A stretch of 64,000 bases of DNA, from NCBI GenBank assembly GCA_017555875.1, contig JAFZFN010000013.1, positions 117,905-181,904 on the forward strand. Direction: 5' to 3'. The notes beneath the pieces are model-generated. The model was not told the origin of the DNA, ran no database searches, and saw nothing but the letters and a program-made list of their open reading frames with translations. Each line of letters begins with the position of its first letter. Position 1 is the first letter of the stretch. The position numbers and the translations under genes were made by a program. This DNA comes from Bacteroidaceae bacterium (GTDB lineage Bacteria; Bacteroidota; Bacteroidia; Bacteroidales; Bacteroidaceae). This document shows positions 1-64,000 of this stretch, piece by piece.

Positions 1-2
1 CT

Positions 3-659
3 GAGACCAACCCTGGCTGGGGACAGGGCATGACACGCGTCTACGATTGCTTGTCTCATGACTTCCTCTATCACGACCTCTCCAATATGATGATCTTTGC
101 CGGCAACCATGACACCGACCGCCTCGGCGATGTCGTGGGGCGCAACCCCAATAAGGCCAAGCTGGCCCTCACCATGATGGCTACTATGCGTGGTCTGCCT
201 CAGGTGTTCGTGGGCGATGAGATGATGTTTGTCTCCAAGGACCTCAGCCAGGGTCATGGTGGCTTGCGCGTCGACTTCCCCGGTGGATGGGAGGGCGACA
301 AGGTCAACCTCTTCACTGCCGAAGGTCGTGCTCAGCATGCGCAGGCAGCCGAGCTATATGACTACTCGCGCACCCTCTTCCAGTGGCGCAAGACCAAGGA
401 GGTCATCCACCATGGCAAGACCCTCCACTTCATGACGCGCGACAACACCTACGGCTACTTCCGCTACGATGACGACGACGTCGTGTTCGTTTATATCAAC
501 AATTCACAAGAGCCCAAGCACCTCCCCTGGAGCTACTATGCAGAGATCACCGAAGGCCTCTCTGCTGGGCGCAATGTCATCACGGGCGAGACGGTTACCC
601 TCTCCGATGACACTGTGGTAGCTCCCGAGCAGGCGTTGGTGGTCGAGTTTTCGAGATAG
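3..659 (+). CDS. susA: SusA-like neopullulanase/cyclomaltodextrinase (GH13), 3' end only
   Basis: The reading frame is open from the left window edge, so this is the C-terminal part of a longer gene; the ATG at 30 is internal. Visible is the GH13 alpha-amylase region IV motif NHDTDR (FAGNHDTDR), followed by the helix that ends in GLPQVFVGDEM and a beta-sandwich-like C-terminal domain. Enzymes of this subgroup hydrolyse alpha-1,4 bonds of cyclodextrins, pullulan and malto-oligosaccharides. The next gene on the same strand is a SusB-like GH97 alpha-glucosidase, the order found for susA-susB in Bacteroides starch-utilisation loci, which supports a periplasmic maltodextrin-degrading role. The exact specificity cannot be judged because the catalytic Asp and Glu regions lie outside the window. 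Confidence 0.85.
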   Translation, partial: ETNPGWGQGMTRVYDCLSHDFLYHDLSNMMIFAGNHDTDRLGDVVGRNPNKAKLALTMMATMRGLPQVFVGDEMMFVSKDLSQGHGGLRVDFPGGWEGDKVNLFTAEGRAQHAQAAELYDYSRTLFQWRKTKEVIHHGKTLHFMTRDNTYGYFRYDDDDVVFVYINNSQEPKHLPWSYYAEITEGLSAGRNVITGETVTLSDDTVVAPEQALVVEFSR

Positions 660-683
660 ATGTTAGCTTAGCTTGAGAGCTTC

Positions 684-2979
<2,296 letters not shown>

Positions 2980-3041
2980 GCCCTCAACGAAGTGACGTTG
3001 TCGTTGCCGCACGAGCAACTTTTAGGATGCACCGATCGTCC

Positions 3042-3103
3042 TGAGCAAAAAGAGACGAAGCCCGCCACACGACGGTGAGCTTCGTCTCTTTCTCTTTGCT
3101 CAC
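3042..3103 (+). terminator. Long hairpin terminator after susB
   Basis: An inverted repeat pairs 3042-3060 (TGAGCAAAAAGAGACGAAG) with 3080-3103 (CTTCGTCTCTTT...TTTGCTCA), with one small asymmetric bulge. It sits 60 bases after the stop of the GH97 gene and carries internal T-runs, as expected for the end of the starch-gene transcript. Confidence 0.75.
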
Positions 3104-3117
3104 GAAACGGCAACAGG

Positions 3118-3581
3118 TTAGGCAAAGATTAGGCAAAATTTTAGGCAAAGTTTTCGTGCGTAACGTCTATGATAATCAGTCGGTAACGTGGCGTTTAGGC
3201 AAACACCTGCCATTGCCATATATTGGAGCCTTCCGATAGAAAAAATCTCTTTGTCCGTTTCAGAAATTGCCTATATCCGTTTCAGAAAATCTCTTTACTC
3301 ATTTCCAAAAATCACTAAAGAGAAAAAATCTCGTCTCTTAAGAGAAAATTTCCCGTCTCTTAATAGACCGTTTCCCGTCTAGCCCTAGATGAGATTTTTT
3401 CTAGCCCTACAAAAATTTTCGTCTAGCCCTAGACGAAGAAAAATCTACAAAGGCTTTTTTCAAGTTGTAGAAAACGCAAAAATGTTACCCCAATTGCCGC
3501 TTTGCCTAAATATGTGCCTTACACACTGATTATCATAGGTGTTACACGCGCAAACTTTGCCTAAATCTTTGCCTAAATATA
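3118..3581. repeat. ~460-bp non-coding element bounded by imperfect terminal inverted repeats
   Basis: The left end (3118-3181) holds three AGGCAAA units followed by TATGATAATCAGT. The right end (3523-3581) reads ACTGATTATCATA followed by TTTGCCTAAA units, the reverse complement with a handful of mismatches over about 40 bases. Further AGGCAAA/TTTGCCT copies sit just inside each end (3195-3201, 3500-3508). The interior is AT-rich and contains repeated GTCTAGCCCTAGACGAA-like palindromes (3376-3436). No credible ORF is present. It resembles a MITE-like non-autonomous element or paired recombinase binding sites; neither is proven. The rest of the 2980-3700 gap shows nothing else. Confidence 0.6.
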
Positions 3582-3708
3582 TATACAAACGGGCCACATA
3601 CTAAATAAATACTTAATCCAGAATCGGTAATTCATAATTATTTACAACCTTTAGTGCTACGCACTGAAGGATACACTGCGCCTTGGGATAAAAAAAATAT
3701 GAAATTAT

Positions 3709-3739
3709 TTTGTTCTCCGCTCGGCTTGTTGTACCTTTG
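3709..3739 (+). promoter_or_regulatory. Bacteroidota-type promoter for the structured RNA / BspA-like transcript
   Basis: TTTG at 3709-3712 and TACCTTTG at 3732-3739 are separated by 19 bases, matching the Bacteroidota primary sigma consensus TTTG-N19/20-TAnnTTTG. Transcription would start near 3746, more than 400 bases before the start codon of the BspA-like gene. Confidence 0.7.
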
Positions 3740-3745
3740 CCACAT

Positions 3746-4075
3746 CTTCACGCCGAAACCTTACTAAGTTAAGGAGGTAGGGTGGGGATGACATTGTGGA
3801 AAGGCGTTTACTTGACGCTTTGGTTTTGACTCTTTGAAACTTCGCAAACTTCAATTTGTTCGTCAAAAACAAAGCAACAGTAGATGCCACGGGATATGTA
3901 AAGGTATCCAAATGCTATGCTAGTGCTACCAGAGAGTGGTGGAGAGTGTAGCAATTGATTCGTATATACATATCGGCGTGGGGTCTGCGTTGCTCGTTTC
4001 GACGAACAGGGCAATGCGAAGGCCTCAAAGAGTGAGACGAGTAACAGGTACAGGTTCTCACGCTTTTCTTTTATA
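3746..4075 (+). ncRNA. Structured RNA or long structured 5' leader upstream of BspA-like gene
   Basis: About 330 bases between a good promoter and a T-rich stretch contain a succession of hairpins and no usable ORF: AAGGCGT/ACGCTTT (3800-3821), GGTTTTGAC/GTCAAAAAC (about 3821-3869), GGATA/TATCC (3891-3909), TGCTA...TAGCA enclosing ACCA/TGGT (about 3921-3953), GCGTTGC/GCAATGC (about 3986-4018) and CTCA/TGAG (about 4023-4036). An outer helix can form between GCGTGGG (about 3975) and CTCACGC (about 4057-4063), followed directly by TTTTCTTTTA, a terminator-like end. It could be a free-standing small RNA or a regulatory leader of the surface-protein gene starting at 4165. It lacks the hallmarks of tmRNA, RNase P, SRP or 6S RNA that I would recognise. 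4076-4164 holds nothing further recognisable. Confidence 0.5.
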
Positions 4076-4164
4076 TATAGGTTAAACCATTGCCGAATCT
4101 GGAGAACTTATAGGCAAATGAAATGATACTATTATTGTTTTATTAATTTTATAAGTTCTACAAA

Positions 4165-6438
4165 ATGAAACACATTAAACATTGGCTGGCTACAATAGCT
4201 GTGCTATTGTGCAGCATCGCGGTGAGTGCCCACGACTTTGAGGTGGGTGGCATTTATTACAACATCAACTCTAGGGAGAACAACACTGTAGAAGTAACCT
4301 ATCGAGGGGAATATACTTCCAGTTACTCTAACGAATACGTAGGGACGATAACTATCCCTGAGACCGTAACATATAATGACAAAACGTATCGGGTGACTCT
4401 GATTAGCGAATATGCCTTTTCATACTGTAGCAACCTTACCGGCATCAACATCCCAGAGAGCGTGACAAGCATTGGATGGAACGCTTTCGATGGTTGCACC
4501 AACATTACCAATATCAATATTCCTGAAAGTGTGCTGAGCATTAGAGATTTTGTTTTCTATAATTGCAGTAGTCTTACAAACGTCACCATCTCTGGAGGAG
4601 TAAAGAGTATTGGATATTGTGCTTTCTCAGGCTGCAGCAGTCTCACCAATATCACCATCCCTGAAGGAGTGACTACTATTGGAGAGAGTGCTTTCTCTGG
4701 TTGCAAGAAACTTACCAATATCAATATTCCCAAGAGCGTGGTGTCCATTGGAAATTGGGCATTTTCTAATTGCAGTAATTTTACTTCCGTCACAATCCCT
4801 GAGAACGTGACTAGTATTGGAAACGGGGCTTTCTCTGGTTGCACTGGGGAGCTCTTTGTAAATTGTAATATTACAGCATCAGGAAATGAAACGGGTAGTG
4901 GCGCATTCTATAATAGTAATTTTACAAGTGTGATAATTGGAGACAACGTAACGAATATCGGAAACTATACTTTCGAGAAATGTAAAAACCTTACCTCCGT
5001 CACTATTCCCCAAGGAGTGACGAGCATTGGAAATAGTGTTTTCGGTGGTTGCACTAGCCTCACCAATATTACCATCCCCAAGGGAGTGGCTAGCATTGGA
5101 AAATATGCCTTCTCAGGTTGCAGCAATCTTACTAACCTCACCATCCCAGAGGGAGTGACAAGTATTGGGGAAGGAGCTTTCTACAACTGTAGCAGTATCT
5201 CCGACATTTTCGTCCCCGAAAGTGTGACACATGTTGGAGAGAATGCTTTCAATGGTACAGCATGGTATAATTATCAACCCGAGGGGATGGTATATGTCGA
5301 TAAGGTTATATACAAATATAAGGGGACAATACCTGCAAATGTCCCCATTGTAATAAAAGATGGAACGAAAGTCGTTGCAGATGGAGCCTTCTCTTATTGT
5401 AACAACCTTACCGACATTATTATGCCTAAGAGCCTAACGGGCATTGGTAATAAATCTTTTAGGGGTTGCAGCAGCCTCACCAACATCATAATCCCCGAGA
5501 GTGTGACAAGCATTGGATGGAACGCTTTCGATGGTTGCAGCAGCCTCACCAACATCATAATCCCTGAGAGTGTGACGAATATTGGAGTGCAAGCTTTCGA
5601 TGGTTGCTGCAGCCTCACCTCCATCACCCTCCCTGAGAACGTGTCGAGTATCGGAGACTATGCTTTCCGTAATTGTAGTAGTCTCACCTCCATCACTTGC
5701 GAAGCTATCAATCCCCCTACAATAGGAGGAAGTTATACATTCTATGGAGTAAACAAATCAATCTCTATCTATGTTCCAGAATCTTCTGTGTCAGCATATC
5801 AGTCAGCAAGCTATTGGAAAGACTTTGCCAATATCATCGGTGTTCTTCTTAAAGAACTGATTCTCACTATCAGTGAGTACGGCAGCGGCACCTACTGCTC
5901 GGAATATGCACTTGACTTCAGCGAGGTGGAGGGACTGAAGGCATATGCAGCCACAGGATATGATTCGGAGACAGGAGTTGTGACACTCACTCGCGTAATG
6001 ACTGCTAAGGCTGGCATGGGACTCTTCGTTAAGGGCGAGCCAGGCGACTATGTAGTACCTACATTGGAGAGCACCAGTTTCAATACACTGAACATGCTTG
6101 TAGGTACGTTGGAAGATGTCATCGTGAACGGAACTGATGGCCTCTATACAAACTACAAATATGCTGCCCCCGATGGCGAGCCTCTGTTCTATCAGTTTGC
6201 CGATGGCTCAACACAAAAGGCCGGACGTGCATACTTGCAGATACCTACCAGCTGGCTTACTACGACAGCGGCCAAGTCTATCAGCTATCGCTTCGATGAT
6301 GGAGAAACAACAGACATTGAGAACTCAGAAATCACAACTCCGAATTCAGAGTTCATCTACGACCTCTATGGTCGTCGTGTAGAGAATCCCGTCAAAGGCG
6401 GTGTCTACATCGTGAAAGGAAAGAAGATTGTATATTAA
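4165..6438 (+). CDS. BspA-like leucine-rich-repeat (LRR_5) surface protein
   Basis: 757 aa. An N-terminal signal peptide (about residues 1-22, ending SAVSA-like before HDFEVGG) is followed by a long array of BspA/TpLRR-type repeats of about 23 residues (consensus VTSIGxxAFxGCSSLTNIxIPES) from about residue 60 to 520. A globular region follows, and the last ~25 residues (DLYGRRV...GGVYIVKGKKIVY) resemble the short C-terminal sorting tail of Bacteroidota secreted proteins, so export by the type IX system is plausible since sprA lies in this window. Such proteins act in adhesion and host or matrix binding; the ligand here is unknown. Base composition is visibly more AT-rich than the surrounding housekeeping genes, and several repeat units are nearly identical at DNA level, suggesting repeat expansion and possible horizontal origin. 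Confidence 0.88.
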   Translation: MKHIKHWLATIAVLLCSIAVSAHDFEVGGIYYNINSRENNTVEVTYRGEYTSSYSNEYVGTITIPETVTYNDKTYRVTLISEYAFSYCSNLTGINIPESVTSIGWNAFDGCTNITNINIPESVLSIRDFVFYNCSSLTNVTISGGVKSIGYCAFSGCSSLTNITIPEGVTTIGESAFSGCKKLTNINIPKSVVSIGNWAFSNCSNFTSVTIPENVTSIGNGAFSGCTGELFVNCNITASGNETGSGAFYNSNFTSVIIGDNVTNIGNYTFEKCKNLTSVTIPQGVTSIGNSVFGGCTSLTNITIPKGVASIGKYAFSGCSNLTNLTIPEGVTSIGEGAFYNCSSISDIFVPESVTHVGENAFNGTAWYNYQPEGMVYVDKVIYKYKGTIPANVPIVIKDGTKVVADGAFSYCNNLTDIIMPKSLTGIGNKSFRGCSSLTNIIIPESVTSIGWNAFDGCSSLTNIIIPESVTNIGVQAFDGCCSLTSITLPENVSSIGDYAFRNCSSLTSITCEAINPPTIGGSYTFYGVNKSISIYVPESSVSAYQSASYWKDFANIIGVLLKELILTISEYGSGTYCSEYALDFSEVEGLKAYAATGYDSETGVVTLTRVMTAKAGMGLFVKGEPGDYVVPTLESTSFNTLNMLVGTLEDVIVNGTDGLYTNYKYAAPDGEPLFYQFADGSTQKAGRAYLQIPTSWLTTTAAKSISYRFDDGETTDIENSEITTPNSEFIYDLYGRRVENPVKGGVYIVKGKKIVY

Positions 6439-6460
6439 CCAACAAGAAACAGTTATCAAT

Positions 6461-6637
6461 ATGAAAAAGCAATATGTGAAGCCTGCCATCGAGGCTATCG
6501 AGGTGGAATATGAATCGCTGATGACAACAGCGTCAACAGAAACAGGTGAGACCGGCACTGGAGATGGCACAGTTGGTGACGAGATTCCAGGCCTCTCTAA
6601 TGGCCGTCGCGGCGGCTGGGGTAGCCTGTGGGATTAG
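6461..6637 (+). CDS. 58-aa peptide, acidic-to-basic with Gly-rich C-terminus; unknown function
   Basis: The likely start is ATG 6461 (MKKQYVKPAIEAIEVE), 22 bases after the stop of the BspA-like gene, so it is probably co-transcribed. The N-terminal KKxYxKPAIE pattern resembles small Bacteroidales peptides that I recall as common but uncharacterised. The middle is Thr/Gly/Glu-rich (TETGETGTGDG) and the end is NGRRGGWGSLWD. There is no signal peptide, no membrane segment and no cysteine. It ends just before a strong terminator. It could be a precursor of a modified peptide, but no maturation enzyme is adjacent; function is unknown. Confidence 0.6.
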   Translation: MKKQYVKPAIEAIEVEYESLMTTASTETGETGTGDGTVGDEIPGLSNGRRGGWGSLWD

Positions 6638-6661
6638 CTCGGAAATTTAATGCAGAGATTT

Positions 6662-6693
6662 GCGGTGGGCCAGATTAGGCTCACCGCTTTTTT
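6662..6693 (+). terminator. Rho-independent terminator after the 58-aa peptide gene
   Basis: GCGGTG at 6662-6667 pairs with CACCGC at 6682-6687 across a 14-base loop and is followed by seven T residues in 6688-6693 and beyond. It closes the BspA-like/peptide unit. Confidence 0.9.
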
Positions 6694-6789
6694 CTACTCA
6701 TTTTCAGTATTGGTTTTTCGTAATCCCCTGACCTCGAATATCCCGATACTATAACCTTTCTGGCCCGAGAGATGTCGAACCTTCATAAG

Positions 6790-6847
6790 CCTTCTGCAAG
6801 GTTTTCGAGGAATAGACGTAGGCGTACCTCGAAGGCCTTGCAGAAGG
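6790..6847. repeat. 21-bp-stem hairpin plus AT-rich spacer before pheS
   Basis: 6790-6810 and 6827-6847 are reverse complements over 21 bases with two mismatches (CCTTCTGCAAGG...TCGAGG), with a 16-base loop and no T-run. The rest of 6694-7160 is AT-rich with no ORF worth keeping; it contains promoter-like copies of TTGTACTAATTTTA at about 6940-6953 and 7098-7111, related to the functional-looking pheS promoter at 7161. Confidence 0.65.
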
Positions 6848-7160
6848 ATTGTTCCATTGCTCGGCTTAACTTCGTTTTCTTCCTTTTCGCTCGTTGAAAG
6901 AGCACAAGCAAGCTTGACTCTCACTCGCTCATGCGTCAGTTGTACTAATTTTAATCTGTTGCACAGCTTGAAATTAGACGTCGGCTCGGAAATACCCAAA
7001 TAAATTTAACTTAGTTGAATTTCTGCCTCTCTCAGTAAAGAAAAAGCAAGACTTTTCTCTACATTCGCTCGTTGAAATTTGCGTTTTCGCTCGCCTTGTA
7101 CTAATTTTAGCCGATTTCATAGTCTTTAATTAGGCTTCGCCTCGGAAAAATGCAAGTAAA

Positions 7161-7192
7161 CTTGCTTTTTCGCTCGGCTTGTACTAATTTTG
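7161..7192 (+). promoter_or_regulatory. Promoter of pheS
   Basis: CTTG at 7161-7164 and TAATTTTG at 7185-7192, 20 bases apart, fit the Bacteroidota promoter consensus. Transcription would start near 7199, which excludes the upstream in-frame ATG at 7150 as the pheS start and supports the ATG at 7222. Confidence 0.65.
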
Positions 7193-7221
7193 TAGCTAAT
7201 TTTGAAAATAATATATCTATT

Positions 7222-8241
7222 ATGATAAGCAAGATACAAGCACTGATGGCTGAGGTGGAAAACCTCACCGCAAATAGCGCAGAGGAGCTCGAAGCACTGC
7301 GCATCAAATATCTGAGCAAGAAGGGCGCAATCAATGACCTGATGGCCGACTTCCGTAATGTGCCTGCAGAGCAGAAGAAAGAGGTGGGCATGCAGCTCAA
7401 TGCCCTCAAGACTCGCGCTACTGAACGTATTGCCGAACTGAAAGAGGCTTTCGAGACCAATGATAGTGGTGCAGCAGAGATGGACCTCACACGCACTGCC
7501 TATCCCATGGAACTGGGCACACGCCATCCGCTCTCTATCGTGAAGAACGAGATCATCGATATCTTTGCTCGCATGGGATTTGCGCTGGCCGATGGTCCCG
7601 AGGTGGAGGACGATTGGCACGTGTTCTCATCAATGAACTTTGCTGAGGACCACCCCGCACGCGACATGCAGGATACCTTCTTCATCGAGGCACACCCCGA
7701 CATCATCCTCCGCACACACACCTCATCGGTGCAGAGCCGCGTGATGGAGAATGCTCAGCCTCCCATCCGCATCATCTGCCCCGGACGCGTATACCGTAAC
7801 GAGGCCATCAGCTACCGCGCTCACTGCTTCTTCCATCAGGTGGAGGCTCTCTATGTAGACAAGAACGTGTCGTTCACCGACCTCAAGCAGGCACTCTTGC
7901 TCTTTGCCAAGGAGATGTTCGGCGAGGAGACCAAGATACGTCTGCGCCCCTCATACTTCCCCTTCACCGAGCCTTCGGCAGAGATGGACATCAGCTGTAA
8001 CATCTGTGGCGGCAAGGGCTGTCCCTTCTGTAAGGGTACCGGTTGGGTAGAGATCTTGGGCTGCGGTATGGTGGACCCCAACGTGCTTGAGCTCAACGGT
8101 ATCGATAGCAAGGTGTACTCAGGCTATGCCCTCGGTATGGGTATCGAGCGTATCACCAACCTCAAGTACCAGGTGAAGGACCTCCGCATGTTCTCCGAGA
8201 ACGACGTGCGCTTCCTCAAGGAATTCGAGGCGGCAAACTGA
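7222..8241 (+). CDS. pheS: Phenylalanyl-tRNA synthetase alpha subunit
   Basis: 339 aa from ATG 7222, the standard length for PheS; the longer frame from 7150 would begin upstream of the transcription start. It charges tRNA-Phe in the cytoplasm as an alpha2-beta2 enzyme with PheT, which is not in this window. It has an N-terminal coiled-coil tRNA-binding arm (residues about 1-90), class II motif 2 (GRVYRNEAISYRAHCFFHQVE region) and motif 3 near the C-terminus (GMGIERI). A four-Cys knuckle (CNICGGKGCPFC) is inserted before GTGWVEI, a feature I associate with Bacteroidota PheS. It is followed by nth and an acetyltransferase gene on the same strand. Confidence 0.96.
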   Translation: MISKIQALMAEVENLTANSAEELEALRIKYLSKKGAINDLMADFRNVPAEQKKEVGMQLNALKTRATERIAELKEAFETNDSGAAEMDLTRTAYPMELGTRHPLSIVKNEIIDIFARMGFALADGPEVEDDWHVFSSMNFAEDHPARDMQDTFFIEAHPDIILRTHTSSVQSRVMENAQPPIRIICPGRVYRNEAISYRAHCFFHQVEALYVDKNVSFTDLKQALLLFAKEMFGEETKIRLRPSYFPFTEPSAEMDISCNICGGKGCPFCKGTGWVEILGCGMVDPNVLELNGIDSKVYSGYALGMGIERITNLKYQVKDLRMFSENDVRFLKEFEAAN

Positions 8242-8286
8242 TAAGTTGCTAGGAAGATATTTCGAGTTTAGTTGGTTCTAGATCTG

Positions 8287-8328
8287 CGGCCAACAGTTGG
8301 CACCCCTCTGGATGGCATCTGTTGGCCG
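8287..8328. repeat. Perfect 10-bp inverted repeat between pheS and nth
   Basis: CGGCCAACAG at 8287-8296 and CTGTTGGCCG at 8319-8328 are exact reverse complements with a 22-base loop. There is no following T-run, so it may be an attenuator-like or RNA-processing hairpin rather than a full terminator. Confidence 0.55.
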
Positions 8329-8349
8329 TTGTCTATTGATACTAAGAGA

Positions 8350-9000
8350 ATGCGCAAGAAGGAACTGTACGAGAAGGTGGTCGACTACTTCAAGGTGGCC
8401 ATGCCGGTGGCAGAGACTGAGCTGGACTATGACTCTCCGTTTGGGCTGCTGGTGGCTGTCATCCTCTCGGCTCAATGTACCGACAAGCGGGTCAATATGG
8501 TGACTCCGCGTCTCATGCACGACTATCCCACGGCCGAAGCCATGGCGTTGGCCACGCCTGAGGTCATCTTCGAATATGTCAAGAGTGTGTCGTATCCCAA
8601 CAACAAGGCACGCCACCTCGTGGGCATGGCCAAGATGCTGGTGAGCGACTTTGGGGGCGAGGTGCCCGACACGCTGGAGGAGCTGGTGCGCTTGCCTGGT
8701 GTGGGGCGCAAGACGGCAAACGTCATCCAGTCTGTCGTGTGGGGTAAGGCGGCCTTTGCGGTCGACACGCATGTGTTTCGTGTGAGCCATCGCATCGGCC
8801 TGGTGCCTCAGCGATGCACTACGCCATATAGTGTGGAGAAGGAGCTCACACGATATATCCCCGACGAACTGATTCCCATAGCTCATCATTGGCTCATCTT
8901 GCATGGCCGATACACCTGCATCGCTCGCAAGCCGAAATGCGAGGCATGTGGGCTGCAAGCCTTGTGCAAGCATTTCAAGAAGGGTGGGGGACTGGGATAA
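8350..9000 (+). CDS. nth: Endonuclease III (DNA glycosylase/AP lyase)
   Basis: 216 aa from ATG 8350; upstream in-frame codons from 8272 run through the hairpin and are not needed. It removes oxidised pyrimidines and nicks the resulting abasic site in base-excision repair. The helix-hairpin-helix LPGVGRKTAN carries the catalytic Lys, and AFAVDTHVFR carries the catalytic Asp. The C-terminal 4Fe-4S ligands are intact with spacing C-X6-C-X2-C-X5-C (CIARKPKC...C). Length and motifs match the family. Confidence 0.96.
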   Translation: MRKKELYEKVVDYFKVAMPVAETELDYDSPFGLLVAVILSAQCTDKRVNMVTPRLMHDYPTAEAMALATPEVIFEYVKSVSYPNNKARHLVGMAKMLVSDFGGEVPDTLEELVRLPGVGRKTANVIQSVVWGKAAFAVDTHVFRVSHRIGLVPQRCTTPYSVEKELTRYIPDELIPIAHHWLILHGRYTCIARKPKCEACGLQALCKHFKKGGGLG

Positions 9001-9024
9001 CCAAACAATAAGAAGCCTGTTCTC

Positions 9025-9522
9025 ATGACACACATTGCTAGAGCTACACTTGCCGATATCCCCGCGATAAGGGCTATGGCCGAGGTGGTGTTTCCCGCGA
9101 CATACAGGGATATACTATCGCAAGAGCAGATAGCCTACATGATGGAGTGGATGTATTCGGCAGAGAACCTCCGCAAGCAGATGGCCGAGGAGGGACACAT
9201 CTATTACATCGCCTATCAGGAGGGTGAGCCTGTGGGCTATCTCTCTATCCAGCAGGAGGGGAAGGATGTGTTTCACTTGCAGAAAATCTATGTGCTCCCT
9301 CACTTCCAAGGTATGCAATGGGGAGCGCGACTATTTGAGCATGCCATCGTCTCTATCAAGGAACTCCATCCCGAGTCTTGTCAGATGCGGCTCAACGTGA
9401 ATCGTCACAACAAGGCGCTCAACTTCTATCTCAAGATGGGAATGAAAAAAGTTGCCGAAGGAGATTTCCCCATCGGCAACGGTTACTTCATGAATGATTT
9501 TATCATGGGCTTGGACGTGTGA
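9025..9522 (+). CDS. GNAT-family N-acetyltransferase
   Basis: 165 aa. The N-terminus (IARATLADIPAIRAMA) is typical of GNAT enzymes, followed by the acetyl-CoA motif: strand LQKIYVLPHFQ then QGMQWGARL in place of the usual Q/RxxGxG/A, and the later LNVNRHNKALNFYLKMGM segment typical of the family. It transfers an acetyl group from acetyl-CoA to an unidentified amine. It follows nth by 24 bases on the same strand and may be co-transcribed. The substrate cannot be assigned. Confidence 0.85.
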   Translation: MTHIARATLADIPAIRAMAEVVFPATYRDILSQEQIAYMMEWMYSAENLRKQMAEEGHIYYIAYQEGEPVGYLSIQQEGKDVFHLQKIYVLPHFQGMQWGARLFEHAIVSIKELHPESCQMRLNVNRHNKALNFYLKMGMKKVAEGDFPIGNGYFMNDFIMGLDV

Positions 9523-9591
9523 GCATCTCCGTAGCACGTCTATAGTGTATAGCTCCACACACAGCTTCCACGTCCCACAATGTGATGCAGC

Positions 9592-10755
9592 TCAGCAGAG
9601 CTCCTCGCTCAAGTAGCCCTTGGGGAGCTCGTGGCAGTTGTACTGTGATGCCATGATCTCGCCATAGGCACCAGCCGAGCGGATGGCGATGAAGTCGCCA
9701 CGTCGGGTCGCATTGAGGTCTACGGCCTTGCCGAAGACGTCGGAACTCTCACACACAGGTCCCACGACATCGTAGGTCATCTCGGGCTCGTCGGACGTGA
9801 TGTTCTCGATGCGGTGATAGGCTTGGTATAGGGCGGGGCGTATGAGCTCGGTCATGCTGCCATCGATGATGGCAAAGCGCTTGCAGGTGCCCTCCTTGAT
9901 ATATAGCACGCGCGAGATGAGGCTACCGCACTGGCCCACTATGCTGCGGCCCAGCTCGAAGTGGAGCGTCTGGCCAGCACGAAGGTGCAAGTGCTTACGG
10001 AACACCTCGAAGTAGCTGTGGAAGTCGGGGATGTACTTGTGGTTGGGGTGCCCGTAGTCGATGCCGAGGCCTCCGCCCACGTTGATGCTGCGGATGGGGT
10101 ACTTGCGGCGCTCGAAGAGCTCGGTGAGCTCATTTACACGGTTGCACAATGCCACGAAGTCTATCATGTCGAGTATCTGCGACCCGATGTGGAAGTGTAT
10201 GCCCTCGAAGTCGATGTGGGGTAGGGCGAGGGCCTGCTCGATGACTCCTTCAATCTGCTCGAGGTTGATGCCAAACTTGTTCTCGGCAAGTCCTGTCGTG
10301 ATGTTGCTATGGGTGTGTGCTCCTACGTTGGGGTTGATGCGCAGGGCGATGCGAGCCACTTTGCCTTTGAGTCCGGCGAGCTCGTTGATAATGAGTAGCT
10401 CGGCTTCAGACTCTACGTTGAAGCAGTGGATGCCATAGTCGAGGGCGAGGTTGATCTCGCGGTCGCTCTTGCCTACTCCGGCAAACACCACCTTATGGGC
10501 AGGGAAACCTGCCTCGATGGCTGCACGTACCTCGCCTCCGCTCACGCAGTCGGCACCGAAGCCTGCTGCGCTGATGATGCGTAGCACTTTGGGGTTGGCA
10601 TTGGCCTTGATGGCATAGTGTACCTCATACTCGGGATTGTGGCGCAGCTCCTCACGGATGGTGTCGAGGGTCTCGCGCAACACCTTGGTGTCGTAATAGT
10701 AGAAGGGCGTGTCAATATCCTTGAAACGCTCGATGGGGAAGGTTCCTTTGATCAT
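9592..10755 (-). CDS. lysA: Diaminopimelate decarboxylase
   Basis: 387 aa, fold-type III PLP enzyme that converts meso-diaminopimelate to lysine. The PLP lysine is Lys50 in YAIKANANP; HFHIGSQ, the glycine-rich GGGLGIDY phosphate-binding loop, ELGRSIVG and the substrate-binding CESSDVF are present. It lies downstream of aspartate kinase on the same strand, so the first and last steps of the aspartate-to-lysine path are transcribed together. A palindromic dispersed repeat separates the two genes. Confidence 0.95.
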   Translation of the reverse strand: MIKGTFPIERFKDIDTPFYYYDTKVLRETLDTIREELRHNPEYEVHYAIKANANPKVLRIISAAGFGADCVSGGEVRAAIEAGFPAHKVVFAGVGKSDREINLALDYGIHCFNVESEAELLIINELAGLKGKVARIALRINPNVGAHTHSNITTGLAENKFGINLEQIEGVIEQALALPHIDFEGIHFHIGSQILDMIDFVALCNRVNELTELFERRKYPIRSINVGGGLGIDYGHPNHKYIPDFHSYFEVFRKHLHLRAGQTLHFELGRSIVGQCGSLISRVLYIKEGTCKRFAIIDGSMTELIRPALYQAYHRIENITSDEPEMTYDVVGPVCESSDVFGKAVDLNATRRGDFIAIRSAGAYGEIMASQYNCHELPKGYLSEELC

Positions 10756-10763
10756 GTCTTTAG

Positions 10764-10864
10764 TTAGGAATGAGGAGTTAGGAATGAGGAATTAGGAATT
10801 TGCCGTCCGCAAGGACACGCATCGCGGAGCTACAACTCCTAATTCCTAACTCCTACTTCCTAAT
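10764..10864. repeat. Palindromic dispersed repeat between lysC and lysA
   Basis: Left arm 10764-10800 consists of TTAGGAATGAGGA-type units, the core 10801-10833 is GC-rich (TGCCGTCCGCAAGG, then GCATCGCGGAGC), and the right arm 10834-10864 is inverted units (ACTCCTAATTCCTAA). The core recurs in opposite orientation at 46268-46303 (GCTCCGCGATGCGTG, then CGGATGGCAAA). The right arm overlaps the stop codon of lysC (TAG, complement of 10860-10862). Confidence 0.75.
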
Positions 10865-12176
10865 TGTTAAAAAGTTTGTCCTGCAACGCCTGCAACGCAC
10901 GCTTCTTGTCGCTCTCCTTGATGAGGAACGAGATGTTGTAGTTGCTACCACCAAATGAAATCATACGTACGGGGATGTCGCGCATGGCATCCATGGCACG
11001 AGCTTCGAAGCCGATGTTCTCCCAATCCATGTCGCCCACCACGCAGATGATACACATGTTGTGGTCGATGGTCACGGTGCCATATTTCTTGAGGTCGTGC
11101 ACGATCTCGTTGAGGTGCTTGGTGTTGTCGATACTCATGGATACGCCCACCTCAGAGGTGCAGATCATGTCGATGGAGGTCTGGTAGCTCTCGAAGATCT
11201 CAAACACCTTGCGCAAGAAACCATGGGCGAGGAGCATGCGGCTCGACTTGATCTTGATGGCGGTGATGTTCTCCTTGGCTGCTACGGCCTTGATGGTGCC
11301 AGGGTCGGCATCGTTGTTGATGGTGGTGCCAGGTGCCTCGGGCTCCATCGTATTGAGGAGCTTCACGGGGATGTTGGCAAACTTGGCGGGCTGTATGCAT
11401 GTGGGGTGGAGGATCTTGGCTCCGAAGTAACCCAGCTCGGCGGCCTCCTCAAAGTGGAGGTGGCGTACGGCTGTGGTACCCTCGACGATGCGGGGATCGT
11501 TGTTGTGCATGCCATCGATGTCGGTCCATATCTGTATCTCGCTAGCGCCCACGGCTGCACCGATGAGCGATGCGGTGTAGTCGCTGCCTCCACGCTGCAA
11601 GTTGTCGATCTCGCCGTTGATGTTACGGCAGATGAAGCCTTGGGTGATGTATATCTGTACCTTGGGACTGTTGGCAAGCACATCGGTCAGCTTCTCCTTG
11701 ATGTAGGCGCTGTCGGGCTCGCCATTCTTGTCGGTACGCATATAGTCGAGGGCAGCGATGAGGTGAGTGCTCACACCCTGCTCCTTGAGGTAATTGGTAA
11801 CCATGTTGGTTGAGATGATCTCGCCCTGAGCAAGGATGATGCGTTCCTCGATGGAGGTGAATAGCTGCTTGGTGAATGAGCGGAGGTAGTTGAACACATC
11901 CTTTACCAACTCGATGGTCTGTTGCTTATATTGTTCGGTGCTGTAGAGCTCGTTGATGTGTTTTCTGTAGAGCCCTTCGAGCTTGTTGATAACCTCGTTG
12001 GCGCCCTCAGGGTTGTTGTTGGCGAGGTAACCACAGATCTCGACTAGGGAGTTAGTGGTTCCCGACATGGCTGAGAGTACTACTATCTTGTCTTCGCCAT
12101 CGTTGATGAGCGAAGCTACGTTCTTCATTCTTGCTGCGGACCCCACGGAGGTGCCGCCAAATTTCATTACTTTCAT
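10860..12176 (-). CDS. lysC: Aspartate kinase
   Basis: 438 aa, monofunctional aspartokinase that phosphorylates aspartate, the entry step to lysine, methionine, threonine and diaminopimelate. The N-terminal KFGGTSVGSA is the nucleotide-binding signature; GSDYTASLIGAA and the WTDIDGM segment follow. The C-terminal third contains ACT-like regulatory domains, so feedback control by lysine is likely. It has no homoserine dehydrogenase domain. It lies 12 bases after the FtsE-like gene and upstream of lysA. Its stop codon is formed by the dispersed repeat at 10764-10864. Confidence 0.95.
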   Translation of the reverse strand: MKVMKFGGTSVGSAARMKNVASLINDGEDKIVVLSAMSGTTNSLVEICGYLANNNPEGANEVINKLEGLYRKHINELYSTEQYKQQTIELVKDVFNYLRSFTKQLFTSIEERIILAQGEIISTNMVTNYLKEQGVSTHLIAALDYMRTDKNGEPDSAYIKEKLTDVLANSPKVQIYITQGFICRNINGEIDNLQRGGSDYTASLIGAAVGASEIQIWTDIDGMHNNDPRIVEGTTAVRHLHFEEAAELGYFGAKILHPTCIQPAKFANIPVKLLNTMEPEAPGTTINNDADPGTIKAVAAKENITAIKIKSSRMLLAHGFLRKVFEIFESYQTSIDMICTSEVGVSMSIDNTKHLNEIVHDLKKYGTVTIDHNMCIICVVGDMDWENIGFEARAMDAMRDIPVRMISFGGSNYNISFLIKESDKKRALQALQDKLFNN

Positions 12177-12188
12177 TATCGTAAGGTT

Positions 12189-12995
12189 TTATTGATTGTT
12201 TTCTTGAATCTCGGGATGGAGGGACTCAGCAGGGCTGTTCAGTTTCTCTAGATCTTCTAGAACTTCTATATCTTCTGGATTTTCTATATCTTCTGGATTT
12301 TCTAGGTTCTCTATGCTTGCTTTGTCTACTTGAGGCTGCTCCACGATATGGTGGTTCTCACAACGGAACACCTTGCCGGGGAACTCCTCGAGCAACTGCA
12401 GGTTGTGGGTGGTCATAATCACGGTGGAACCATTGGCGCGAATCTTGCGCAGCAACTCCACGATCTGTCGTCCTGTCTCGGGGTCGAGGTTGCCCGTGGG
12501 CTCATCGGCGAGGATGATGTCTGGGGTGTTGAGGATGGCTCGTGCGATGACGATGCGTTGTTGCTCTCCGCCCGAGAGCTCATGAGGCATCTTGTATCCC
12601 TTGGTCTGCATGCCTACCTGCTCCAGCACCTCTTCGATGCGGAACTGTCGCTTGCGCTTGTCGTTGCATCCGGTTGCCTTGAGCACAAAGTCGAGGTTGT
12701 CGCGTACGTTGCGGTCGGTGAGTAGCTGAAAGTCCTGGAAAACGATGCCGATGCGTTTGCGTAGCGCAGGGATCTGCTTGCGACGGATGCGAGCCATGTC
12801 GTAGCCCAGCACTTCGGCACTGCCGTTGTGCACGTCGAGCTCGCCATACATGGTCTTGAGTAGGCTCGACTTGCCCGAACCTACCTTGCCGATGAGGTAT
12901 ACGAACTCTCCTTTTTCGATCTTCAGGTCCACATTCTCCAGCACGATCATCTCTTGCTGGCGTACCTCGACGTTATGATAGTTGATTTGCGTCAT
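12189..12995 (-). CDS. FtsE-like ABC transporter ATP-binding protein with repetitive acidic tail
   Basis: 268 aa. Complete ABC ATPase: Walker A GKVGSGKSS (36-44), Q-loop VFQDFQLL, signature LSGGEQQR (140-147), Walker B ILADEP, H-loop TTHN. It is closest in style to FtsE, the cell-division ATPase that pairs with the membrane protein FtsX; no ftsX is adjacent. Residues 222-268 extend beyond the normal domain and contain acidic repeats (NPEDIENPEDIE), encoded by two 18-base tandem units at about 12260-12305. The gene overlaps the upstream 134-aa gene by 23 bases and precedes lysC by 12, so the set looks like one operon. Confidence 0.85.
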   Translation of the reverse strand: MTQINYHNVEVRQQEMIVLENVDLKIEKGEFVYLIGKVGSGKSSLLKTMYGELDVHNGSAEVLGYDMARIRRKQIPALRKRIGIVFQDFQLLTDRNVRDNLDFVLKATGCNDKRKRQFRIEEVLEQVGMQTKGYKMPHELSGGEQQRIVIARAILNTPDIILADEPTGNLDPETGRQIVELLRKIRANGSTVIMTTHNLQLLEEFPGKVFRCENHHIVEQPQVDKASIENLENPEDIENPEDIEVLEDLEKLNSPAESLHPEIQENNQ

Positions 12996-13377
12996 TGTCG
13001 TTGGGTGTTGTTTCTTGTTTGCCGTAATATTCCTCCCACTGTCGCTGCACCTCTTGCCAGTCCACCACTTCGCCCTCTGCTACCGCTTCGGCTTGGCGCA
13101 GTGCTTCGTCGCGTTGCTTGCGTTCGGCATAGCGCTCCTTCATGGTCTCTATGGTGGCATCGTCGAGTACGTGGATGACGCCTCGGCGCAGGCATTCGTC
13201 CAATTCTTTGGGACCGTATGCTTTGCCCTGTACGTTGAAGTCCGCAATGTTGAACTCGAATACCGTGCGCAAGGTATGGCGCACCAGCTTCTGTTGGTTG
13301 CGGTTGCCAGCCATCTTGCGGCCTAGCAATTTACGGATGATAGTGATTTCTCGTTCCGAGAATTTGTTTCTTCCCAT
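12973..13377 (-). CDS. Conserved-looking hypothetical protein, 134 aa
   Basis: I do not recognise a named family. The protein is predicted mostly helical and soluble, with a basic N-terminus (MGRNKFSEREITIIRKLLGRK), a central segment VFEFNIADFNVQGKAYGPKEL and a charged Gln/Glu-rich coiled-coil-like C-terminus. There is no signal peptide or membrane segment. The last 23 bases overlap the start of the FtsE-like gene in another frame, so translation of the two is probably coupled and a role linked to that ATPase is a guess. Confidence 0.7.
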   Translation of the reverse strand: MGRNKFSEREITIIRKLLGRKMAGNRNQQKLVRHTLRTVFEFNIADFNVQGKAYGPKELDECLRRGVIHVLDDATIETMKERYAERKQRDEALRQAEAVAEGEVVDWQEVQRQWEEYYGKQETTPNDNDANQLS

Positions 13378-13396
13378 TAGGGTTTATTCTTAATGA

Positions 13397-13471
13397 GAGA
13401 TTCTTCACTTCGTCTAGAATGACAAGGGGCAATGATGCTCCATAGTCATTCTAAGCGTAGCGAAGAACCTC
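13397..13471. repeat. Palindromic intergenic repeat (GATTCTTC...TAGAATGAC)
   Basis: 13397-13423 and 13445-13471 are inverted copies of GA(G/T)-rich unit GATTCTTCxCTTCGxCTAGAATGAC with a few mismatches, separated by 21 bases. It fills the gap between the DUF4301 gene and the 134-aa gene, both on the minus strand, and could act as a terminator-like or REP-like hairpin. Confidence 0.65.
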
Positions 13472-13491
13472 ATAATACGAAATAGATTGTA

Positions 13492-15018
13492 TTACTTCTG
13501 ATGTTGGTCGCGCAACAGGTCGTTCACCGTCTTCACGGGGTTGAAGGTGGTGAGGGGCACCTCTACGAAGACTGTGTTCCAGTCGCTCATGGCACCATTC
13601 CAAAGACCGGGCAACTCGAGCGCCTTGAGTGAGCGTCCGCCCTTAGACTTAGAAGAGATGAAGCCTGTAGACTTGTCTACATACTTGGGCAGATTAAACT
13701 TCTCACCCTTGTAGTTCTTGATGGCGCATACGAGGTCTACGGGGTTGAAGTGTGTGCCACCGAGGAACATCTCCTTCTTCACGGGGTTGTCCATGTCGAT
13801 CTGTGAACTTTCGAGTATCTGTGCCGATACGGTGCCGTCAGCATTGTATGCGAGGAAGGGGCCACCGCCAGGCTCGCCCACATTCTGTACCATACCGCAA
13901 ACGCGCATGGGGCGATTGAGCTTCTTCTTCAGGTAGGTCACGAGCACTTCACCCTTGAGGGTCTCTATTGCGGGGTGCTTGCAATAGAGCTTGTGCTCGA
14001 GGAAGTCTACCATCTCCTGCAGCTCTTCGTCGGTGCAGTTGCCTTCGTCCAAGCGGCGTAGGTAATCGAATGCCTGTGCTTGGAGCGATACGAGTATGCC
14101 AGCAAGGAGCTTCTTATAGGTTACGGTATCCTCCTTGAGACGGTCGGGTACCACGTTGTCGATATTCTTGACAAACACAATGTCGGCATCGAGGTCGTTG
14201 AGGTTCTCGATGAGTGCGCCATGGCCACCGGGACGGAAGACTAGGCTGCCATCGGTGTCGCGGAAGGGGTTGTTGTCCTTGTCTGCCGCAATGGTATCGG
14301 TACTTGCCTTCTGCTCTGAGAAGGTGATGTCATACTTCACGCCATACTTCTCCTCGTAGCGGTCTACTACGCTATCTACCAATGCCTTGAAGAGCTCGCG
14401 GTGCTCGGGCGATACGGTGAAGTGTACGTGTACGTTCTTATTTTCGTCCTGTGCATAGAGAGCACCTTCGACGAGATGCTCCTCGAGCGGTGTGCGCACG
14501 GTCTGGTCTTCGTAGAGGTGGAAGAGCAGGAGACCCTTGGGGAGCTGACCGAAGTTGAGACCTTCGGGATTGAGGAGCGCTGCCACCACTTGGCGATGCT
14601 TGCCTTCCTCCATGAGGGCCTTGATGTCCTTGCCATACAGCTCAGCGCACTTGTCGTTGAGCGCAGCATAGAATCCGAAGAACTCGATGTGATCGAAGAA
14701 TACGTGTTCGAAGTCGGTTACAGGTTCATCATGACCACCTGTGAGAAACTCGAAGAGGTTCTTGAACATGCGGCTCGCTGCACCTGATGCGGGTACAAAC
14801 TTTACGATGCGGTGATTTGATTGTAAGTATTCGTTCCACTCTGATGCAGCCTCTTCCAAGGCCTTCTCGTCGGCTTTCACTATTCCGTTCTTAACTGAGG
14901 CTGCTCCGTCGAGTGACAAGTAGGGGAATCCTTTTTTGAATGACTCCAGTTGTTCCATCACTTGCGCTGTTGTAACGCCTCTCTTAGCAAATAATAATTC
15001 GTCTTCTTGGGTAAACAT
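13492..15018 (-). CDS. DUF4301 family protein
   Basis: 508 aa. I recognise this as the DUF4301 family, known mainly from Bacteroidota and without an established function. Near the N-terminus KFVPASGAASRMFKNL resembles the glycine-rich loop of nucleotide-sugar pyrophosphorylases, and FRPGGHGALIENLNDLDADIVFVKNIDNV resembles a nucleotidyltransferase core, so a UDP-sugar pyrophosphorylase-like fold is a reasonable inference. It is cytosolic (no signal peptide). It is transcribed alone from the promoter at 15044-15075. Confidence 0.8.
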   Translation of the reverse strand: MFTQEDELLFAKRGVTTAQVMEQLESFKKGFPYLSLDGAASVKNGIVKADEKALEEAASEWNEYLQSNHRIVKFVPASGAASRMFKNLFEFLTGGHDEPVTDFEHVFFDHIEFFGFYAALNDKCAELYGKDIKALMEEGKHRQVVAALLNPEGLNFGQLPKGLLLFHLYEDQTVRTPLEEHLVEGALYAQDENKNVHVHFTVSPEHRELFKALVDSVVDRYEEKYGVKYDITFSEQKASTDTIAADKDNNPFRDTDGSLVFRPGGHGALIENLNDLDADIVFVKNIDNVVPDRLKEDTVTYKKLLAGILVSLQAQAFDYLRRLDEGNCTDEELQEMVDFLEHKLYCKHPAIETLKGEVLVTYLKKKLNRPMRVCGMVQNVGEPGGGPFLAYNADGTVSAQILESSQIDMDNPVKKEMFLGGTHFNPVDLVCAIKNYKGEKFNLPKYVDKSTGFISSKSKGGRSLKALELPGLWNGAMSDWNTVFVEVPLTTFNPVKTVNDLLRDQHQK

Positions 15019-15043
15019 AACTATCCATATTACAATGATTGGA

Positions 15044-15075
15044 CAAAGATACGGCTAAGTGAGCAAAAATGCAAA
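15044..15075 (-). promoter_or_regulatory. Promoter of the DUF4301 gene
   Basis: Read on the minus strand, TTTG (15075-15072) and TATCTTTG (15051-15044) are 20 bases apart, an exact consensus match. It directs transcription into the gene starting at 15018. Confidence 0.7.
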
Positions 15076-15162
15076 CTTGTTTTAATTTTTTCATTGAGCG
15101 TGAGCATCTTCGCATTTTCTCTAAAGAATAATCGAACAACTTAGCTAATAATTTTCAATAAA

Positions 15163-15194
15163 TTTGGCATTTCGCTCGTCTTACATTAATTTTG
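15163..15194 (+). promoter_or_regulatory. Promoter of nadE
   Basis: TTTG at 15163-15166 and TAATTTTG at 15187-15194 with a 20-base spacer. Transcription would start about 15201, giving a leader of some 14 bases before ATG 15215. Confidence 0.7.
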
Positions 15195-15214
15195 CCTTAA
15201 AATATATATAAGAT

Positions 15215-17140
15215 ATGCAACACGGATTTATTAAAGTGGGTGCCGCTGTGCCCCTCGTCAGCGTGGCTGACCCCTCATATAATGTCGAGCAACTCATCGC
15301 CTTGGCTCATCGCGCTCATGAAGAGGGTGCCGAGGTGACCGTATTCCCCGAGCTGTGCATCACGGGTTACACGTGTGGTGACTTGTTTACCCAGCAGACT
15401 CTCTTGCAGGAGGCCGAGTCGGCCATTGCCCGTTTTGCCGAGGCTACGAAGGTCTATGATGATATATATATAATAGGTGCTCCTATCTATGTGTGTGGAG
15501 CCTTGTATAACTGCGCGCTTGTGCTTCAGCAGGGTAACATCTTGGGCATTGTCCCCAAGTGTTATATCCCGAACTATGGTGAGTTTAATGAGCGCCGCTG
15601 GTTCTCTACTGGCTATAACTTGCGTCTTGAGGACAACATTACCTATGCTGGTCAGTCGGTACACATCGGTTCGTATCAGATTTTCCATACGGGGCGCTAT
15701 GCCTTTGGTGTGGAGATTTGTGAGGACCTCTGGAGTGTGACTCCACCCAGCTCGGCATTAGCCTTGCAGGGAGCTGAAATCATCTTCAACCTCTCGGCAT
15801 CTGATGAGGTGACGGGCAAGCATGACTACTTGCGCTCGCTCCTCAAGCAGCAGTCGGCACGTTGCATGGCAGGCTATGTGTACACCAGTAGCGGCTATGG
15901 TGAGTCGACCACCGACCTTGTATTTGCCGGTAAGGCCTTCGTGGCCGAGAATGGTGCGGTGCTTGCCGAGGGTGAGCGCTTCTGCTTCGATGCTCAGCTC
16001 ATCTGCTCTGAGGTGGACCTCGACAAGTTGCGTATGGAGCGCCGTGGCAACACCACGTTTGCTACTGCCCAGGCCGACCTTTTCCCCAAGGCTACGCATA
16101 TCCATACGGCACCCATCACCGAGCGTGAGGGTGTGCTCACTCGCCACTTTGCCCAGCAACCCTTCGTGCCGCAGGGTGTCGAGCTTGACGTTCACTGCAA
16201 CGAGGTGTTCAACATACAATCCGTTGCTTTGGCCAAGCGCCTCACCCACATCCACTGCTCTAAGGTGGTGATAGGTGTCTCGGGTGGCCTTGACTCTACG
16301 TTGGCCCTATTGGCTACGGTTCGCACCTTCGACCGCCTTGGCTTGCCACGCACTGGTATCATCGGTGTCACCATGCCTGGCTTTGGCACCACCGACCGCA
16401 CCTATCAGAATGCGCTCGACCTCATGCGCTACTTAGGAGTAGAGCAGAGGGAAATCAGCATCAAAAATGCGTGCATTCAGCACTTTAAAGATATAGAGCA
16501 CGATATTGACGTACACGACACCACTTACGAAAACAGTCAGGCACGTGAGCGTACACAACTGCTCATGGACGTGGCTAATCGCGAGAATGCCATCGTCATC
16601 GGTACGGGCGACCTCTCAGAACTGGCGCTCGGATGGGCCACCTACAATGGTGACCACATGTCGATGTATGGCATGAATGCCGGTATCCCCAAGACCCTTG
16701 TGCGTCATCTTGTGCAGTGGGAGGCCTTGAATAACTATGAGGCTCCCATCAGCGATATCTTGCTCGATATTGTGAACACTCCCATCAGCCCCGAGCTCAT
16801 TCCTGCCAAGGCCGATGGCACGATCAAGCAGAAGACTGAGGACCTCGTGGGCCCCTATGAGTTGCACGACTTCTTCATCTACCATTTCTTGCGTTCGGGC
16901 TATCGTCCCCGAAAGATTTACTACCTTGCTTGCCTCACCTTTGAGGGGCAGTATGATAAGGCTGTCATCAAGAAGTGGCTCACCACGTTCTTCCGTCGTT
17001 TCTTCCAGCAACAGTTCAAGCGTTCATGCCTTCCCGATGGTCCCAAGGTGGGCAGTGTGTCGCTCAGCCCTCGTGGCGACTGGCGCATGCCGAGCGACGC
17101 CAGTGCGGCAAGCTGGCTCACTGAGTGTGAAGCATTGTAG
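15215..17140 (+). CDS. nadE: Glutamine-dependent NAD+ synthetase
   Basis: 641 aa, the two-domain form. It amidates nicotinate adenine dinucleotide to NAD+, the last step of NAD synthesis. The N-terminal nitrilase-type glutaminase has the triad Glu46 (FPELCITGY), Lys115 (VPKCYIPNYGE) and Cys169 (VEICEDLW). The C-terminal synthetase has the PP-loop SGGLDS (356-361) that binds ATP and the later GTGDLSELALGW segment. All catalytic residues are present and the length is normal. Confidence 0.97.
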   Translation: MQHGFIKVGAAVPLVSVADPSYNVEQLIALAHRAHEEGAEVTVFPELCITGYTCGDLFTQQTLLQEAESAIARFAEATKVYDDIYIIGAPIYVCGALYNCALVLQQGNILGIVPKCYIPNYGEFNERRWFSTGYNLRLEDNITYAGQSVHIGSYQIFHTGRYAFGVEICEDLWSVTPPSSALALQGAEIIFNLSASDEVTGKHDYLRSLLKQQSARCMAGYVYTSSGYGESTTDLVFAGKAFVAENGAVLAEGERFCFDAQLICSEVDLDKLRMERRGNTTFATAQADLFPKATHIHTAPITEREGVLTRHFAQQPFVPQGVELDVHCNEVFNIQSVALAKRLTHIHCSKVVIGVSGGLDSTLALLATVRTFDRLGLPRTGIIGVTMPGFGTTDRTYQNALDLMRYLGVEQREISIKNACIQHFKDIEHDIDVHDTTYENSQARERTQLLMDVANRENAIVIGTGDLSELALGWATYNGDHMSMYGMNAGIPKTLVRHLVQWEALNNYEAPISDILLDIVNTPISPELIPAKADGTIKQKTEDLVGPYELHDFFIYHFLRSGYRPRKIYYLACLTFEGQYDKAVIKKWLTTFFRRFFQQQFKRSCLPDGPKVGSVSLSPRGDWRMPSDASAASWLTECEAL

Positions 17141-17195
17141 GAAGTCGGTTCCGAACCACAGTCTTCGTCCATTATAAAAAGCTAAACCACACTCG

Positions 17196-17903
17196 ATGCG
17201 TAAACGTGAAAAGGTAGCCTATATTCTCGGCATAGCAGCCGCTACGGCTCTCTTTACGTGGGTCATACCTCCCACACCTCAGCCTCCCGTTGAGGTGGAG
17301 GCTGATACTCTTGTGGTCGAACCCATCGAGCCTGTGTTTCGCATCTCACCCTATGACAGCCTTTTCCGTGAGTATGCCGACACCTTGGGATGGGACTGGA
17401 AGTTGCTTGCGGCCGTCGCTTATGTAGAGTCCAAGTTTGACACCGCAGCTGTCTCCTCCGTCGGGGCCCGAGGTTTGATGCAGATGATGCCCCAGACGGC
17501 CCGTGCTATGGGTGTACCTGAGGGCATGGAGAGCAACCCCGACGAGAGTGTGCGTGCGGCCTCAGCCTACTTTGCGTACCTCTCCCATCTGTTTCGTCGC
17601 GTGCCTGAGGCCGAACGCACCCATTTCGTGCTTGCTGCTTACAATGCTGGCTTCGGCCACATCTACGATGCCATGCGCCTAGCTCACAAGTACGGAGGCG
17701 ACCGCCACGTGTGGAACGACAATGTCGAGATCTACCTTCGTCTCAAGAATGACTCCATCTACTACACCGACTCGGTCTGTCGCAATGGTCGTTTCAGCGG
17801 TATCGAGACTACACTGTTCGTACGCAAGGTGCAGCACAAGCACAGCGAGTACCGCCTGCGCGAGGAGGCATTCTTGCAAGAGCATCTGCAGAGTGGGGTA
17901 TAG
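17196..17903 (+). CDS. SLT-domain lytic transglycosylase, membrane-anchored
   Basis: 235 aa. One N-terminal hydrophobic segment (about residues 8-25) anchors or exports the protein, followed by a Pro/Glu-rich linker and an SLT goose-lysozyme-like domain (about 50-175). The catalytic Glu is Glu78 in AYVESKF; GARGLMQMMPQTA and the AAYNAGFGHI segment are the other family signatures. It cleaves peptidoglycan glycan strands to anhydro-muropeptides in the periplasm. It resembles the catalytic domain of MltF without the solute-binding domain. It follows nadE by 55 bases. Confidence 0.92.
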   Translation: MRKREKVAYILGIAAATALFTWVIPPTPQPPVEVEADTLVVEPIEPVFRISPYDSLFREYADTLGWDWKLLAAVAYVESKFDTAAVSSVGARGLMQMMPQTARAMGVPEGMESNPDESVRAASAYFAYLSHLFRRVPEAERTHFVLAAYNAGFGHIYDAMRLAHKYGGDRHVWNDNVEIYLRLKNDSIYYTDSVCRNGRFSGIETTLFVRKVQHKHSEYRLREEAFLQEHLQSGV

Positions 17904-17971
17904 CCTTTGCCCCTCAGCGAAAATCATTTCATACACTCATCCCAGCATTTCATACATTCTCCCGACTATCA

Positions 17972-18003
17972 TTTGGCAAAATAAGAGCTGCGTGTTACCT
18001 TTG
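17972..18003 (+). promoter_or_regulatory. Promoter of the LytTR operon
   Basis: TTTG at 17972-17975 and TACCTTTG at 17996-18003 with a 20-base spacer. It separates the LytTR pair from the transglycosylase gene ending at 17903. Confidence 0.7.
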
Positions 18004-18050
18004 CATCACAAAAGTCAACGAACACCATTATCACAGAAACCTCAGAGCGT

Positions 18051-18425
18051 ATGAACTCACCGATGCGACAACTCATCTTCCCTACCTCTATAGACCTGGT
18101 GCGCATAGCTCCAGAGCGCATCGTCTACATCTCTTCCGACGGCAACTACTCCACTCTCGTGCAGGCCGATGGTGAGGTGCGCATGCTCTCCTTTCAGCTA
18201 GGGCAGATCGAGAAAATGATTGCCGACCAGCTAGGCAGTGCAGGCAATCGTTTCATCCGTATCGGTAAGAGTCTCATCATCAATCGTTCCTATATATACT
18301 ACATCAATGTGCCCAAGCAGAAGCTTGTGTTGTCCGATGTGGCTACCTTCAGTCACACCATGTCGGCATCCAAGGAGGCACTGAAATCGTTGAAAGACCT
18401 AATGGAAAAGGAGATTACACTATGA
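18051..18425 (+). CDS. Stand-alone LytTR DNA-binding protein
   Basis: 124 aa consisting almost only of a LytTR domain (about residues 15-118), with RIAPERIVYISSDGNYSTL at the start and FIRIGKSLIINRSYI in the DNA-contact region, both typical of LytTR regulators. There is no receiver domain, so it is not a normal two-component response regulator. Its last four bases overlap the start of the next gene (ATGA), which encodes a membrane protein; a LytTR protein paired with a membrane partner suggests control by that partner (inference). Confidence 0.88.
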   Translation: MNSPMRQLIFPTSIDLVRIAPERIVYISSDGNYSTLVQADGEVRMLSFQLGQIEKMIADQLGSAGNRFIRIGKSLIINRSYIYYINVPKQKLVLSDVATFSHTMSASKEALKSLKDLMEKEITL

Positions 18426-19354
18426 TACAATTTGAGAAAGACATAGAAGACAGTGAGATCCGCATTATCGGTCACGACCTTGTTCCCGTGCCCGACGGTC
18501 CTCAGCCGCCTCGCAAGCCCCGTAGGGTTTGGCGTTGGGTGATAGGCCTCGCGCTACTCATCGTGTCTGCCCTCATCATTGATTTGATAGCTGATAGGGT
18601 AGCGTCGCGTAGGACACAGAATCTCTACATCGACGAGCCCTCATACTTTGAGCCGTTGATGGAGTCGGAGCCGCTTGTCAAGGTGCAGCAAATCGTAGAT
18701 CATCCCTATGACTCCGTCTTTGTGGGGTACACTGAGATACGCGACACGATGGTCAATGATATCCCCATCCGCATCTACACTCCCCATCATGCAGAGATGA
18801 CGCTCCACCTCGGGCGCATCAATCGTCAGGACACCACCATCGTCTACGTAGCCCAAGCAGCCGATGTGAGGGCCGACAATGGTGGCATCGTAGGTGCCTT
18901 CGTCCTGAGGGGCGAGCCCAAGGCATGGGGCCTCTCCAAGAAGGGTTTCTGTGCCTCCATCGATGGCAAGGTCACCATTGGTGTGGCCGACAATTCGCCC
19001 CTCTTCGAGCGGGCTACTGAGCGGGGCGGCGACTTCTTCCGTCAATACCCCCTCGTTGATCGGGGTACTCCAATCTTCAATGAGCCCAAGGGTAAGGCGA
19101 TCCGTCGAGCCATCTGTGAGCGTGGTGGCACCATCTTCATGGTCGAGACTCTTGCCAAGGAGTCCTTCTACGACTTTGCCCAAGCCTTGGCCGACATGGG
19201 AGTCTACAATGCCATCTATCTCGTTGGCTCCACTGCCTATGGCTGGGCTGTCGACCATCAGGGCATAGCGCATGAGTTTGGTGAGGATGACTGCTATGCC
19301 GGTCGCCGCCGTATGCCCAAGAATACCAGCTACATCGTGTGGCGACGCAAGTGA
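18422..19354 (+). CDS. Membrane-anchored phosphodiester-glycosidase-like (NAGPA/DUF2233-type) protein
   Basis: 310 aa. A cytoplasmic acidic N-terminus of about 38 residues is followed by one membrane segment (WRWVIGLALLIVSALIIDLI) and an extracytoplasmic domain. That domain shows the order expected of NAGPA-type phosphodiester glycosidases: GGIVGAFVLRGEPKAWGL, a self-processing-like middle, and RRAICERGGTIFMVETL then LADMGVYNAIYLVGS, where the family usually has an N-L-D-G-G near the end; here it reads YLVGSTAYGW, so the active site may be altered. Enzymes of this fold remove terminal groups from cell-surface or lysosomal phosphodiesters. Translationally coupled to the LytTR gene. Confidence 0.6.
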   Translation: MIQFEKDIEDSEIRIIGHDLVPVPDGPQPPRKPRRVWRWVIGLALLIVSALIIDLIADRVASRRTQNLYIDEPSYFEPLMESEPLVKVQQIVDHPYDSVFVGYTEIRDTMVNDIPIRIYTPHHAEMTLHLGRINRQDTTIVYVAQAADVRADNGGIVGAFVLRGEPKAWGLSKKGFCASIDGKVTIGVADNSPLFERATERGGDFFRQYPLVDRGTPIFNEPKGKAIRRAICERGGTIFMVETLAKESFYDFAQALADMGVYNAIYLVGSTAYGWAVDHQGIAHEFGEDDCYAGRRRMPKNTSYIVWRRK

Positions 19355-19376
19355 CATGCGTGTCCATTATAAATGC

Positions 19377-19410
19377 AAATGCCGTCCTGCTTCTGCAAGG
19401 CGGCATTTTT
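19377..19410 (+). terminator. Terminator between the LytTR operon and nrdG
   Basis: AAATGCCG at 19377-19384 pairs with CGGCATTT at 19401-19408, with extra TCCT/AAGG pairing inside, followed by T residues. The A-rich left flank lets it act in both directions between convergent genes. Confidence 0.85.
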
Positions 19411-19430
19411 CAAACGTATTAATCAGAGGA

Positions 19431-19949
19431 CTAGTTGCTTAGAACCCATTCTTTCACCTCTTGTGACTCGAGCGAGCGCTTCACGTCGATGAGGCGTTGG
19501 TTGCGGCTACCTCGAAAGTGGAGTGTGAGGTCACGCTCAGCTTCGATGTAGGGGCCGTCGACAAGGACGTCGCATAGCTCCACGAGTTGTCGTCGGGTGG
19601 GGTGGAGTAGGAGTTCTTCGTAGCGGTATCCCGTGTAGCACCAGATGGTCTTGTCGGTCTGTTGGCGTATCTTTTGTGCTAGGGCAATGAAGCCTTCGGG
19701 GTGTAGCATGGGGTCGCCTCCGGTGAAGGTGACGTTCATGTCGGCGTCGATGATGAGCCGCAGCAGTTCGTCTACGTCAATGGGCTGTCCGCCCTGCTCA
19801 TCCCACGACTGGGGGTTGTGGCATCCGGGGCAACGATTGACGCACCCCGCGCAGTAGAGCGAGGTGCGTAGTCCGATACCGTCGACCGATGTGCCGTACT
19901 TGATGTCGAGGATGCGTATCGACAGGTTATTTGTGTATGACGCGGTCAT
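19431..19949 (-). CDS. nrdG: Anaerobic ribonucleotide reductase activating protein (radical SAM)
   Basis: 172 aa from ATG 19949, which overlaps the 3' end of nrdD by 23 bases; a longer frame starts at 20042 but homologous sequence begins only at about SIRILDIKYG, and a CTG at 19925 is another possible start. The radical-SAM cluster motif C-X3-C-X2-C is Cys36, Cys40 and Cys43 (CVNRCPGC). TFTGGDPMLHPEG is the SAM-binding glycine motif. It installs the glycyl radical on NrdD under anoxic conditions. Overlap with nrdD indicates coupled translation. Confidence 0.93.
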   Translation of the reverse strand: MTASYTNNLSIRILDIKYGTSVDGIGLRTSLYCAGCVNRCPGCHNPQSWDEQGGQPIDVDELLRLIIDADMNVTFTGGDPMLHPEGFIALAQKIRQQTDKTIWCYTGYRYEELLLHPTRRQLVELCDVLVDGPYIEAERDLTLHFRGSRNQRLIDVKRSLESQEVKEWVLSN

Positions 19950-22134
19950 TGAGCTCGGCCAGTTTAGAGCGGTTCCAACGCTCGGTGGTTCCCACGAGGT
20001 ATCCCGTGATGCGTTGCAGCTTGTCGATGTGTGTGCTACCACACTTGGGACATGATGTGAGCTCCTGCTGAGCGTCCTCGTAGCCGCAGTTCATGCATCG
20101 GTTGCGGTTGTGGTTCACCGAGCAGTAGCCTATGTCGTTCTTGTCCATGAGGTCCACGATGTCCATGATGGCTTGTGGGTTGTGTGTGGCATCGCCGTCG
20201 ATTTCGATGTAGAAGATGTGTCCGCCTCGTGTGAGGTTGTGGTAGGGGGCCTCGATCTCTGCCTTGTGCTTTGGCGAGCAGTGGTAGTAGACGGGTATGT
20301 GATTAGAGTTGGTGTAGTATATCTTGTCGGTCACGCCCGGTATCTCGCCAAACTGCTTGCGGTCGATGCGGGTAAACTTACCCGAGAGTCCCTCAGCGGG
20401 TGTGGCCAAGATGCTGAAGTTGTGCTGATAGCGCTCCGAGAACTCGTCGGCACGGTCGCGCATGTAGGTGATGATGCGCAGTCCCAATGCTTGCGACTCT
20501 TCGCTCTCTCCATGGTGCTTGCCGGTGAGTGCAATGAGGCACTCGGCCAGTCCGATAAATCCGATACCCAGTGTGCCTTGATTGATGACGCGCCCTACGG
20601 TGTCGTTGGGTGTGAGGTTGTCGCATCCCGTCCACAGTGACGACATGAGCAGCGGGAACTGCTTGGCCAGTGCGGTCTTCTGGAAGTCGTAGCGGTCACA
20701 CAGCTGGCTTGCGGTGATCTCGAGCAGTTCGTCCAACTTGGCAAAGAAGGCTTCGATACGGCTTGTCTGATCCTCAATCTCCATGCACTCGATGGCGAGG
20801 CGCACGATGTTGATGGTCGAGAAGGAGAGGTTGCCGCGAGCGATGGATGTCTTCTCACCGAAGCGGTTCTCGAAGACGCGTGTGCGGCATCCCATGGTGG
20901 CCACCTCATATTGGTAGCGCTTGGGGTCGTCGGCACGCCATTTCTCGTGTTGGTTATATGTGGCGTCGAGGTTGACAAAGTTGGGGAAGAAGCGTCGTGC
21001 TGCCACCTTGCAGGCCATCAAGTAGAGGTCGTAGTTGCGGTCTTCTGGCAGGTAGCTCACGCCTCTCTTCTTCTTCCATATCTGTATGGGGAAGATGGCT
21101 GTGGATCCTCCTCCTACGCCCTCGTAGGTCGACTGTAGAAGTTCGCGTATGATGCATCGTCCCTCGGCCGAGGTGTCGGTGCCGTAGTTGATTGATGAGA
21201 ACACCACTTGGTTGCCTCCGCGTGAGTGTATGGTGTTCATGTTGTGTATGAATGCCTCCATGGACTGGTGTACGCGGTTGACTGTGCGGTTGATGGCGTG
21301 TTGCTTGAATCGCTCATCGCCTTGCAAGAAGAGCAGGTCGCCTGCGACGTAGTCCTCGATCTGCGCGTCGTAGAGGTGCTTGAGGTCCATGCCAGTGAGG
21401 TTCTCGATGTTCTTCACCTCTTCTATATAGCTGCGTCTTACGTAGGGTGCGAGATAGAAGTCGAATGCGGGTATGGCCTGTCCGCCGTGCATCTCGTTCT
21501 GTACGGTCTCCATCGATATGCAGGCCATGATAGATGCTGTCTCGATGCGCTTGGTGGGTCGGCTCTCTCCGTGTCCGGCCTGTATGCCGTGCTCGAGCAC
21601 CTTGTCCAAGGGATGTTGGATGCAGGTGAGCGACTTGGTGGGGTAGTAGTCCTTGTCGTGTATGTGGAGATAGTTGTTGCGTAGCGCCCACAGTGTCTGG
21701 TCAGATAGCAGGTAGTCGTCTACGAAGGGTTTTGTGGTTTCAGAGGCAAACTTCATCATCATGCCTGCCGGTGTGTCGGCATTCATGTTGGCGTTCTCTC
21801 GTGTCACGTCGTTGGACTTGGCGTCTACGATTTCGAGGAACATCTCTCTGGTCTTGGCTTTTCGTGCGATGCTTCGCTTGTTGCGGTATGCTATATAGCT
21901 CTTGGCCACCTCCTTGCGGGGCGATGCCATGAGCTGCACCTCCACCATGTCTTGGATCTCCTCGACCGACGACTGTTCCTTGCCGCGAAACTCGATGCGG
22001 TCTACAATCTTGGCTACCAATGCTTCGTCTTCTCCACGCTCGGTGGTGAGCATTGCCTTACGTATGGCTGCAGCAATTTTCTCGCGGTTGAACCCCACGA
22101 TTCGTCCGTCTCTTTTCTTTACTGTCTGTATCAC
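19927..22134 (-). CDS. nrdD: Anaerobic ribonucleoside-triphosphate reductase
   Basis: 735 aa. Reduces ribonucleoside triphosphates to dNTPs without oxygen. Order: ATP-cone allosteric domain (about 1-90, KKRDGRIVGFNREKI), the ten-stranded barrel, then a C-terminal zinc site (CMNCGYED...SCPKCG) and the glycyl-radical segment RITGYL with the presumptive radical at Gly711. The NrdG gene follows directly. Presence of the anaerobic class III enzyme fits an obligate or facultative anaerobe. Confidence 0.97.
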   Translation of the reverse strand: MIQTVKKRDGRIVGFNREKIAAAIRKAMLTTERGEDEALVAKIVDRIEFRGKEQSSVEEIQDMVEVQLMASPRKEVAKSYIAYRNKRSIARKAKTREMFLEIVDAKSNDVTRENANMNADTPAGMMMKFASETTKPFVDDYLLSDQTLWALRNNYLHIHDKDYYPTKSLTCIQHPLDKVLEHGIQAGHGESRPTKRIETASIMACISMETVQNEMHGGQAIPAFDFYLAPYVRRSYIEEVKNIENLTGMDLKHLYDAQIEDYVAGDLLFLQGDERFKQHAINRTVNRVHQSMEAFIHNMNTIHSRGGNQVVFSSINYGTDTSAEGRCIIRELLQSTYEGVGGGSTAIFPIQIWKKKRGVSYLPEDRNYDLYLMACKVAARRFFPNFVNLDATYNQHEKWRADDPKRYQYEVATMGCRTRVFENRFGEKTSIARGNLSFSTINIVRLAIECMEIEDQTSRIEAFFAKLDELLEITASQLCDRYDFQKTALAKQFPLLMSSLWTGCDNLTPNDTVGRVINQGTLGIGFIGLAECLIALTGKHHGESEESQALGLRIITYMRDRADEFSERYQHNFSILATPAEGLSGKFTRIDRKQFGEIPGVTDKIYYTNSNHIPVYYHCSPKHKAEIEAPYHNLTRGGHIFYIEIDGDATHNPQAIMDIVDLMDKNDIGYCSVNHNRNRCMNCGYEDAQQELTSCPKCGSTHIDKLQRITGYLVGTTERWNRSKLAELNDRVIHK

Positions 22135-22179
22135 AATACTATCCCTTTTTATTGTTTGTCATTACTTTTTTCCGAGCCA

Positions 22180-22211
22180 CAAAGGTAGTAAAAAGTCTCT
22201 ACACTTGTCAA
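22180..22211 (-). promoter_or_regulatory. Probable promoter of nrdDG
   Basis: On the minus strand TTG (22211-22209) is followed 21 bases later by TACCTTTG (22187-22180), close to consensus. On the plus strand TATTTTTG at 22226-22233 could serve sprA, but its upstream element is weak. The rest of 22135-22395 has no recognisable feature. Confidence 0.5.
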
Positions 22212-22395
22212 CAAAATCGTCGAATTATTTTTGTGTCTTCTTCTTTTTCGTCATTCATACAATAATCGTCCCATTGCTCCGTTTTATGATATAACGTGCG
22301 TGAGGTATCCTTGCCACGATAGCCCCTTCCGCCCTATGGGCTAGCTTCCCTTAAAGAGGTTCAGCGACGGGTGGATGGCATAACGATATTAGAGA

Positions 22396-25300
22396 GTGAA
22401 GCACGATATATATAGACATATCATCATACTGCTGCTGCTATTGGTGGCCCCCTTCTTATCCCCCCAAGGGGGAAAGGCTGTGGCTGCTGCGACCAGTTAC
22501 CTCCCCCTTGGGGGAGGACAGGTGGGGGCCGATACCATCCGCTACGCCGTGCAGAAGACCGCGCCCGACAATGAGGAGGACCTGGAGCAGAAGCCTGTGG
22601 ACCTGCGCAACCCCGAGAACCTCACCACCGAGACCACCTATGATGAGCGCACCCACATGTACATCGTGGGCAACAAGATAGGCGACTCGTACCTCTCGGT
22701 GCCGCTCCTGATGACGCCCGAGGAGTATGCCGCGTGGAGTATGCAGCGCTCGCTCGATGCCTACTTCCGTGCCAAGAACCAGGAGGAGTTTGACAGGGAG
22801 GGCAAGAAGGAGAAGTTCGACTTCACCGACATGCACTTCGACCTCGGCCCGGCGGAGAAGATCTTCGGCCCCGGTGGCGTGCAGATCAAGACGCAGGGAT
22901 CGGCCGAGCTCAAGTTTGGCTTCAACCAGAAGAGCATCGACAACCCCTCGCTGCCCATGCGCAGCCGCAACACCTTCGGCTTCGACTTCGACGAGAAGAT
23001 TAACCTCAGCATCAACGGTAAGGTGGGCGACAAGGTGAACCTCAACATGAACTACAACACCGAGGCCACCTTCGACTTCGACTCCAAGAAGATGAAGCTC
23101 AAGTATGACGGTAAGGAGGACGAGATCATCAAGCTCCTCGAGGCGGGTAACGTGAGCTTCCCCACCAACTCATCGCTCATCTCGGGTGCCACCTCGCTCT
23201 TCGGTATCCGTGCCGACCTGCAGTTTGGCAAGCTCTCACTACAGACTGTGGTGTCGCAGAAGACCTCCGAGTCCACCTCTGTGAGCACCAAGGGCGGCAG
23301 CCAGCTCACCGAGTTTGAGGTCGACGTAGCCGACTACGACGAGAACCGCCACTTCTTCCTCGCCCACTACTTCCGCGACACCTACGACCGCAACATGGCG
23401 CAGCTGCCCACCATCATGTCGGGCGTGGTCATCACGCGTGTAGAGCTGTGGGTGACCAACAAGACCAGCAGCTACGACAGTCCGCGCAACGTCATCGCCT
23501 TCACCGACCTGGGTGAGCCCTCGCGCATCAGCAATCCCCTGTGGACGGCCACTGGCGAGCGCATGCCCAGCAACACCGCCAACAGCCTCTACTACCAGAT
23601 GGTGAACACCTACAGCGACATCCGCGACATCGACCGCGTGGGAGCCGTCCTGGGCGAGATGCTCTCGGGCAGCACCGACTATGAGAAGGTGGCCAATGCC
23701 CGCCTCTTGACGCAGAGTGAGTATACGCTGAACAAATCCTTGGGCTACGTATCGCTCAAGTCGACCCTTAAGTCCGACGAGGTGCTGGCCGTAGCCTTCG
23801 AGTACACCTATGCCGGCAAGACCTATCAGGTGGGCGAGTTCTCCACCGACAAGAAGGAGGGCGACGATGCGCTGTATGTGAAGCTCTTGAAGTCGAACAG
23901 CTCATCGCCCATGAACGCTACGTGGGACCTCATGATGAAGAACGTCTACTACCTCGGGGCCAACAGCATCACCTCCAAGGACTTCAAGCTCAACATCGAG
24001 TATGAGAGCGACAGCACCGGCACCAACCTCACCTACCTGCCCGAGGCCAATCTGAAGAGCAAGACCATCCTCCAACTCATGAACCTCGACCGCCTCGATG
24101 CCAAGCAGAATGCCAACCCCAACGGCTTCTACGACTACGTCGAGGGCTACACCGTGCAGTCCTCTACGGGCCGCATCATCTTCCCCGTCATCGAGCCCTT
24201 CGGCCAGCACCTGCGCGGGGTGATAGGCAACGATGCCGTAGCCGACAAGTACGTGTTCGAGGAGCTCTACGACTCCACCAAGACCATCGCCAAGCAGATA
24301 GCCGAGAAGAACAAGTTCCTCCTCAGGGGCGAGCATGCCGGCTCGGGCGGCAATGTCATCCAGCTGGGTGCCTACAATGTGCCTCGCGGCTCGGTGAAGG
24401 TCACTGCAGGCGGCGTCACGCTCACCGAGAACAGCGACTACACCGTGGACTACACCATGGGCACGGTGACCATCATCAACCAGAGCATCCTCGATGCGGG
24501 CACTCCGGTGAACGTGTCGATGGAGAGCAACACCGTATTTAATATGCAGCGCAAGACCATGCTCGGCATGAACTGGGCCTACGACTTTACCAAGGACTTC
24601 CAGCTGGGCGGTACGCTCATGTACCTCAACGAGAAGCCCCTCACGAGCAAGGTGTCGATGGGCGACGAGCCCTTGAAGAACACCCTCTGGGGACTCAACA
24701 TGGCGTGGAAGCACGAGAGCCAGTGGCTCACCAACATGCTCGACTACCTGCCGGGCCTCCACGTGACACAGCCCTCGCGCATCAACTTCACCGCCGAGTT
24801 TGCCCAGCTCATCGCAGGCGTATCTCATCAGGTGCAGGGCAGCGCCTCGTACATCGACGACTTCGAGAGCAGCGAGAGTGGCATCGACATCAAGTCGCCC
24901 TCGGCTTGGATGCTCGCGGGCATACCCTCATCGCAGCCCTATGCCAACCTCACCGACGACATCCGCACGGGCATGAACCGCGCGCTGATCAACTGGTACA
25001 CCATAGACCCGCTCTTCACGCGCCGCAACTCATCGCTCACGCCGGCCCACATCAAGAGCGACCTCGACCAGCTGTCAAACCACTACGTGCGTGAGGTCTA
25101 CGAGCGCGAGCTCTACCCCAACAAGGAGAGCACCTACGGCGAGTCGTCGACCCTCTCGGTGCTCAACCTCGCCTACTACCCCGACGAGCGTGGCCCCTAC
25201 AACCTCGACACCAACCTCACCCCCGAGGGCAAGCTCACCAATCCCGAGCAGCGCTGGGGCGGCATCATGCGCCAGCTCACGACGACCGACTTTGAGAGCT

Positions 25301-28300
25301 CCAACATCGAGTACATCGAGTTCTGGATGCTCGACCCCTTCATCTACAACCCCGAGGCCCGCGGTGGCGACATGTACATCAACCTCGGTGAGGTGAGCGA
25401 GGACGTGCTCAAGGACGGCAAGAAGTTCTACGAGAACGGCATGCCCGTGACCGACGTGCAGGGCAGCTATGTGGAGACCCAGTGGGGCCGTGTGCCCACG
25501 GCGGCCAGCCTCGTCTATGCCTTCGACAACACCAGCGCCAGCCGTGCTAGGCAGGATGTAGGTCTCAACGGACTGAGCAGCGAGGAGGAGCTGTCGTTCC
25601 CCACCTACAAGAACTACCTCGCCGACATCCAGGGCCGCGTCAGCGCCGAGGCCTACGAGCGCATCAAGGCCGACCCTGCGGGCGACACCTACCACTACTT
25701 CCGTGGCGACGACTACGATGCCGAGCAGCTCTCCATCCTCGAGCGCTACAAGCGGTTCAACAATACCGAGGGCAACTCCCCCTCGTCGGAGGCCAGCACC
25801 AACAACTACGACAAGAGTGCCAAGACCACGCCCGACGTGGAGGACATCAACCAGGACTACACGCTCGACGAGTATGAGAAGTACTTCGAGTACCGCGTGT
25901 CGCTGCGCCCGCAGGACATGGTCGTGGGCCGCAACCACATCACCGACATGCGCACCTACCGCACCAAGCTGCGCAATGGCAATACCGAGAGCGTCAACTG
26001 GTACAAGTTTCGCGTACCTATAGATAAGTATGAGAAGGCCGTGGGCAGCATCCGCGACTTCACCTCGCTGCGCTTCATGCGCATCTACATGACCGGCTTC
26101 AGCGAACCCATCATCGTGCGCCTAGCCACCATGGAGCTCATCCGCGGCACCTGGCGCAGCTACGACCAGCCCATCTACTCGGCCCTCAACAAGGCCCCCA
26201 AGATGAGCGGCAACATGGTCGTGGCATCAGTCAATATCGAGGAGAATGGCGACCGCAAGCCGGTAAACTACACCATGCCTCCCGGCATCTCGCGTGTGCT
26301 CGACCCCTCGCAGCCCCAGCTCCGTCAGGACAACGAGCAGGCCATGAGCCTGCAGGTCACCGGCCTCGAGCCCAATGAGGCGCGTGCCGTGTACAACAAG
26401 ACCAACCTCGACCTGCGCAAGTATGAGCATGTGCAGATGTATATCCATGCCGAGAACCTCGTCGAGTCCGTCTCCGATGTCGAGGATGGCGAGATGTCGG
26501 TCTTCGTGCGCCTGGGCTCCGACTACAAGAGCAACTACTACGAGTATGAGATACCCCTCACCATCACCCCCGAGGGCTACTACGATGGCAACACCACGAG
26601 CGGCTGCAAGGCCGTGTGGCCCGAGGACAACATGCTCGACATCGACTTTGCCAAGCTCACCGAGCTCAAGCGCCAACGCAACATCGAGAGCAACACCAAC
26701 CCCGAGGTATCGAAGACCCGCATCTACTCGCAGTTCGACGAGGACAACCCCAAGAACCGCATCAGCGTCATCGGCAACCCCACGGTGGGCAAGATCAAGA
26801 CCATCATGATCGGTGTGCGCAACAACTCGCGCTCGACCAAGGACATCGAGGTATGGCTCAACGAGCTGCGCCTCACGGGCTTCAACAACCAGGGTGGCTG
26901 GGCCGCGCAGAGTGCCCTCAACGTGCAGCTCTCCGATGCCGGTAGCGTCAACATGACGGGCCATGCCGAGACGGCAGGCTTCGGCGGTCTCGAGGAGGGT
27001 GTGAGCCAGCGTCGCCTCGACGACTACTACCAGTATGCTGTGACCACCAACTTTGACCTTGGCCGCTTCTTCCCCGAGAAGCTCAAGCTCAACCTCCCGC
27101 TCTACTATTCCTTCCAGCAGGAGAGGACCTCGCCCCTGTATAGCCCCTTCGACACCGACCTCTACCTCGACGACATGCTCGAGACCCTGCCCACCGACTA
27201 TGAGCGCGACTCGCTGGCCTCGATAGCCAACCTCGTCACCACGTCGAAGAACTTCAGCCTGAGCAACGTGAAGATAAACATCACCAGCAAGAAGCCCATG
27301 CCCTACGACCCGTCGAACTTCAGCTTCGGCTTTTCACACAGCGTCAAGGACAACTCGGGCAACACCACGCAGTACCAGCACCAGCTCACGTGGCGTGCCA
27401 TCGCAGGCTACACCTATGCTCCGGCGATGAAGCCGTGGGAGCCCTTCAAGGGGCTCAAGGGCAAGTCCAAGTGGCTCGACATGTTCAAGCAGATCGGCAT
27501 CAGCCCCCTGCCACAGAGCTTTGCCTTCAACACCGAGATGAATCGCAGCTACTTTGAGCTGCAGACGCGCGACCTCCAGGGCTCGTTCGGCGCGGGCGGC
27601 ATCCCCGTCACCTTCTCGCAGGAGTTCCTGTGGAACCGCAATATGGACATCCGCTGGGACCTCCTCAAGTCGCTCAAGATGAGCCTCAACACCCGCACCA
27701 ATGCCGAGATCGAGGAGCCCTACATGCCGGTGAACAAGGCCCTCTACCCCGACGAGTATGCCTTCTGGAAAGACTCCGTGCAGCACAGCCTCGCCCAGAT
27801 GGGTCGTGCGCTCGACTACCAGCAGTCCTTCAGCGCATCGTACCAGCTCCCTCTGAGCAAGCTGCCTCTGCTCGACTGGACACTGATGGATGCCAACTTC
27901 AGCTCCTCCTACAGTTGGAACCGCGGAGCCACCCTTGCCGACGGCACCACCTATGGCAACACCGTGGCCAACCAGCGCTCGCTCACCGTGAACGGCAAGC
28001 TCAACCTCGAGACATTATATAATAAGGTGGACTTCCTCAAGGAGACCAACAAGAAGTTTGCCTCCTCGAAGGGCAACACCAAGAAGCCCGCCACGAAGAA
28101 GCCCGCCACGAAGCCCAAGAAGTTTACCCAAGAGCTCAAGGTCCTCCCCGACAGCACCTACACCATCAAGCATGGGCAGAAGAGCAAGCGCCCCGAGGTA
28201 GCCTCGCGCACCAAGGACGGCCGCCCCTACAAGGTCAAGTACAAGGTCATCGATGAGAACACCATCGCCCTCACTGGCCCCGACACCGCCATGGTGAAGC

Positions 28301-29766
28301 TCACCATCGGCCCCGGCCCCGACCTCACCGAGCTGCCTTGGTACAAGGCTGCGCAGTACACCACGCGCGGACTCATGCTCGTGCGCAACGTGTCGGCCTC
28401 CTACAAGAACGTCTCCTCCATGGGTCTCCCCGGCTTCATGCCCGATGCGGGCCGTCTGCTCGGTCAGAGTCAGCAGGGTGGCCTCTACGCCCCCGGCTGG
28501 GACTTTGCCTTCGGCCTCACGGGCGAGGACTACTTGCAGCGTGCCTTCGACAACGGCTGGCTGCTCGACAATGACAGCGTAGCCTATGCCGCCACCTCCA
28601 ACGCTACCGAGGAGCTGCAGCTCAAGGCCACCCTCGAGCCTGCCCGTGACTTCAAGATCGACCTCAACGCCTCGTGGGTCAAGACCGATGCCCGCAACGT
28701 GCAGTTCATGTATGCCGGCATGCCCGAGACGCGCACCGGCACGTTCAACATGACCACCATCACCATCGGCTCGGCCTTTGAGCGCCGCAAGGCCAGCAAT
28801 GGCTACCACTCGGAGCGCTTTGCCGACTTCGTGCAGAGCCTCGAGACCGTGCAGCGCCGTGTGCAGGGCCAGTACAGCGGAGCCGTCTACCCCGAGGGCA
28901 CCTCCCTTGCAGGCCGTCCCTTCGACGCAGCCAACGGTGGGGTAGGGCGCTACTCCCCCGACGTGATGATCCCCGCCTTCCTCTCCACCTACGCTGGCGG
29001 CGATGCCCACACCACGAGCCTGGGCCTCTTCCCCTCGATGCTGTCGATGCTCCCCAACTGGAAGCTCACCTATAGCGGCCTGGGCAAGCTGGAGATGTTC
29101 AAGAAGCACTTCAAGAGTGTCAACATCAACCACTCCTACAAGAGCGTCTACTCCGTGGGCTCGTTCAACACCTACAGCACCTACATGGAGTACATGAACG
29201 GCCTCGGCTTCATCTCCGACGTCACCACCGGCAGCCCCATCCCCTCGTCGATGTTTGACATCTCGGCCGTGAGTATCAACGAGCAGTTCTCGCCCCTCAT
29301 CGGCATGGATGTCACCCTGCACAACAACATGACCATGAAGCTGCAGTACAACAAGAGCCGCGTGATGAACCTCAGCATGTCGTCTGTGCAGCTCGTCGAG
29401 ACCAACTCTGACGATATCGTCCTCGGTGTAGGCTACAAGATGACTAACGTGAAGCTCTTCGGCGTAGGCAAGCGCCCCACCACGGGCGGCAAGGGCCGTG
29501 TGAGCAACGACCTCAACCTGCGTGGCGACTTCTCGTGGCGCGACCAGAGCGCCCTGTGTCGCGACATCCAGGCCCTGAGCACCCAAGCCACCAGCGGCAA
29601 CAAGGCATTGAAGATCTCCCTCTCGGCCGACTACACCTTCTCGCGCATGCTCACGCTCAACGCCTACTTTGACCATCAGACCAACATCCCCGTCGTGTCA
29701 GCCTCGTCGTACCCCACCTCGACCAACGACTTCGGCGTGTCGCTCAAGTTCTCTCTCACGAGGTGA
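22396..29766 (+). CDS. sprA: SprA (Sov), outer-membrane channel of the type IX secretion system
   Basis: 2456 aa, the size expected for SprA/Sov, the giant beta-barrel that forms the type IX secretion pore. The likely start is GTG 22396, giving MKHDIYRHII then a hydrophobic signal peptide. Typical SprA segments are the N-terminal DTIRYAVQKT...DLRNP, FGFDFDEKINLSINGKVGDK, GGIMRQLTTTDFESSNIEYIEFWMLDPF and the C-terminal FGVSLKFSLTR. Residues about 22-43 (PQGGK...LPLGGGQVG) are encoded by an inverted repeat and look like an insertion between signal peptide and mature domain. A Lys/Thr/Pro-rich linker lies near residue 1895. It stands alone, divergent from nrdD; other type IX genes are not clustered here. 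Confidence 0.96.
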   Translation: MKHDIYRHIIILLLLLVAPFLSPQGGKAVAAATSYLPLGGGQVGADTIRYAVQKTAPDNEEDLEQKPVDLRNPENLTTETTYDERTHMYIVGNKIGDSYLSVPLLMTPEEYAAWSMQRSLDAYFRAKNQEEFDREGKKEKFDFTDMHFDLGPAEKIFGPGGVQIKTQGSAELKFGFNQKSIDNPSLPMRSRNTFGFDFDEKINLSINGKVGDKVNLNMNYNTEATFDFDSKKMKLKYDGKEDEIIKLLEAGNVSFPTNSSLISGATSLFGIRADLQFGKLSLQTVVSQKTSESTSVSTKGGSQLTEFEVDVADYDENRHFFLAHYFRDTYDRNMAQLPTIMSGVVITRVELWVTNKTSSYDSPRNVIAFTDLGEPSRISNPLWTATGERMPSNTANSLYYQMVNTYSDIRDIDRVGAVLGEMLSGSTDYEKVANARLLTQSEYTLNKSLGYVSLKSTLKSDEVLAVAFEYTYAGKTYQVGEFSTDKKEGDDALYVKLLKSNSSSPMNATWDLMMKNVYYLGANSITSKDFKLNIEYESDSTGTNLTYLPEANLKSKTILQLMNLDRLDAKQNANPNGFYDYVEGYTVQSSTGRIIFPVIEPFGQHLRGVIGNDAVADKYVFEELYDSTKTIAKQIAEKNKFLLRGEHAGSGGNVIQLGAYNVPRGSVKVTAGGVTLTENSDYTVDYTMGTVTIINQSILDAGTPVNVSMESNTVFNMQRKTMLGMNWAYDFTKDFQLGGTLMYLNEKPLTSKVSMGDEPLKNTLWGLNMAWKHESQWLTNMLDYLPGLHVTQPSRINFTAEFAQLIAGVSHQVQGSASYIDDFESSESGIDIKSPSAWMLAGIPSSQPYANLTDDIRTGMNRALINWYTIDPLFTRRNSSLTPAHIKSDLDQLSNHYVREVYERELYPNKESTYGESSTLSVLNLAYYPDERGPYNLDTNLTPEGKLTNPEQRWGGIMRQLTTTDFESSNIEYIEFWMLDPFIYNPEARGGDMYINLGEVSEDVLKDGKKFYENGMPVTDVQGSYVETQWGRVPTAASLVYAFDNTSASRARQDVGLNGLSSEEELSFPTYKNYLADIQGRVSAEAYERIKADPAGDTYHYFRGDDYDAEQLSILERYKRFNNTEGNSPSSEASTNNYDKSAKTTPDVEDINQDYTLDEYEKYFEYRVSLRPQDMVVGRNHITDMRTYRTKLRNGNTESVNWYKFRVPIDKYEKAVGSIRDFTSLRFMRIYMTGFSEPIIVRLATMELIRGTWRSYDQPIYSALNKAPKMSGNMVVASVNIEENGDRKPVNYTMPPGISRVLDPSQPQLRQDNEQAMSLQVTGLEPNEARAVYNKTNLDLRKYEHVQMYIHAENLVESVSDVEDGEMSVFVRLGSDYKSNYYEYEIPLTITPEGYYDGNTTSGCKAVWPEDNMLDIDFAKLTELKRQRNIESNTNPEVSKTRIYSQFDEDNPKNRISVIGNPTVGKIKTIMIGVRNNSRSTKDIEVWLNELRLTGFNNQGGWAAQSALNVQLSDAGSVNMTGHAETAGFGGLEEGVSQRRLDDYYQYAVTTNFDLGRFFPEKLKLNLPLYYSFQQERTSPLYSPFDTDLYLDDMLETLPTDYERDSLASIANLVTTSKNFSLSNVKINITSKKPMPYDPSNFSFGFSHSVKDNSGNTTQYQHQLTWRAIAGYTYAPAMKPWEPFKGLKGKSKWLDMFKQIGISPLPQSFAFNTEMNRSYFELQTRDLQGSFGAGGIPVTFSQEFLWNRNMDIRWDLLKSLKMSLNTRTNAEIEEPYMPVNKALYPDEYAFWKDSVQHSLAQMGRALDYQQSFSASYQLPLSKLPLLDWTLMDANFSSSYSWNRGATLADGTTYGNTVANQRSLTVNGKLNLETLYNKVDFLKETNKKFASSKGNTKKPATKKPATKPKKFTQELKVLPDSTYTIKHGQKSKRPEVASRTKDGRPYKVKYKVIDENTIALTGPDTAMVKLTIGPGPDLTELPWYKAAQYTTRGLMLVRNVSASYKNVSSMGLPGFMPDAGRLLGQSQQGGLYAPGWDFAFGLTGEDYLQRAFDNGWLLDNDSVAYAATSNATEELQLKATLEPARDFKIDLNASWVKTDARNVQFMYAGMPETRTGTFNMTTITIGSAFERRKASNGYHSERFADFVQSLETVQRRVQGQYSGAVYPEGTSLAGRPFDAANGGVGRYSPDVMIPAFLSTYAGGDAHTTSLGLFPSMLSMLPNWKLTYSGLGKLEMFKKHFKSVNINHSYKSVYSVGSFNTYSTYMEYMNGLGFISDVTTGSPIPSSMFDISAVSINEQFSPLIGMDVTLHNNMTMKLQYNKSRVMNLSMSSVQLVETNSDDIVLGVGYKMTNVKLFGVGKRPTTGGKGRVSNDLNLRGDFSWRDQSALCRDIQALSTQATSGNKALKISLSADYTFSRMLTLNAYFDHQTNIPVVSASSYPTSTNDFGVSLKFSLTR
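22460..22516. repeat. Inverted repeat CCCCCAAGGGGG / CTCCCCCTTGGGGGAG inside the 5' end of sprA
   Basis: 22460-22473 and 22501-22516 carry the same palindromic unit; each half can fold on itself and with the other. The unit TCCCTTGGGGGAGTTAGAGGGGG also occurs intergenically at 39068-39091. Here it is translated in frame. Confidence 0.7.
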
Positions 29767-29795
29767 GCCCCTCCCTAGAGATGAGCCGTATAAAA

Positions 29796-29830
29796 AACAA
29801 AGAGGTCGACACATCGCTGTGCCGGCCTCT
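29796..29830 (+). terminator. Terminator between sprA and pncA
   Basis: AGAGGTCGACAC at 29801-29812 pairs with GTGCCGGCCTCT at 29819-29830 with two mismatches. It belongs to the same family as the two identical hairpins at 32424-32465 and 33228-33269. Confidence 0.75.
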
Positions 29831-29854
29831 GTTAATTAATAGCCCTATAAAGCC

Positions 29855-30535
29855 TTACTCCACAACCTGCAGGTTATGTTCGGCTATGATGGTGCGGAGT
29901 GTTGACCCATCGTCTATGTTACCGATGTAGCTGGTCAGCACACGGATCTTGTCGCCGTGTCCGGCAGCCACGAGGTCCTTGATGGAGTTGCCCACGCAAT
30001 AGTCTCCACAGAGGCCTGCCACATAGATCTCCTGTATGCCCTTCTCCTCTATCATGGCGAGGAGCTTCTTGGCGCTCGCCTCATTGGCGAGGATGGAGTA
30101 TTCGTCCACCGCCACATTGTCACCCTTGGTCAGGATGGGTGCTTGGGAATCGTGCTGCTTTACGGCATCGAGCACAGACTGGTAGATGGCTGCCCCCTCG
30201 GTGTTCTGCACGCAGTGTGCAGGCCATATGCCGCCGTACTCCGCGAACGAAGAGTGGTCGGCCGGATGGTGGTCGGCCGTCATGACGATGGCCTCAAACT
30301 TGCCCTGAGGCTGTGCGGCGATGTACTCGGCAAGGGCGTCCATCACAGCCGGAGCACCGTCCACAGCCAGCGAGCCGGTAATGAAATCGTACTGCACATC
30401 CACGAGCAGCAAGAGGCTCTTAGATGCTGATGGCTTGGGCGAAGGATGGCATGCACACATCATTGTCACCACTGCGCCCACAATGCATACACCTATCAGG
30501 TGCGAAAATCTCTTAAGTCTTGTCGTTGTCTCCAT
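29855..30535 (-). CDS. pncA: Nicotinamidase/isochorismatase-family hydrolase with export signal
   Basis: 226 aa from ATG 30535; an upstream in-frame ATG at 30616 gives an unlikely extension. The nicotinamidase triad is visible as Asp46 (LLVDVQYDF), Lys137 (ILTKGDN) and Cys180 (CGDYCV), with the metal-site TADHHP. It should convert nicotinamide to nicotinate for NAD salvage. Unusually, residues 10-29 form a hydrophobic segment ending MMCAC, like a lipoprotein signal, followed by a Pro/Ser linker. This predicts an enzyme outside the cytoplasm, where nicotinamidases are not normally placed. It is monocistronic. Confidence 0.88.
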   Translation of the reverse strand: METTTRLKRFSHLIGVCIVGAVVTMMCACHPSPKPSASKSLLLLVDVQYDFITGSLAVDGAPAVMDALAEYIAAQPQGKFEAIVMTADHHPADHSSFAEYGGIWPAHCVQNTEGAAIYQSVLDAVKQHDSQAPILTKGDNVAVDEYSILANEASAKKLLAMIEEKGIQEIYVAGLCGDYCVGNSIKDLVAAGHGDKIRVLTSYIGNIDDGSTLRTIIAEHNLQVVE

Positions 30536-30773
30536 AACTTGTGAATATTTTGTGAAAGCTCGCGCTAAGGTAGTTATATTTTTTGAATTGACATTACACA
30601 GAGAGGTAAAAAGCATTTTTTGGGGTGGGGGATGTCCGTTATGGTGGATATGCTATCCACCGTTATTGAGTATAGGGATTTATAAACAAGCGATAGATGC
30701 TATTTGCAGCACAAATAATGTAAAAATAGCCACAAAAGGATACCACCATTATACAAATTTACATAAAAATCAC

Positions 30774-30781
30774 TACATTTG
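30774..30781 (+). promoter_or_regulatory. Possible -7 element upstream of the TPM/LemA pair
   Basis: TACATTTG at 30774-30781 matches the TAnnTTTG box, about 58 bases before the start codon at 30840, but no clear TTTG lies 19-20 bases upstream. The remainder of the 30536-30839 gap is AT-rich and shows no further feature. Confidence 0.4.
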
Positions 30782-30839
30782 CAGCATCGGCAACAGGTCA
30801 GACAGACCTCTTGTCCTATGATTCACGCAGGCATATATT

Positions 30840-31754
30840 ATGAAGGTTATAGCAAGACATATCATCATGACGATAGGGTTATGCATACTGACCCTTCCCC
30901 TATGGAGCAAGGTATACACACCTACCACCATTCCTATGGTACACCTTGAAGACCGTACACGCTACACCTGCAACCCCGACGGCATACTATCATCCGCTGC
31001 TGTGAGCACCATGGACAGCATCTTCTATGCCCTGGAGCAGCAGACCGGCATACAGACCATCGTAGCTGTAGTGGGCGAGATAGACCCGACAGACTGTTTC
31101 GAGTTTGCCCATGCCCTCTTTGCCGCCCAAGGTGTAGGCCAGCAGGGTAAGGACAACGGGCTCGTCGTACTGCTGTCTACAGAGGAGCGCTGCATACAGT
31201 TTGTCATCGGCTACGGACTTGAAGGTTCACTGCCCGACGCCATCTGCAAGCGCATACAGAGCAAATATATGGTCCACCTCCTGGGCGATGAGCGTTGGGA
31301 CGAAGCCATGGTAGCCGGCTCACGGGCACTCTACAATCACCTCATGGGCGACCCCACACTCATCAACGAGGAACGTCAAGAGGCCGACGAAGACCGCCAG
31401 GCCCTCATCGGGTTCATGGTCTTTATGGTAGCAGCCATACTCATCTTTGTCGTCATAGTATATATTGCCATACGCAAGCAGTCACAGTGCCCCAAGTGCA
31501 AGCAACACACGCTGAAGCGCTCGGGCAGCATGACCATCATGCGCACCAATAGCCTACGCCGCGACCAGGTAACCTTCACCTGCACCCATTGCGGACACAA
31601 CGTATACCGCATCGAAGACCATCATCTCGGTGGCGGTGGAGTAGGGGGTGGCCCCATCATCGGTGGTGGCGGACGCAGCTTCGGAGGCGGCAGCTTTGGT
31701 GGTAGCTTCGGAGGCGGTCGCTCAGGAGGCGGAGGAGCCGGTTCCAGATTCTAA
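30840..31754 (+). CDS. TPM-domain (YgcG-like) membrane protein with zinc ribbon and Gly-rich tail
   Basis: 304 aa. Signal peptide or N-terminal anchor (1-23), extracytoplasmic TPM domain (about 40-175; VVAVVGEIDPTDCFEFAHALF, DNGLVVLLSTEERCIQFVIGYGLEG), a membrane helix (about 190-212, FMVFMVAAILIFVVIVYIAI), then a four-Cys zinc ribbon (CPKCKQHT...CTHCGH) and a Gly/Ser-rich tail. TPM proteins are often found next to LemA, as here. They are linked to membrane stress and photosystem or membrane-protein repair in other organisms; the role in this organism is not known. Confidence 0.85.
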   Translation: MKVIARHIIMTIGLCILTLPLWSKVYTPTTIPMVHLEDRTRYTCNPDGILSSAAVSTMDSIFYALEQQTGIQTIVAVVGEIDPTDCFEFAHALFAAQGVGQQGKDNGLVVLLSTEERCIQFVIGYGLEGSLPDAICKRIQSKYMVHLLGDERWDEAMVAGSRALYNHLMGDPTLINEERQEADEDRQALIGFMVFMVAAILIFVVIVYIAIRKQSQCPKCKQHTLKRSGSMTIMRTNSLRRDQVTFTCTHCGHNVYRIEDHHLGGGGVGGGPIIGGGGRSFGGGSFGGSFGGGRSGGGGAGSRF

Positions 31755-31822
31755 GAGTGAAAAGTGAAGAGTTTAGGCTCTAACTATAAAACAACTATTC
31801 ATAATCAATAACAAATACAACA

Positions 31823-32401
31823 ATGAAACAGATTAAGACCGCAATTTTAACAATCGCCGCAGCGCTCACCCTGAGCAGCTGCAACTACAACGGAATGGTC
31901 GAACGCGAAGAGGCCGTAAGCCAAGCATGGAGCAACGTGGAGAATCAGTATCAGCGTCGTGCCGACCTCATCCCCAACCTCGTAAACACCGTGAAGGGAT
32001 ATGCCGCCCACGAACAGGAGACACTGACACAAGTCATCGAAGCACGCAGCAAGGCAACCTCCATCAACATCGATGCCGAGAACCTCACCCCCGAGACCTT
32101 GAAGGCCTACCAGAAGGCACAGGGCGAGATAGGCAGTGCGCTGGGCCGTCTCATCGCATTGGGTGAAGCCTATCCCGACCTCAAGGCCAACGAAAACTTC
32201 AAGGAGCTGCAAGCACAGCTCGAAGGCACCGAGAACCGCATTGCCGTAGAGCGTCGCAACTTCAACGATGCCACACGCAGCTACAACACCTACCTGCGCA
32301 AGTTCCCCCGCAACATCCTCAGCAACATCTACGGCTTCGACACCAAGCCCTACTTCGAAGCAGAGGAAGGCACTCACAATGCGCCCAAAGTAGAGTTCTG
32401 A
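31823..32401 (+). CDS. lemA: LemA family protein
   Basis: 192 aa. An N-terminal lipoprotein-like or anchor signal (AAALTLSSC) is followed by the LemA helical core: NGMVEREEAVSQAWSNVENQYQRRADLIPNLV and the later VERRNFNDATRSYNTYLRKFP, both near-diagnostic. The N-terminal part is membrane-bound with helices outside the cytoplasm. It follows the TPM gene by 68 bases and the two form the usual pair, ended by the terminator at 32424. Confidence 0.93.
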   Translation: MKQIKTAILTIAAALTLSSCNYNGMVEREEAVSQAWSNVENQYQRRADLIPNLVNTVKGYAAHEQETLTQVIEARSKATSINIDAENLTPETLKAYQKAQGEIGSALGRLIALGEAYPDLKANENFKELQAQLEGTENRIAVERRNFNDATRSYNTYLRKFPRNILSNIYGFDTKPYFEAEEGTHNAPKVEF

Positions 32402-32423
32402 TAGAATATAGATCGTATACATA

Positions 32424-32465
32424 AACAAAGAGGTCGGCACACTGGGTACCGGCCTCTTCTGTTGT
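32424..32465 (+). terminator. Terminator after lemA; copy 1 of an identical 42-bp repeat
   Basis: AGAGGTCGG at 32430-32438 pairs with CCGGCCTCT at 32449-32457. The 42 bases from AAACAAAGAGG to CTTCTGTTG are identical to those at 33228-33269. Confidence 0.85.
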
Positions 32466-32502
32466 TAACTTTGTGTCGGCATGCATTTTCTTCTGATAGC
32501 TG

Positions 32503-32533
32503 TTGTTTGTATACAGTAAAATGATTACTTTTG
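32503..32533 (+). promoter_or_regulatory. Promoter of the kinase-like gene
   Basis: TTG at 32503-32505 and TACTTTTG at 32526-32533 have a 20-base spacer. Predicted transcription start near 32540 leaves a very short leader and rules out start codons before 32545. Confidence 0.55.
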
Positions 32534-32553
32534 CAGCATCATATATGATTAGG

Positions 32554-33204
32554 ATGAACAATGATGTATTTGAACCAATTTCACAAAGAAGCCGTGGAGC
32601 GGAAGGTGAGGAAAATTGCCGAATCAAAGAAATCGCCGATGAACTCTATCGCCGCTGCTGCCTATATGAAGAAAAACTTCGAGAAGGCAAAGACCATGTA
32701 AGACCCACAGAGGTGGAACGGCGCATAGCGGAAGGCTATGCACAAGAGAATGGTTTGTGGATGCCTATAAGTCAAGTGTTCGGTCTCGGAGTGCCAGGTC
32801 CAAGCGGTAATGAAAACGATACTTATGTATCCAATGACATCATCTACAAAGTGAACAATCTGCTCAACAGCAGAGGAAGCGTCATACAACTCCTACACAA
32901 AGTACTTCTCCACAACCTCTTGTTTATGGAGACATCGTACAGTCTGCATGGCTTCACGGGATTTCCAGGAAGTTCTATTATGCCCATTTTCAAGCAGGTC
33001 CTTGTCAAGGATGCCACACCTGCCACTACTATAGAAATTTCTACCTATATGGCAGCCCTCGGGTTTAGCAGTACACCAACCAATGGTCGCTACACCAACG
33101 GAGAGATTGAAGTGTGGGATTTGCTTCCAAGGAATGTGCTGAAAGATCAAGAGGGTGACATCTTTGTCATCGATGCTGAGATTAAATTGGCGAAGGGTGG
33201 ATAG
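32554..33204 (+). CDS. Kinase-like protein (putative polyvalent protein kinase domain)
   Basis: 216 aa from ATG 32554, chosen because the promoter overlaps the longer frame from 32503. The order of motifs is kinase-like: Lys99 in IYKVNN, a helix, FTGFPGSSIMPIFKQ as hinge-like strand, and WDLLPRNVLKDQEGDIFVIDAE with Asp189, Asn194 and Asp207 placed like the catalytic loop and metal-binding Asp of small-molecule kinases. I associate such proteins with the putative polyvalent protein kinase domain carried by mobile elements. It is shorter than those multidomain proteins. It is AT-richer than its neighbours and sits alone between two identical terminators, both signs of acquisition. Substrate unknown. 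Confidence 0.6.
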   Translation: MNNDVFEPISQRSRGAEGEENCRIKEIADELYRRCCLYEEKLREGKDHVRPTEVERRIAEGYAQENGLWMPISQVFGLGVPGPSGNENDTYVSNDIIYKVNNLLNSRGSVIQLLHKVLLHNLLFMETSYSLHGFTGFPGSSIMPIFKQVLVKDATPATTIEISTYMAALGFSSTPTNGRYTNGEIEVWDLLPRNVLKDQEGDIFVIDAEIKLAKGG

Positions 33205-33227
33205 ATAGAGCAGAACAGCACAAATAA

Positions 33228-33269
33228 AACAAAGAGGTCGGCACACTGGGTACCGGCCTCTTCTGTTGA
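33228..33269 (+). terminator. Terminator after the kinase-like gene; copy 2 of the 42-bp repeat
   Basis: AGAGGTCGG at 33234-33242 pairs with CCGGCCTCT at 33253-33261; identical over 42 bases to 32424-32465. Downstream, 33315-33350 holds AT-rich dispersed repeat units (AATTTTAAATTTTAAATTTTC). Confidence 0.85.
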
Positions 33270-33383
33270 GTTAAGGGTTATAGCTGTGTGCCTTGAGCTT
33301 CCGCGATGGAGCTTTTAATTGTCAATTTTAAATTTTAAATTTTCAATTTGCTCCCCCGGGGCAGTGAGCCCCGAGGGGAAGCA

Positions 33384-33707
33384 TCACTCCATTGCCTCCG
33401 AGGAGATGCGCTTGAGGGAGAGTCCCATGGCGATAGCCTCCTTGAGCTTCACCTCGGGGCGGAACACGATCTTGTGTCCCTTGATCATTGAGCGGGGCTC
33501 AAACTCCTCGTCGGCGAGGGCCTCCTCGGGATAGCACTTACCCTGGAGCGACACCTGCAGGCGTCCGAGGTCTTGGAGCACCACCACCTGACCTGCGAGG
33601 AGCGCCTTGGTCACGAAGCGCTTCATGGAGCGCAACACGGCCATAGCGTCGGCATACCTGGCCGCCTCATCGGGATTCCACTCGCAATGGCGCAGATAGA
33701 GCCCCAC
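33384..33707 (-). pseudogene. HU-related DNA-binding protein, N-terminus missing
   Basis: 107 codons from a GTG at 33707. The sequence matches the C-terminal two thirds of HU-related (histone-like) Bacteroidota proteins: DAMAVLRSMKRFVTKALLAGQVVVLQDLGRL followed by FEPRSMIKGHKIVFRPEVKLKEAI. The usual ~40 N-terminal residues are absent; the frame continues upstream without an ATG straight into the antisense of the neighbouring hydrolase fragment. It was probably truncated by a deletion that also removed the promoter. Whether the remnant is expressed is unknown. Confidence 0.55.
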
Positions 33708-33721
33708 CGACCTCTTCTCAG

Positions 33722-34030
33722 CATGCTCCGTGGCTATGTGCGATGTATGTGCGCAAGGCGATAAGGGCTGGTGGCATACCGCTCTATCAGGGTGGTGATG
33801 CCTGGACCTATAAGTATCTGCTCCCGCTACTGAGGTTCGAGGAGGTGGACAAGGAGGCTCCGAGGAGGGTGGGCGACATCGTGGTGTTTCAGCCCATCGG
33901 TGGACGGCGCTATGGGCACATCGCCCTATGGAGCGGCAAGCAGTGGGTGTCGGACTTCAAGCAGCGGAGCATCATCGTGCACAGTGACTACCGAGGCGAG
34001 GGGTGCGAGTATGCAATATTCCGCAGGTGA
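33722..34030 (+). pseudogene. CHAP-like cell-wall hydrolase, 5' end missing
   Basis: The frame contains a CHAP/NlpC-type Cys motif (LCAMYVRKAIRAGG, Cys codon 33737-33739) and the partner His in RRYGHIALWSGKQWV, ending EGCEYAIFRR. The only in-frame ATG (33743) lies after the Cys, so a protein started there would lack the nucleophile. No start codon exists between this frame's upstream stop (about 33645) and the Cys. The 5' end lies head to head with the truncated HU-like gene, as if one deletion removed both 5' ends. The intact gene would be a secreted or phage-type peptidoglycan amidase/peptidase. Confidence 0.5.
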
Positions 34031-34126
34031 TGGCCCTATGGGGGCTCGATATGTTTGGAGGATTGAGAAAAAAGTGAGATATTTGTGCATCGAAAAGGGA
34101 ACACAACAGATGAGTGACACGTGATG

Positions 34127-35365
34127 ATGGATACTTTGTCGTTATATGAGCTGGGGCGCCTGATACGCCAGACGCTGCGCGAGGGATTGCCCGAGGCTTA
34201 CTGGGTGAGGGCGGAGATGAGCGAGGTGCGCGAGGGATACAACGGGCACTGCTACATCGAACTGGTGGAGAAGGCCGAGCGAGCTGGAGCCCTGCTGGCC
34301 AAGGCGCGTGGCACGATATGGGCCAACGTGTACAAGATGCTCAAGCCCTACTTTGAGCATGCCACGGGACAGGCGTTCACGGCGGGCATCAAGGTGCTGC
34401 TGCAGGTGAGCGTCGAGTATCACGAGCAGTATGGGCTCTCGCTCATGGTGCACGACATAGACCCCACCTACACGCTGGGCGACATGGCTCGTCGTCGCCG
34501 CGAGATCTTGCAGCAGCTGGAGGAGGAGGGAGTGCTCGGGCTCAACAAGGAGCTGCCCATGCCGCTGGCACCGCAGCGCATAGCCGTGGTATCGGCAGCT
34601 GGGGCGGCGGGGTATGGCGACTTCTGTGACCAGCTCATGGGCAACCCCTACGGATTTGTGTTCTACCCCAAGCTCTTCCCTGCCGTGATGCAGGGCGACA
34701 GGGTGGAGGAGAGCATCATCGGGGCACTCGACACGATAGCTGCTGAGCGCGACGCGTGGGATGTGGTGGTCATCATCCGTGGTGGAGGTGCCACGAGCGA
34801 CCTGTCGGGATTTGACACCTATGACCTGGCGGCCAACTGTGCGCAGTTTCCCCTACCCATCATCACGGGCATCGGGCACGAGCGCGACGACACGGTGCTC
34901 GACATGGTGGCACACACCCGAGTGAAGACGCCCACGGCTGCGGCGGAGTATCTCATAGCACGCATGGCCAGCGTGGCAGCCACGCTCGACGGGCTGACCG
35001 CAGCACTGGCAACGGGTGTCACGAGTCGCATCCACCGCGAGGAGAAGCGCGTGGAGCAGCTGGCGCAACGTCTGCCGGCACTCTACTCGGTGATCCATGT
35101 GGGTGGGCTACACCGCATAGACCAGCTCGAGGGACGCATGCGCACGGCATTGCAGCGCTCGCTCATGGAGCACCAGCATCGGCTGGAGCTGATGGAGAAG
35201 GTGGTCGACGGCGCTTCGCCCATGCTCATACTGCAGCGCGGATATTCCATCACGCGATGTGAGGGTAGGGTGGTGACCGACGTGGCGGCATTGGCCCCAG
35301 GGAGCGTGATCACGACAACGCTGGCACAGGGCGAGGTGGAGAGCGTGGTGAAAGGTGTGATTTGA
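34127..35365 (+). CDS. xseA: Exodeoxyribonuclease VII large subunit
   Basis: 412 aa from ATG 34127 (MDTLSLYELGRLIRQ), which fits family N-termini; GTG 34121 and ATG 34124 are alternatives. With XseB it degrades single-stranded DNA to short oligonucleotides. It has an N-terminal OB-fold domain (about 1-100), the catalytic core with RGGGATSDLSGFDTYDLA and PIITGIGHERDDTVLD, a long coiled-coil region, and the C-terminal GYSITRCEG segment. xseB follows after 40 bases of repeat-like AT-rich sequence. Confidence 0.95.
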   Translation: MDTLSLYELGRLIRQTLREGLPEAYWVRAEMSEVREGYNGHCYIELVEKAERAGALLAKARGTIWANVYKMLKPYFEHATGQAFTAGIKVLLQVSVEYHEQYGLSLMVHDIDPTYTLGDMARRRREILQQLEEEGVLGLNKELPMPLAPQRIAVVSAAGAAGYGDFCDQLMGNPYGFVFYPKLFPAVMQGDRVEESIIGALDTIAAERDAWDVVVIIRGGGATSDLSGFDTYDLAANCAQFPLPIITGIGHERDDTVLDMVAHTRVKTPTAAAEYLIARMASVAATLDGLTAALATGVTSRIHREEKRVEQLAQRLPALYSVIHVGGLHRIDQLEGRMRTALQRSLMEHQHRLELMEKVVDGASPMLILQRGYSITRCEGRVVTDVAALAPGSVITTTLAQGEVESVVKGVI

Positions 35366-35405
35366 TGATTTACCATTTACAATTTACTATTTAGGGATAA
35401 AAATC

Positions 35406-35585
35406 ATGGACTACGAGAAGGCAATAAAGGAGATAGAGACCATCGTGGATCAGATGGAGCGTAACGAACTGGACATAGACCAGCTGGCCGAGAAACTGAA
35501 GGAGGCAAAGCGACTCATCAAGGAGTGTAAGGACAAACTCTACAAGACGAACGAGGAGGTGAAGGCGTTGCTGGCCGAGGAATAA
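35406..35585 (+). CDS. xseB: Exodeoxyribonuclease VII small subunit
   Basis: 59 aa (MDYEKAIKEIETIVDQMERN...), all helical, with the family pattern of an early ELDIDQLAEKLKEAKRLIKECKDKL. It binds the coiled coil of XseA as several copies. The gene is directly downstream of xseA, as in most bacteria, and is followed by a terminator. Between the two genes (35369-35392) are TTTACCATTTACAATTTAC repeat units just ahead of this start codon. Confidence 0.92.
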   Translation: MDYEKAIKEIETIVDQMERNELDIDQLAEKLKEAKRLIKECKDKLYKTNEEVKALLAEE

Positions 35586-35587
35586 AA

Positions 35588-35614
35588 AAAGCCTCCCGAG
35601 GTGCGGGGGGCTTG
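35588..35614 (+). terminator. Terminator after xseAB
   Basis: AAGCCTCCCG pairs with CGGGGGGCTT across AGGTG. It lies right after the xseB stop and may also serve the convergent YggS gene. Confidence 0.8.
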
Positions 35615-35659
35615 GCTATGGGTAGGGCCTCTCTCTCTGAGGAGAGCGGAAAAAAGGCA

Positions 35660-36331
35660 TCACTTGTATTGTCGCTCACCGAAGATCATCGAGCCGATGC
35701 GCACGATGGTGCTGCCCTCCTCGATGGCGATGGGGTAGTCGTCGGTCATGCCCTCGGAGAGCTGGCAGAACGGGGGTTCGTCGGCAAAGTGGGTGGACCG
35801 CAGCTCGTCGAAGAACACCTTCATCTGTCGAAACTCGGAGCGCACCTGCTCCATGTCGTCGGTATTGCTCCCCATGGCCATGAGGCCCGTGATGCGCACA
35901 TGGCGTAGCTCGCGCCAAGGCTCGGTGGCGAGCATCGTGCGGCACTCGTCGATGGTGAAGCCATACTTGGTGTCCTCCTGAGCGATGTGTATCTGGAGCA
36001 GGCAGTCGATGACGCGGTCGTGCTTGGCGGCATGCTTGTCGATCTCGCGCAACAGACGAAACGAGTCGACGGCATGGATGAGGCTCACGAACGGAGCCAT
36101 ATACTTGATCTTGTTGGTCTGCACGTGCCCCGTGAAGTGCCACTCGATGTCGCACGGCAACACGGAGGCCTTGGCTGCCATCTCTTGGATGTGATTCTCA
36201 CCAAACATGCGCTGCCCAGCATCGTAGGCCTCGCGGAGCGCCTCGATGGGCTGGTACTTGGATATGGCAAGCAGGCTCACCCCCGAGGGGAGTGAGCTGC
36301 GCAGATGCTCTATGTTGGACGAGATGGACAT
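35660..36331 (-). CDS. YggS-family PLP homeostasis protein
   Basis: 223 aa from ATG 36331; the 15 extra residues of the longer frame (36376) are translated AT-rich repeat sequence. Single-domain type III PLP barrel with Lys25 in LLAISKYQP as cofactor lysine; FGENHIQEM, WHFTGHVQTNK, and the C-terminal GMTDDYPIAIEEGSTIVRIG are signatures. It maintains cellular PLP and amino/keto acid balance rather than catalysing a known reaction. It lies downstream of the DUF4494 gene on the same strand. Confidence 0.94.
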   Translation of the reverse strand: MSISSNIEHLRSSLPSGVSLLAISKYQPIEALREAYDAGQRMFGENHIQEMAAKASVLPCDIEWHFTGHVQTNKIKYMAPFVSLIHAVDSFRLLREIDKHAAKHDRVIDCLLQIHIAQEDTKYGFTIDECRTMLATEPWRELRHVRITGLMAMGSNTDDMEQVRSEFRQMKVFFDELRSTHFADEPPFCQLSEGMTDDYPIAIEEGSTIVRIGSMIFGERQYK

Positions 36332-36334
36332 GAG

Positions 36335-36369
36335 GGGAATTGAAAATTGAGAATTGAAAATTGAAAGTT
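36335..36369. repeat. AATTGAAAATTGA units upstream of yggS
   Basis: Three units of (G)AATTGAAAATTGA ending in AAAGTTCGTGC. The same units occur at 42038-42061 and inside mfd. In the longer frame they would be read as part of the YggS N-terminus, which is why the downstream ATG is preferred. Confidence 0.7.
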
Positions 36370-36471
36370 CGTGCAATCGCTCAGCGAGCGAGGCCGAAGT
36401 TTGACGGAGTCAAAGATGCTATCACCTTTAACCCTTAACCTTTCACCCTTAACCTTTCACCCTTAAATCAC

Positions 36472-36915
36472 TCAGATGTCAGCCTTGTAGGGAAACACGT
36501 CCATGATCATGGTCTCGGTCACGGCCGCAATCTCATAGTCGCCCAGGGTGCCCTTCATCTGCTCGTCGAGGTACTTGATGGCTTCGCGCAGGTCGGCGGC
36601 TTGCACGAGTGAGTTCGAGGTGCTCTTCTTCTCGGCTCCGCTCTTCTCGTCCACGGTGATGTAGGCGAGCTTGCACTTGAACCACTTGTCGGCACTCTCG
36701 AGGTCGCAATAGAACACGTCGCTGAACTTGACGGGCTTGATGCTGGTCACCTCAAACTCGCCGCTCATGAAGGGGCGTATCTCCTCGAGGAAGCGCTTCT
36801 CGGCCTCGGTGAAGGAGAGAGCATCTACGAGGTAGGTCTCGGTCACGGGTTTCTCCAGACCATTCTCCATGGTCTTCACATATTTTACTTTACACTCGAA
36901 CCACTTGTTCATCAT
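36472..36915 (-). CDS. DUF4494 domain protein
   Basis: 147 aa. I recognise the DUF4494 family of Bacteroidota: the WFECKVKYVKTMENG start and the repeated WFKCKLAYITVDEKSG halfway suggest two similar halves. No signal peptide; function not established. The neighbouring YggS gene lies downstream on the same strand, an arrangement I recall as common in the group. It has its own promoter at 37010-37040. Confidence 0.8.
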   Translation of the reverse strand: MMNKWFECKVKYVKTMENGLEKPVTETYLVDALSFTEAEKRFLEEIRPFMSGEFEVTSIKPVKFSDVFYCDLESADKWFKCKLAYITVDEKSGAEKKSTSNSLVQAADLREAIKYLDEQMKGTLGDYEIAAVTETMIMDVFPYKADI

Positions 36916-37009
36916 AATCTTTTGTCTCCTATGTTTTTATTGTATGAGTATATCCTTGTTATCACGTAGGCTCGCTCTACCTGTCGAGCCCCGTACGTTT
37001 TTGTAGGCA

Positions 37010-37040
37010 CAAAGGTAATGCAAAAAATGAGAAAGGCAAA
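37010..37040 (-). promoter_or_regulatory. Promoter of the DUF4494-yggS unit
   Basis: On the minus strand TTTG (37040-37037) and TACCTTTG (37017-37010) are 19 bases apart. It overlaps only the short gap before the end of the PorT-like gene at 37053. The rest of the 36916-37009 leader shows no other element. Confidence 0.65.
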
Positions 37041-37052
37041 AAAAGTTTGCTC

Positions 37053-37769
37053 TCAGAACATAAATCCTACGGAGAAGCTTAACACATTCTTGCGGCGGTC
37101 AAAGATGAGGCTCTCCTCGCTGGGGGTGCCGAGGATGTCGGTCGTGTGGAACCCGTTGGAGATGTTGTGGAGGCCATACTCGAAGGAGAAGTCGAAGAAG
37201 ATGCGCGAGATGTGGACGCTGAGCCCCGTCATGAGGCTGAAGTTGATGGGGTAGATGCTCTCGGAGAGGTGGTCGTAGGGGGAGTTCTCGAAGTGGTGGA
37301 CGCTGTAGTCGGTGAGCACAAATTTGGCTTTGGGACCGATGTAGAACGATAGTCCGTAGGGGCCCTCCTTGAGGATGTGGTACCCGTAGTAGAGGGGCAC
37401 CTCGAAGCCTACGATCTTGGTGCTGAGGGCCGAGAGCTCATAGGGCGTGGCGGAGGGGTTCCACTGCGATGTGGCAAACTCGATGGTGTAGTGGCTGATG
37501 TTGTAGCTGATCTCGCTCTGTAGGTAGTGCCGCTTGGCATTGAGCCGCACGAAGGCGGTGTAGAACGAGCTGATCTCCGACTTGGCGACATATTCGCTTA
37601 TGGGCACGCCTGCCACGACGAAGTCGTTGACCTCGTAGATGGTGGAGCTGAACCCTCCCTTGACACCATAGTTGAGCAGGGCCTCATGCTTCCAGTGGGA
37701 GGCATGCGTGAGGGTGCAGCACAAGAGGAGGGCAATGATGATGGTGACACGTCGCGTCATGATGCGCAT
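37053..37769 (-). CDS. PorT-like outer-membrane beta-barrel protein
   Basis: 238 aa. Signal peptide (RRVTIIIALLLCCTLTHA) then a barrel of about eight strands: LLNYGVKGGFSST, FYTAFVRLNAKRHYLQSEISYN, FEVPLYYGYHIL, GLSFYIGPKAKFVL, FSLMTGLSVHISRIFFDFSFEYGL, and a C-terminal strand ending VSFSVGFMF-like with terminal Phe, as in outer-membrane barrels. It fits the PorT/OMP_b-brl_2 group. PorT is a type IX secretion accessory in Porphyromonas, but many paralogues are not, so the link is tentative. Its ATG overlaps the flavin reductase stop (TAATG). Confidence 0.75.
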   Translation of the reverse strand: MRIMTRRVTIIIALLLCCTLTHASHWKHEALLNYGVKGGFSSTIYEVNDFVVAGVPISEYVAKSEISSFYTAFVRLNAKRHYLQSEISYNISHYTIEFATSQWNPSATPYELSALSTKIVGFEVPLYYGYHILKEGPYGLSFYIGPKAKFVLTDYSVHHFENSPYDHLSESIYPINFSLMTGLSVHISRIFFDFSFEYGLHNISNGFHTTDILGTPSEESLIFDRRKNVLSFSVGFMF

Positions 37770-38347
37770 TACTTTTTCTTCTTGCGGTTCTTCTCCACTG
37801 ACCAGCCGAACTTGCCTATCTTCTCGCCCAGGTGGTAGTATCCGCCATGGAGGTAGATGAGCGGGTCGCTATCGGCAAGCTCAAACTTGCCCGTCGTGGG
37901 ATCGATATATCTGTCGTCGGCAATGACGTTGACCACCTCGGCAATGTACATCTCGTGGGAGCCGAGCGGGATGATCTCCTTCACCCGGCACTCGATGCTC
38001 AGCGGTGCCTCCTCGATGATGGGAGCCTGCACGATGGAGGCCTTGCCTGGGGTGAGCCCCATCTCCTCAAACTTGTTGTAGTCCTTGCCTGAGCGCACCC
38101 CACACCAGTCGGTGGCATAGGCCGTAGAGGCATCGGTGAGGTTGATGACAAACTCCATGGTGCGCTTGATGATGGCCGCCGAGTGGCGCTCGGGGCGTAC
38201 GGAGATGTAGCACATCGGGGGATTGGTGCAGATGGTGCCCGTCCACGCGATGGTGATGATGTTGTGCTCCTCCTCTGTGGCGCCACACGATACCATGACG
38301 GCAGGGAGGGGGTATATCATCGTGCCAGGTTTCCAGTTGACTTTCAT
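37769..38347 (-). CDS. Flavin reductase (FMN-binding split barrel)
   Basis: 192 aa, cytosolic. Typical features of the flavin reductase-like FMN-binding family are the PGTMIYPLPAVMVSCG start, NIITIAWTGTICTNPPMCYISVRP and HSAAIIKRTMEFVINL. It probably uses NAD(P)H to reduce FMN or acts as an FMN-containing oxidoreductase; the partner is unknown. The stop codon overlaps the start of the PorT-like gene by one base, so the two are translated together. Confidence 0.88.
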   Translation of the reverse strand: MKVNWKPGTMIYPLPAVMVSCGATEEEHNIITIAWTGTICTNPPMCYISVRPERHSAAIIKRTMEFVINLTDASTAYATDWCGVRSGKDYNKFEEMGLTPGKASIVQAPIIEEAPLSIECRVKEIIPLGSHEMYIAEVVNVIADDRYIDPTTGKFELADSDPLIYLHGGYYHLGEKIGKFGWSVEKNRKKKK

Positions 38348-38390
38348 AAGCTCTCTTTAGTTCTGAGGAAGTTAAGGGTGATGATTTTTT

Positions 38391-38519
38391 TAGGAGTTAG
38401 AGGGAGATAGAGGGAGTTAAAGGGAGATAAAGGCCGATAGTCTCATCGCGCGTAAAAACTATAGGCTTATAACTCCCTCTAACTCCATTTCATAACTCCT
38501 TCTATCTCCTAAAAAACAT
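38391..38519. repeat. Palindromic GGAGTTAGAGGGAGATA array between pyrI and flavin reductase
   Basis: 38391-38431 holds plus-oriented units (AGGAGTTAGAGGGAGATAGAGG), 38432-38468 a core with ATCGCGCGTAAAAAC, and 38469-38519 inverted units (AACTCCCTCTAACTCC...CTATCTCC). The same architecture, including TTTTTACGCG in the core, is at 53391-53512. Confidence 0.75.
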
Positions 38520-38526
38520 CTCCCTA

Positions 38527-38988
38527 TTAAACCAGCTTCACCTTGCTTTTGTTCTGCTCCTTCTCGCAATAGTGGCATTTGAGTGTGCCAGCCTCCTTGT
38601 CCACCACGTGGAAGTAGGTGCTCATGGGCTCGTTGTTGGTGATGCACTTGGGGTTGCTGCAGCGTACGATGCCGTGCAGCTCATCGGGTGTGGTGACCTC
38701 CTTCTTCTCCACCACGTCGAAGTTGCGGATGATGTTGAGCACCACGTTGGGGGCTACCACCGAGAGGCGGCTGATCTCTTCGTCGGAGAAGAACTTGTCG
38801 GCCACCTTGATGACGCCTTTCTTGCCTATCTTCTTGCTGTTGAGGTTGTATCCGATGGTGACGCTCGATGTGAGCTTGTCGAGCTCGAGGAGCGAAGCGA
38901 TGGTGAACACCAGTTCTGAAGGTATGTGGTCTATTACCGTGCCATTCTCCAATGCGGCAACGAGTAGTTCGGTTTTCTTGTTGTTCAT
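38527..38988 (-). CDS. pyrI: Aspartate carbamoyltransferase regulatory subunit
   Basis: 153 aa, full length. Allosteric subunit that binds CTP/ATP and controls PyrB. The N-terminal nucleotide-binding domain is followed by the zinc domain whose four ligands are intact: Cys110, Cys115, Cys138 and Cys141 (CSNPKC...CHYC). It lies downstream of pyrB, separated by about 106 bases that contain GGGGGAGTTAGAGGG repeat units. Confidence 0.96.
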
Positions 38989-39094
38989 AATAGGTTTTTT
39001 TTGTTAAAGGCTATTAAGGGCTTTAAAGTCTATAAAAGTCTATTAAGGCGTGATGTCTTGGTCCTCTCCCTTGGGGGAGTTAGAGGGGGCCTTC

Positions 39095-40006
39095 TTACTC
39101 AATTATGCCCAGGCAGTCGCAGATGAGTGCCTCGCGCACGTAGAGTCCGTTCTTGGCCTGCTGGAAGTAGTATGCCTTGGGGCTGTCGTCTACGTCGGTA
39201 GCGATCTCGTTCACGCGAGGTAGGGGGTGCAGGATGCGCAGGTTGTCGCGTGTGCCCTTGAGCATGTCGGCCTTGAGGATGTAGACATCCTTCACTCGCT
39301 CATACTCCATGAGGTCGGTGAAGCGTTCGCGCTGCACGCGAGTCATGTAGAGGATGTCGGCATCGGCGATGGTCTCTTCGGTGAAGTCGGTGTGCTCCAC
39401 ATATCTGATGCCGTGCTCCTTGCAGTAGAGTTTGTATTCGTTGGGCATGGCGAGCTCCTTGGGAGCGATGAAGTGGAACAGGGGGTTGAAGTGGCGCATG
39501 GCCATGAGCAGTGAGTGTACGGTGCGGCCATACTTGAGGTCGCCCACGAGGTAGATGTTGAGGTTCTCGAGCGTGCCCTGAGTCTTATATATGGAGTAGA
39601 GGTCGAGCATCGTCTGTGAGGGGTGCTGGTTGGCTCCGTCACCGGCATTGATGATGGGCACTGGCGACACCTCGCTGGCATAGCGGGCTGCACCTTCGAG
39701 ATGGTGACGCATCACGATGAGGTCGGCATAGTTGCCCACCATCATGATGGTGTCCTTGAGACTCTCACCCTTCGATGAGCTTGATGTGGCGGCATCGCTG
39801 AATCCGATGACGCGTCCTCCGAGGCGGTTTACCGCTGTCTCGAAGCTGAGTCGTGTACGTGTGGAGGGCTCGAAGAACAGTGTGGCTATCACCTTGCCGT
39901 CCAGTGTCTTGCGATTGGGGTTGGCCTCAAAGCGGGCGGCAGATTCGAGCAAACTCATAATCTTCTCTTTGCTCAGGTCTGCGATGGTTACGAAACTCTT
40001 GGTCAT
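39095..40006 (-). CDS. pyrB: Aspartate carbamoyltransferase catalytic subunit
   Basis: 303 aa. Condenses carbamoyl phosphate and aspartate in pyrimidine synthesis. The carbamoyl-phosphate motif FFEPSTRTR (Ser48-Thr-Arg-Thr-Arg52) is intact; DGANQHPSQ and the later HPLPRVNEI loop for aspartate binding are present. It forms an operon with pyrI and is driven by the promoter at 40086-40117. Confidence 0.97.
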
Positions 40007-40085
40007 GATATATCTATGTTTTTATTGTTGTGTTGTTCCTTGTCGTGGAGCTTTGCGATGATGCGCTCTTGTCGTATCATCCCCG

Positions 40086-40117
40086 CAAAATTACTTAAAG
40101 CGGAGTGAAAAAACAAA
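40086..40117 (-). promoter_or_regulatory. Promoter of pyrBI
   Basis: On the minus strand TTTG (40117-40114) and TAATTTTG (40093-40086) are 20 bases apart, an exact consensus. The leader of about 70 bases shows no obvious attenuator. Confidence 0.7.
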
Positions 40118-40183
40118 TTTAATTGTAGTTTCTCTTTCGATTTTTCCATCATTCTCCAGATTTGTATTAAAAGCCGTATATTG

Positions 40184-40215
40184 TTTGGAGGTAAGGATTA
40201 TTTGATTTATATTTG
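40184..40215 (+). promoter_or_regulatory. Promoter of the ClC channel gene
   Basis: TTTG at 40184-40187 and TATATTTG at 40208-40215, 20 bases apart. Because transcription would start near 40222, the upstream in-frame ATG at 40213 cannot be the translation start. Confidence 0.7.
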
Positions 40216-40236
40216 CCAATTAGTTTTCGAAAATAT

Positions 40237-42036
40237 ATGGACTATACACAAAACTTAAACACGCCGTGGTTTGTGCGCTTCACCCAGTGGCGCGAGCGGC
40301 ATATCAGTGCCAAGACCTTTACGCTCATCCTTGCCGTGCTCGTGGGGCTCTGCTCGGCCTTTGCTGCACTGACGCTGAAGCATCTCATTCACTTCATACA
40401 GCATCTCCTCACCGAGAACTTTACCATCAATGGGGCCAACTACCTCTACCTGCTCTATCCCGTGGTGGGTATCTTCCTGGCAGGCCTCTTCATCCGCTAC
40501 ATCGTGCGCGACGACATCGGACATGGTGTGACGAAGATTCTCTACGCCATCTCGCGTAAGCAAGCCCGCATACGTCCTCACAATATGTACTCGTCGGTCC
40601 TGGCCAGTTCGATTACGATCGGTTTCGGCGGATCGGTCGGTGCCGAGGCCCCCATCGTGCTGACGGGCTCGGCCATCGGCTCCAACCTGGGGCGTCTGTT
40701 TCGTGTCGATGCCCGCACGATGATGCTCCTTGTGGGGTGTGGTGCTGCCGGTGCTGTCGCGGGCATCTTCAAGGCGCCCATCGCGGGCTTGGTGTTCACC
40801 ATCGAGGTGCTCTTGATAGACCTCACGATGTCGTCGCTCATGCCACTGCTCATCTCGAGCGTGACGGCCGCCACGGTGTCCTACATAGCCACGGGCACGG
40901 AATCGATGTTCCACTTCACCATGGTCAACTCGTTCACCATGGAGCGCATCCCCTACGTCATCCTCCTGGGCATCGTGTGTGGCTTCGTGTCGCTCTATTT
41001 CTCTGAGACGATGAACAAGCTGGAGGACTTCTTCCGCAGATACAAGAATCCCTACGTGAAGTTTGTCATCGGTGGCATCGCGCTCAGCCTGCTCATCTTC
41101 CTCTTCCCCTCGCTCTATGGTGAGGGCTACGAGACCATCGAGCTGCTCCTCAATGGCAGCACTGAGGGCGAGTGGGGCGCTGCGATGGACAACTCCTTCT
41201 TCTATGGTCACTCGCGCTTGCTGCTCGTCTATCTTGCTCTGGTCGTGCTGTTCAAGGTCTTTGCCACCACGGCTACGAATGCTGGTGGAGGCTGTGGCGG
41301 TATCTTTGCTCCCAGCCTGTTCTTGGGGTGTATATCGGGATTTGTCTTCTCACACCTCTGCAACACGATGGGTGTCCATGTCTACCTCCCCGAGAACAAC
41401 TTTGCCCTCTTCGGCATGGCGGGTCTGATGAGTGGTGTCATGCACGCTCCGCTCACGGGCATCTTCCTCATTGCCGAGCTCACGGGTGGCTATGACCTCT
41501 TCTTGCCGCTGATGATCACGTCGGTGTTCTCCTACCTCACCATCCGTGTGTTCCAGTCACACAGCATCTACTCGATGCGTCTGGCCAAGAAGGGTGAACT
41601 GCTGACCCATCATAAGGACCAGTCCATCCTCACCCTGATGCGTACGGAGAATGTCATCGAGAAGGACTTCAAGGCCACCACGGCCGATATGGAGCTGGGG
41701 CGTTTTACGACTGTGATCTCTGAGTCGCGCCGCAACCTCTTCCCTGTGCTCAACAAGGACAATCGCCTCGTGGGTATCGTGCAGCTCGACGATGTGCGCC
41801 ACTACATGTTCCGCAGCGAGCTCTATCGGCGCTACACGGTGGACAAGTTTATGCGCGACCCTGTGGCACGCATCTCGGTCAATGATGCCATGGATGTCGT
41901 GATGCGCAAGTTTGACGAGACACGCGCCTGGAACCTCCCCGTCGAGGATGAGGAGGGGCGCTACCTGGGCTTCGTGTCGCGCTCCAAGATCTTCAATGAG
42001 TATCGCAAGATCATGCTCGACTATTCGGACGAATAA
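40237..42036 (+). CDS. ClC-type chloride channel/transporter with C-terminal CBS pair
   Basis: 599 aa from ATG 40237. About ten to twelve membrane helices (residues ~28-440) form a ClC core: the GSVGAEAPI segment (132-140) contains the gating glutamate position (Glu137), and GGCGGIFAPSLFLG is the anion-binding GxFxP loop. Two CBS domains occupy the C-terminal ~140 residues (VIEKDFKATTADMELGRF..., VARISVNDAMDVVMRKFDE...) and probably sense nucleotides. The family moves chloride or, in some members, fluoride; the GREGP-type loop is closer to the chloride transporters. Start choice is set by the promoter. Confidence 0.92.
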   Translation: MDYTQNLNTPWFVRFTQWRERHISAKTFTLILAVLVGLCSAFAALTLKHLIHFIQHLLTENFTINGANYLYLLYPVVGIFLAGLFIRYIVRDDIGHGVTKILYAISRKQARIRPHNMYSSVLASSITIGFGGSVGAEAPIVLTGSAIGSNLGRLFRVDARTMMLLVGCGAAGAVAGIFKAPIAGLVFTIEVLLIDLTMSSLMPLLISSVTAATVSYIATGTESMFHFTMVNSFTMERIPYVILLGIVCGFVSLYFSETMNKLEDFFRRYKNPYVKFVIGGIALSLLIFLFPSLYGEGYETIELLLNGSTEGEWGAAMDNSFFYGHSRLLLVYLALVVLFKVFATTATNAGGGCGGIFAPSLFLGCISGFVFSHLCNTMGVHVYLPENNFALFGMAGLMSGVMHAPLTGIFLIAELTGGYDLFLPLMITSVFSYLTIRVFQSHSIYSMRLAKKGELLTHHKDQSILTLMRTENVIEKDFKATTADMELGRFTTVISESRRNLFPVLNKDNRLVGIVQLDDVRHYMFRSELYRRYTVDKFMRDPVARISVNDAMDVVMRKFDETRAWNLPVEDEEGRYLGFVSRSKIFNEYRKIMLDYSDE

Positions 42037-42037
42037 A

Positions 42038-42138
42038 TTGAAAATTGAAAGTTGAAAATTCGTGCGAGTGGGCGCATTGCCTCCGGACCACACCATAAAT
42101 CATAAATCAAAAATCATAAATTACAAATCATAAATCAA
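42038..42138. repeat. Dispersed repeat units between the ClC gene and nitroreductase
   Basis: 42038-42061 holds AATTGAAAATTGAAAGTTG units, 42062-42094 a GC-rich core (TGCGAGTGGGCGCATTGCCTCCGG), and 42095-42138 five ATCATAAATCAAA units that end three bases before the nitroreductase start codon. The last unit type is the same as that before the GH97 gene (755-783). Confidence 0.7.
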
Positions 42139-42141
42139 AGC

Positions 42142-42654
42142 ATGAATTTCCTAGAATTGACTAAAGCACGCTATTCGGTGCGCTCCTTCGAGCCCCGTGT
42201 CATCGAACCCGAAACATTGCACTACGTGATGGAGTGTACCCGACTCGCTCCATCGGCAGTAAACCTCCAGCCTTGGAAGTTCTTCGTCGTGTCGAAGCCC
42301 GAGGACTGTGCCAAGATACGCCAATGCTATCATCGCGATTGGTTCAACGAGGCTCCCATGTACATCATCGCCTGCACCAACCACGACGAGTCGTGGAAGC
42401 GACGTCGCTCCGAGCCTAAGGACCATGCCGACATCGACATCAGCATCGCTGTCGAGCATCTCTGTCTGGCTGCTGCCGAGCAGGGCTTGGGCACCTGCTG
42501 GGTGTGCAATTTCGATGTCACCCTCTGTCGTGAGCTCTTCGGCATTGCCGACCCTCTCGAGCCCGTAGTGCTCATCCCCATCGGCTACCCCAAGGTGAAC
42601 GAGCCTGGCGAGAAGAATCGCAAGGCCATGGACGAGGTGTTTGTGAACCTGTAG
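42142..42654 (+). CDS. Nitroreductase-family FMN oxidoreductase
   Basis: 170 aa. The start FLELTKARYSVRSFEPRVIE and RLAPSAVNLQPWKFFVV are the FMN-binding segments of the family, and AAEQGLGTCWVCNFD is the later conserved helix. It is a short single-domain member that reduces nitro compounds, quinones or flavins with NAD(P)H; the natural substrate is not known. It starts right after the repeat array, and a lipoprotein gene follows after about 60 bases. Confidence 0.9.
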   Translation: MNFLELTKARYSVRSFEPRVIEPETLHYVMECTRLAPSAVNLQPWKFFVVSKPEDCAKIRQCYHRDWFNEAPMYIIACTNHDESWKRRRSEPKDHADIDISIAVEHLCLAAAEQGLGTCWVCNFDVTLCRELFGIADPLEPVVLIPIGYPKVNEPGEKNRKAMDEVFVNL

Positions 42655-42717
42655 TAATCATCGTTTAGTAATTATCTTTAGTAATCATCATTGACCACAA
42701 AAAAAGACATTTTCCCG

Positions 42718-43227
42718 ATGCGATATCAATCATTCCTATTGTCACTCCTTGTGGTGGCAGGCTTGGCCCTTTGCTCTTGTGCTCCCGACCCCATATACAG
42801 CTATCCTCCCGAATATGAGAATACGCTGAGGTTTACGAAGGACAAGGTCGAGACCATCACCTTAGACAATCAGCAAAACCTGACGTTCACCACCACTTGC
42901 AATGCTGGCGACTCCATTACGGCGCTCATCCGCGTGAGCAACACTGGTGCCTACATCACCAGCGCTGTCTATCACTGGACGCTGAGGGATGCCTCTGGCG
43001 AGAAGGTAATCGAGCGCAAGGTGGAGCAGATAGCGCCTCACAAGCAGGCGTGTCCTCCGATGTTGCGCTTCGAGGCTCCCTTGGTGCCAGGCGAGTACAC
43101 CATGCATTTCAGAACCAACTACAAATACTCGGCTCAGACGGAGAGCGGAGCCATCTATGGAGGCTATCCCACCAGCGCCAACTATGAGGGGGCCAGTACG
43201 GTGAGAGCCAAGCTGAGCGTGCGGTAA
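42718..43227 (+). CDS. Predicted lipoprotein, unknown function
   Basis: 169 aa from ATG 42718; the frame opens earlier at 42691 but MRYQSFLLSLLVVAGLALCSC is a clean lipoprotein signal with lipidated Cys at about position 21. The mature part is predicted all-beta, with a central segment RVSNTGAYITSAVYHWTLRDASGE resembling an immunoglobulin-like extracellular domain. I recognise no family. It may be co-transcribed with the nitroreductase and ends at a strong terminator. Confidence 0.7.
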   Translation: MRYQSFLLSLLVVAGLALCSCAPDPIYSYPPEYENTLRFTKDKVETITLDNQQNLTFTTTCNAGDSITALIRVSNTGAYITSAVYHWTLRDASGEKVIERKVEQIAPHKQACPPMLRFEAPLVPGEYTMHFRTNYKYSAQTESGAIYGGYPTSANYEGASTVRAKLSVR

Positions 43228-43303
43228 GATTGCCGACGGTGCATGCAAAGGTAGGTCCCTTTTCGGCAAGGTTAAATTATAGGACCTAAATAAAAAAAGA
43301 AGA

Positions 43304-43340
43304 GGAGAGGGTGAGCCCGCGGGCCCACCCTCTCTCTATA
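43304..43340. terminator. Bidirectional terminator
   Basis: AGAGGGTG at 43306-43313 pairs with CACCCTCT at 43326-43333, with GGGCCC-type extra pairing in the loop. A-rich and T/A-rich flanks suit termination from both the lipoprotein gene (plus) and the S9 peptidase gene (minus). Confidence 0.85.
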
Positions 43341-43371
43341 TATGTTCTTGTCGCTTTTCCCGACTATCAGC

Positions 43372-45489
43372 TTAGAGCCACTTGTCGAGCCACTCGAAGA
43401 AGGTGCGTTGCCAGAGCACACCATTCTGTGGGCGCAGCACCCAGTGGTTCTCGTCGGGGTAGATGAGCAGCTCGGCGGGGATGCCACGGATCACGGCTGC
43501 GTTGAAGGCGGCCATGCCCTGTGAGGCGAGGATGCGGTAGTCCTTCTCGCCATGGATGCAGAGGATGGGTGTGTCCCACTTGTCTACGAAGCGGTGGGGC
43601 GAGTTGCTGAACGAGTGCTCTGTCATCTTGTTCTTCTCCCAGTAGGGGCCTCCGAGGTCCCAGTTGGCAAACCATAGCTCCTCAGTCTCGAGGTATTGCT
43701 GCTCGAGGTTGAAGATGCCGTCGTGTGCGATGAAGGCCTTGAAGCGCTTGTCATGATGTCCTGCGAGCCAGTACACCGAGTAGCCGCCAAATGAGGCTCC
43801 CACGCAGCCGAGGCGGTCGGCATCGACGTAGGGCTCCTTAGCCATCTCGTCGATGGCGGTGAGGTAGTCCTCCATGCACTGACCACCATAGTCGCCGCTG
43901 ATGGCCTCGTTCCACTCGAGTCCGAAGCCTGGGAGTCCGCGGCGGTTGGGGGCCACGATGATGTAGTCATTGGCTGCCATGATCTGGAAGTTCCAGCGAT
44001 AGCTCCAGAACTGGCTCACGGGGCTCTGCGGACCGCCCTCGCAGAAGAGCAGGGTGGGGTACTTCTTTGTGGGGTCAAAGTGTGGGGGATAGATGACCCA
44101 TGTGAGCATCTGCTTGCCGTCGGTGGTCGTCATCCAGCGTGGCTCCACCTTGCCGCGCTCGATCTGGTCATAGATGTGCTTGTTCTCTGTGGTGAGCTGG
44201 GCGAGCTCCTTGGCGTTGTCGGGCGAGAAGGCATAGATCTCGTCGGCCTCGGCCATGGAGTGGCGCTTGCAGAGGATGCGGTCGCCCATGAGTGTGATGC
44301 CGCCAAAGTCGTACTGTCCCTCGGTGAGCTGTGTGAGGGTGCCGTCGAGGTCGAGGCTGTAGACCATGGTGGTGCCGTGCCATACGCCGCAGAAGTAGAA
44401 TCCCTTGCCGTCGGGGCGCCACACGTACTCGTCCACGTTGCTGTCGAAGGCACGGCTCACGAAGCGCTTCTCGCCCGTGGCGAGGTCCATGACGTAGAGG
44501 CGGTTCCAGTCGCTCTCATATCCGTCGCGCTCCATGCTTTGCCAAGCGATCATGGTGCCGTCGGCCGAGAACTGCGGGTTGGTGTCGTAGCCCATGTTCT
44601 TGTCGGCTGACGTGGGCTGCTTGCAGATGTTCTGTGTGGCTCCTGTCTCTACATCATATAGGTATATGTCGCTATCGGTGCTCTTGGCATACTCTGCTCC
44701 GCGCTTCTTGCGGCAGGTGTAGGCGATGGTCTTGCCGTCGGGGCTCCATGCGAGCTGCTCCGTGCCTCCGAAGGGGCGCATGGGCGACTCGTAGAGCTCG
44801 CCTTCGAGGATGTCGTGCACATTGGTCACGCTCTTGCCGTCAAAGTCGGCCACGAAGGGGTGGGGTATCTCGTCGACCCACTCGTCCCAATGCTTGTACA
44901 TGAGGTCGGTGATGACGCGTCCCGTCGTGAGGGGCAGGTCGGGGTGCTTGTCTGCGGTGGTGGGGCCGTTCTTGACGGTCATGACGAGGATCACCTTTGT
45001 CTCGTCGGGTGAGAAGAGGTATCCCTCGATGCCCTTCTCGAGGTCGGTGAGCTGGCGTCGTCCTGTGCCGTCGGGGTTCATCTCCCACAGCTGGTTGGTG
45101 CCGCTCTCGGTGCTCAGGTAGGCCAGCTTGGTGCCTCCCTTGATCCATGTCACGTCGCCCTCGCTGGCTGCCGATGTGGTGATCATGTGGTTATCGGTGC
45201 CGTCGGCGTTCATGGTGTAGATGACGCGGTGACTCTTGTTCTCGGGGACGCTGTAGTAGGTCACGCCATAGGCTATCTCCGTGCCGTCGGGCGAGGGGCT
45301 CATGGAGCCTATGCGTCCCATGGCCCATAGGGCTTCGGGGGTCATGCGGTCGCCCTCGATACTGATTTCATGTTTGCCGATGAAGGGTGTGTCGGCCTTC
45401 TTGTCTGTGCTGTCGGTGCACGAGCTTAGTGCTCCTGCCACAATGGTTGTTGCCATAAGTAGCGCATGTTTAGTGTGTTGCCAGTTCAT
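43372..45489 (-). CDS. S9-family (prolyl oligopeptidase-type) peptidase, predicted lipoprotein
   Basis: 705 aa. Lipoprotein-type signal (MATTIVAGALSSC), a beta-propeller of TolB/WD-like repeats (about 50-420; SPSPDGTEIAYG, WSPDGKTIAYTC) and a C-terminal alpha/beta-hydrolase. The nucleophile is Ser566 in GASFGGYS; the acid Asp and His lie in YPDENHWVL-type end (ENHW). The closest functional model is dipeptidyl-peptidase 5 of Porphyromonas, a periplasmic peptide-degrading enzyme; exact specificity is inferred. Such enzymes supply asaccharolytic anaerobes with di- and tripeptides. Monocistronic. Confidence 0.9.
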   Translation of the reverse strand: MNWQHTKHALLMATTIVAGALSSCTDSTDKKADTPFIGKHEISIEGDRMTPEALWAMGRIGSMSPSPDGTEIAYGVTYYSVPENKSHRVIYTMNADGTDNHMITTSAASEGDVTWIKGGTKLAYLSTESGTNQLWEMNPDGTGRRQLTDLEKGIEGYLFSPDETKVILVMTVKNGPTTADKHPDLPLTTGRVITDLMYKHWDEWVDEIPHPFVADFDGKSVTNVHDILEGELYESPMRPFGGTEQLAWSPDGKTIAYTCRKKRGAEYAKSTDSDIYLYDVETGATQNICKQPTSADKNMGYDTNPQFSADGTMIAWQSMERDGYESDWNRLYVMDLATGEKRFVSRAFDSNVDEYVWRPDGKGFYFCGVWHGTTMVYSLDLDGTLTQLTEGQYDFGGITLMGDRILCKRHSMAEADEIYAFSPDNAKELAQLTTENKHIYDQIERGKVEPRWMTTTDGKQMLTWVIYPPHFDPTKKYPTLLFCEGGPQSPVSQFWSYRWNFQIMAANDYIIVAPNRRGLPGFGLEWNEAISGDYGGQCMEDYLTAIDEMAKEPYVDADRLGCVGASFGGYSVYWLAGHHDKRFKAFIAHDGIFNLEQQYLETEELWFANWDLGGPYWEKNKMTEHSFSNSPHRFVDKWDTPILCIHGEKDYRILASQGMAAFNAAVIRGIPAELLIYPDENHWVLRPQNGVLWQRTFFEWLDKWL

Positions 45490-45559
45490 TGAGTAAATCT
45501 TTATTTATGGTTTTGTTTGATAATGCGTATCTTTTCGCTTGCGAATATACGGATAATTA

Positions 45560-45590
45560 TTGGATTTTCCCTCGCCTTGCACTATCTTTG
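45560..45590 (+). promoter_or_regulatory. Promoter of the YigZ gene
   Basis: TTG at 45560-45562 and TATCTTTG at 45583-45590 with 20 bases between. The same TTG has been available as an in-frame start codon for the YigZ frame, but it lies upstream of the predicted transcript start near 45597. Confidence 0.65.
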
Positions 45591-45613
45591 CACGAAAATG
45601 TAAAAAAAATCTC

Positions 45614-46216
45614 TTGGATACCTATAAGACGATAGTGGCCCCATGTGAGGGTGTGTTTACGGAGAAGCGTAGCAAGTTCATTGCTATGGCATTCCCTGTG
45701 ACCACGCTCGACGAGATCAAGGAGCACTTGGCCGAGTGTCAGAAGAGGTACTTCGATGCCCGTCACGTGTGCTATGCCTACATGCTCGGGCATGAGCGCA
45801 CCAACTTCCGTGCCAATGACAATGGTGAGCCTTCGGGTACGGCGGGCCGTCCCATCCTGGGGGCGATAAATAGTCGCGAGCTCACGGATATCCTTGTCGT
45901 CGTGGTGCGCTACTTCGGTGGCATCAAGCTGGGCACGGGCGGACTCATCGTGGCCTACAAGGCGGCTGCTGCCGAGGCGCTCGACGTGGCCGAGGTGGTG
46001 GAGAAGACCGTGGACCTCACGCTCGATGTCTACTTCGAATACCCGATGATGAACGAGGTGATGCGCATCGTCAAGGAGGAGAGCCCCGCGGTGGTGGAGC
46101 AGGACTTCCAGATGGATTGTCGCATACGCCTCTCGATACGTGCCTCACGCATGCCCCGACTGCGCGAACGCTATGAGCAGCTGGCACTGGAGACGGGGAG
46201 GGTAAGGGTGGAATAA
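45614..46216 (+). CDS. yigZ: YigZ/IMPACT family protein
   Basis: 200 aa from a TTG start at 45614 (read as MDTYKTIVAPCEG), which matches family N-termini and lies just inside the predicted transcript; the frame itself opens at 45560. The diagnostic core is present: EKRSKFIA, DNGEPSGTAGRPIL, VVRYFGGIKLGTGGL. The family is related to the IMPACT translation-regulator domain and has an RNase-PH-like fold; its bacterial role is not settled. Unusual start codon and very short leader. Confidence 0.9.
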   Translation: MDTYKTIVAPCEGVFTEKRSKFIAMAFPVTTLDEIKEHLAECQKRYFDARHVCYAYMLGHERTNFRANDNGEPSGTAGRPILGAINSRELTDILVVVVRYFGGIKLGTGGLIVAYKAAAAEALDVAEVVEKTVDLTLDVYFEYPMMNEVMRIVKEESPAVVEQDFQMDCRIRLSIRASRMPRLRERYEQLALETGRVRVE

Positions 46217-46220
46217 TCTA

Positions 46221-46346
46221 GGAGTTAGGAATTGTCAGCAAATGAGAATTTAGGAATTAGGAGTTAGGAATTAAGGCTCCGCGATGCGTGCCCTGCCGGA
46301 TGGCAAAATTCCTAATTCCTAACTCCTAATTCCTAATTCCTAATTC
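46221..46346. repeat. Palindromic dispersed repeat between yigZ and the FKBP gene
   Basis: Arms of AGGAGTTAGGAATT (46221-46274) and inverted AATTCCTAATTCCTAACTCC (46308-46346) surround a core GCTCCGCGATGCGTGCCC then GCCGGATGGCAAA (46276-46307). The core is the reverse complement of the core at 10801-10833. The right arm reaches into the stop codon of the FKBP gene. Confidence 0.75.
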
Positions 46347-46737
46347 AAGAAACTCCCACCAGCTCAATCTCGAAGATGAGTGTCGAGTGCTTGGGTATGC
46401 CTGCCACGTAGGTGGCTCCGTAGCCCACCTCGGCAGGGACGTAGATGCGCCACTTGTCGCCGGGGCACATCTGTGTGAGTGCTATCTGCCACCCCGTGAT
46501 GAGGTCGGCCAGGCGGAAGGCGTCGGGGTAGCCCTGCTGGGTGTTGTCGTCAAACACCTTGCCACTCGTGAGCATCCCCCTGTAGTATACCGACACGATG
46601 CTGCGTATCGTAGCTCGCGGCCCCGAGCCCTGTTGCAGCACTTCGTAGAGCACGCCCTGTGCGGTGGTGTGTATGCCCTCCTCGGTGGCTTTCTGTCTCA
46701 GGAATTCTTTGTTCTCTTCTTTGTAGTTGCTCTTCAT
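46345..46737 (-). CDS. FKBP-type peptidyl-prolyl isomerase
   Basis: 130 aa. An N-terminal helical part (MKSNYKEENKEFLRQKATEEG) leads into an FKBP domain: VSVYYRGMLTSGKVFDDN, LITGWQIALTQMCPGDKWRIYVPAEVGYG and STLIFEIELV. No signal peptide, so cytosolic, unlike many related periplasmic FKBPs. It accelerates proline isomerisation in folding proteins. It follows the 352-aa envelope protein gene by 38 bases and is probably in the same operon. Confidence 0.92.
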   Translation of the reverse strand: MKSNYKEENKEFLRQKATEEGIHTTAQGVLYEVLQQGSGPRATIRSIVSVYYRGMLTSGKVFDDNTQQGYPDAFRLADLITGWQIALTQMCPGDKWRIYVPAEVGYGATYVAGIPKHSTLIFEIELVGVS

Positions 46738-46775
46738 TGTTGTCTATGATTTGTGTTCTGTTCTGCGCCAAGTGC

Positions 46776-47834
46776 TCAGAATGTCGCCCTCAGGATCACC
46801 TGCTGCGACGTGTCGAGTGCGCCCTCGGTGAGGTGGAATGATGCTCCTGCATAGCACTGCACCGTGGGGCGGCTGAGCAGGTAGAGTCGGATGTCGGTGC
46901 GGCTATAGAGGTCGCTGCGATAGTAGGGGTCTCCGCGGTGGAGCGCATTGCCGAAGGTCTCATAGTCGGACAGCTGTGGGTTGCCGGCATAGAGCCGCTC
47001 GTGTAGCTCGACACGTCCCTTGCGCACTCGTGCCTCGCCCAGAAATCCCATCGGGGCCTGCCACACCATGTAGCGTCGGTCGCGGTTGAGCGAGAGCATC
47101 AGTCCGCCCTCGATGCTGATGGCGTCGGCCCAGCGCAGGCCGCTCCGCTCGAATCCCACGTGGGGGTTCAGCATGATCTTGTCGTAGACCTGCTCGCCCA
47201 TGGCGTGGCGCGGCACCGAGAAGTGGAGCAGCTGTGCGCACCACCCGGCATAGTAGCCCTTGCTCCCGAAGCGTCCGTCGGTGACGATCTCGAAGACCTC
47301 GCGCTCGCGCTCACCCTGCTTGCCCAGCCAGTTGCAGTAGACCTCTGCGTAGCCATTCTCGGTGGTGTACTGCAGCAGCACGCCGTGCAGGGTGGGGGAG
47401 TAGTAGCGTATCGAGTCGCTCACGAAGATGTCGGGCAGCTCGCGGCGGAGCAGTGTGCGAGGCAGTGAACCGAAGGCGCCCGTCACGCGCCCCTCCGCGT
47501 AGTGGTAGTAGAAGGTGAAGTCCTCGTGGGCCAGCCCCGATTGGCCGAAGTCCTTCACTCCCGTGACGCCCACCATGATGGTGTTGGCATCGCTCCTCAG
47601 TCCCAGCTCCACACCGAGTCGTGAGCCGAAGAGCGTCTGTGAGCGTTGGTAGGGGCTGTGCACCTCGCGGTTGTCGAAGAAGTTGAAGCTCTCGGCACCG
47701 AAGACCACCTCCATGGGGCTCTCGCCGTGGTGCTCGTCGTCGAGGGTCCACAGGGTGTGCATCGAGGCTATGTCTTGTGCTGCGGCGCAGAGCGACAGGC
47801 ACGATAGGAGGCAGAGGGTGAGTAGATGTTTCAT
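46776..47834 (-). CDS. Exported hypothetical protein, probable outer-membrane barrel
   Basis: 352 aa from ATG 47834, giving a clean signal peptide (MKHLLTLCLLSCLSLCAAAQ); the longer frame from 47945 would start within promoter-like sequence. The mature part alternates polar and aromatic residues in many short strands (FTFYYHYAEGRVTGAFGSL, VLLQYTTENGYAEVYCNW, ISIEGGLMLSLNRD, VQCYAGASFHLTEG) and ends in QVILRATF with a terminal Phe, as in outer-membrane beta-barrels. I recognise no named family. It is upstream of the FKBP gene. Confidence 0.65.
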   Translation of the reverse strand: MKHLLTLCLLSCLSLCAAAQDIASMHTLWTLDDEHHGESPMEVVFGAESFNFFDNREVHSPYQRSQTLFGSRLGVELGLRSDANTIMVGVTGVKDFGQSGLAHEDFTFYYHYAEGRVTGAFGSLPRTLLRRELPDIFVSDSIRYYSPTLHGVLLQYTTENGYAEVYCNWLGKQGEREREVFEIVTDGRFGSKGYYAGWCAQLLHFSVPRHAMGEQVYDKIMLNPHVGFERSGLRWADAISIEGGLMLSLNRDRRYMVWQAPMGFLGEARVRKGRVELHERLYAGNPQLSDYETFGNALHRGDPYYRSDLYSRTDIRLYLLSRPTVQCYAGASFHLTEGALDTSQQVILRATF

Positions 47835-48242
47835 GACTGCGAAGGTAGTGTAATTCGTTTGGATAAGCAAGTTTTTATGGTGATTTGTATTTTGCGTCGT
47901 AGATGATGTTTTACAATGCAAAGGTACTGCAATTAAATTTTGCATCCCGACTTACTGCAATCTTCTGCAAAGTGCTGCAAAGTTCTCTGCGCAACCGCCA
48001 CGCGCACAAAGAGATGCGCGATTTCGTACAAAGACGCGTCTCGCTGCGCAGACTAACATAATTACGTCTTTATTAACCACGGATTACTCAGATTACTCGG
48101 ATTTAATCTAATATTTCATTCTAGATTACACAGATTTCATGCGTCGCGCCTTTTCCAATTCCTAATTCCTAACTCCTAATTGCTCAGCGTAACTCGCTGA
48201 GCGTCGGGATACGCGCATAATGCGCGTGCGCCACGCGAGGCA

Positions 48243-48440
48243 AAGGTCCGAAGTACGAAGTCCGAAGTTACCTGCGCAGTGTGCCGACTTTTTCGCGAGT
48301 GAGCACTATAAAAAAAGAGGCTTATTTAAGTATTATATATACTCGTATATCTAATACAAAAATAAGGATTTTTTTACCTCATCCTTTTTGCACCATCTCG
48401 GAGCGCGGAAAATAACTTCGTACTTCGTACTTCGGACCTT
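48243..48440. repeat. 27-bp inverted repeat in the 770-bp gap before the exported-protein operon
   Basis: 48243-48269 (AAGGTCCGAAGTACGAAG...) and 48414-48440 (...CTTCGTACTTCGGACCTT) are reverse complements over 27 bases with a single mismatch, 144 bases apart. The enclosed sequence is AT-rich without an ORF. The rest of 47835-48242 contains other low-copy repeats (ATTACTCAGATTACTCGGATT at 48079-48101, AATTCCTAATTCCTAACTCC at 48159-48180, and CGCGCATAATGCGCG at 48212-48226) and no gene. Confidence 0.65.
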
Positions 48441-48526
48441 GCAACCATACGGATTGGGTTGACTGCCCAGCCGCCTGAGTGCAGTGAAGACAGGTCGCTT
48501 CTGAAAATAAAGATTATGCCGAAAGT

Positions 48527-48557
48527 TTTGCCTTGTCGTAATTTTTTTGTATCTTTG
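48527..48557 (+). promoter_or_regulatory. Promoter of the three-gene exported-protein operon
   Basis: TTTG at 48527-48530 and TATCTTTG at 48550-48557, 19 bases apart, 52 bases before the first start codon. Confidence 0.7.
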
Positions 48558-48608
48558 TAGTTGTTAAGAAGAATCAATCAAATAGTATCAACATAAACGC
48601 ATTACACG

Positions 48609-49094
48609 ATGAAAAGATTTACACTTTTTCTCTTGTTTGCCCTCGTGGCTAGGTTAGCTGCGTGGGCAGGTGGCCCGTTCAGCACGCTCGTTGTCGAGAC
48701 CAAGTCGGGCACCACGTATGAGGTGTCGCTCCGCAAGAAACCTCAGGTGAAGATGGGCGAGAAGGAGCTCTCCATCGTCTGTGGCGACAAGGTCACAGGC
48801 TACATCTACGAAGAGGTGACGAAGATCTACTTCAAGCCCTACGACCCCACGGGCATTGCCACGATGGAGGACGAGCGCGTCATCCGCATCGTCTATGTGG
48901 ACCAGTCCGAAGTGGTGGTCGCTGGTGTGGAGAGTGCCGACATGGTGAACCTCTATGGCCTCGACGGACGTCGCGTAGCTGCCGAGCCTGTGGCTGAGGA
49001 CGGTGTGCTCAAGCTCTCGCTGGAGTCGCTCACGCCCGGCACCTACATCCTGAATATCGGTAATAAACAATCATTTAAACTCTTGAAACGATGA
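48609..49094 (+). CDS. Exported protein with type IX sorting-like C-terminal tail
   Basis: 161 aa. Signal peptide (MKRFTLFLLFALVARLAAWA), a short beta-rich domain (STLVVETKSGTTYEVSLRKKPQVKMGEKELSI; YEEVTKIYFKPYDPTGI) and a C-terminal region NLYGLDGRRVA...LTPGTYILNIGNKQSFKLLKR that has the order of type A type IX sorting tails (Y/GxxGRxV, GxYxLxI, K-rich end). The domain between seems common to the N-termini of the next two proteins in the operon, which also begin with a short hypothetical beta segment. Its ATGA stop overlaps the next start. Role unknown; surface or secreted location inferred. Confidence 0.7.
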   Translation: MKRFTLFLLFALVARLAAWAGGPFSTLVVETKSGTTYEVSLRKKPQVKMGEKELSIVCGDKVTGYIYEEVTKIYFKPYDPTGIATMEDERVIRIVYVDQSEVVVAGVESADMVNLYGLDGRRVAAEPVAEDGVLKLSLESLTPGTYILNIGNKQSFKLLKR

Positions 49095-50623
49095 AGAAGA
49101 TACTACTCGCCCTCGCGCTCCCCTGCGCGACCTCGGCCCTATATGCACAGGAGTTTCTCCATGTCAACGGCTACTGGAGCAGTGACGTCATCCCCGTGGA
49201 GCACATCGACCACATCTCCTTTGGCGAGGTGGTCGCGGAGACCCTCCCCGAGGTGATGGCCAAGGACCCCAACATCAAAATCTTCAACGAGGCCCTGCAG
49301 CTCACCGGCCTGTGTGACTCGCTGCGCGCCATCTATGACTATGACTACTACTTTGAGCATGCCATGGTTCAGGGTTTCTATCGTCTGCAACAGGCCTATG
49401 CACTGCAGAAGCTGCGCAAGGGCTACACCGCCTTTGTGGAGACCGACAAGATCTTGGCGCTCTATGGCATCGGCTCCCTTGCCGACCTCAAGGCATACGC
49501 CGCCAAGGTGTATGACGAGATGTACCCCGAAGACGCTGGCGTGACCGACCCCACTGATCGCCGCAATTCGCTTAACCGCTTCGTGGCATACCACCTGCTT
49601 GACCGCAAGGCAACGCAGAGCGAGCTCACGGCAGCTGGTATTGTTAACGAACGAGCCGGCAGAGTGGCCGATACCTATTTTCGTAGTAGGATTGACATTG
49701 CCGACTGGTATGAGACGATGATGCCTCACTCGTTGCTCAAGTGCTCGACCCCCTTGCTTCCCGGTGCGCCTGATATTGTCTATATCAATCGCCGTGGCTT
49801 GCAGGACCATGCCGACGACCGTGGTGTACTCGTCGAGGGTGCTGTGCTCGACCCCAGCTTCCAAGGCGTGGCCATCAACGGCTATTACCACTACGTCGGC
49901 GGCATCATCGCCTACGACAAGCAGACACAGGAGGTGGTGCTCGATGAGCAGATTATCGTGAACAATTCGACTATTTCGCCAGAACTGATGAACAATGGTC
50001 TTCGTTGCAGCACTCCTTTTAGTTTCGCTCTGTCGGTTGATGAAGAAGTCTTTCTCCCTGCAGGAGCATTGAAGAATGTGCGGGTCAATAGCGAAAGTAC
50101 TCGAATGTATTATATGTTTAACAAGAATTGGCACAATGCACAGACTGATGAGATGATGTTGGTAGAGCTTTTCGATGTTACTATCAAGTTGCCTCCGGTA
50201 CCAGCTGGTACATACGAACTGAATATCGGCCATTCCGCAGGCCCTCAAAGAGGTGTAGCTTGTGCATACCTTGACGGAGAGTTTATTGACACACTTGATT
50301 TTAGGATGGTAGCTACAAGTATTGGTTGGGAAAGTGATAAGGAATTACAAAACGATGAAGAAGCTATTGCAGAAAACGACTTATTGCTGTTCAATCAGGG
50401 ATATAGAAAAGGGTTACCTTATATTTATATTCCGTGGAGTGGAGCATCGCAACGCGAAAACGAGTTATGTCTTCGTCGCATCATCACCACCTTCACCACC
50501 GATGGCAAGAGCGACCACTACCTGCGTCTCAAGAATGCAGCTGCTCCTGACGATGGGTATATGCAATTTATGATAGACTATATCGAACTCTGCCCCACAC
50601 ATCTATTACCCGAATATAAATAA
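49091..50623 (+). CDS. Exported fasciclin (FAS1)-like protein
   Basis: 510 aa. Signal peptide (MKKILLALALPCATSALYA), a short HVNGYWSSDVIPVEHIDHISF segment like the neighbours, then a region like a fasciclin domain: IKIFNEALQLTGLCDSLR, GYTAFVETDKILALYGIGSLADLKAYA and NSLNRFVAYHLLDRKAT. FAS1 domains mediate adhesion in polysaccharide- or surface-bound proteins. The C-terminal half is unassigned. Between about 49955 and 50465 the gene is conspicuously more AT-rich than its flanks, suggesting a recombined segment. It overlaps the 161-aa gene by four bases. Confidence 0.75.
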   Translation: MKKILLALALPCATSALYAQEFLHVNGYWSSDVIPVEHIDHISFGEVVAETLPEVMAKDPNIKIFNEALQLTGLCDSLRAIYDYDYYFEHAMVQGFYRLQQAYALQKLRKGYTAFVETDKILALYGIGSLADLKAYAAKVYDEMYPEDAGVTDPTDRRNSLNRFVAYHLLDRKATQSELTAAGIVNERAGRVADTYFRSRIDIADWYETMMPHSLLKCSTPLLPGAPDIVYINRRGLQDHADDRGVLVEGAVLDPSFQGVAINGYYHYVGGIIAYDKQTQEVVLDEQIIVNNSTISPELMNNGLRCSTPFSFALSVDEEVFLPAGALKNVRVNSESTRMYYMFNKNWHNAQTDEMMLVELFDVTIKLPPVPAGTYELNIGHSAGPQRGVACAYLDGEFIDTLDFRMVATSIGWESDKELQNDEEAIAENDLLLFNQGYRKGLPYIYIPWSGASQRENELCLRRIITTFTTDGKSDHYLRLKNAAAPDDGYMQFMIDYIELCPTHLLPEYK

Positions 50624-50636
50624 TACAGAACAGACT

Positions 50637-51980
50637 ATGAAACGAACTATATTTACAGCGCTCTGCGCGCTCATGACCCTCGGCGCCTCGGCGCAGACAG
50701 AGAAGGTGATGCGTGTCCACATGACCGATGGCACGGTGAAGGAGTATCACGTCGGTGCACTCCGCGACTTCTCGTTCACCGGACTGGCCGTCGTGTCCGA
50801 CGATGACTACACCCAGATCAGCCAGCTCGACCTCGTGATGGAGGGCTATGAGATCAATTTTGACATCACTGCGAACTTCGGATTCGATGACCCGTATATC
50901 ACAGGCAGCCGCTATGGCCAAGATTGGGGCATCCTGTACTCCACCTCGCCCGACGTGACGGTGGAGAATGGCACTCTGGTGGAGCTGGAGTGGCCGTTGA
51001 CCAATGTCGATGAGCTCTCATCGCACCGCGTATCCTTCCGTTTGGGCGAGTCGGTGCGTGATAGGGATAATTATTATAACGATGAGGGTGTGCTCGCTGA
51101 CCTCGAGTATGCCACCACCTACTATTTCCGCTCGTTCGTGTATCGTCCCGCCATTGGCGACCTCTACGAGGAGCAGTACTTCTACAGTGCAGTGAAGAGC
51201 GTCGCCTTGGGCTACCCCCCGATGAGAATCTACGGCGCATCCATCCTCCCCGACTACGTGGCCGAGAAGGGTTATGTGTTCCCCAGCTCCAGTGCATGGA
51301 GGGAGTTCGATGAGCAGTACCCCTATTTCGAATATCACTTTGATGACCACTGGAACGACTACCTCACTCCCGAGCGCCACGAGGCACTCAAGGCGCAGTG
51401 CACCACGGTGTATGAGTGTGCCGAGGGCAAGCTCTACCTGCTCGATGTGGTAGGCGAGGAGTTCCTCCAGTATCTGCTTGACATCTATGCGACAGAGTTT
51501 GTGGCCGACCTCCAGACCGCTGTGCTCGACGAGGCCAGCAGCACCGAGGCCACCTATGTGGAGTGTGATGCCTCATGGGGCGTGCCAGGCAATGGCTACT
51601 GGAAGTACACCGCAGCTGCGAAGAAGAACCCCTTCATCGAGCTCACCCTGCCCAAGCGGATGATGCGCAACTACAACTACAAGATTGAGATCACACTGGC
51701 CCCCAATACCGAGGCCGAGGAGACACTCCCCTCAAAGGTATCTGCACGGCTGTGTCCCATGTGGGGTGGCACCGTAGACCTTGCCTCCAAGTTTGAGACC
51801 AGCGTGAGCGAGTGCTCAGTGATCACCCTGGAGGGCGTCAAGGTCAATAACTTCATCGAGGCTGGTGTCGAGATAGAGTCTGTCATGAATCACAGCAATC
51901 GTGGCGGCGAAGTAGGCAAGTTCCTCCCCATCCTCAGAGTGGCACAGGTCAAGGTAATCCCCATGGGCCCTGTGGAGTAA
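50637..51980 (+). CDS. Exported hypothetical protein
   Basis: 447 aa. Signal peptide (MKRTIFTALCALMTLGASA) followed by KVMRVHMTDGTVKEYHVGALRDFSF, the same type of short segment (displayed as DG(T)xxE...xxF) found at the start of many Bacteroidota surface proteins including its operon partners. The remainder has two beta-rich parts, with YFRSFVYRP resembling a fibronectin-type or lectin-like strand and a central helical region. No family is recognised. Thirteen bases after the FAS1-like gene, ending at a strong terminator: one operon of three exported proteins. Confidence 0.7.
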   Translation: MKRTIFTALCALMTLGASAQTEKVMRVHMTDGTVKEYHVGALRDFSFTGLAVVSDDDYTQISQLDLVMEGYEINFDITANFGFDDPYITGSRYGQDWGILYSTSPDVTVENGTLVELEWPLTNVDELSSHRVSFRLGESVRDRDNYYNDEGVLADLEYATTYYFRSFVYRPAIGDLYEEQYFYSAVKSVALGYPPMRIYGASILPDYVAEKGYVFPSSSAWREFDEQYPYFEYHFDDHWNDYLTPERHEALKAQCTTVYECAEGKLYLLDVVGEEFLQYLLDIYATEFVADLQTAVLDEASSTEATYVECDASWGVPGNGYWKYTAAAKKNPFIELTLPKRMMRNYNYKIEITLAPNTEAEETLPSKVSARLCPMWGGTVDLASKFETSVSECSVITLEGVKVNNFIEAGVEIESVMNHSNRGGEVGKFLPILRVAQVKVIPMGPVE

Positions 51981-52006
51981 TAGACTTTCACTCTGTAGAA
52001 GAAAGA

Positions 52007-52035
52007 AGAGGGTGCGTCATGACGACGCACCCTCT
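52007..52035. terminator. Terminator between convergent genes
   Basis: AGAGGGTGCGTC at 52007-52018 and GACGCACCCTCT at 52024-52035 are exact reverse complements with a five-base loop. It ends the exported-protein operon and probably also the minus-strand gene at 52065. Confidence 0.88.
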
Positions 52036-52064
52036 GTCTTGTCTGTGGACAAGTGTTACTCTCT

Positions 52065-53207
52065 TTATCTAGAGCCACTGCGCGAAGCATTACCGCTGCT
52101 GCTACGGCTCGATGAACTACTGCTACGGCTCGAAGCGCTGGACGAACGCGATGCCGAGTTGCCTGCACTCTTGCCCGATGAGGCTGCACTGCTGCGCGAG
52201 CTCGATGCGCTGCTACGCGAGCTGCTGGCGCTGCTGCTGCGTGAGCTTGAAGCACTGGATGATGCCGCACTGCTACGTGCGCTTGATGCCAAGCTGCTGC
52301 GTGAGCTACTTGCGCTGCTACGTGAGCTCGATGCACTGGACGATGCACTGCTGCGTGAACTGCTTGCCGATGCGCTGCTGCTACGCGAACCTGACGCACT
52401 GCTATTGCTGCGCGAGCTTGATGCACTAGCCGAAGCGCTGCTGCGCGATGCAGCTTCTGAGGACATGGCCGAGCGGCGGCTCTGCTCCGAGTCGGCTCTC
52501 ACCACACGGCTGCCTTCGTCGCGTGAGGGGATGCTCACGAAGCCTGCACTGAGGTCGCGGCGGCTCTGCTCATAGTTGTTCGCATTGTGCCAGGGACGGC
52601 TTCCTGCAGCGGCATACTTGTCTCGCCCTGCGCTGCGCCAGCCGTCGTGATGGCGGTGGTCGTGGCCCACACCCCAGAGACGGAAGCCTCCGTCGAAGAG
52701 CACGTGATGATACATGCTGGCATAGTAGCTGTGGGCAAAGTGGATGCGGTAGTGGGCTCCGCTATAGGAGTGGTAGCACATGGGCGCACCGAAGTAGAAG
52801 TAGTTGCGGTCGGCATAGCGCTTCCAGATGCGCATACCCCACGAGTGGCCCACCATGTAGAGGGGACGGTAGAAGTAGTCGCGGCGGACAAACTTGCGGT
52901 ACTGGCGGTTGCGGAGCACATACATGAGGTCTTCGTTGCGCACGTCGAGCAGGTAGTAGTAGTAGTCCACCGCATCGTCGTATCCGTATACCACATCGTC
53001 GATCACCTCGTTCACATGATAGAGGAAGTCGAAGTTTATCTCATACACATCCTCATACTGACGGTTCGAGAGGCCCAGCTCGTGACCCATGCGGTCGCTC
53101 AGGAAGCGTGCTTCGTGACGTATCTCGCTCAGGCTCATTGCTGCGAGGCTCTCTGCACTGATAGCTGCCAAGGCTATCATCATCATGGCAATTCTCATCT
53201 GTTTCAT
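52065..53207 (-). CDS. Exported protein with ~130-residue Ser/Arg/Ala-rich tail
   Basis: 380 aa. Signal peptide (MKQMRIAMMMIALAAISAESLA), then an ordered domain of about 200 residues rich in Tyr, His and Asp (YEDVYEINFDFLYHVNEVIDDVVYGYDDAVDYYYYLL...), including HDHRHH. From about residue 245 to the end the protein is almost only Ser, Arg and Ala with occasional Asn/Gly (repeating SRSSASSSAS). I recognise no family. The tail is strongly basic and probably disordered; it could bind polyanions such as DNA or lipopolysaccharide. The other strand is open across the tail because the codons are AGC/CGC/GCA, but that frame is a shadow. Confidence 0.75.
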   Translation of the reverse strand: MKQMRIAMMMIALAAISAESLAAMSLSEIRHEARFLSDRMGHELGLSNRQYEDVYEINFDFLYHVNEVIDDVVYGYDDAVDYYYYLLDVRNEDLMYVLRNRQYRKFVRRDYFYRPLYMVGHSWGMRIWKRYADRNYFYFGAPMCYHSYSGAHYRIHFAHSYYASMYHHVLFDGGFRLWGVGHDHRHHDGWRSAGRDKYAAAGSRPWHNANNYEQSRRDLSAGFVSIPSRDEGSRVVRADSEQSRRSAMSSEAASRSSASASASSSRSNSSASGSRSSSASASSSRSSASSSASSSRSSASSSRSSLASSARSSAASSSASSSRSSSASSSRSSASSSRSSAASSGKSAGNSASRSSSASSRSSSSSSRSSSGNASRSGSR

Positions 53208-53311
53208 ACGTTCGTCATTTTAGTTCGTTAGTAATACGATCAACATCTCTTTCTTGGTGCAAAGGTACGAGGATATATTTACCCCGACGAATGAAATCTC
53301 CTAAAGATAAA

Positions 53312-53552
53312 AAGGAAATTTCCCCATCCGTGGGGAAATCTCCTTCATTTGTGTTGCTTTGCGCTGGGAGAGGGAATTGTATTTTTAGGAGTTAAAGGGA
53401 GATAGAAGGAGATAGTCGCTTCGCTCCTTGGGGAGATAAAGGTCGAATGTTTTTTACGCGAGAAAAGACATTTGGCATTTAACTCCATTTATCTCCCTCT
53501 AACTCCCCTTAACTCCTAATTTCTAACTCCTAACTCCTAACTCCTAATTCTT
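53312..53552. repeat. Intergenic hairpin and palindromic repeat array downstream of manC
   Basis: 53312-53325 and 53332-53345 form a 14-bp hairpin (AAGGAAATTTCCCC / GGGGAAATCTCCTT). From 53391 the GGAGTTAAAGGGAGATAGAAGG units, a core with TTTTTTACGCGAG, and inverted units (AACTCCATTTATCTCCCTCTAA) repeat the design of 38391-38519. The inverted AACTCCTAATT units run to 53552 and include the manC stop codon. CAAAGGTA at 53258-53265 is a likely -7 box for the Ser/Arg-rich gene. Nothing else is present in 53208-53543. Confidence 0.7.
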
Positions 53553-54611
53553 ATCCGAGAACTCCTTGATGCGCTGCTCGTCCTCGAGCTTGCATATGAG
53601 CAGATGGTCGTCGTTCTCTGCCACGATGCATCCCTCAAGGCCGATGATGACCACCTTCTTCTCCTGCATGGTGTGTACTACACATCCGCGGCTCTCGTAG
53701 AGCGTGATGTCGGGACCTATGGCCACGTTTCCCGCGAGGTCCTTGTTCATCTGCACGTGCAGCGAGCCCCATGTGCCAAGGTCGCTCCAGCCAAAGTCGG
53801 CAGGGAAGACGTAGATCTCGTCGGAGTGCTCCAGGATGGCATAGTCCACCGAGATGTTGGGGCACTCGGGGAAGTGGGCGTCTATCTCCTGTTGCTCGCT
53901 GTCGGTGTAGAAGTGAGGCATCAGCGCGGTGAAGATCTCGGCAATCTCGGGTTGGTAGATGCGGAAGGCATTGACGATGGTGCGCACGTTCCAGATGAAG
54001 ATGCCCGCGTTCCAGAAGTAGTTGTTTTGGCGGATGTATCGCTGTGCCGTCTCCGAGTCGGGCTTCTCCTTGAAGGAGTCCACACGGAAGATTTCCTTGT
54101 TTGATGCCGAGGCACTGCTCAGGTCGGCCTCGATGTATCCGTAGCCCGTCTCGGGACGTGTAGGCTTCATGCCCAAGGTGAGGATGGCATCGGAGTGCTG
54201 CGTGTAGTCCAGTGCCGAGCCGATGACGCGCTGAAACTCCTTGACATTCATCACCACATGGTCGCTGGGGGTCACCACCACGTTGGCCTTGGGGTTGCGT
54301 GCCTTGATCTTCCAGCTCACGTAGGCTATGCACGGAGCCGTGTTGCGGCGGCAGGGCTCTTTGAGGATGTTCTCCTCGGGTATCTCGGGCAGCTGCTCGC
54401 GCACCGTCGCGGCATATCGCTCCGAGGTCACCACCCAGATGTTCTCCTTGGGGCACAGACCCTCGAATCGGTCCACGGTGAGCTGTATCAACGTACGTCC
54501 GCAGCCCATCACGTCGATAAACTGCTTGGGACGCTCCTGTGTGCTCATCGGCCAGAAGCGGCTACCTATGCCGCCAGCCATGATTACCAAATGATTGTTG
54601 CTTGATGCCAT
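53544..54611 (-). CDS. manC: Mannose-1-phosphate guanylyltransferase
   Basis: 355 aa from ATG 54611 (MASSNNHLVIMAGGIGSRFWP); the longer frame from 54644 would begin at the promoter box. Nucleotidyltransferase that makes GDP-mannose from mannose-1-phosphate and GTP, for surface polysaccharides. The signature GGIGSRFWPMS, TPSDHVV, FKEKPDSETA and WNAGIFIW are present. It lacks the isomerase domain of bifunctional ManC. The stop codon TAG is provided by the dispersed repeat beginning at 53546. Confidence 0.93.
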   Translation of the reverse strand: MASSNNHLVIMAGGIGSRFWPMSTQERPKQFIDVMGCGRTLIQLTVDRFEGLCPKENIWVVTSERYAATVREQLPEIPEENILKEPCRRNTAPCIAYVSWKIKARNPKANVVVTPSDHVVMNVKEFQRVIGSALDYTQHSDAILTLGMKPTRPETGYGYIEADLSSASASNKEIFRVDSFKEKPDSETAQRYIRQNNYFWNAGIFIWNVRTIVNAFRIYQPEIAEIFTALMPHFYTDSEQQEIDAHFPECPNISVDYAILEHSDEIYVFPADFGWSDLGTWGSLHVQMNKDLAGNVAIGPDITLYESRGCVVHTMQEKKVVIIGLEGCIVAENDDHLLICKLEDEQRIKEFSDKN

Positions 54612-54643
54612 GATTGTCTGTCTTATGTTTCGGTTGTTGGCCA

Positions 54644-54701
54644 CAAAGGTAAGGTTTTTATCGAAACAATCTTCTTTTTCCGAGAAAATATACTAATTTT
54701 G
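54644..54701. promoter_or_regulatory. Divergent promoters of manC and uvrB
   Basis: On the minus strand TACCTTTG (54651-54644) is the -7 box for manC; on the plus strand TAATTTTG (54694-54701) is the -7 box for uvrB. Both -33 regions fall in the same short AT-rich interval (54652-54690) and are only weak matches, so the two promoters overlap back to back. Confidence 0.6.
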
Positions 54702-54723
54702 CGTATAAATAATAGGTGTACGT

Positions 54724-56781
54724 ATGGACTTTAATCTCATCTCCGACTATCAGCCCATGGGTGATCAGCCCGAAGCGATAGCACAGCTCACCGAGGGGGT
54801 GCTCCGCGGTGTGCCCGCACAGACACTGCTCGGTGTCACTGGCTCGGGCAAGACCTTCACCATAGCCAACATCATCAAGAATGTGGGTCGCCCCACACTC
54901 ATCCTCAGCCACAACAAGACCTTGGCCGCGCAGCTCTATAGCGAGATGAAGAGCTTCTTCCCCCACAATGCCGTGGAGTATTACGTCTCCTACTACGACT
55001 ACTACCAGCCCGAGGCCTACATCCCCTCTACAGACACCTACATCGAGAAGGACCTCGCCATCAACGACGAGATAGACAAGCTGCGCCTACGGGCCACCTC
55101 GGCCCTGCTCTCGGGAAGGAACGATGTTATCGTGGTCTCCTCCGTGTCGTGTATCTATGGCATGGGCAATCCGGCAGAGTTCTACAACAGCATGATTGAG
55201 GTGCGTGTGGGCATGAAGCTCGACCGCAACGTACTCCTGCGCCGCCTCGTCGACAGCCTCTACGTGCGCAACGACCTCGACCCAGGGCGTGGCAACTTCC
55301 GTGTCAAGGGCGACACCGTGGACATCTACCTCGCCTATGCCGACGACATGCTACGCATACAGTTCTGGGACGATGAGATCGACGCCATCGAGGAGATTGA
55401 CCCCGTGAGCGGCATGCGCATGAATACCTACGACGGCTACAAGATATACCCCGCCAACCTCTTCATGACCAGCAAGGATAGCACCCTGCAGGCCATATAC
55501 AAGATAGAGGACGACCTCGCACAGCGGGTCGACTACTTCCGCGAGGTAGGCAAGCCCCTCGAGGCCAAGAGACTCCACGAACGCGTCACCTACGACATGG
55601 AGATGATGCGCGAGCTGGGACACTGCTCGGGCATCGAGAACTACTCACGCTACTTTGACGGACGAGAGCCTGGCACACGTCCCTATTGTCTGCTCGATTT
55701 CTTCCCCAAAGACTACCTCATGGTCATCGATGAGAGCCATGTCAGCGTTCCCCAGATACGTGCCATGTATGGTGGCGACCGTGCCCGCAAACTCAACCTC
55801 GTGGAGTATGGCTTCCGTCTTCCCGCAGCCATGGACAACCGTCCCCTACGATTCGAGGAGTTCGAGGAGATGACCCATCAGGTCATCTACGTAAGCGCCA
55901 CCCCTGCCGATTACGAGCTCATCCAGAGCGAGGGTGTCGTGGCCGAACAGCTCATCCGCCCCACAGGCCTGCTCGACCCCATCATCGATGTGCGCCCCAG
56001 CCTCAATCAGATGGACGATCTCATGGAGGAAATCATCGTGCGTGCCGAGCGCGACGAGCGCACTCTCGTGGTCACCCTCACCAAGCGCATGGCTGAGGAA
56101 CTCACCGAGTATCTGCTGGGTCATCAAGTGCGATGCACCTATATCCATAGCGATGTCGACACCATGGAGCGTGTCGAGATCATGAATGCTCTGCGTCGAG
56201 GCGAGCATGACGTGCTCGTCGGGGTCAACCTCCTCCGCGAGGGACTCGACCTACCCGAGGTGTCGCTCGTGGCCATTCTCGATGCCGACAAGCAGGGCTT
56301 CCTCCGCGACCATCGCTCACTCACACAGACAGCGGGCCGTGCAGCCCGCAACGTCAACGGACGTGTCATCATGTATGCCGATCACATCACCGACAGCATG
56401 GCCAAGACCATCAATGAGACCAACCGTCGACGCGAGAAGCAGCTCGCCTACAACGAGGCTCATGGCATCACACCCCAGCAGATAAAGAAAGAGATCAAGA
56501 GTGGCCTCACCCCAACCCTCTCGCAAGGAGAGGGGGCTACAGAGTCCGCCCAAAGACATCCGGCAGGCAATTCAGAATTCAAAATTCAGAATTCAGAATT
56601 CAGTACCATTGCTGCCGATCCCATCGTGGAGTACATGTCGCGTAGCCAATTGGAGAAGAGCATCGCCCGCACCCGCAAGCTGATGCAGGAGGCTGCCAAG
56701 CAGCTCAACTTTACCGAGGCTGCCCAGTACCGCGACGAGATGTTTCGCCTTGAGGAAATCCTTCGAGGAAAGGGCGAGTGA
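54724..56781 (+). CDS. uvrB: UvrABC excinuclease subunit B
   Basis: 685 aa. DNA-damage verification helicase of nucleotide excision repair. Walker A GVTGSGKT (37-44), the damage-probing beta-hairpin YYDYYQPEAYIPSTDTYIEKD, helicase motifs to QTAGRAARN and the C-terminal UVR domain QLEKSIARTRKLMQEAAKQLNFTEAAQYRDEM that binds UvrA and UvrC. Between residues about 595 and 626, ahead of the UVR domain, lies an extra segment with GEGATESAQRHPAGNSEFK then IQNSEFS, translated from dispersed repeat DNA. The helicase core and UVR domain are intact, so the enzyme is probably active. Confidence 0.96.
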   Translation: MDFNLISDYQPMGDQPEAIAQLTEGVLRGVPAQTLLGVTGSGKTFTIANIIKNVGRPTLILSHNKTLAAQLYSEMKSFFPHNAVEYYVSYYDYYQPEAYIPSTDTYIEKDLAINDEIDKLRLRATSALLSGRNDVIVVSSVSCIYGMGNPAEFYNSMIEVRVGMKLDRNVLLRRLVDSLYVRNDLDPGRGNFRVKGDTVDIYLAYADDMLRIQFWDDEIDAIEEIDPVSGMRMNTYDGYKIYPANLFMTSKDSTLQAIYKIEDDLAQRVDYFREVGKPLEAKRLHERVTYDMEMMRELGHCSGIENYSRYFDGREPGTRPYCLLDFFPKDYLMVIDESHVSVPQIRAMYGGDRARKLNLVEYGFRLPAAMDNRPLRFEEFEEMTHQVIYVSATPADYELIQSEGVVAEQLIRPTGLLDPIIDVRPSLNQMDDLMEEIIVRAERDERTLVVTLTKRMAEELTEYLLGHQVRCTYIHSDVDTMERVEIMNALRRGEHDVLVGVNLLREGLDLPEVSLVAILDADKQGFLRDHRSLTQTAGRAARNVNGRVIMYADHITDSMAKTINETNRRREKQLAYNEAHGITPQQIKKEIKSGLTPTLSQGEGATESAQRHPAGNSEFKIQNSEFSTIAADPIVEYMSRSQLEKSIARTRKLMQEAAKQLNFTEAAQYRDEMFRLEEILRGKGE
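56504..56602. repeat. Dispersed repeat translated within uvrB
   Basis: 56504-56536 holds CTCACCCCAACCCTCTCGC/GGAGAGGGG-type inverted units, 56537-56568 a core containing CATCCGGCAGGC (compare GCCTGCCGGATG in the 46276 core), and 56569-56602 four units of (C)AGAATT CAGAATT. No stop codon is created. The AGAATTC units recur at 63970-64000. Confidence 0.75.
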
Positions 56782-56799
56782 GCTTTTTCCACTATACTC

Positions 56800-56830
56800 T
56801 TGCAAGTGTGGTGAATTGTTGCTACATTTG
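56800..56830 (+). promoter_or_regulatory. Promoter of nanA
   Basis: TTG at 56800-56802 and TACATTTG at 56823-56830 with a 20-base spacer, 50 bases before the nanA start. Confidence 0.65.
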
Positions 56831-56879
56831 CAGCGTATGTTTGCGTATGCACAACTCATAACTCATAAAATAGAAAACG

Positions 56880-57797
56880 ATGGAAAAGATTATCGGACTT
56901 ATCAATGCTCCCTTCACACCATTCTACGAGGATGGTGAGGTGAACTATGAACCCATCCCTGCCTACGCGGAGATGTTGCAGAAGAATGGACTCAAGGGCG
57001 TGTTCATCAATGGCTCGTCGGGTGAGGGATATATGCTCACTGAGGAGGAGCGCATAGCGCTTGCTGAGGTGTGGATGAAGGCATCACCGAAGGACTTCAA
57101 GGTGATCGTACACGTAGGTAGCACCTGCGTGAAGAGCTCATGCCGCATGGCTGCTCACGCACAGAAGATAGGAGCTTTCGGTATTGGTGTCATGGCACCT
57201 CCCTTCCCTAAGATTGGTCGCATAGAGGAATTGGTGAAGTACTGCGAGGAGATTGCTGCTGCCGCTCCTGAGCTGCCCTTCTACTACTACCACATCCCTG
57301 CATTCAATGGGGCCTACTTCTCTATGGTGGAGTTCCTCAAGGCGGTGGACGGACGCATCCCCAACTTTGCGGGCATCAAGTACACCTACGAGAGCATCTA
57401 CGAGTATAACCAATGTCGCCTCTACAAGAACGGTAAGTTCGATATGCTGCATGGACAGGACGAAACCATCCTTCCCTCACTCGCTATGGGTGGCGCACAG
57501 GGTGGCATCGGTGGCACTACAAACTATAACGGATGCAACCTCGTGGGCATCATCGACGCATGGAACGCAGGTGACTTGGAGAAGGCACGAGAGCTGCAAA
57601 ACTTTGCGCAGGAGGTCATCAACGTCATCTGCCACTATCGCGGCAACATCGTGTGTGGTAAGCGCATCATGAAACTCATCGGTCTGGACCTCGGTCCCAA
57701 CCGTACTCCGTTCCAGAACATGACAGATGCAGAGGAAGAGGCTTGCCGCAAGGAGCTCGAAGCCATCAACTTCTTTGAGCGTTGCAATAAGTTCTAA
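56880..57797 (+). CDS. nanA: N-acetylneuraminate lyase
   Basis: 305 aa, DapA/NAL superfamily aldolase. Schiff-base Lys167 (FAGIKYTY), catalytic Tyr137 (YYYHIP) and the GSSGEGY loop (45-51) with its carboxylate-binding Ser/Thr position (SG rather than TT) point to sialic acid lyase rather than dihydrodipicolinate synthase. It splits N-acetylneuraminate to ManNAc and pyruvate, typical of bacteria that feed on host mucin. No sialidase, transporter or epimerase gene accompanies it here; it is monocistronic between a promoter and a strong terminator. Confidence 0.9.
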   Translation: MEKIIGLINAPFTPFYEDGEVNYEPIPAYAEMLQKNGLKGVFINGSSGEGYMLTEEERIALAEVWMKASPKDFKVIVHVGSTCVKSSCRMAAHAQKIGAFGIGVMAPPFPKIGRIEELVKYCEEIAAAAPELPFYYYHIPAFNGAYFSMVEFLKAVDGRIPNFAGIKYTYESIYEYNQCRLYKNGKFDMLHGQDETILPSLAMGGAQGGIGGTTNYNGCNLVGIIDAWNAGDLEKARELQNFAQEVINVICHYRGNIVCGKRIMKLIGLDLGPNRTPFQNMTDAEEEACRKELEAINFFERCNKF

Positions 57798-57821
57798 AAA
57801 GAAAGGGCATCAATAGATAGC

Positions 57822-57863
57822 GCGAGAGGACACATAGTGCCCTCTCGCATTGTTTTTTTTTTT
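57822..57863 (+). terminator. Rho-independent terminator after nanA
   Basis: GCGAGAGG at 57822-57829 pairs with CCTCTCGC at 57841-57848 and is followed by a run of twelve T residues (57852-57863). Confidence 0.93.
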
Positions 57864-57897
57864 ACTAGGGAGTCTTAGATAAAGACATTGTGTATTC

Positions 57898-60800
57898 TCA
57901 ATAGTGCATCATCATCGACAGCACGCCCAAGGCTTCTTCTACTGTCTTGATCCCTTTGATGAGCAGGCTACGCTTGCCAGAGAGTTCGCGGAAGCGGCAC
58001 TCGTAAGGAGACATGGCGGTGTAGTTCATCACACGGCCAAAGGCTGCACTATCATAGTAGGGGCTCTCGAGGTTGCTCACGAAGTAGAGTGCCATCTGGC
58101 CACCCTTGAGGAGAATCTTCTCTATACCGAGCTGCTTGCCCAGACGACGCAGGGGAACGACGCGCAGTAGCTCCTCACCAGTGGGGGGGATGGGACCAAA
58201 GCGGTCGGTGAGGCGGGTACGGAACTTGCTGAGCTCTTCGTCCTTCTCCAAGTTGTCGAGCTCGCGATAGATGAGCATGCGCTCACTGCTGGTGGGGATG
58301 TACTCGTCGGGGAAGAGCAGCTCGAGGTCGCTCTCTAAGGCACACTCCTCGACGAAGCCTTCACCGCTAATCTTGCCATCGGCGCCCGTGTCGCCCATGA
58401 TGAGGTCGGCAAACTCATTGGTCTTGAGCTCATGTACGGCCTCGCCCAAAATCTTCTGATAGGTCTCGTAGCCGAGGTCGGCAATGAAGCCACTCTGCTC
58501 GGCACCGAGGAGGTTGCCCGCACCGCGGATGTCGAGGTCCTGCATAGCGATGTGGATGCCACTACCCAAATCGGTGAAGTTCTCGATGGCTTGCAGGCGA
58601 CGTCGGGCCTCGGGAGTGAGCACAGAGAGGGGCGGTGAAAGGAGGTAGCAGAAGGCCTTCTTGTTGCCACGTCCCACGCGGCCACGCATCTGGTGCAGGT
58701 CACTGAGACCGAAGTTGTGCGCCTGGTTGATGATGATGGTATTGGCATTGGGGATGTCGATACCGTTCTCCACGATGGAGGTGGCGATGAGCACGTCGTA
58801 GTCGTGGTTGACGAAGCTCATGATAACCTTCTCTAACTCCTCGGGTGGCATCTGTCCGTGACCGATGCAGATGCGGGCATCGGGTACACACCGCGTGATG
58901 AGGGCAGCTAGCTCGGGAAGGTTTTGTATGCGGTTGTTGATGAAGAAGAGCTGTCCGTTACGGCTGAGCTCGAAGTTGACAGCTTCGCGGATGATCTCCT
59001 CGTTGAAGGTATGTACCTCGGTCTGTATGGGGTAGCGGTTGGGAGGTGGGGTCTGTATCACACTCAGGTCGCGGGCACCCATGAGTGAGAACTGCAAGGT
59101 ACGTGGGATGGGGGTGGCGGTGAGCGTGAGTGTGTCTACCGACACCTTCAGCTGGCGGAGCTTCTCCTTCACCGAGACGCCAAACTTCTGCTCTTCGTCG
59201 ATGATGAGCAGGCCGAGGTCCTTGAACTGTACGCTCTTACCAATGAGTTTGTGAGTACCCACGACGATGTTGACCTCGCCGTTCTTGAGGCCCTCGAGCA
59301 CCTTCTTGGTGTCGGCAACTGAGCGGGCACGGCTCAGGTACTCTACGCGGCAAGGAAGATTCTTGAGACGCTCTGAGAAGGTACGCCAGTGCTGATAGGC
59401 CAGCACGGTGGTGGGCACAAGCACAGCCACCTGCTTATTGTCGCAGGCGGCCTTGAAGGCGGCGCGCACAGCTACCTCGGTCTTGCCGAAGCCCACATCG
59501 CCACATACCAGACGGTCCATAGGGCGCTCGCGCTCCATGTCGGCCTTGATGTCGAGCGTTGCTTTCAGCTGGTCGGGAGTGTCTTCATAGAGGAAGCTAG
59601 CCTCGAGCTCGTGTTGTAGGAAGCTGTCGGGACTATAGGCAAAGCCCTTCTCTTGTGTGCGCTGCGAGTAGAGCTTGATGAGGTCGCGGGCGATGTCCTT
59701 GATCTTGGTTTTGGTGCGCTCCTTGAGCTTCTCCCATGCGCCCGTGCCGAGTTTGTTGATACGTGGGGCCTCACCCTCTTTGCTCTTATATTTGGAAATC
59801 TTATGCAATGAGTGGATGGATACAAACACCACGTCCTCGTTGCTATAGACGAGTTTGATGACCTCTTGTGTGCTGTTGCCGTTGGGCATACGCACAAGTC
59901 CAGCAAAGCGACCTACACCATGGTCAATATGTACGACATAGTCGCCCGGCTCAAACTGAGAGAGCTCCTTGAGTGAGATGGCCATCTTGCCACTACGCGC
60001 CTTGTCGCTGCGTAGGTTGTACTTGTGGAAGCGGTCGAAGATCTGATGGTCGGTGAAGCAGGCCACACGCATGGTGTTGTCGGTGAAGCCTCCGTGGATG
60101 GTCTTGTCGACAGCTGTGAAGGGGATGTCATTGCCACGCTCCTCGAAGATGGTCTTGAGTCGTTCGGCCTGCTTGGCGCTATCGGTGAGTATATATATAT
60201 GGTAGTCACGATGGATGAGGTCGGTGAGCGACTGCTCCACTAGTTCGAAGTTCTTATGGAAGAGTGGTTGAGGAGAGGTGTCGAAGGTTACCGTTGCCTG
60301 CACTGTGGTGCTGGCCTTAGTGCCAAACTCAATACGGCGTAAGGCTGTAGTAGCTTTTATAAAGTCTGGTGACTTTAATAATTGAAAACTGAAAGTTGAT
60401 AATTGAGAATTATTTCCATCTTGCTGCAAGTCTGAAGGTGTTATCGCACTTTCAATTTTCAATTTTGAATTTTCAATTTCAGCGCTAAGTTGGTCTATTC
60501 TTTCGTGTACCCAGAAGTAATCTTGGAACGCAAGAGCAGAACTCTCAGGAAGGAGGTCGAAGAAGGATACTAAGCCCTGTGCCTCGCTATTCTCGAAGTG
60601 GGGTACGATACTCACGTGGGGAACCTTGTCGCGCGAGAGCTGCGACTCGATCTCGAAGGTACGTATGCTGTCGACCTCGTCACCAAAGAAGTCGATACGG
60701 TAGGGGTATTCGGAGGCATAGGAGAAGACATCGACGATACTACCACGCACAGCAAATTGTCCTGGCTCATACACATAGTCGACTCGCTCGAAACCCTCGC

Positions 60801-61395
60801 CCATGAGCTGCTGCTCCATAACAGGAATCTCTATGGTGTCGCCTACAGAAAGTGACAGCGAACGGTCGGTGAGAGTCGCTTGAGATACCACCAGTTCGGC
60901 TAGGGCATCGGGGTAAGAGACAATATATAATGGACAATTGAGAGTGGACAATTGATAATTATTTCCATCCGGATGGCTTTCGTGTTTTCCGCAAGTCTCT
61001 GTACTATTAATTTTCAATTTTCCATTCTCAATTTTCAATTCGCTAAGTCTCGTCAGCACCTCTGTGCGCAGCACCTCGTTCGCAGAGTCTTTTTGCCCAT
61101 ATTTGATGGCACGCTTATAGGATGAGGGAAAGAAGAGCACTTGCCCATCGCCCAGCATCTGTGTGAGGTCGTGGTAGAAGTATCCGGCTTCTTCTAAGTC
61201 GTTGAGCACGAAGAGTGATACAGGAACTTGCCATGGCGTGTCACTTGCCGCCAAAGCTGCAAAGAGCATCGGAGTGGCCGATGCTGACAATCCCTTGAGG
61301 TGTATTGTGTGAACACTCTCATCGTTCCATACATGCCCGAAGGCATTAGCACCCGAATGCTTGGCAAAGCACTTGACCAGGTCTAGAATCTCCAT
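57898..61395 (-). CDS. mfd: Transcription-repair coupling factor Mfd
   Basis: 1165 aa. Removes RNA polymerase stalled at lesions and recruits UvrA. UvrB-like N-terminal homology region, RNA-polymerase-interacting domain (FEPGDYVVHIDHGVGRFAGL, ~481-500), helicase Walker A GDVGFGKTEVA (~633), TRG motif region and C-terminal autoinhibitory domain are all present. Two segments in the N-terminal region (about 120-155 and 307-340) share the pattern IEN-x-KLKI-x-S...DGNN-x-QLST and are translations of dispersed palindromic repeats. Remaining sequence is normal. uvrB, the other repair gene here, lies 1.1 kb away and also contains such a segment. Confidence 0.96.
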   Translation of the reverse strand: MEILDLVKCFAKHSGANAFGHVWNDESVHTIHLKGLSASATPMLFAALAASDTPWQVPVSLFVLNDLEEAGYFYHDLTQMLGDGQVLFFPSSYKRAIKYGQKDSANEVLRTEVLTRLSELKIENGKLKINSTETCGKHESHPDGNNYQLSTLNCPLYIVSYPDALAELVVSQATLTDRSLSLSVGDTIEIPVMEQQLMGEGFERVDYVYEPGQFAVRGSIVDVFSYASEYPYRIDFFGDEVDSIRTFEIESQLSRDKVPHVSIVPHFENSEAQGLVSFFDLLPESSALAFQDYFWVHERIDQLSAEIENSKLKIESAITPSDLQQDGNNSQLSTFSFQLLKSPDFIKATTALRRIEFGTKASTTVQATVTFDTSPQPLFHKNFELVEQSLTDLIHRDYHIYILTDSAKQAERLKTIFEERGNDIPFTAVDKTIHGGFTDNTMRVACFTDHQIFDRFHKYNLRSDKARSGKMAISLKELSQFEPGDYVVHIDHGVGRFAGLVRMPNGNSTQEVIKLVYSNEDVVFVSIHSLHKISKYKSKEGEAPRINKLGTGAWEKLKERTKTKIKDIARDLIKLYSQRTQEKGFAYSPDSFLQHELEASFLYEDTPDQLKATLDIKADMERERPMDRLVCGDVGFGKTEVAVRAAFKAACDNKQVAVLVPTTVLAYQHWRTFSERLKNLPCRVEYLSRARSVADTKKVLEGLKNGEVNIVVGTHKLIGKSVQFKDLGLLIIDEEQKFGVSVKEKLRQLKVSVDTLTLTATPIPRTLQFSLMGARDLSVIQTPPPNRYPIQTEVHTFNEEIIREAVNFELSRNGQLFFINNRIQNLPELAALITRCVPDARICIGHGQMPPEELEKVIMSFVNHDYDVLIATSIVENGIDIPNANTIIINQAHNFGLSDLHQMRGRVGRGNKKAFCYLLSPPLSVLTPEARRRLQAIENFTDLGSGIHIAMQDLDIRGAGNLLGAEQSGFIADLGYETYQKILGEAVHELKTNEFADLIMGDTGADGKISGEGFVEECALESDLELLFPDEYIPTSSERMLIYRELDNLEKDEELSKFRTRLTDRFGPIPPTGEELLRVVPLRRLGKQLGIEKILLKGGQMALYFVSNLESPYYDSAAFGRVMNYTAMSPYECRFRELSGKRSLLIKGIKTVEEALGVLSMMMHY
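60378..60480. repeat. In-frame palindromic repeat in mfd, copy 2 (residues ~307-340)
   Basis: On the plus strand: arm of AATTGAAAACTGAAAGTTGATAATTGAG units (60378-60411), core ATTTCCATCTTGCTGCAAGTCTG (60412-60447), inverted arm CTTTCAATTTTCAATTTTGAATTTTC (60448-60480). Core start ATTATTTCCATC is shared with the other mfd copy. Confidence 0.8.
60931..61041. repeat. In-frame palindromic repeat in mfd, copy 1 (residues ~120-155)
   Basis: Arm TGGACAATTGAGAGTGGACAATTGATAATT (60931-60960), core ATTTCCATCCGGATGGC...GCAAGTCTC (60961-61005), inverted arm ATTTTCAATTTTCCATTCTCAATTTTC (61006-61041). The core includes CCGGATGGC, found also in the intergenic repeat at 46276-46307. Confidence 0.8.
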
Positions 61396-61412
61396 ATTCC
61401 AAATGTCTTTAG

Positions 61413-61440
61413 GGCAGACGCAGCCAAAGCCACGTCTGCC
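61413..61440. repeat. Hairpin between ilvB and mfd
   Basis: GGCAGACG at 61413-61420 and CGTCTGCC at 61433-61440 are exact reverse complements, with GC(C)/GGC pairing extending inward. No T-run on the minus strand, so ilvB and mfd may still be partly co-transcribed. Confidence 0.55.
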
Positions 61441-61512
61441 GTTCTGTGTATTTTCTGAGTTGTATAGTTGGAATCTGTCGCGAAACAGACTCCTATATCA
61501 TCGGTTGCTGTA

Positions 61513-63207
61513 TCAGCAATCTGTTGCGTTCATCATCATCACATTCACTGCTCCGCCCGGAGGAGTCATGGGCATCACGTTCTCGCCCTGCATGATGGCT
61601 GCTTCGAGCAAGTAGGGACCATCAGTGTCAAGCATCTCGCGGATGGCATCTTCGAGGTCAGCACGGTCTGTAACAATGCGTGAGGGGATGCCATAGGCCT
61701 CGGCAATCTTCATGTAGTCGGGGTTTGCCATCGGGGTGAAAGAGTAGCGTTTGCCAAAGAAAAGCTCCTGCCACTGGCGTACGTTGCCCAGGTAGTTATT
61801 GTTGAGTAGGATCATCTTTACAGGGGCACCCGTCTCCATGATGGTGCCAAACTCTTGGATACTCATCTGTATGCCACCATCGCCCATGAAGAGACATACG
61901 GTGCGGTCGGGAGCACCGAAGGTGGCTCCTATGGCTGCGGGCAGACCGAAGCCCATAGTGCCGAGACCACCCGAGGTGATGATGCTGCGCTTCTGTGTGT
62001 ACTGGAAATAGCGTGCCGACATCATTTGGTTTTGACCGACGTCGGTGACGAGGATGGCCTTGTTGCCCGAAGCCTCGCTCACGGCTCGAGCCACCTCGCC
62101 CATGCGCAGGGCTCCTTCCTCGGGGTGTATGGCATGGCGGATGACTTCGTCGTACTCCTTCTCTTCGTAGGGAACGAAGCTGTCAATCCAATTAGTATGT
62201 TTGCGCTCGCTGATGGCCTCGGTGAGCAGAGCAAGTGTCTTCTTGCAGTCGCCTAGGACGGCTACGTCAGCGTGTACATTCTTGTTGATCTCGGCAGGAT
62301 CAATATCGAGGTGTATCACCTTTGCCTGTTTGGCATAGGCGTCGAGGCGGCCAGTGACGCGGTCGTCGAAACGCATACCCACGGCAATGAGCAGGTCACA
62401 CTCGTTGGTCTTGGTGTTGGGGCCTAGGTTGCCGTGCATTCCCAACATACCCTTGCGCAAGCGATGTCCGTGGGGTAGGGTAGAGAGTCCCAAAAGGGTA
62501 CATCCTACGGGGATGTCGGCTTTTTCGACGAAGGTGCGCAATTCTTCTGTGGCGTTGCCTAGCTCAACTCCTTGTCCCGAGAGTAGCAGGGGGCGTTCGG
62601 CGGCATCGATGAGTGCTGCTGCCTCAGCTATGCTGGCAGTTGAGGTCTCGGGTACGGCAATGTAGCCACGGTCAACAATGATGGAGGTGGGCTTGAAATC
62701 GACCATGCCCACCTGGGCATTCTTGGCAAAGTCGAGCACTACGGGGCCAGGACGTCCTGAGCCTGCGATATGGAAGGCGCGTGCTACGGCCCATGCAATG
62801 TCTTCTGCTCGACGTATCTGATAACTCCACTTAGTGATTGGCTGTGTGATGCCTACGAGGTCGACCTCTTGGAAGGCATCGGTGCCGAGGAAGCCTGCAG
62901 CTACCTGTCCGGCAATGACAACGATGGGAGTGCTGTCGAGCATGGCATCTGCCACACCCGTTATGGTGTTAGTAGCACCAGGGCCACTAGTGACGATACA
63001 TACACCCACCTTGCCCGAAGAGCGGGCATAGCCTTGGGCTGCATGAGCGGCACCTTGCTCGTGGCGTACGAGTATCTGCTTGAAGTCATTCTGATGGTCA
63101 AACATGGCGTCAAACACGGGCATGATGCTACCGCCAGGGTAGCCGAACACTGTGTCGACTCCCTCATGGATAAGTGCTCGCATGAGAGCTTCTGAGCCTG
63201 TAATCAT
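61513..63207 (-). CDS. ilvB: Acetolactate synthase large subunit
   Basis: 564 aa, thiamine diphosphate enzyme for the first common step of valine, leucine and isoleucine synthesis. Catalytic Glu50 in VRHEQGAAHAAQGYARSSG, FGYPGGSIMP, and the ThDP motif GDGGIQMS...LLNNNYLG are present; the C-terminus ends PMTPPGGAVNVMM as in related enzymes. It follows ilvD on the same strand. No regulatory subunit gene (ilvN) follows; mfd comes next. Confidence 0.95.
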   Translation of the reverse strand: MITGSEALMRALIHEGVDTVFGYPGGSIMPVFDAMFDHQNDFKQILVRHEQGAAHAAQGYARSSGKVGVCIVTSGPGATNTITGVADAMLDSTPIVVIAGQVAAGFLGTDAFQEVDLVGITQPITKWSYQIRRAEDIAWAVARAFHIAGSGRPGPVVLDFAKNAQVGMVDFKPTSIIVDRGYIAVPETSTASIAEAAALIDAAERPLLLSGQGVELGNATEELRTFVEKADIPVGCTLLGLSTLPHGHRLRKGMLGMHGNLGPNTKTNECDLLIAVGMRFDDRVTGRLDAYAKQAKVIHLDIDPAEINKNVHADVAVLGDCKKTLALLTEAISERKHTNWIDSFVPYEEKEYDEVIRHAIHPEEGALRMGEVARAVSEASGNKAILVTDVGQNQMMSARYFQYTQKRSIITSGGLGTMGFGLPAAIGATFGAPDRTVCLFMGDGGIQMSIQEFGTIMETGAPVKMILLNNNYLGNVRQWQELFFGKRYSFTPMANPDYMKIAEAYGIPSRIVTDRADLEDAIREMLDTDGPYLLEAAIMQGENVMPMTPPGGAVNVMMMNATDC

Positions 63208-63279
63208 ATATTATAATATTATATGGTTATTGAGTTCTTGTAATTCTAAAAGGATAGAACAAAGCTACAAATATGAGCT

Positions 63280-64000
63280 TCAATCTATCAGGCGTATGGC
63301 ACCCTTGTCGGCCGAACTCACAAGCGAAGCATAAGCCTTGAGTGCTTTGGATACTTCTCGCTTGCGTGTTACGGGAGTCATGGGGCGTGAGGTCAGTTCT
63401 TCATCGCTGAGACGCACGTTGATGGTGCGGGCGGGAATGTCAATATCGATGATGTCGCCTGTGACAATCTTTCCGATGTTGCCACCAGCTGCAGCTTCGG
63501 GAGAGATGTGGCCGATGCTGAGTCCTGATGTTCCTCCAGAAAAACGACCGTCGGTGATGAGGGCACAAGCCTTGCCCAAGTGCTTGGACTTGATGTATGA
63601 GGTGGGGTAGAGCATTTCCTGCATGCCGGGACCTCCCTTGGGGCCCTCGTGGGTGATGACAACTACGTCGCCAGCTACGATGTCGCCACCGAGGATACCC
63701 TCCACGGCAGCATCTTGAGAATCGTATACCTTGGCTGGGCCAGAGAACTTCCATATGCTCTCGTCCACACCTGCTGTCTTTACTACGCAACCATCTTGGG
63801 CGATGTTGCCCTTGAGTACAGCAAGTCCGCCATCTTTGGAGTAAGCATGCTCGAGATCGCGGATGCAACCCTCTGTACGGTCGGCGTCTAGTTCTTTATA
63901 ATAGGTCTCTTGCGAACCCATCACATTGCTGAACTTGCGGGCAGGAGCGCTGTGGTAGATGCGCTTGTCTAGTTCTGAATTCTGAATTCTGAATTCTGAA
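63280..64000 (-). CDS. ilvD: Dihydroxyacid dehydratase, C-terminal part (gene continues beyond the window)
   Basis: 240 codons to the window edge; the frame is open through 64000, so ATG 63924 is internal. Dehydrates dihydroxy-isovalerate and -methylvalerate in branched-chain amino acid synthesis, using an iron-sulfur cluster. Diagnostic segments are [66 protein letters not shown]. At the window edge the frame reads [22 protein letters not shown], where the first part is the translated AGAATTC repeat, so a repeat insertion is likely here too. ilvD and ilvB form an operon. Confidence 0.93.
63970..64000. repeat. AGAATTC units translated in ilvD at the window edge
   Basis: TTCTGAATTCTGAATTCTGAA on the plus strand, three and a half units of GAATTCT; cut by the end of the window. 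Same units as 56569-56602 in uvrB. Confidence 0.65.

Follow-up and report, generated by a model that had tools for sequence, protein, structure and literature searches.

In-frame palindromic inserts with heptad arms in mfd and in unrelated genes of a Bacteroidaceae genus

The mfd gene and its two inserts

The stretch of DNA analysed here (the window, 64,000 nucleotides from a Bacteroidaceae bacterium) encodes the transcription-repair coupling factor gene mfd, whose reading frame holds two palindromic elements. The source genome, G000, is a 43-contig draft, 78% complete, and the other genus members compared with it are drafts as well. The gene and the parts of its inserts are located as follows.

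57898..61395, minus strand: mfd (transcription-repair coupling factor), 1165 aa, open reading frame intact; host of elements 1 and 2
60929..61041, minus strand: palindromic element 1 at mfd site 1 (about residues 120-153), with inverted arms; hairpin z -4.1
61009..61041, minus strand: sense 5' heptad arm of element 1, AATTGAA AATTGAG AATGGAA AATTGAA
60961..61008, minus strand: core of element 1, containing CCATCCGGATGG
60929..60960, minus strand: sense 3' heptad arm of element 1, from the inverted-arm search
60380..60479, minus strand: palindromic element 2 at mfd site 2 (about residues 307-341), with inverted arms; hairpin z -3.1
60452..60479, minus strand: sense 5' heptad arm of element 2, with TCA replacing TGA in the second heptad
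60407..60451, minus strand: core of element 2, from the inverted-arm search
60380..60406, minus strand: sense 3' heptad arm of element 2, from the inverted-pair search

The arms of both inserts consist of tandem period-7 units (AATTGAA / TTCAATT) in inverted orientation flanking a core, and as DNA both inserts fold into hairpins better than their shuffles do (z -4.1 and z -3.1 for elements 1 and 2). The product carries the Pfam domains UvrB_inter, CarD_TRCF_RID, DEAD, Helicase_C and TRCF together with a PDB match to Mfd, and its helicase core is intact despite both inserts. An initial sequence-only reading, which had proposed two in-frame palindromic inserts within mfd that spare the helicase core, is thus confirmed in its coordinates, in the inverted period-7 arms and hairpin scores, and in the intact frame and recognizable helicase domains. 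Its further claim that the inserts follow one design held for the arms and for some 13 bases at the edge of the core, but not for the remaining core, which differs between the elements in both sequence and length. On this comparison, elements 1 and 2 are best regarded as two family members rather than a single repeat copied whole. The string AATTATTTCCATC occurs exactly at 60408 and 60957, the only exact copies in the whole draft genome, and with up to two mismatches it has four window matches versus 0.81 expected.

In a predicted model of Mfd residues 1-465, the only internal stretches with pLDDT below 50 are 132-141 and 143-151, and the Mfd fold is kept; the low model confidence at site 1 is what would be expected of a disordered loop. 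Within positions 57000-64000 the only Rfam match up to an E-value of 1 was MIR781, which scored 29 bits against a cut-off of 88 and was taken as a chance hit on a hairpin.

Heptad arms and cores across the genome

Related arrays and palindromes occur elsewhere in the window, as follows.

46241..46346, no strand assigned: relative between open reading frames, with TTAGGAA heptad arms around the core GGCTCCGCGATGCGTGCCCTGCCGGATGGCAA; z -8.2
10762..10870, no strand assigned: relative between open reading frames, with TTAGGAA arms and the core GGCTCCGCGATGCGTGCCCTGCCGGATGGCAA in reverse orientation; z -7.1; the final 11 bases overlap the end of the following open reading frame
48243..48440, no strand assigned: intergenic inverted heptads of another sequence (CGAAGTA)
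53385..53547, no strand assigned: mostly intergenic inverted arms whose periods are 10 and 7 bases
36338..36466, no strand assigned: a core flanked by heptad arrays of the AATTGAA and ACCCTTA types
42035..42137, no strand assigned: a core flanked by heptad arrays of the AAATTGA and CATAAAT types
56569..56603, plus strand: single-arm heptad array (AATTCAG), in frame within the open reading frame 54724-56781
63973..64000, minus strand: heptad array (TTCTGAA) inside an open frame at the contig end, presumably ilvD

The arm pattern AATTTTCAATTTTCAATT matched 19 times in the window with up to three mismatches, versus 0.01 expected, and 132 times in the genome with up to two mismatches, versus 5 for the reversed control. 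Strong period-7 segments numbered 13 in the window, compared with 0-3 for periods 5, 6 and 8-11, and 51 period-7 segments were counted in 464 kb, compared with 0-7 for periods 4-6 and 8-13. Among the arrays catalogued inside open reading frames, some are in short frames that are possibly spurious. Inverted pairs were formed by 74 period-7 arrays in 14 cases in the 464 kb of G000 and by 92 arrays in 15 cases in 400 kb of a relative, a pairing rate not special to period 7, as period 10 gave four pairs from 20 arrays.

The cores recur together with the arms. In an 864 kb sample made up of the window and long contigs holding pattern matches, the core word ATCCGGATG lay near arrays six times and elsewhere twice (130-fold enriched beside arrays), and CCATCCGGA eight times near arrays and five times elsewhere (79-fold). 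Strong inverted repeats stood on both sides of CCGGATGGC in 7 of 18 places, as against 0 of 39 for control words, in a test that also took in five stretches picked for such matches.

Copies in other genes and loop contents in congeners

Element 1 has close copies in cusA, an unrelated efflux-pump gene: it is identical at 75 of 84 bases to the cusA copies of congeners G015 and G006, and within G006 the mfd site-1 element matches the cusA element at 78 of 84 bases, in the same orientation and frame. Among 35 in-frame matches examined, 22 of at least 75 bases fall in 15 host families, and the 13 shorter ones, several with one arm only, add eight more; hosts were assigned by Pfam for 25 proteins and by likeness for the others. 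They include uvrA, mutS2, topB, gcvPB, metH, ribF, wecB, cusA and a RecD-like helicase. Relative to structures in the PDB, the insert appears as a gap in WecB and GcvPB, and in TopB it lies inside a poorly aligned stretch. Profile matches fell in stop-free open reading frames of at least 250 aa in 36 of 55 cases in this genus versus 5 of 63 in other genera. The profile was derived from coding copies and is biased towards open frames, and no more than 51 candidates were scored in any genome.

Arms inside genes carry a distinctive frame signature. In sense arms a single changed heptad, with TGA altered to TCA or GGA, keeps one frame open, as in element 1, where GGA replaces TGA in the third heptad of the 5' arm. 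None of six sense arms in open reading frames was closed in all frames, compared with all four antisense arms in open reading frames and 8 of 10 arms outside them (an unselected sample); openness of the sense arms is partly true by definition of an open reading frame, for which the antisense and intergenic arms serve as the control. This pattern bears on the proposal that the inserts are lost by intron-like removal from the transcript or by a bypass during translation. Hairpin-forming inserts in conserved genes would suit such a process, but sense arms would have no need to avoid in-frame stops, as they do and antisense arms do not, and because sense frames are kept open, excision or bypass is very improbable.

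Comparison with congeners shows that occupancy of these loops varies. Across 14 genomes, mfd site 1 contains several kinds of insert, a single arm or almost nothing, element 1 being absent or different in most congeners shown; the mfd loops of near relatives are empty, nearly empty or hold other palindromes. Conserved non-repeat sequence of matching length was not found at site 1 of distant orthologues: the 69 of 79 orthologues that were readable there have 10-41 varied residues, versus about 45 here. At site 2, for which 44 of the 79 readable orthologue rows were viewed, some congeners carry other inserts and two have an older, shorter variable loop (EEGFSQQAV...), which the insert seems to have partly replaced. 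In the congener comparison site 2 was set out for six rows beside site 1, and for the other congeners in a separate comparison. The cusA loop is filled in seven of 10 congeners, with five kinds of insert, and empty in three, and in gcvPB the heptad and its orientation vary between species at one loop (this comparison took in 10 of 11 loci for cusA and 12 for gcvPB, partial genes being left out). No consistent target duplication was seen by eye at filled and empty mfd and cusA sites, where repeated ends blur the edges. In a colinear comparison aimed at intergenic empty sites, 464 kb of G000 and 400 kb of G001, the latter treated as one genome with G015, could be aligned over about 43 kb in 38 scattered pieces.

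These comparisons also bear on an assembly artefact. The draft state of G000 and a contig, C1, that ends in a heptad array would be compatible with one, but in the G006 and G015 drafts the same mfd loop holds the same element, carrying its own substitutions; owing to these congeners an artefact is already unlikely for mfd site 1, and overall this explanation is scarcely credible.

Another possibility is that the arrays arise in situ, by a polymerase slipping 7 bases on AT-rich runs where loops tolerate it, with no mobile element involved. The dominance of period 7, the existence of single-arm arrays and the differing heptad and orientation in the gcvPB loop are consistent with this, as is a paper noting that in most genomes of one survey heptanucleotide repeats outnumber the other short tandem classes (PMC4679880). 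However, mfd and cusA share an 84-base element whose core is non-repetitive, arms are inverted around cores, and core words are enriched beside arrays. In situ origin is accordingly unlikely, and slippage alone is rejected as a full account on the strength of the core common to unrelated genes.

A selected function, as a protein linker, as an mRNA or DNA hairpin acting on expression or as a binding site for a host protein, is favoured by pN/pS ratios, drawn from few sites, of 0.23-0.47 in clearly homologous inserts (0.98 for site 2 against L033), which suggest that such inserts are under some constraint. Several hosts are also repair or DNA enzymes (mfd, uvrA, mutS2, topB, RecD-like helicase), as reported for intragenic REPs elsewhere (PMC3733652). 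Against it, the same loops are empty or hold unrelated inserts in congeners, the hosts are unrelated enzymes, and site 1 has the low model confidence predicted for a disordered loop. A functional explanation is therefore judged quite unlikely.

Proposed origin, known counterparts and implications

The inserts in mfd probably belong to a dispersed family of hairpin palindromes, likely mobile, that survive inside genes only as a frame-open, tolerated surface loop. Copying into new places would proceed via the hairpin, through either template switching at replication or an enzyme acting in trans, a Y1/HUH-type transposase being one candidate. The element probably persists within genes because its translation would yield only a harmless loop, the inserted peptide itself presumably having no selected function. 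Insertion may be frequent and mostly harmful, so that survivors would gather at the few loops tolerating about 30-40 extra residues, and the same loops would therefore be hit repeatedly by different palindromes. Heptad arms would change by 7-base slippage and by arm-to-arm copying through the hairpin, so that the two arms of one copy should tend to vary in concert around an unchanged core. Observed co-change was modest: in 18 of the 35 matches, with orthologous duplicates and matches below 75 bases left out, own arms beat swapped arms overall (9 of 10000 permutations reach the total), and the own partner arm ranked tenth or worse in six of the 18 copies. A bolder version, judged less likely than not, would make these a new kind of protein-invading element, in which one small recurring core hops among housekeeping genes with interchangeable periodic arms (7-, 9- and perhaps 6-base) that are rewritten together in place with the frame kept, loops acting as landing pads entered in turn by different palindromes.

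As for the mover, Y1_Tnp was found in 7 of 19 genus genomes and not in the 78% complete G000. Period-7 arrays occurred somewhere in five of eight Y1_Tnp loci of about 3 kb, one with the core, which may be due to chance. With Y1_Tnp scarce and no clear RAYT link found for the family in the genus genomes or Y1_Tnp loci, a RAYT was not adopted as the mover and stays a candidate.

The best-known palindromes that persist within protein-coding genes are the Rickettsia palindromic elements (RPE), to which elements of Wolbachia are similar; tandem heptanucleotide repeats are known as STRR in cyanobacteria. A 2024 review describes several RPE families, made up of palindromes about 150 bp long that are located in frame in many unrelated genes and elsewhere (PMC10969869). 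The family described here shares with them a hairpin-capable palindrome of about 100-150 bp and in-frame insertion into many unrelated protein genes, but differs in its tandem heptad arms, in one core with different arms and in several palindromes per loop. The comparison of the sequence-only reading with RPE is supported by congeners that lack the insert or carry another and by copies in a common core frame in many unrelated genes. This likeness is one of behaviour, in that the inserts appear to work like RPE; they are not filed as RPE because the host is a member of the Bacteroidaceae (the nearest named Mfd relative being from a Bacteroidaceae bacterium) and not Rickettsia.

Intragenic REPs, associated with RAYT transposases, are likewise dispersed palindromes of which some lie inside open reading frames, several in DNA-repair genes including uvrA, and in the recB of two Xanthomonas species different REPs occupy about the same site (PMC3733652). 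REPs are 20-40 bp long with a GTAG/CGTC tag, whereas the present elements measure about 100-113 bp and have heptad arms, and neither tag occurs in the 84 compared bases of element 1. Inverted arms recall the terminal inverted repeats of MITEs; in the BrickBuilt MITE of Porphyromonas gingivalis, however, 23-base units lie between short terminal repeats and the copies described are always intergenic (PMC4596501), while here 7-base units make both arms and copies sit in frame inside genes. TAACTGA heptanucleotide repeats, also present in five Bacteroidetes, resemble the present arrays in their tandem 7-base units, in excess here over other periods, but they are mostly intergenic and arranged as direct arrays, the genome studied having one inverted set (PMC4679880). 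Here many heptad sequences form inverted pairs around a recurring core, in frame inside genes.

Among the papers listed by literature searches, some of which matched more papers than were listed and whose coverage excluded most subscription journals, none was seen to describe such elements in Bacteroidales, and the 2024 review treats palindromes shaping proteins elsewhere as no more than conceivable (PMC10969869). New are the common core with exchangeable periodic arms, the re-use of the same loops and the bacterial group. Opening of the sense frame by one altered heptad, with the other strand closed, is a simple signature to seek in other genomes, and odd peptides of 30-40 residues in Bacteroidales proteins, of the KLKIENSKLKV...DGNNSQFSILNSQL type, should be read with the warning that they are element sequence. 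Taken together, a gut genus with in-frame copies or pieces in 23 kinds of host gene offers empty and filled sites in close relatives, which opens the way to comparative tests of how insertions are tolerated, how loops evolve and how the elements move. If the landing-pad version holds, such loops would be a standing source of new protein loops in this genus.

Two palindromic inserts in mfd and the period-7 arrays

The Mfd protein carries inserts at residues about 120-153 (site 1) and about 307-341 (site 2), encoded by:

57898-61395, minus strand, mfd with two in-frame inserts

As the sequence-only reading had proposed, both are palindromic, each being an inverted repeat in which arms of tandem 7-base units (heptads) flank a core. 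On the sense strand, the 5′ arm repeats AATTGAA and the 3′ arm its complement, and the edge of the core has the sequence GATGGAAATAATT on that strand. Period 7 stands out in this genome (G000; other G numbers denote related genomes, L numbers loci or contigs), with 51 strong segments in 464 kb sampled versus 0-7 for periods 4-6 and 8-13. About a dozen further arrays with other heptads (TTAGGAA, TTCTGAA, CATAAAT, CGAAGTA and more) lie in the window, mainly in intergenic DNA. The arm pattern is spread unevenly across lineages, being present in 83 of 198 genomes of the order and reaching at least 40 matches only in G000, G265 and G280. The contig terminates exactly within the heptads of an array inside an open frame (window 63973-64000), and such repeats may therefore break assemblies.

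Heptad arrays also recur in frame directly before a [YFH]DLxGRxV tail (G000: 6 of 12 arrays inside ORFs; its relative: 1 of 11). This tail resembles a Bacteroidales C-terminal sorting tail, and the linker ahead of it therefore looks like a hot spot.

Heptad arrays directly before the [YFH]DLxGRxV tail
window, 6320-6355
L119, 2883-2921
L128, 13536-13564
L159, 14066-14101
L132, 7758-7785
L132, 10212-10252
L132, 18689-18729

A shared core with varying arms

Pairing period-7 arrays with an inverted partner within 260 bases yielded 14 pairs in the G000 sample (74 arrays) and 15 in a relative (92 arrays); other periods in G000 gave 0-4 pairs, although the 4 pairs among 20 period-10 arrays represent a comparable rate. 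Three core words are strongly enriched beside arrays, namely ATCCGGATG (130-fold; 6 near, 2 elsewhere), CCATCCGGA (79-fold; 8 near, 5 elsewhere) and CCGGATGGC (57-fold; 9 near, 8 elsewhere), and some further words 20- to 33-fold. In the reverse test, strong inverted repeats flanked CCGGATGGC at 7 of 18 places and TCCGCGATG at 4 of 19, versus 0 of 39 for four control words. The arms around CCGGATGGC and TCCGCGATG vary, comprising TTAGGAA, AATTGAA and AGAGTGA heptads as well as 9-base units such as AATCTCGCA; the latter replace heptads beside the same core word at L148 121 and L146 8565 (minus-strand count).

When arms were swapped between copies, own arms paired better in total, a result reached by 9 of 10000 permutations (198 of 10000 for just eight copies, the two from mfd among them), with the own partner ranked tenth or worse in 6 of 18 copies. 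With caution, we infer that both arms change in concert via a hairpin.

A different palindrome (GTCATTCT...GAAGAA type) lies between ORFs at window 13387-13481, and one like it by eye is nested in the site-2 mfd insert of L033 (Bacteroidaceae bacterium RGIG8693).

Loops across relatives and copies in unrelated genes

Among 80 mfd orthologue loci, L033 has both inserts, each expanded in frame: site 1 is longer by 69 bases, and site 2 contains an additional repeat whose translation is HPEQREGSQ...ILHFVQND. Within the genus, one and the same element occupies site 1 in G000, G006 and G015, with related elements with other heptads in G007 and G012, two unrelated repeat types in G009 and G019, one arm alone in G005 and next to nothing in G003. 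Site 2 varies likewise within the genus, G003 and G005 retaining an older loop. Period-7 sequence at site 1 also occurs in some Prevotella-type genomes (exact runs of 25 in L048 and 20 in L057), runs of at least 9 being found at 4 of 69 loci. A loop of the unrelated efflux-pump gene cusA shares one element in G015, G006 and G005, bears four other inserts in G003, G007, G019 and G008, and is empty, about 40 residues shorter, in G009, G013 and G011. Two gcvPB loops behave in the same way, heptad and even orientation varying by species. From these sequence comparisons, the mfd inserts appear to reflect insertion rather than ancestry.

In G006, the mfd and cusA copies are identical at 78 of 84 bases. 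The cusA copies of G006 and G015 match each other at 82 of 84, as do their mfd copies. The element appears to have moved between genes. A profile built from eight copies matched in 32 of 151 family genomes, seven genus members among them, and gave no match in genus members G016 and G010 (99 matchless genomes are not itemised). Matches fell in stop-free ORFs of at least 250 aa in 36 of 55 cases in the genus versus 5 of 63 in other genera, with at most 51 candidates scored per genome and a profile that favours open frames. Of 35 matches examined, 22 measure at least 75 bases, in 15 host families: Mfd, MutS2, TopB, GcvPB, MetH, an RlmD/TrmA-type methyltransferase, MazG, glycogen synthase, U32 peptidase, SpoIID protein, CusA, TPR proteins, DUF6371, a protein matching DUF3987 weakly and an unnamed one. 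Eight more families come from shorter matches, some of them with a single arm: RibF, UvrA, WecB, ThiE-ThiD, GH2, GH77, GH106 and a RecD-like helicase (identities from Pfam on 25 proteins, orthologous copies being assigned by likeness). Compared with solved structures, the WecB (202-237) and GcvPB (334-365) inserts are gaps, where the structures have 9 and 10 residues, and the TopB insert falls within a poorly aligned stretch near 475-510.

In another genus of the family, ORFs of L219 and L217, translated by eye, contain the in-frame right-arm peptides GNNSQLSIVNSHL and NNSQLSTLNSQL, and one reads like an ABC transporter ATPase. Y1 transposase-like proteins (L264-L270) occur in G003, G005, G007, G008, G013 and G015, all six with a cusA orthologue; in addition, G004 has one IS200-like copy.

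Reading frame and constraint

Merged period-7 arrays in 864 kb lie inside ORFs 23 times and outside 92 times, despite 88% coding. A pure AATTGAA array presents TGA every 21 bases in each frame. For arms in which half or more of the heptads contain TGA, all three frames were closed in 8 of 10 outside ORFs, 4 of 4 antisense in an ORF and 0 of 6 sense, the openness of sense arms being partly true by definition and the antisense controls including partner arms of in-gene elements. Coding copies replace TGA by TCA or GGA, which accounts for the S of KLKIENSKLKV and the G of KLKIENGKLKI.

Constraint on the inserts is weak, because pN/pS is 0.23-0.47 in clearly homologous inserts versus 0.06-0.08 in remaining Mfd, and 0.98 at site 2 against L033, which carries the nested repeat. 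Synonymous divergence in homologous inserts (0.21-0.42, from few sites) is lower than the roughly 0.68 of the flank, which homogenisation may explain.

The best account is a putatively mobile palindrome family that persists in genes as tolerated predicted loops, resembling in this persistence of palindromes inside genes the Rickettsia palindromic elements and the intragenic repetitive extragenic palindromes of other bacteria.
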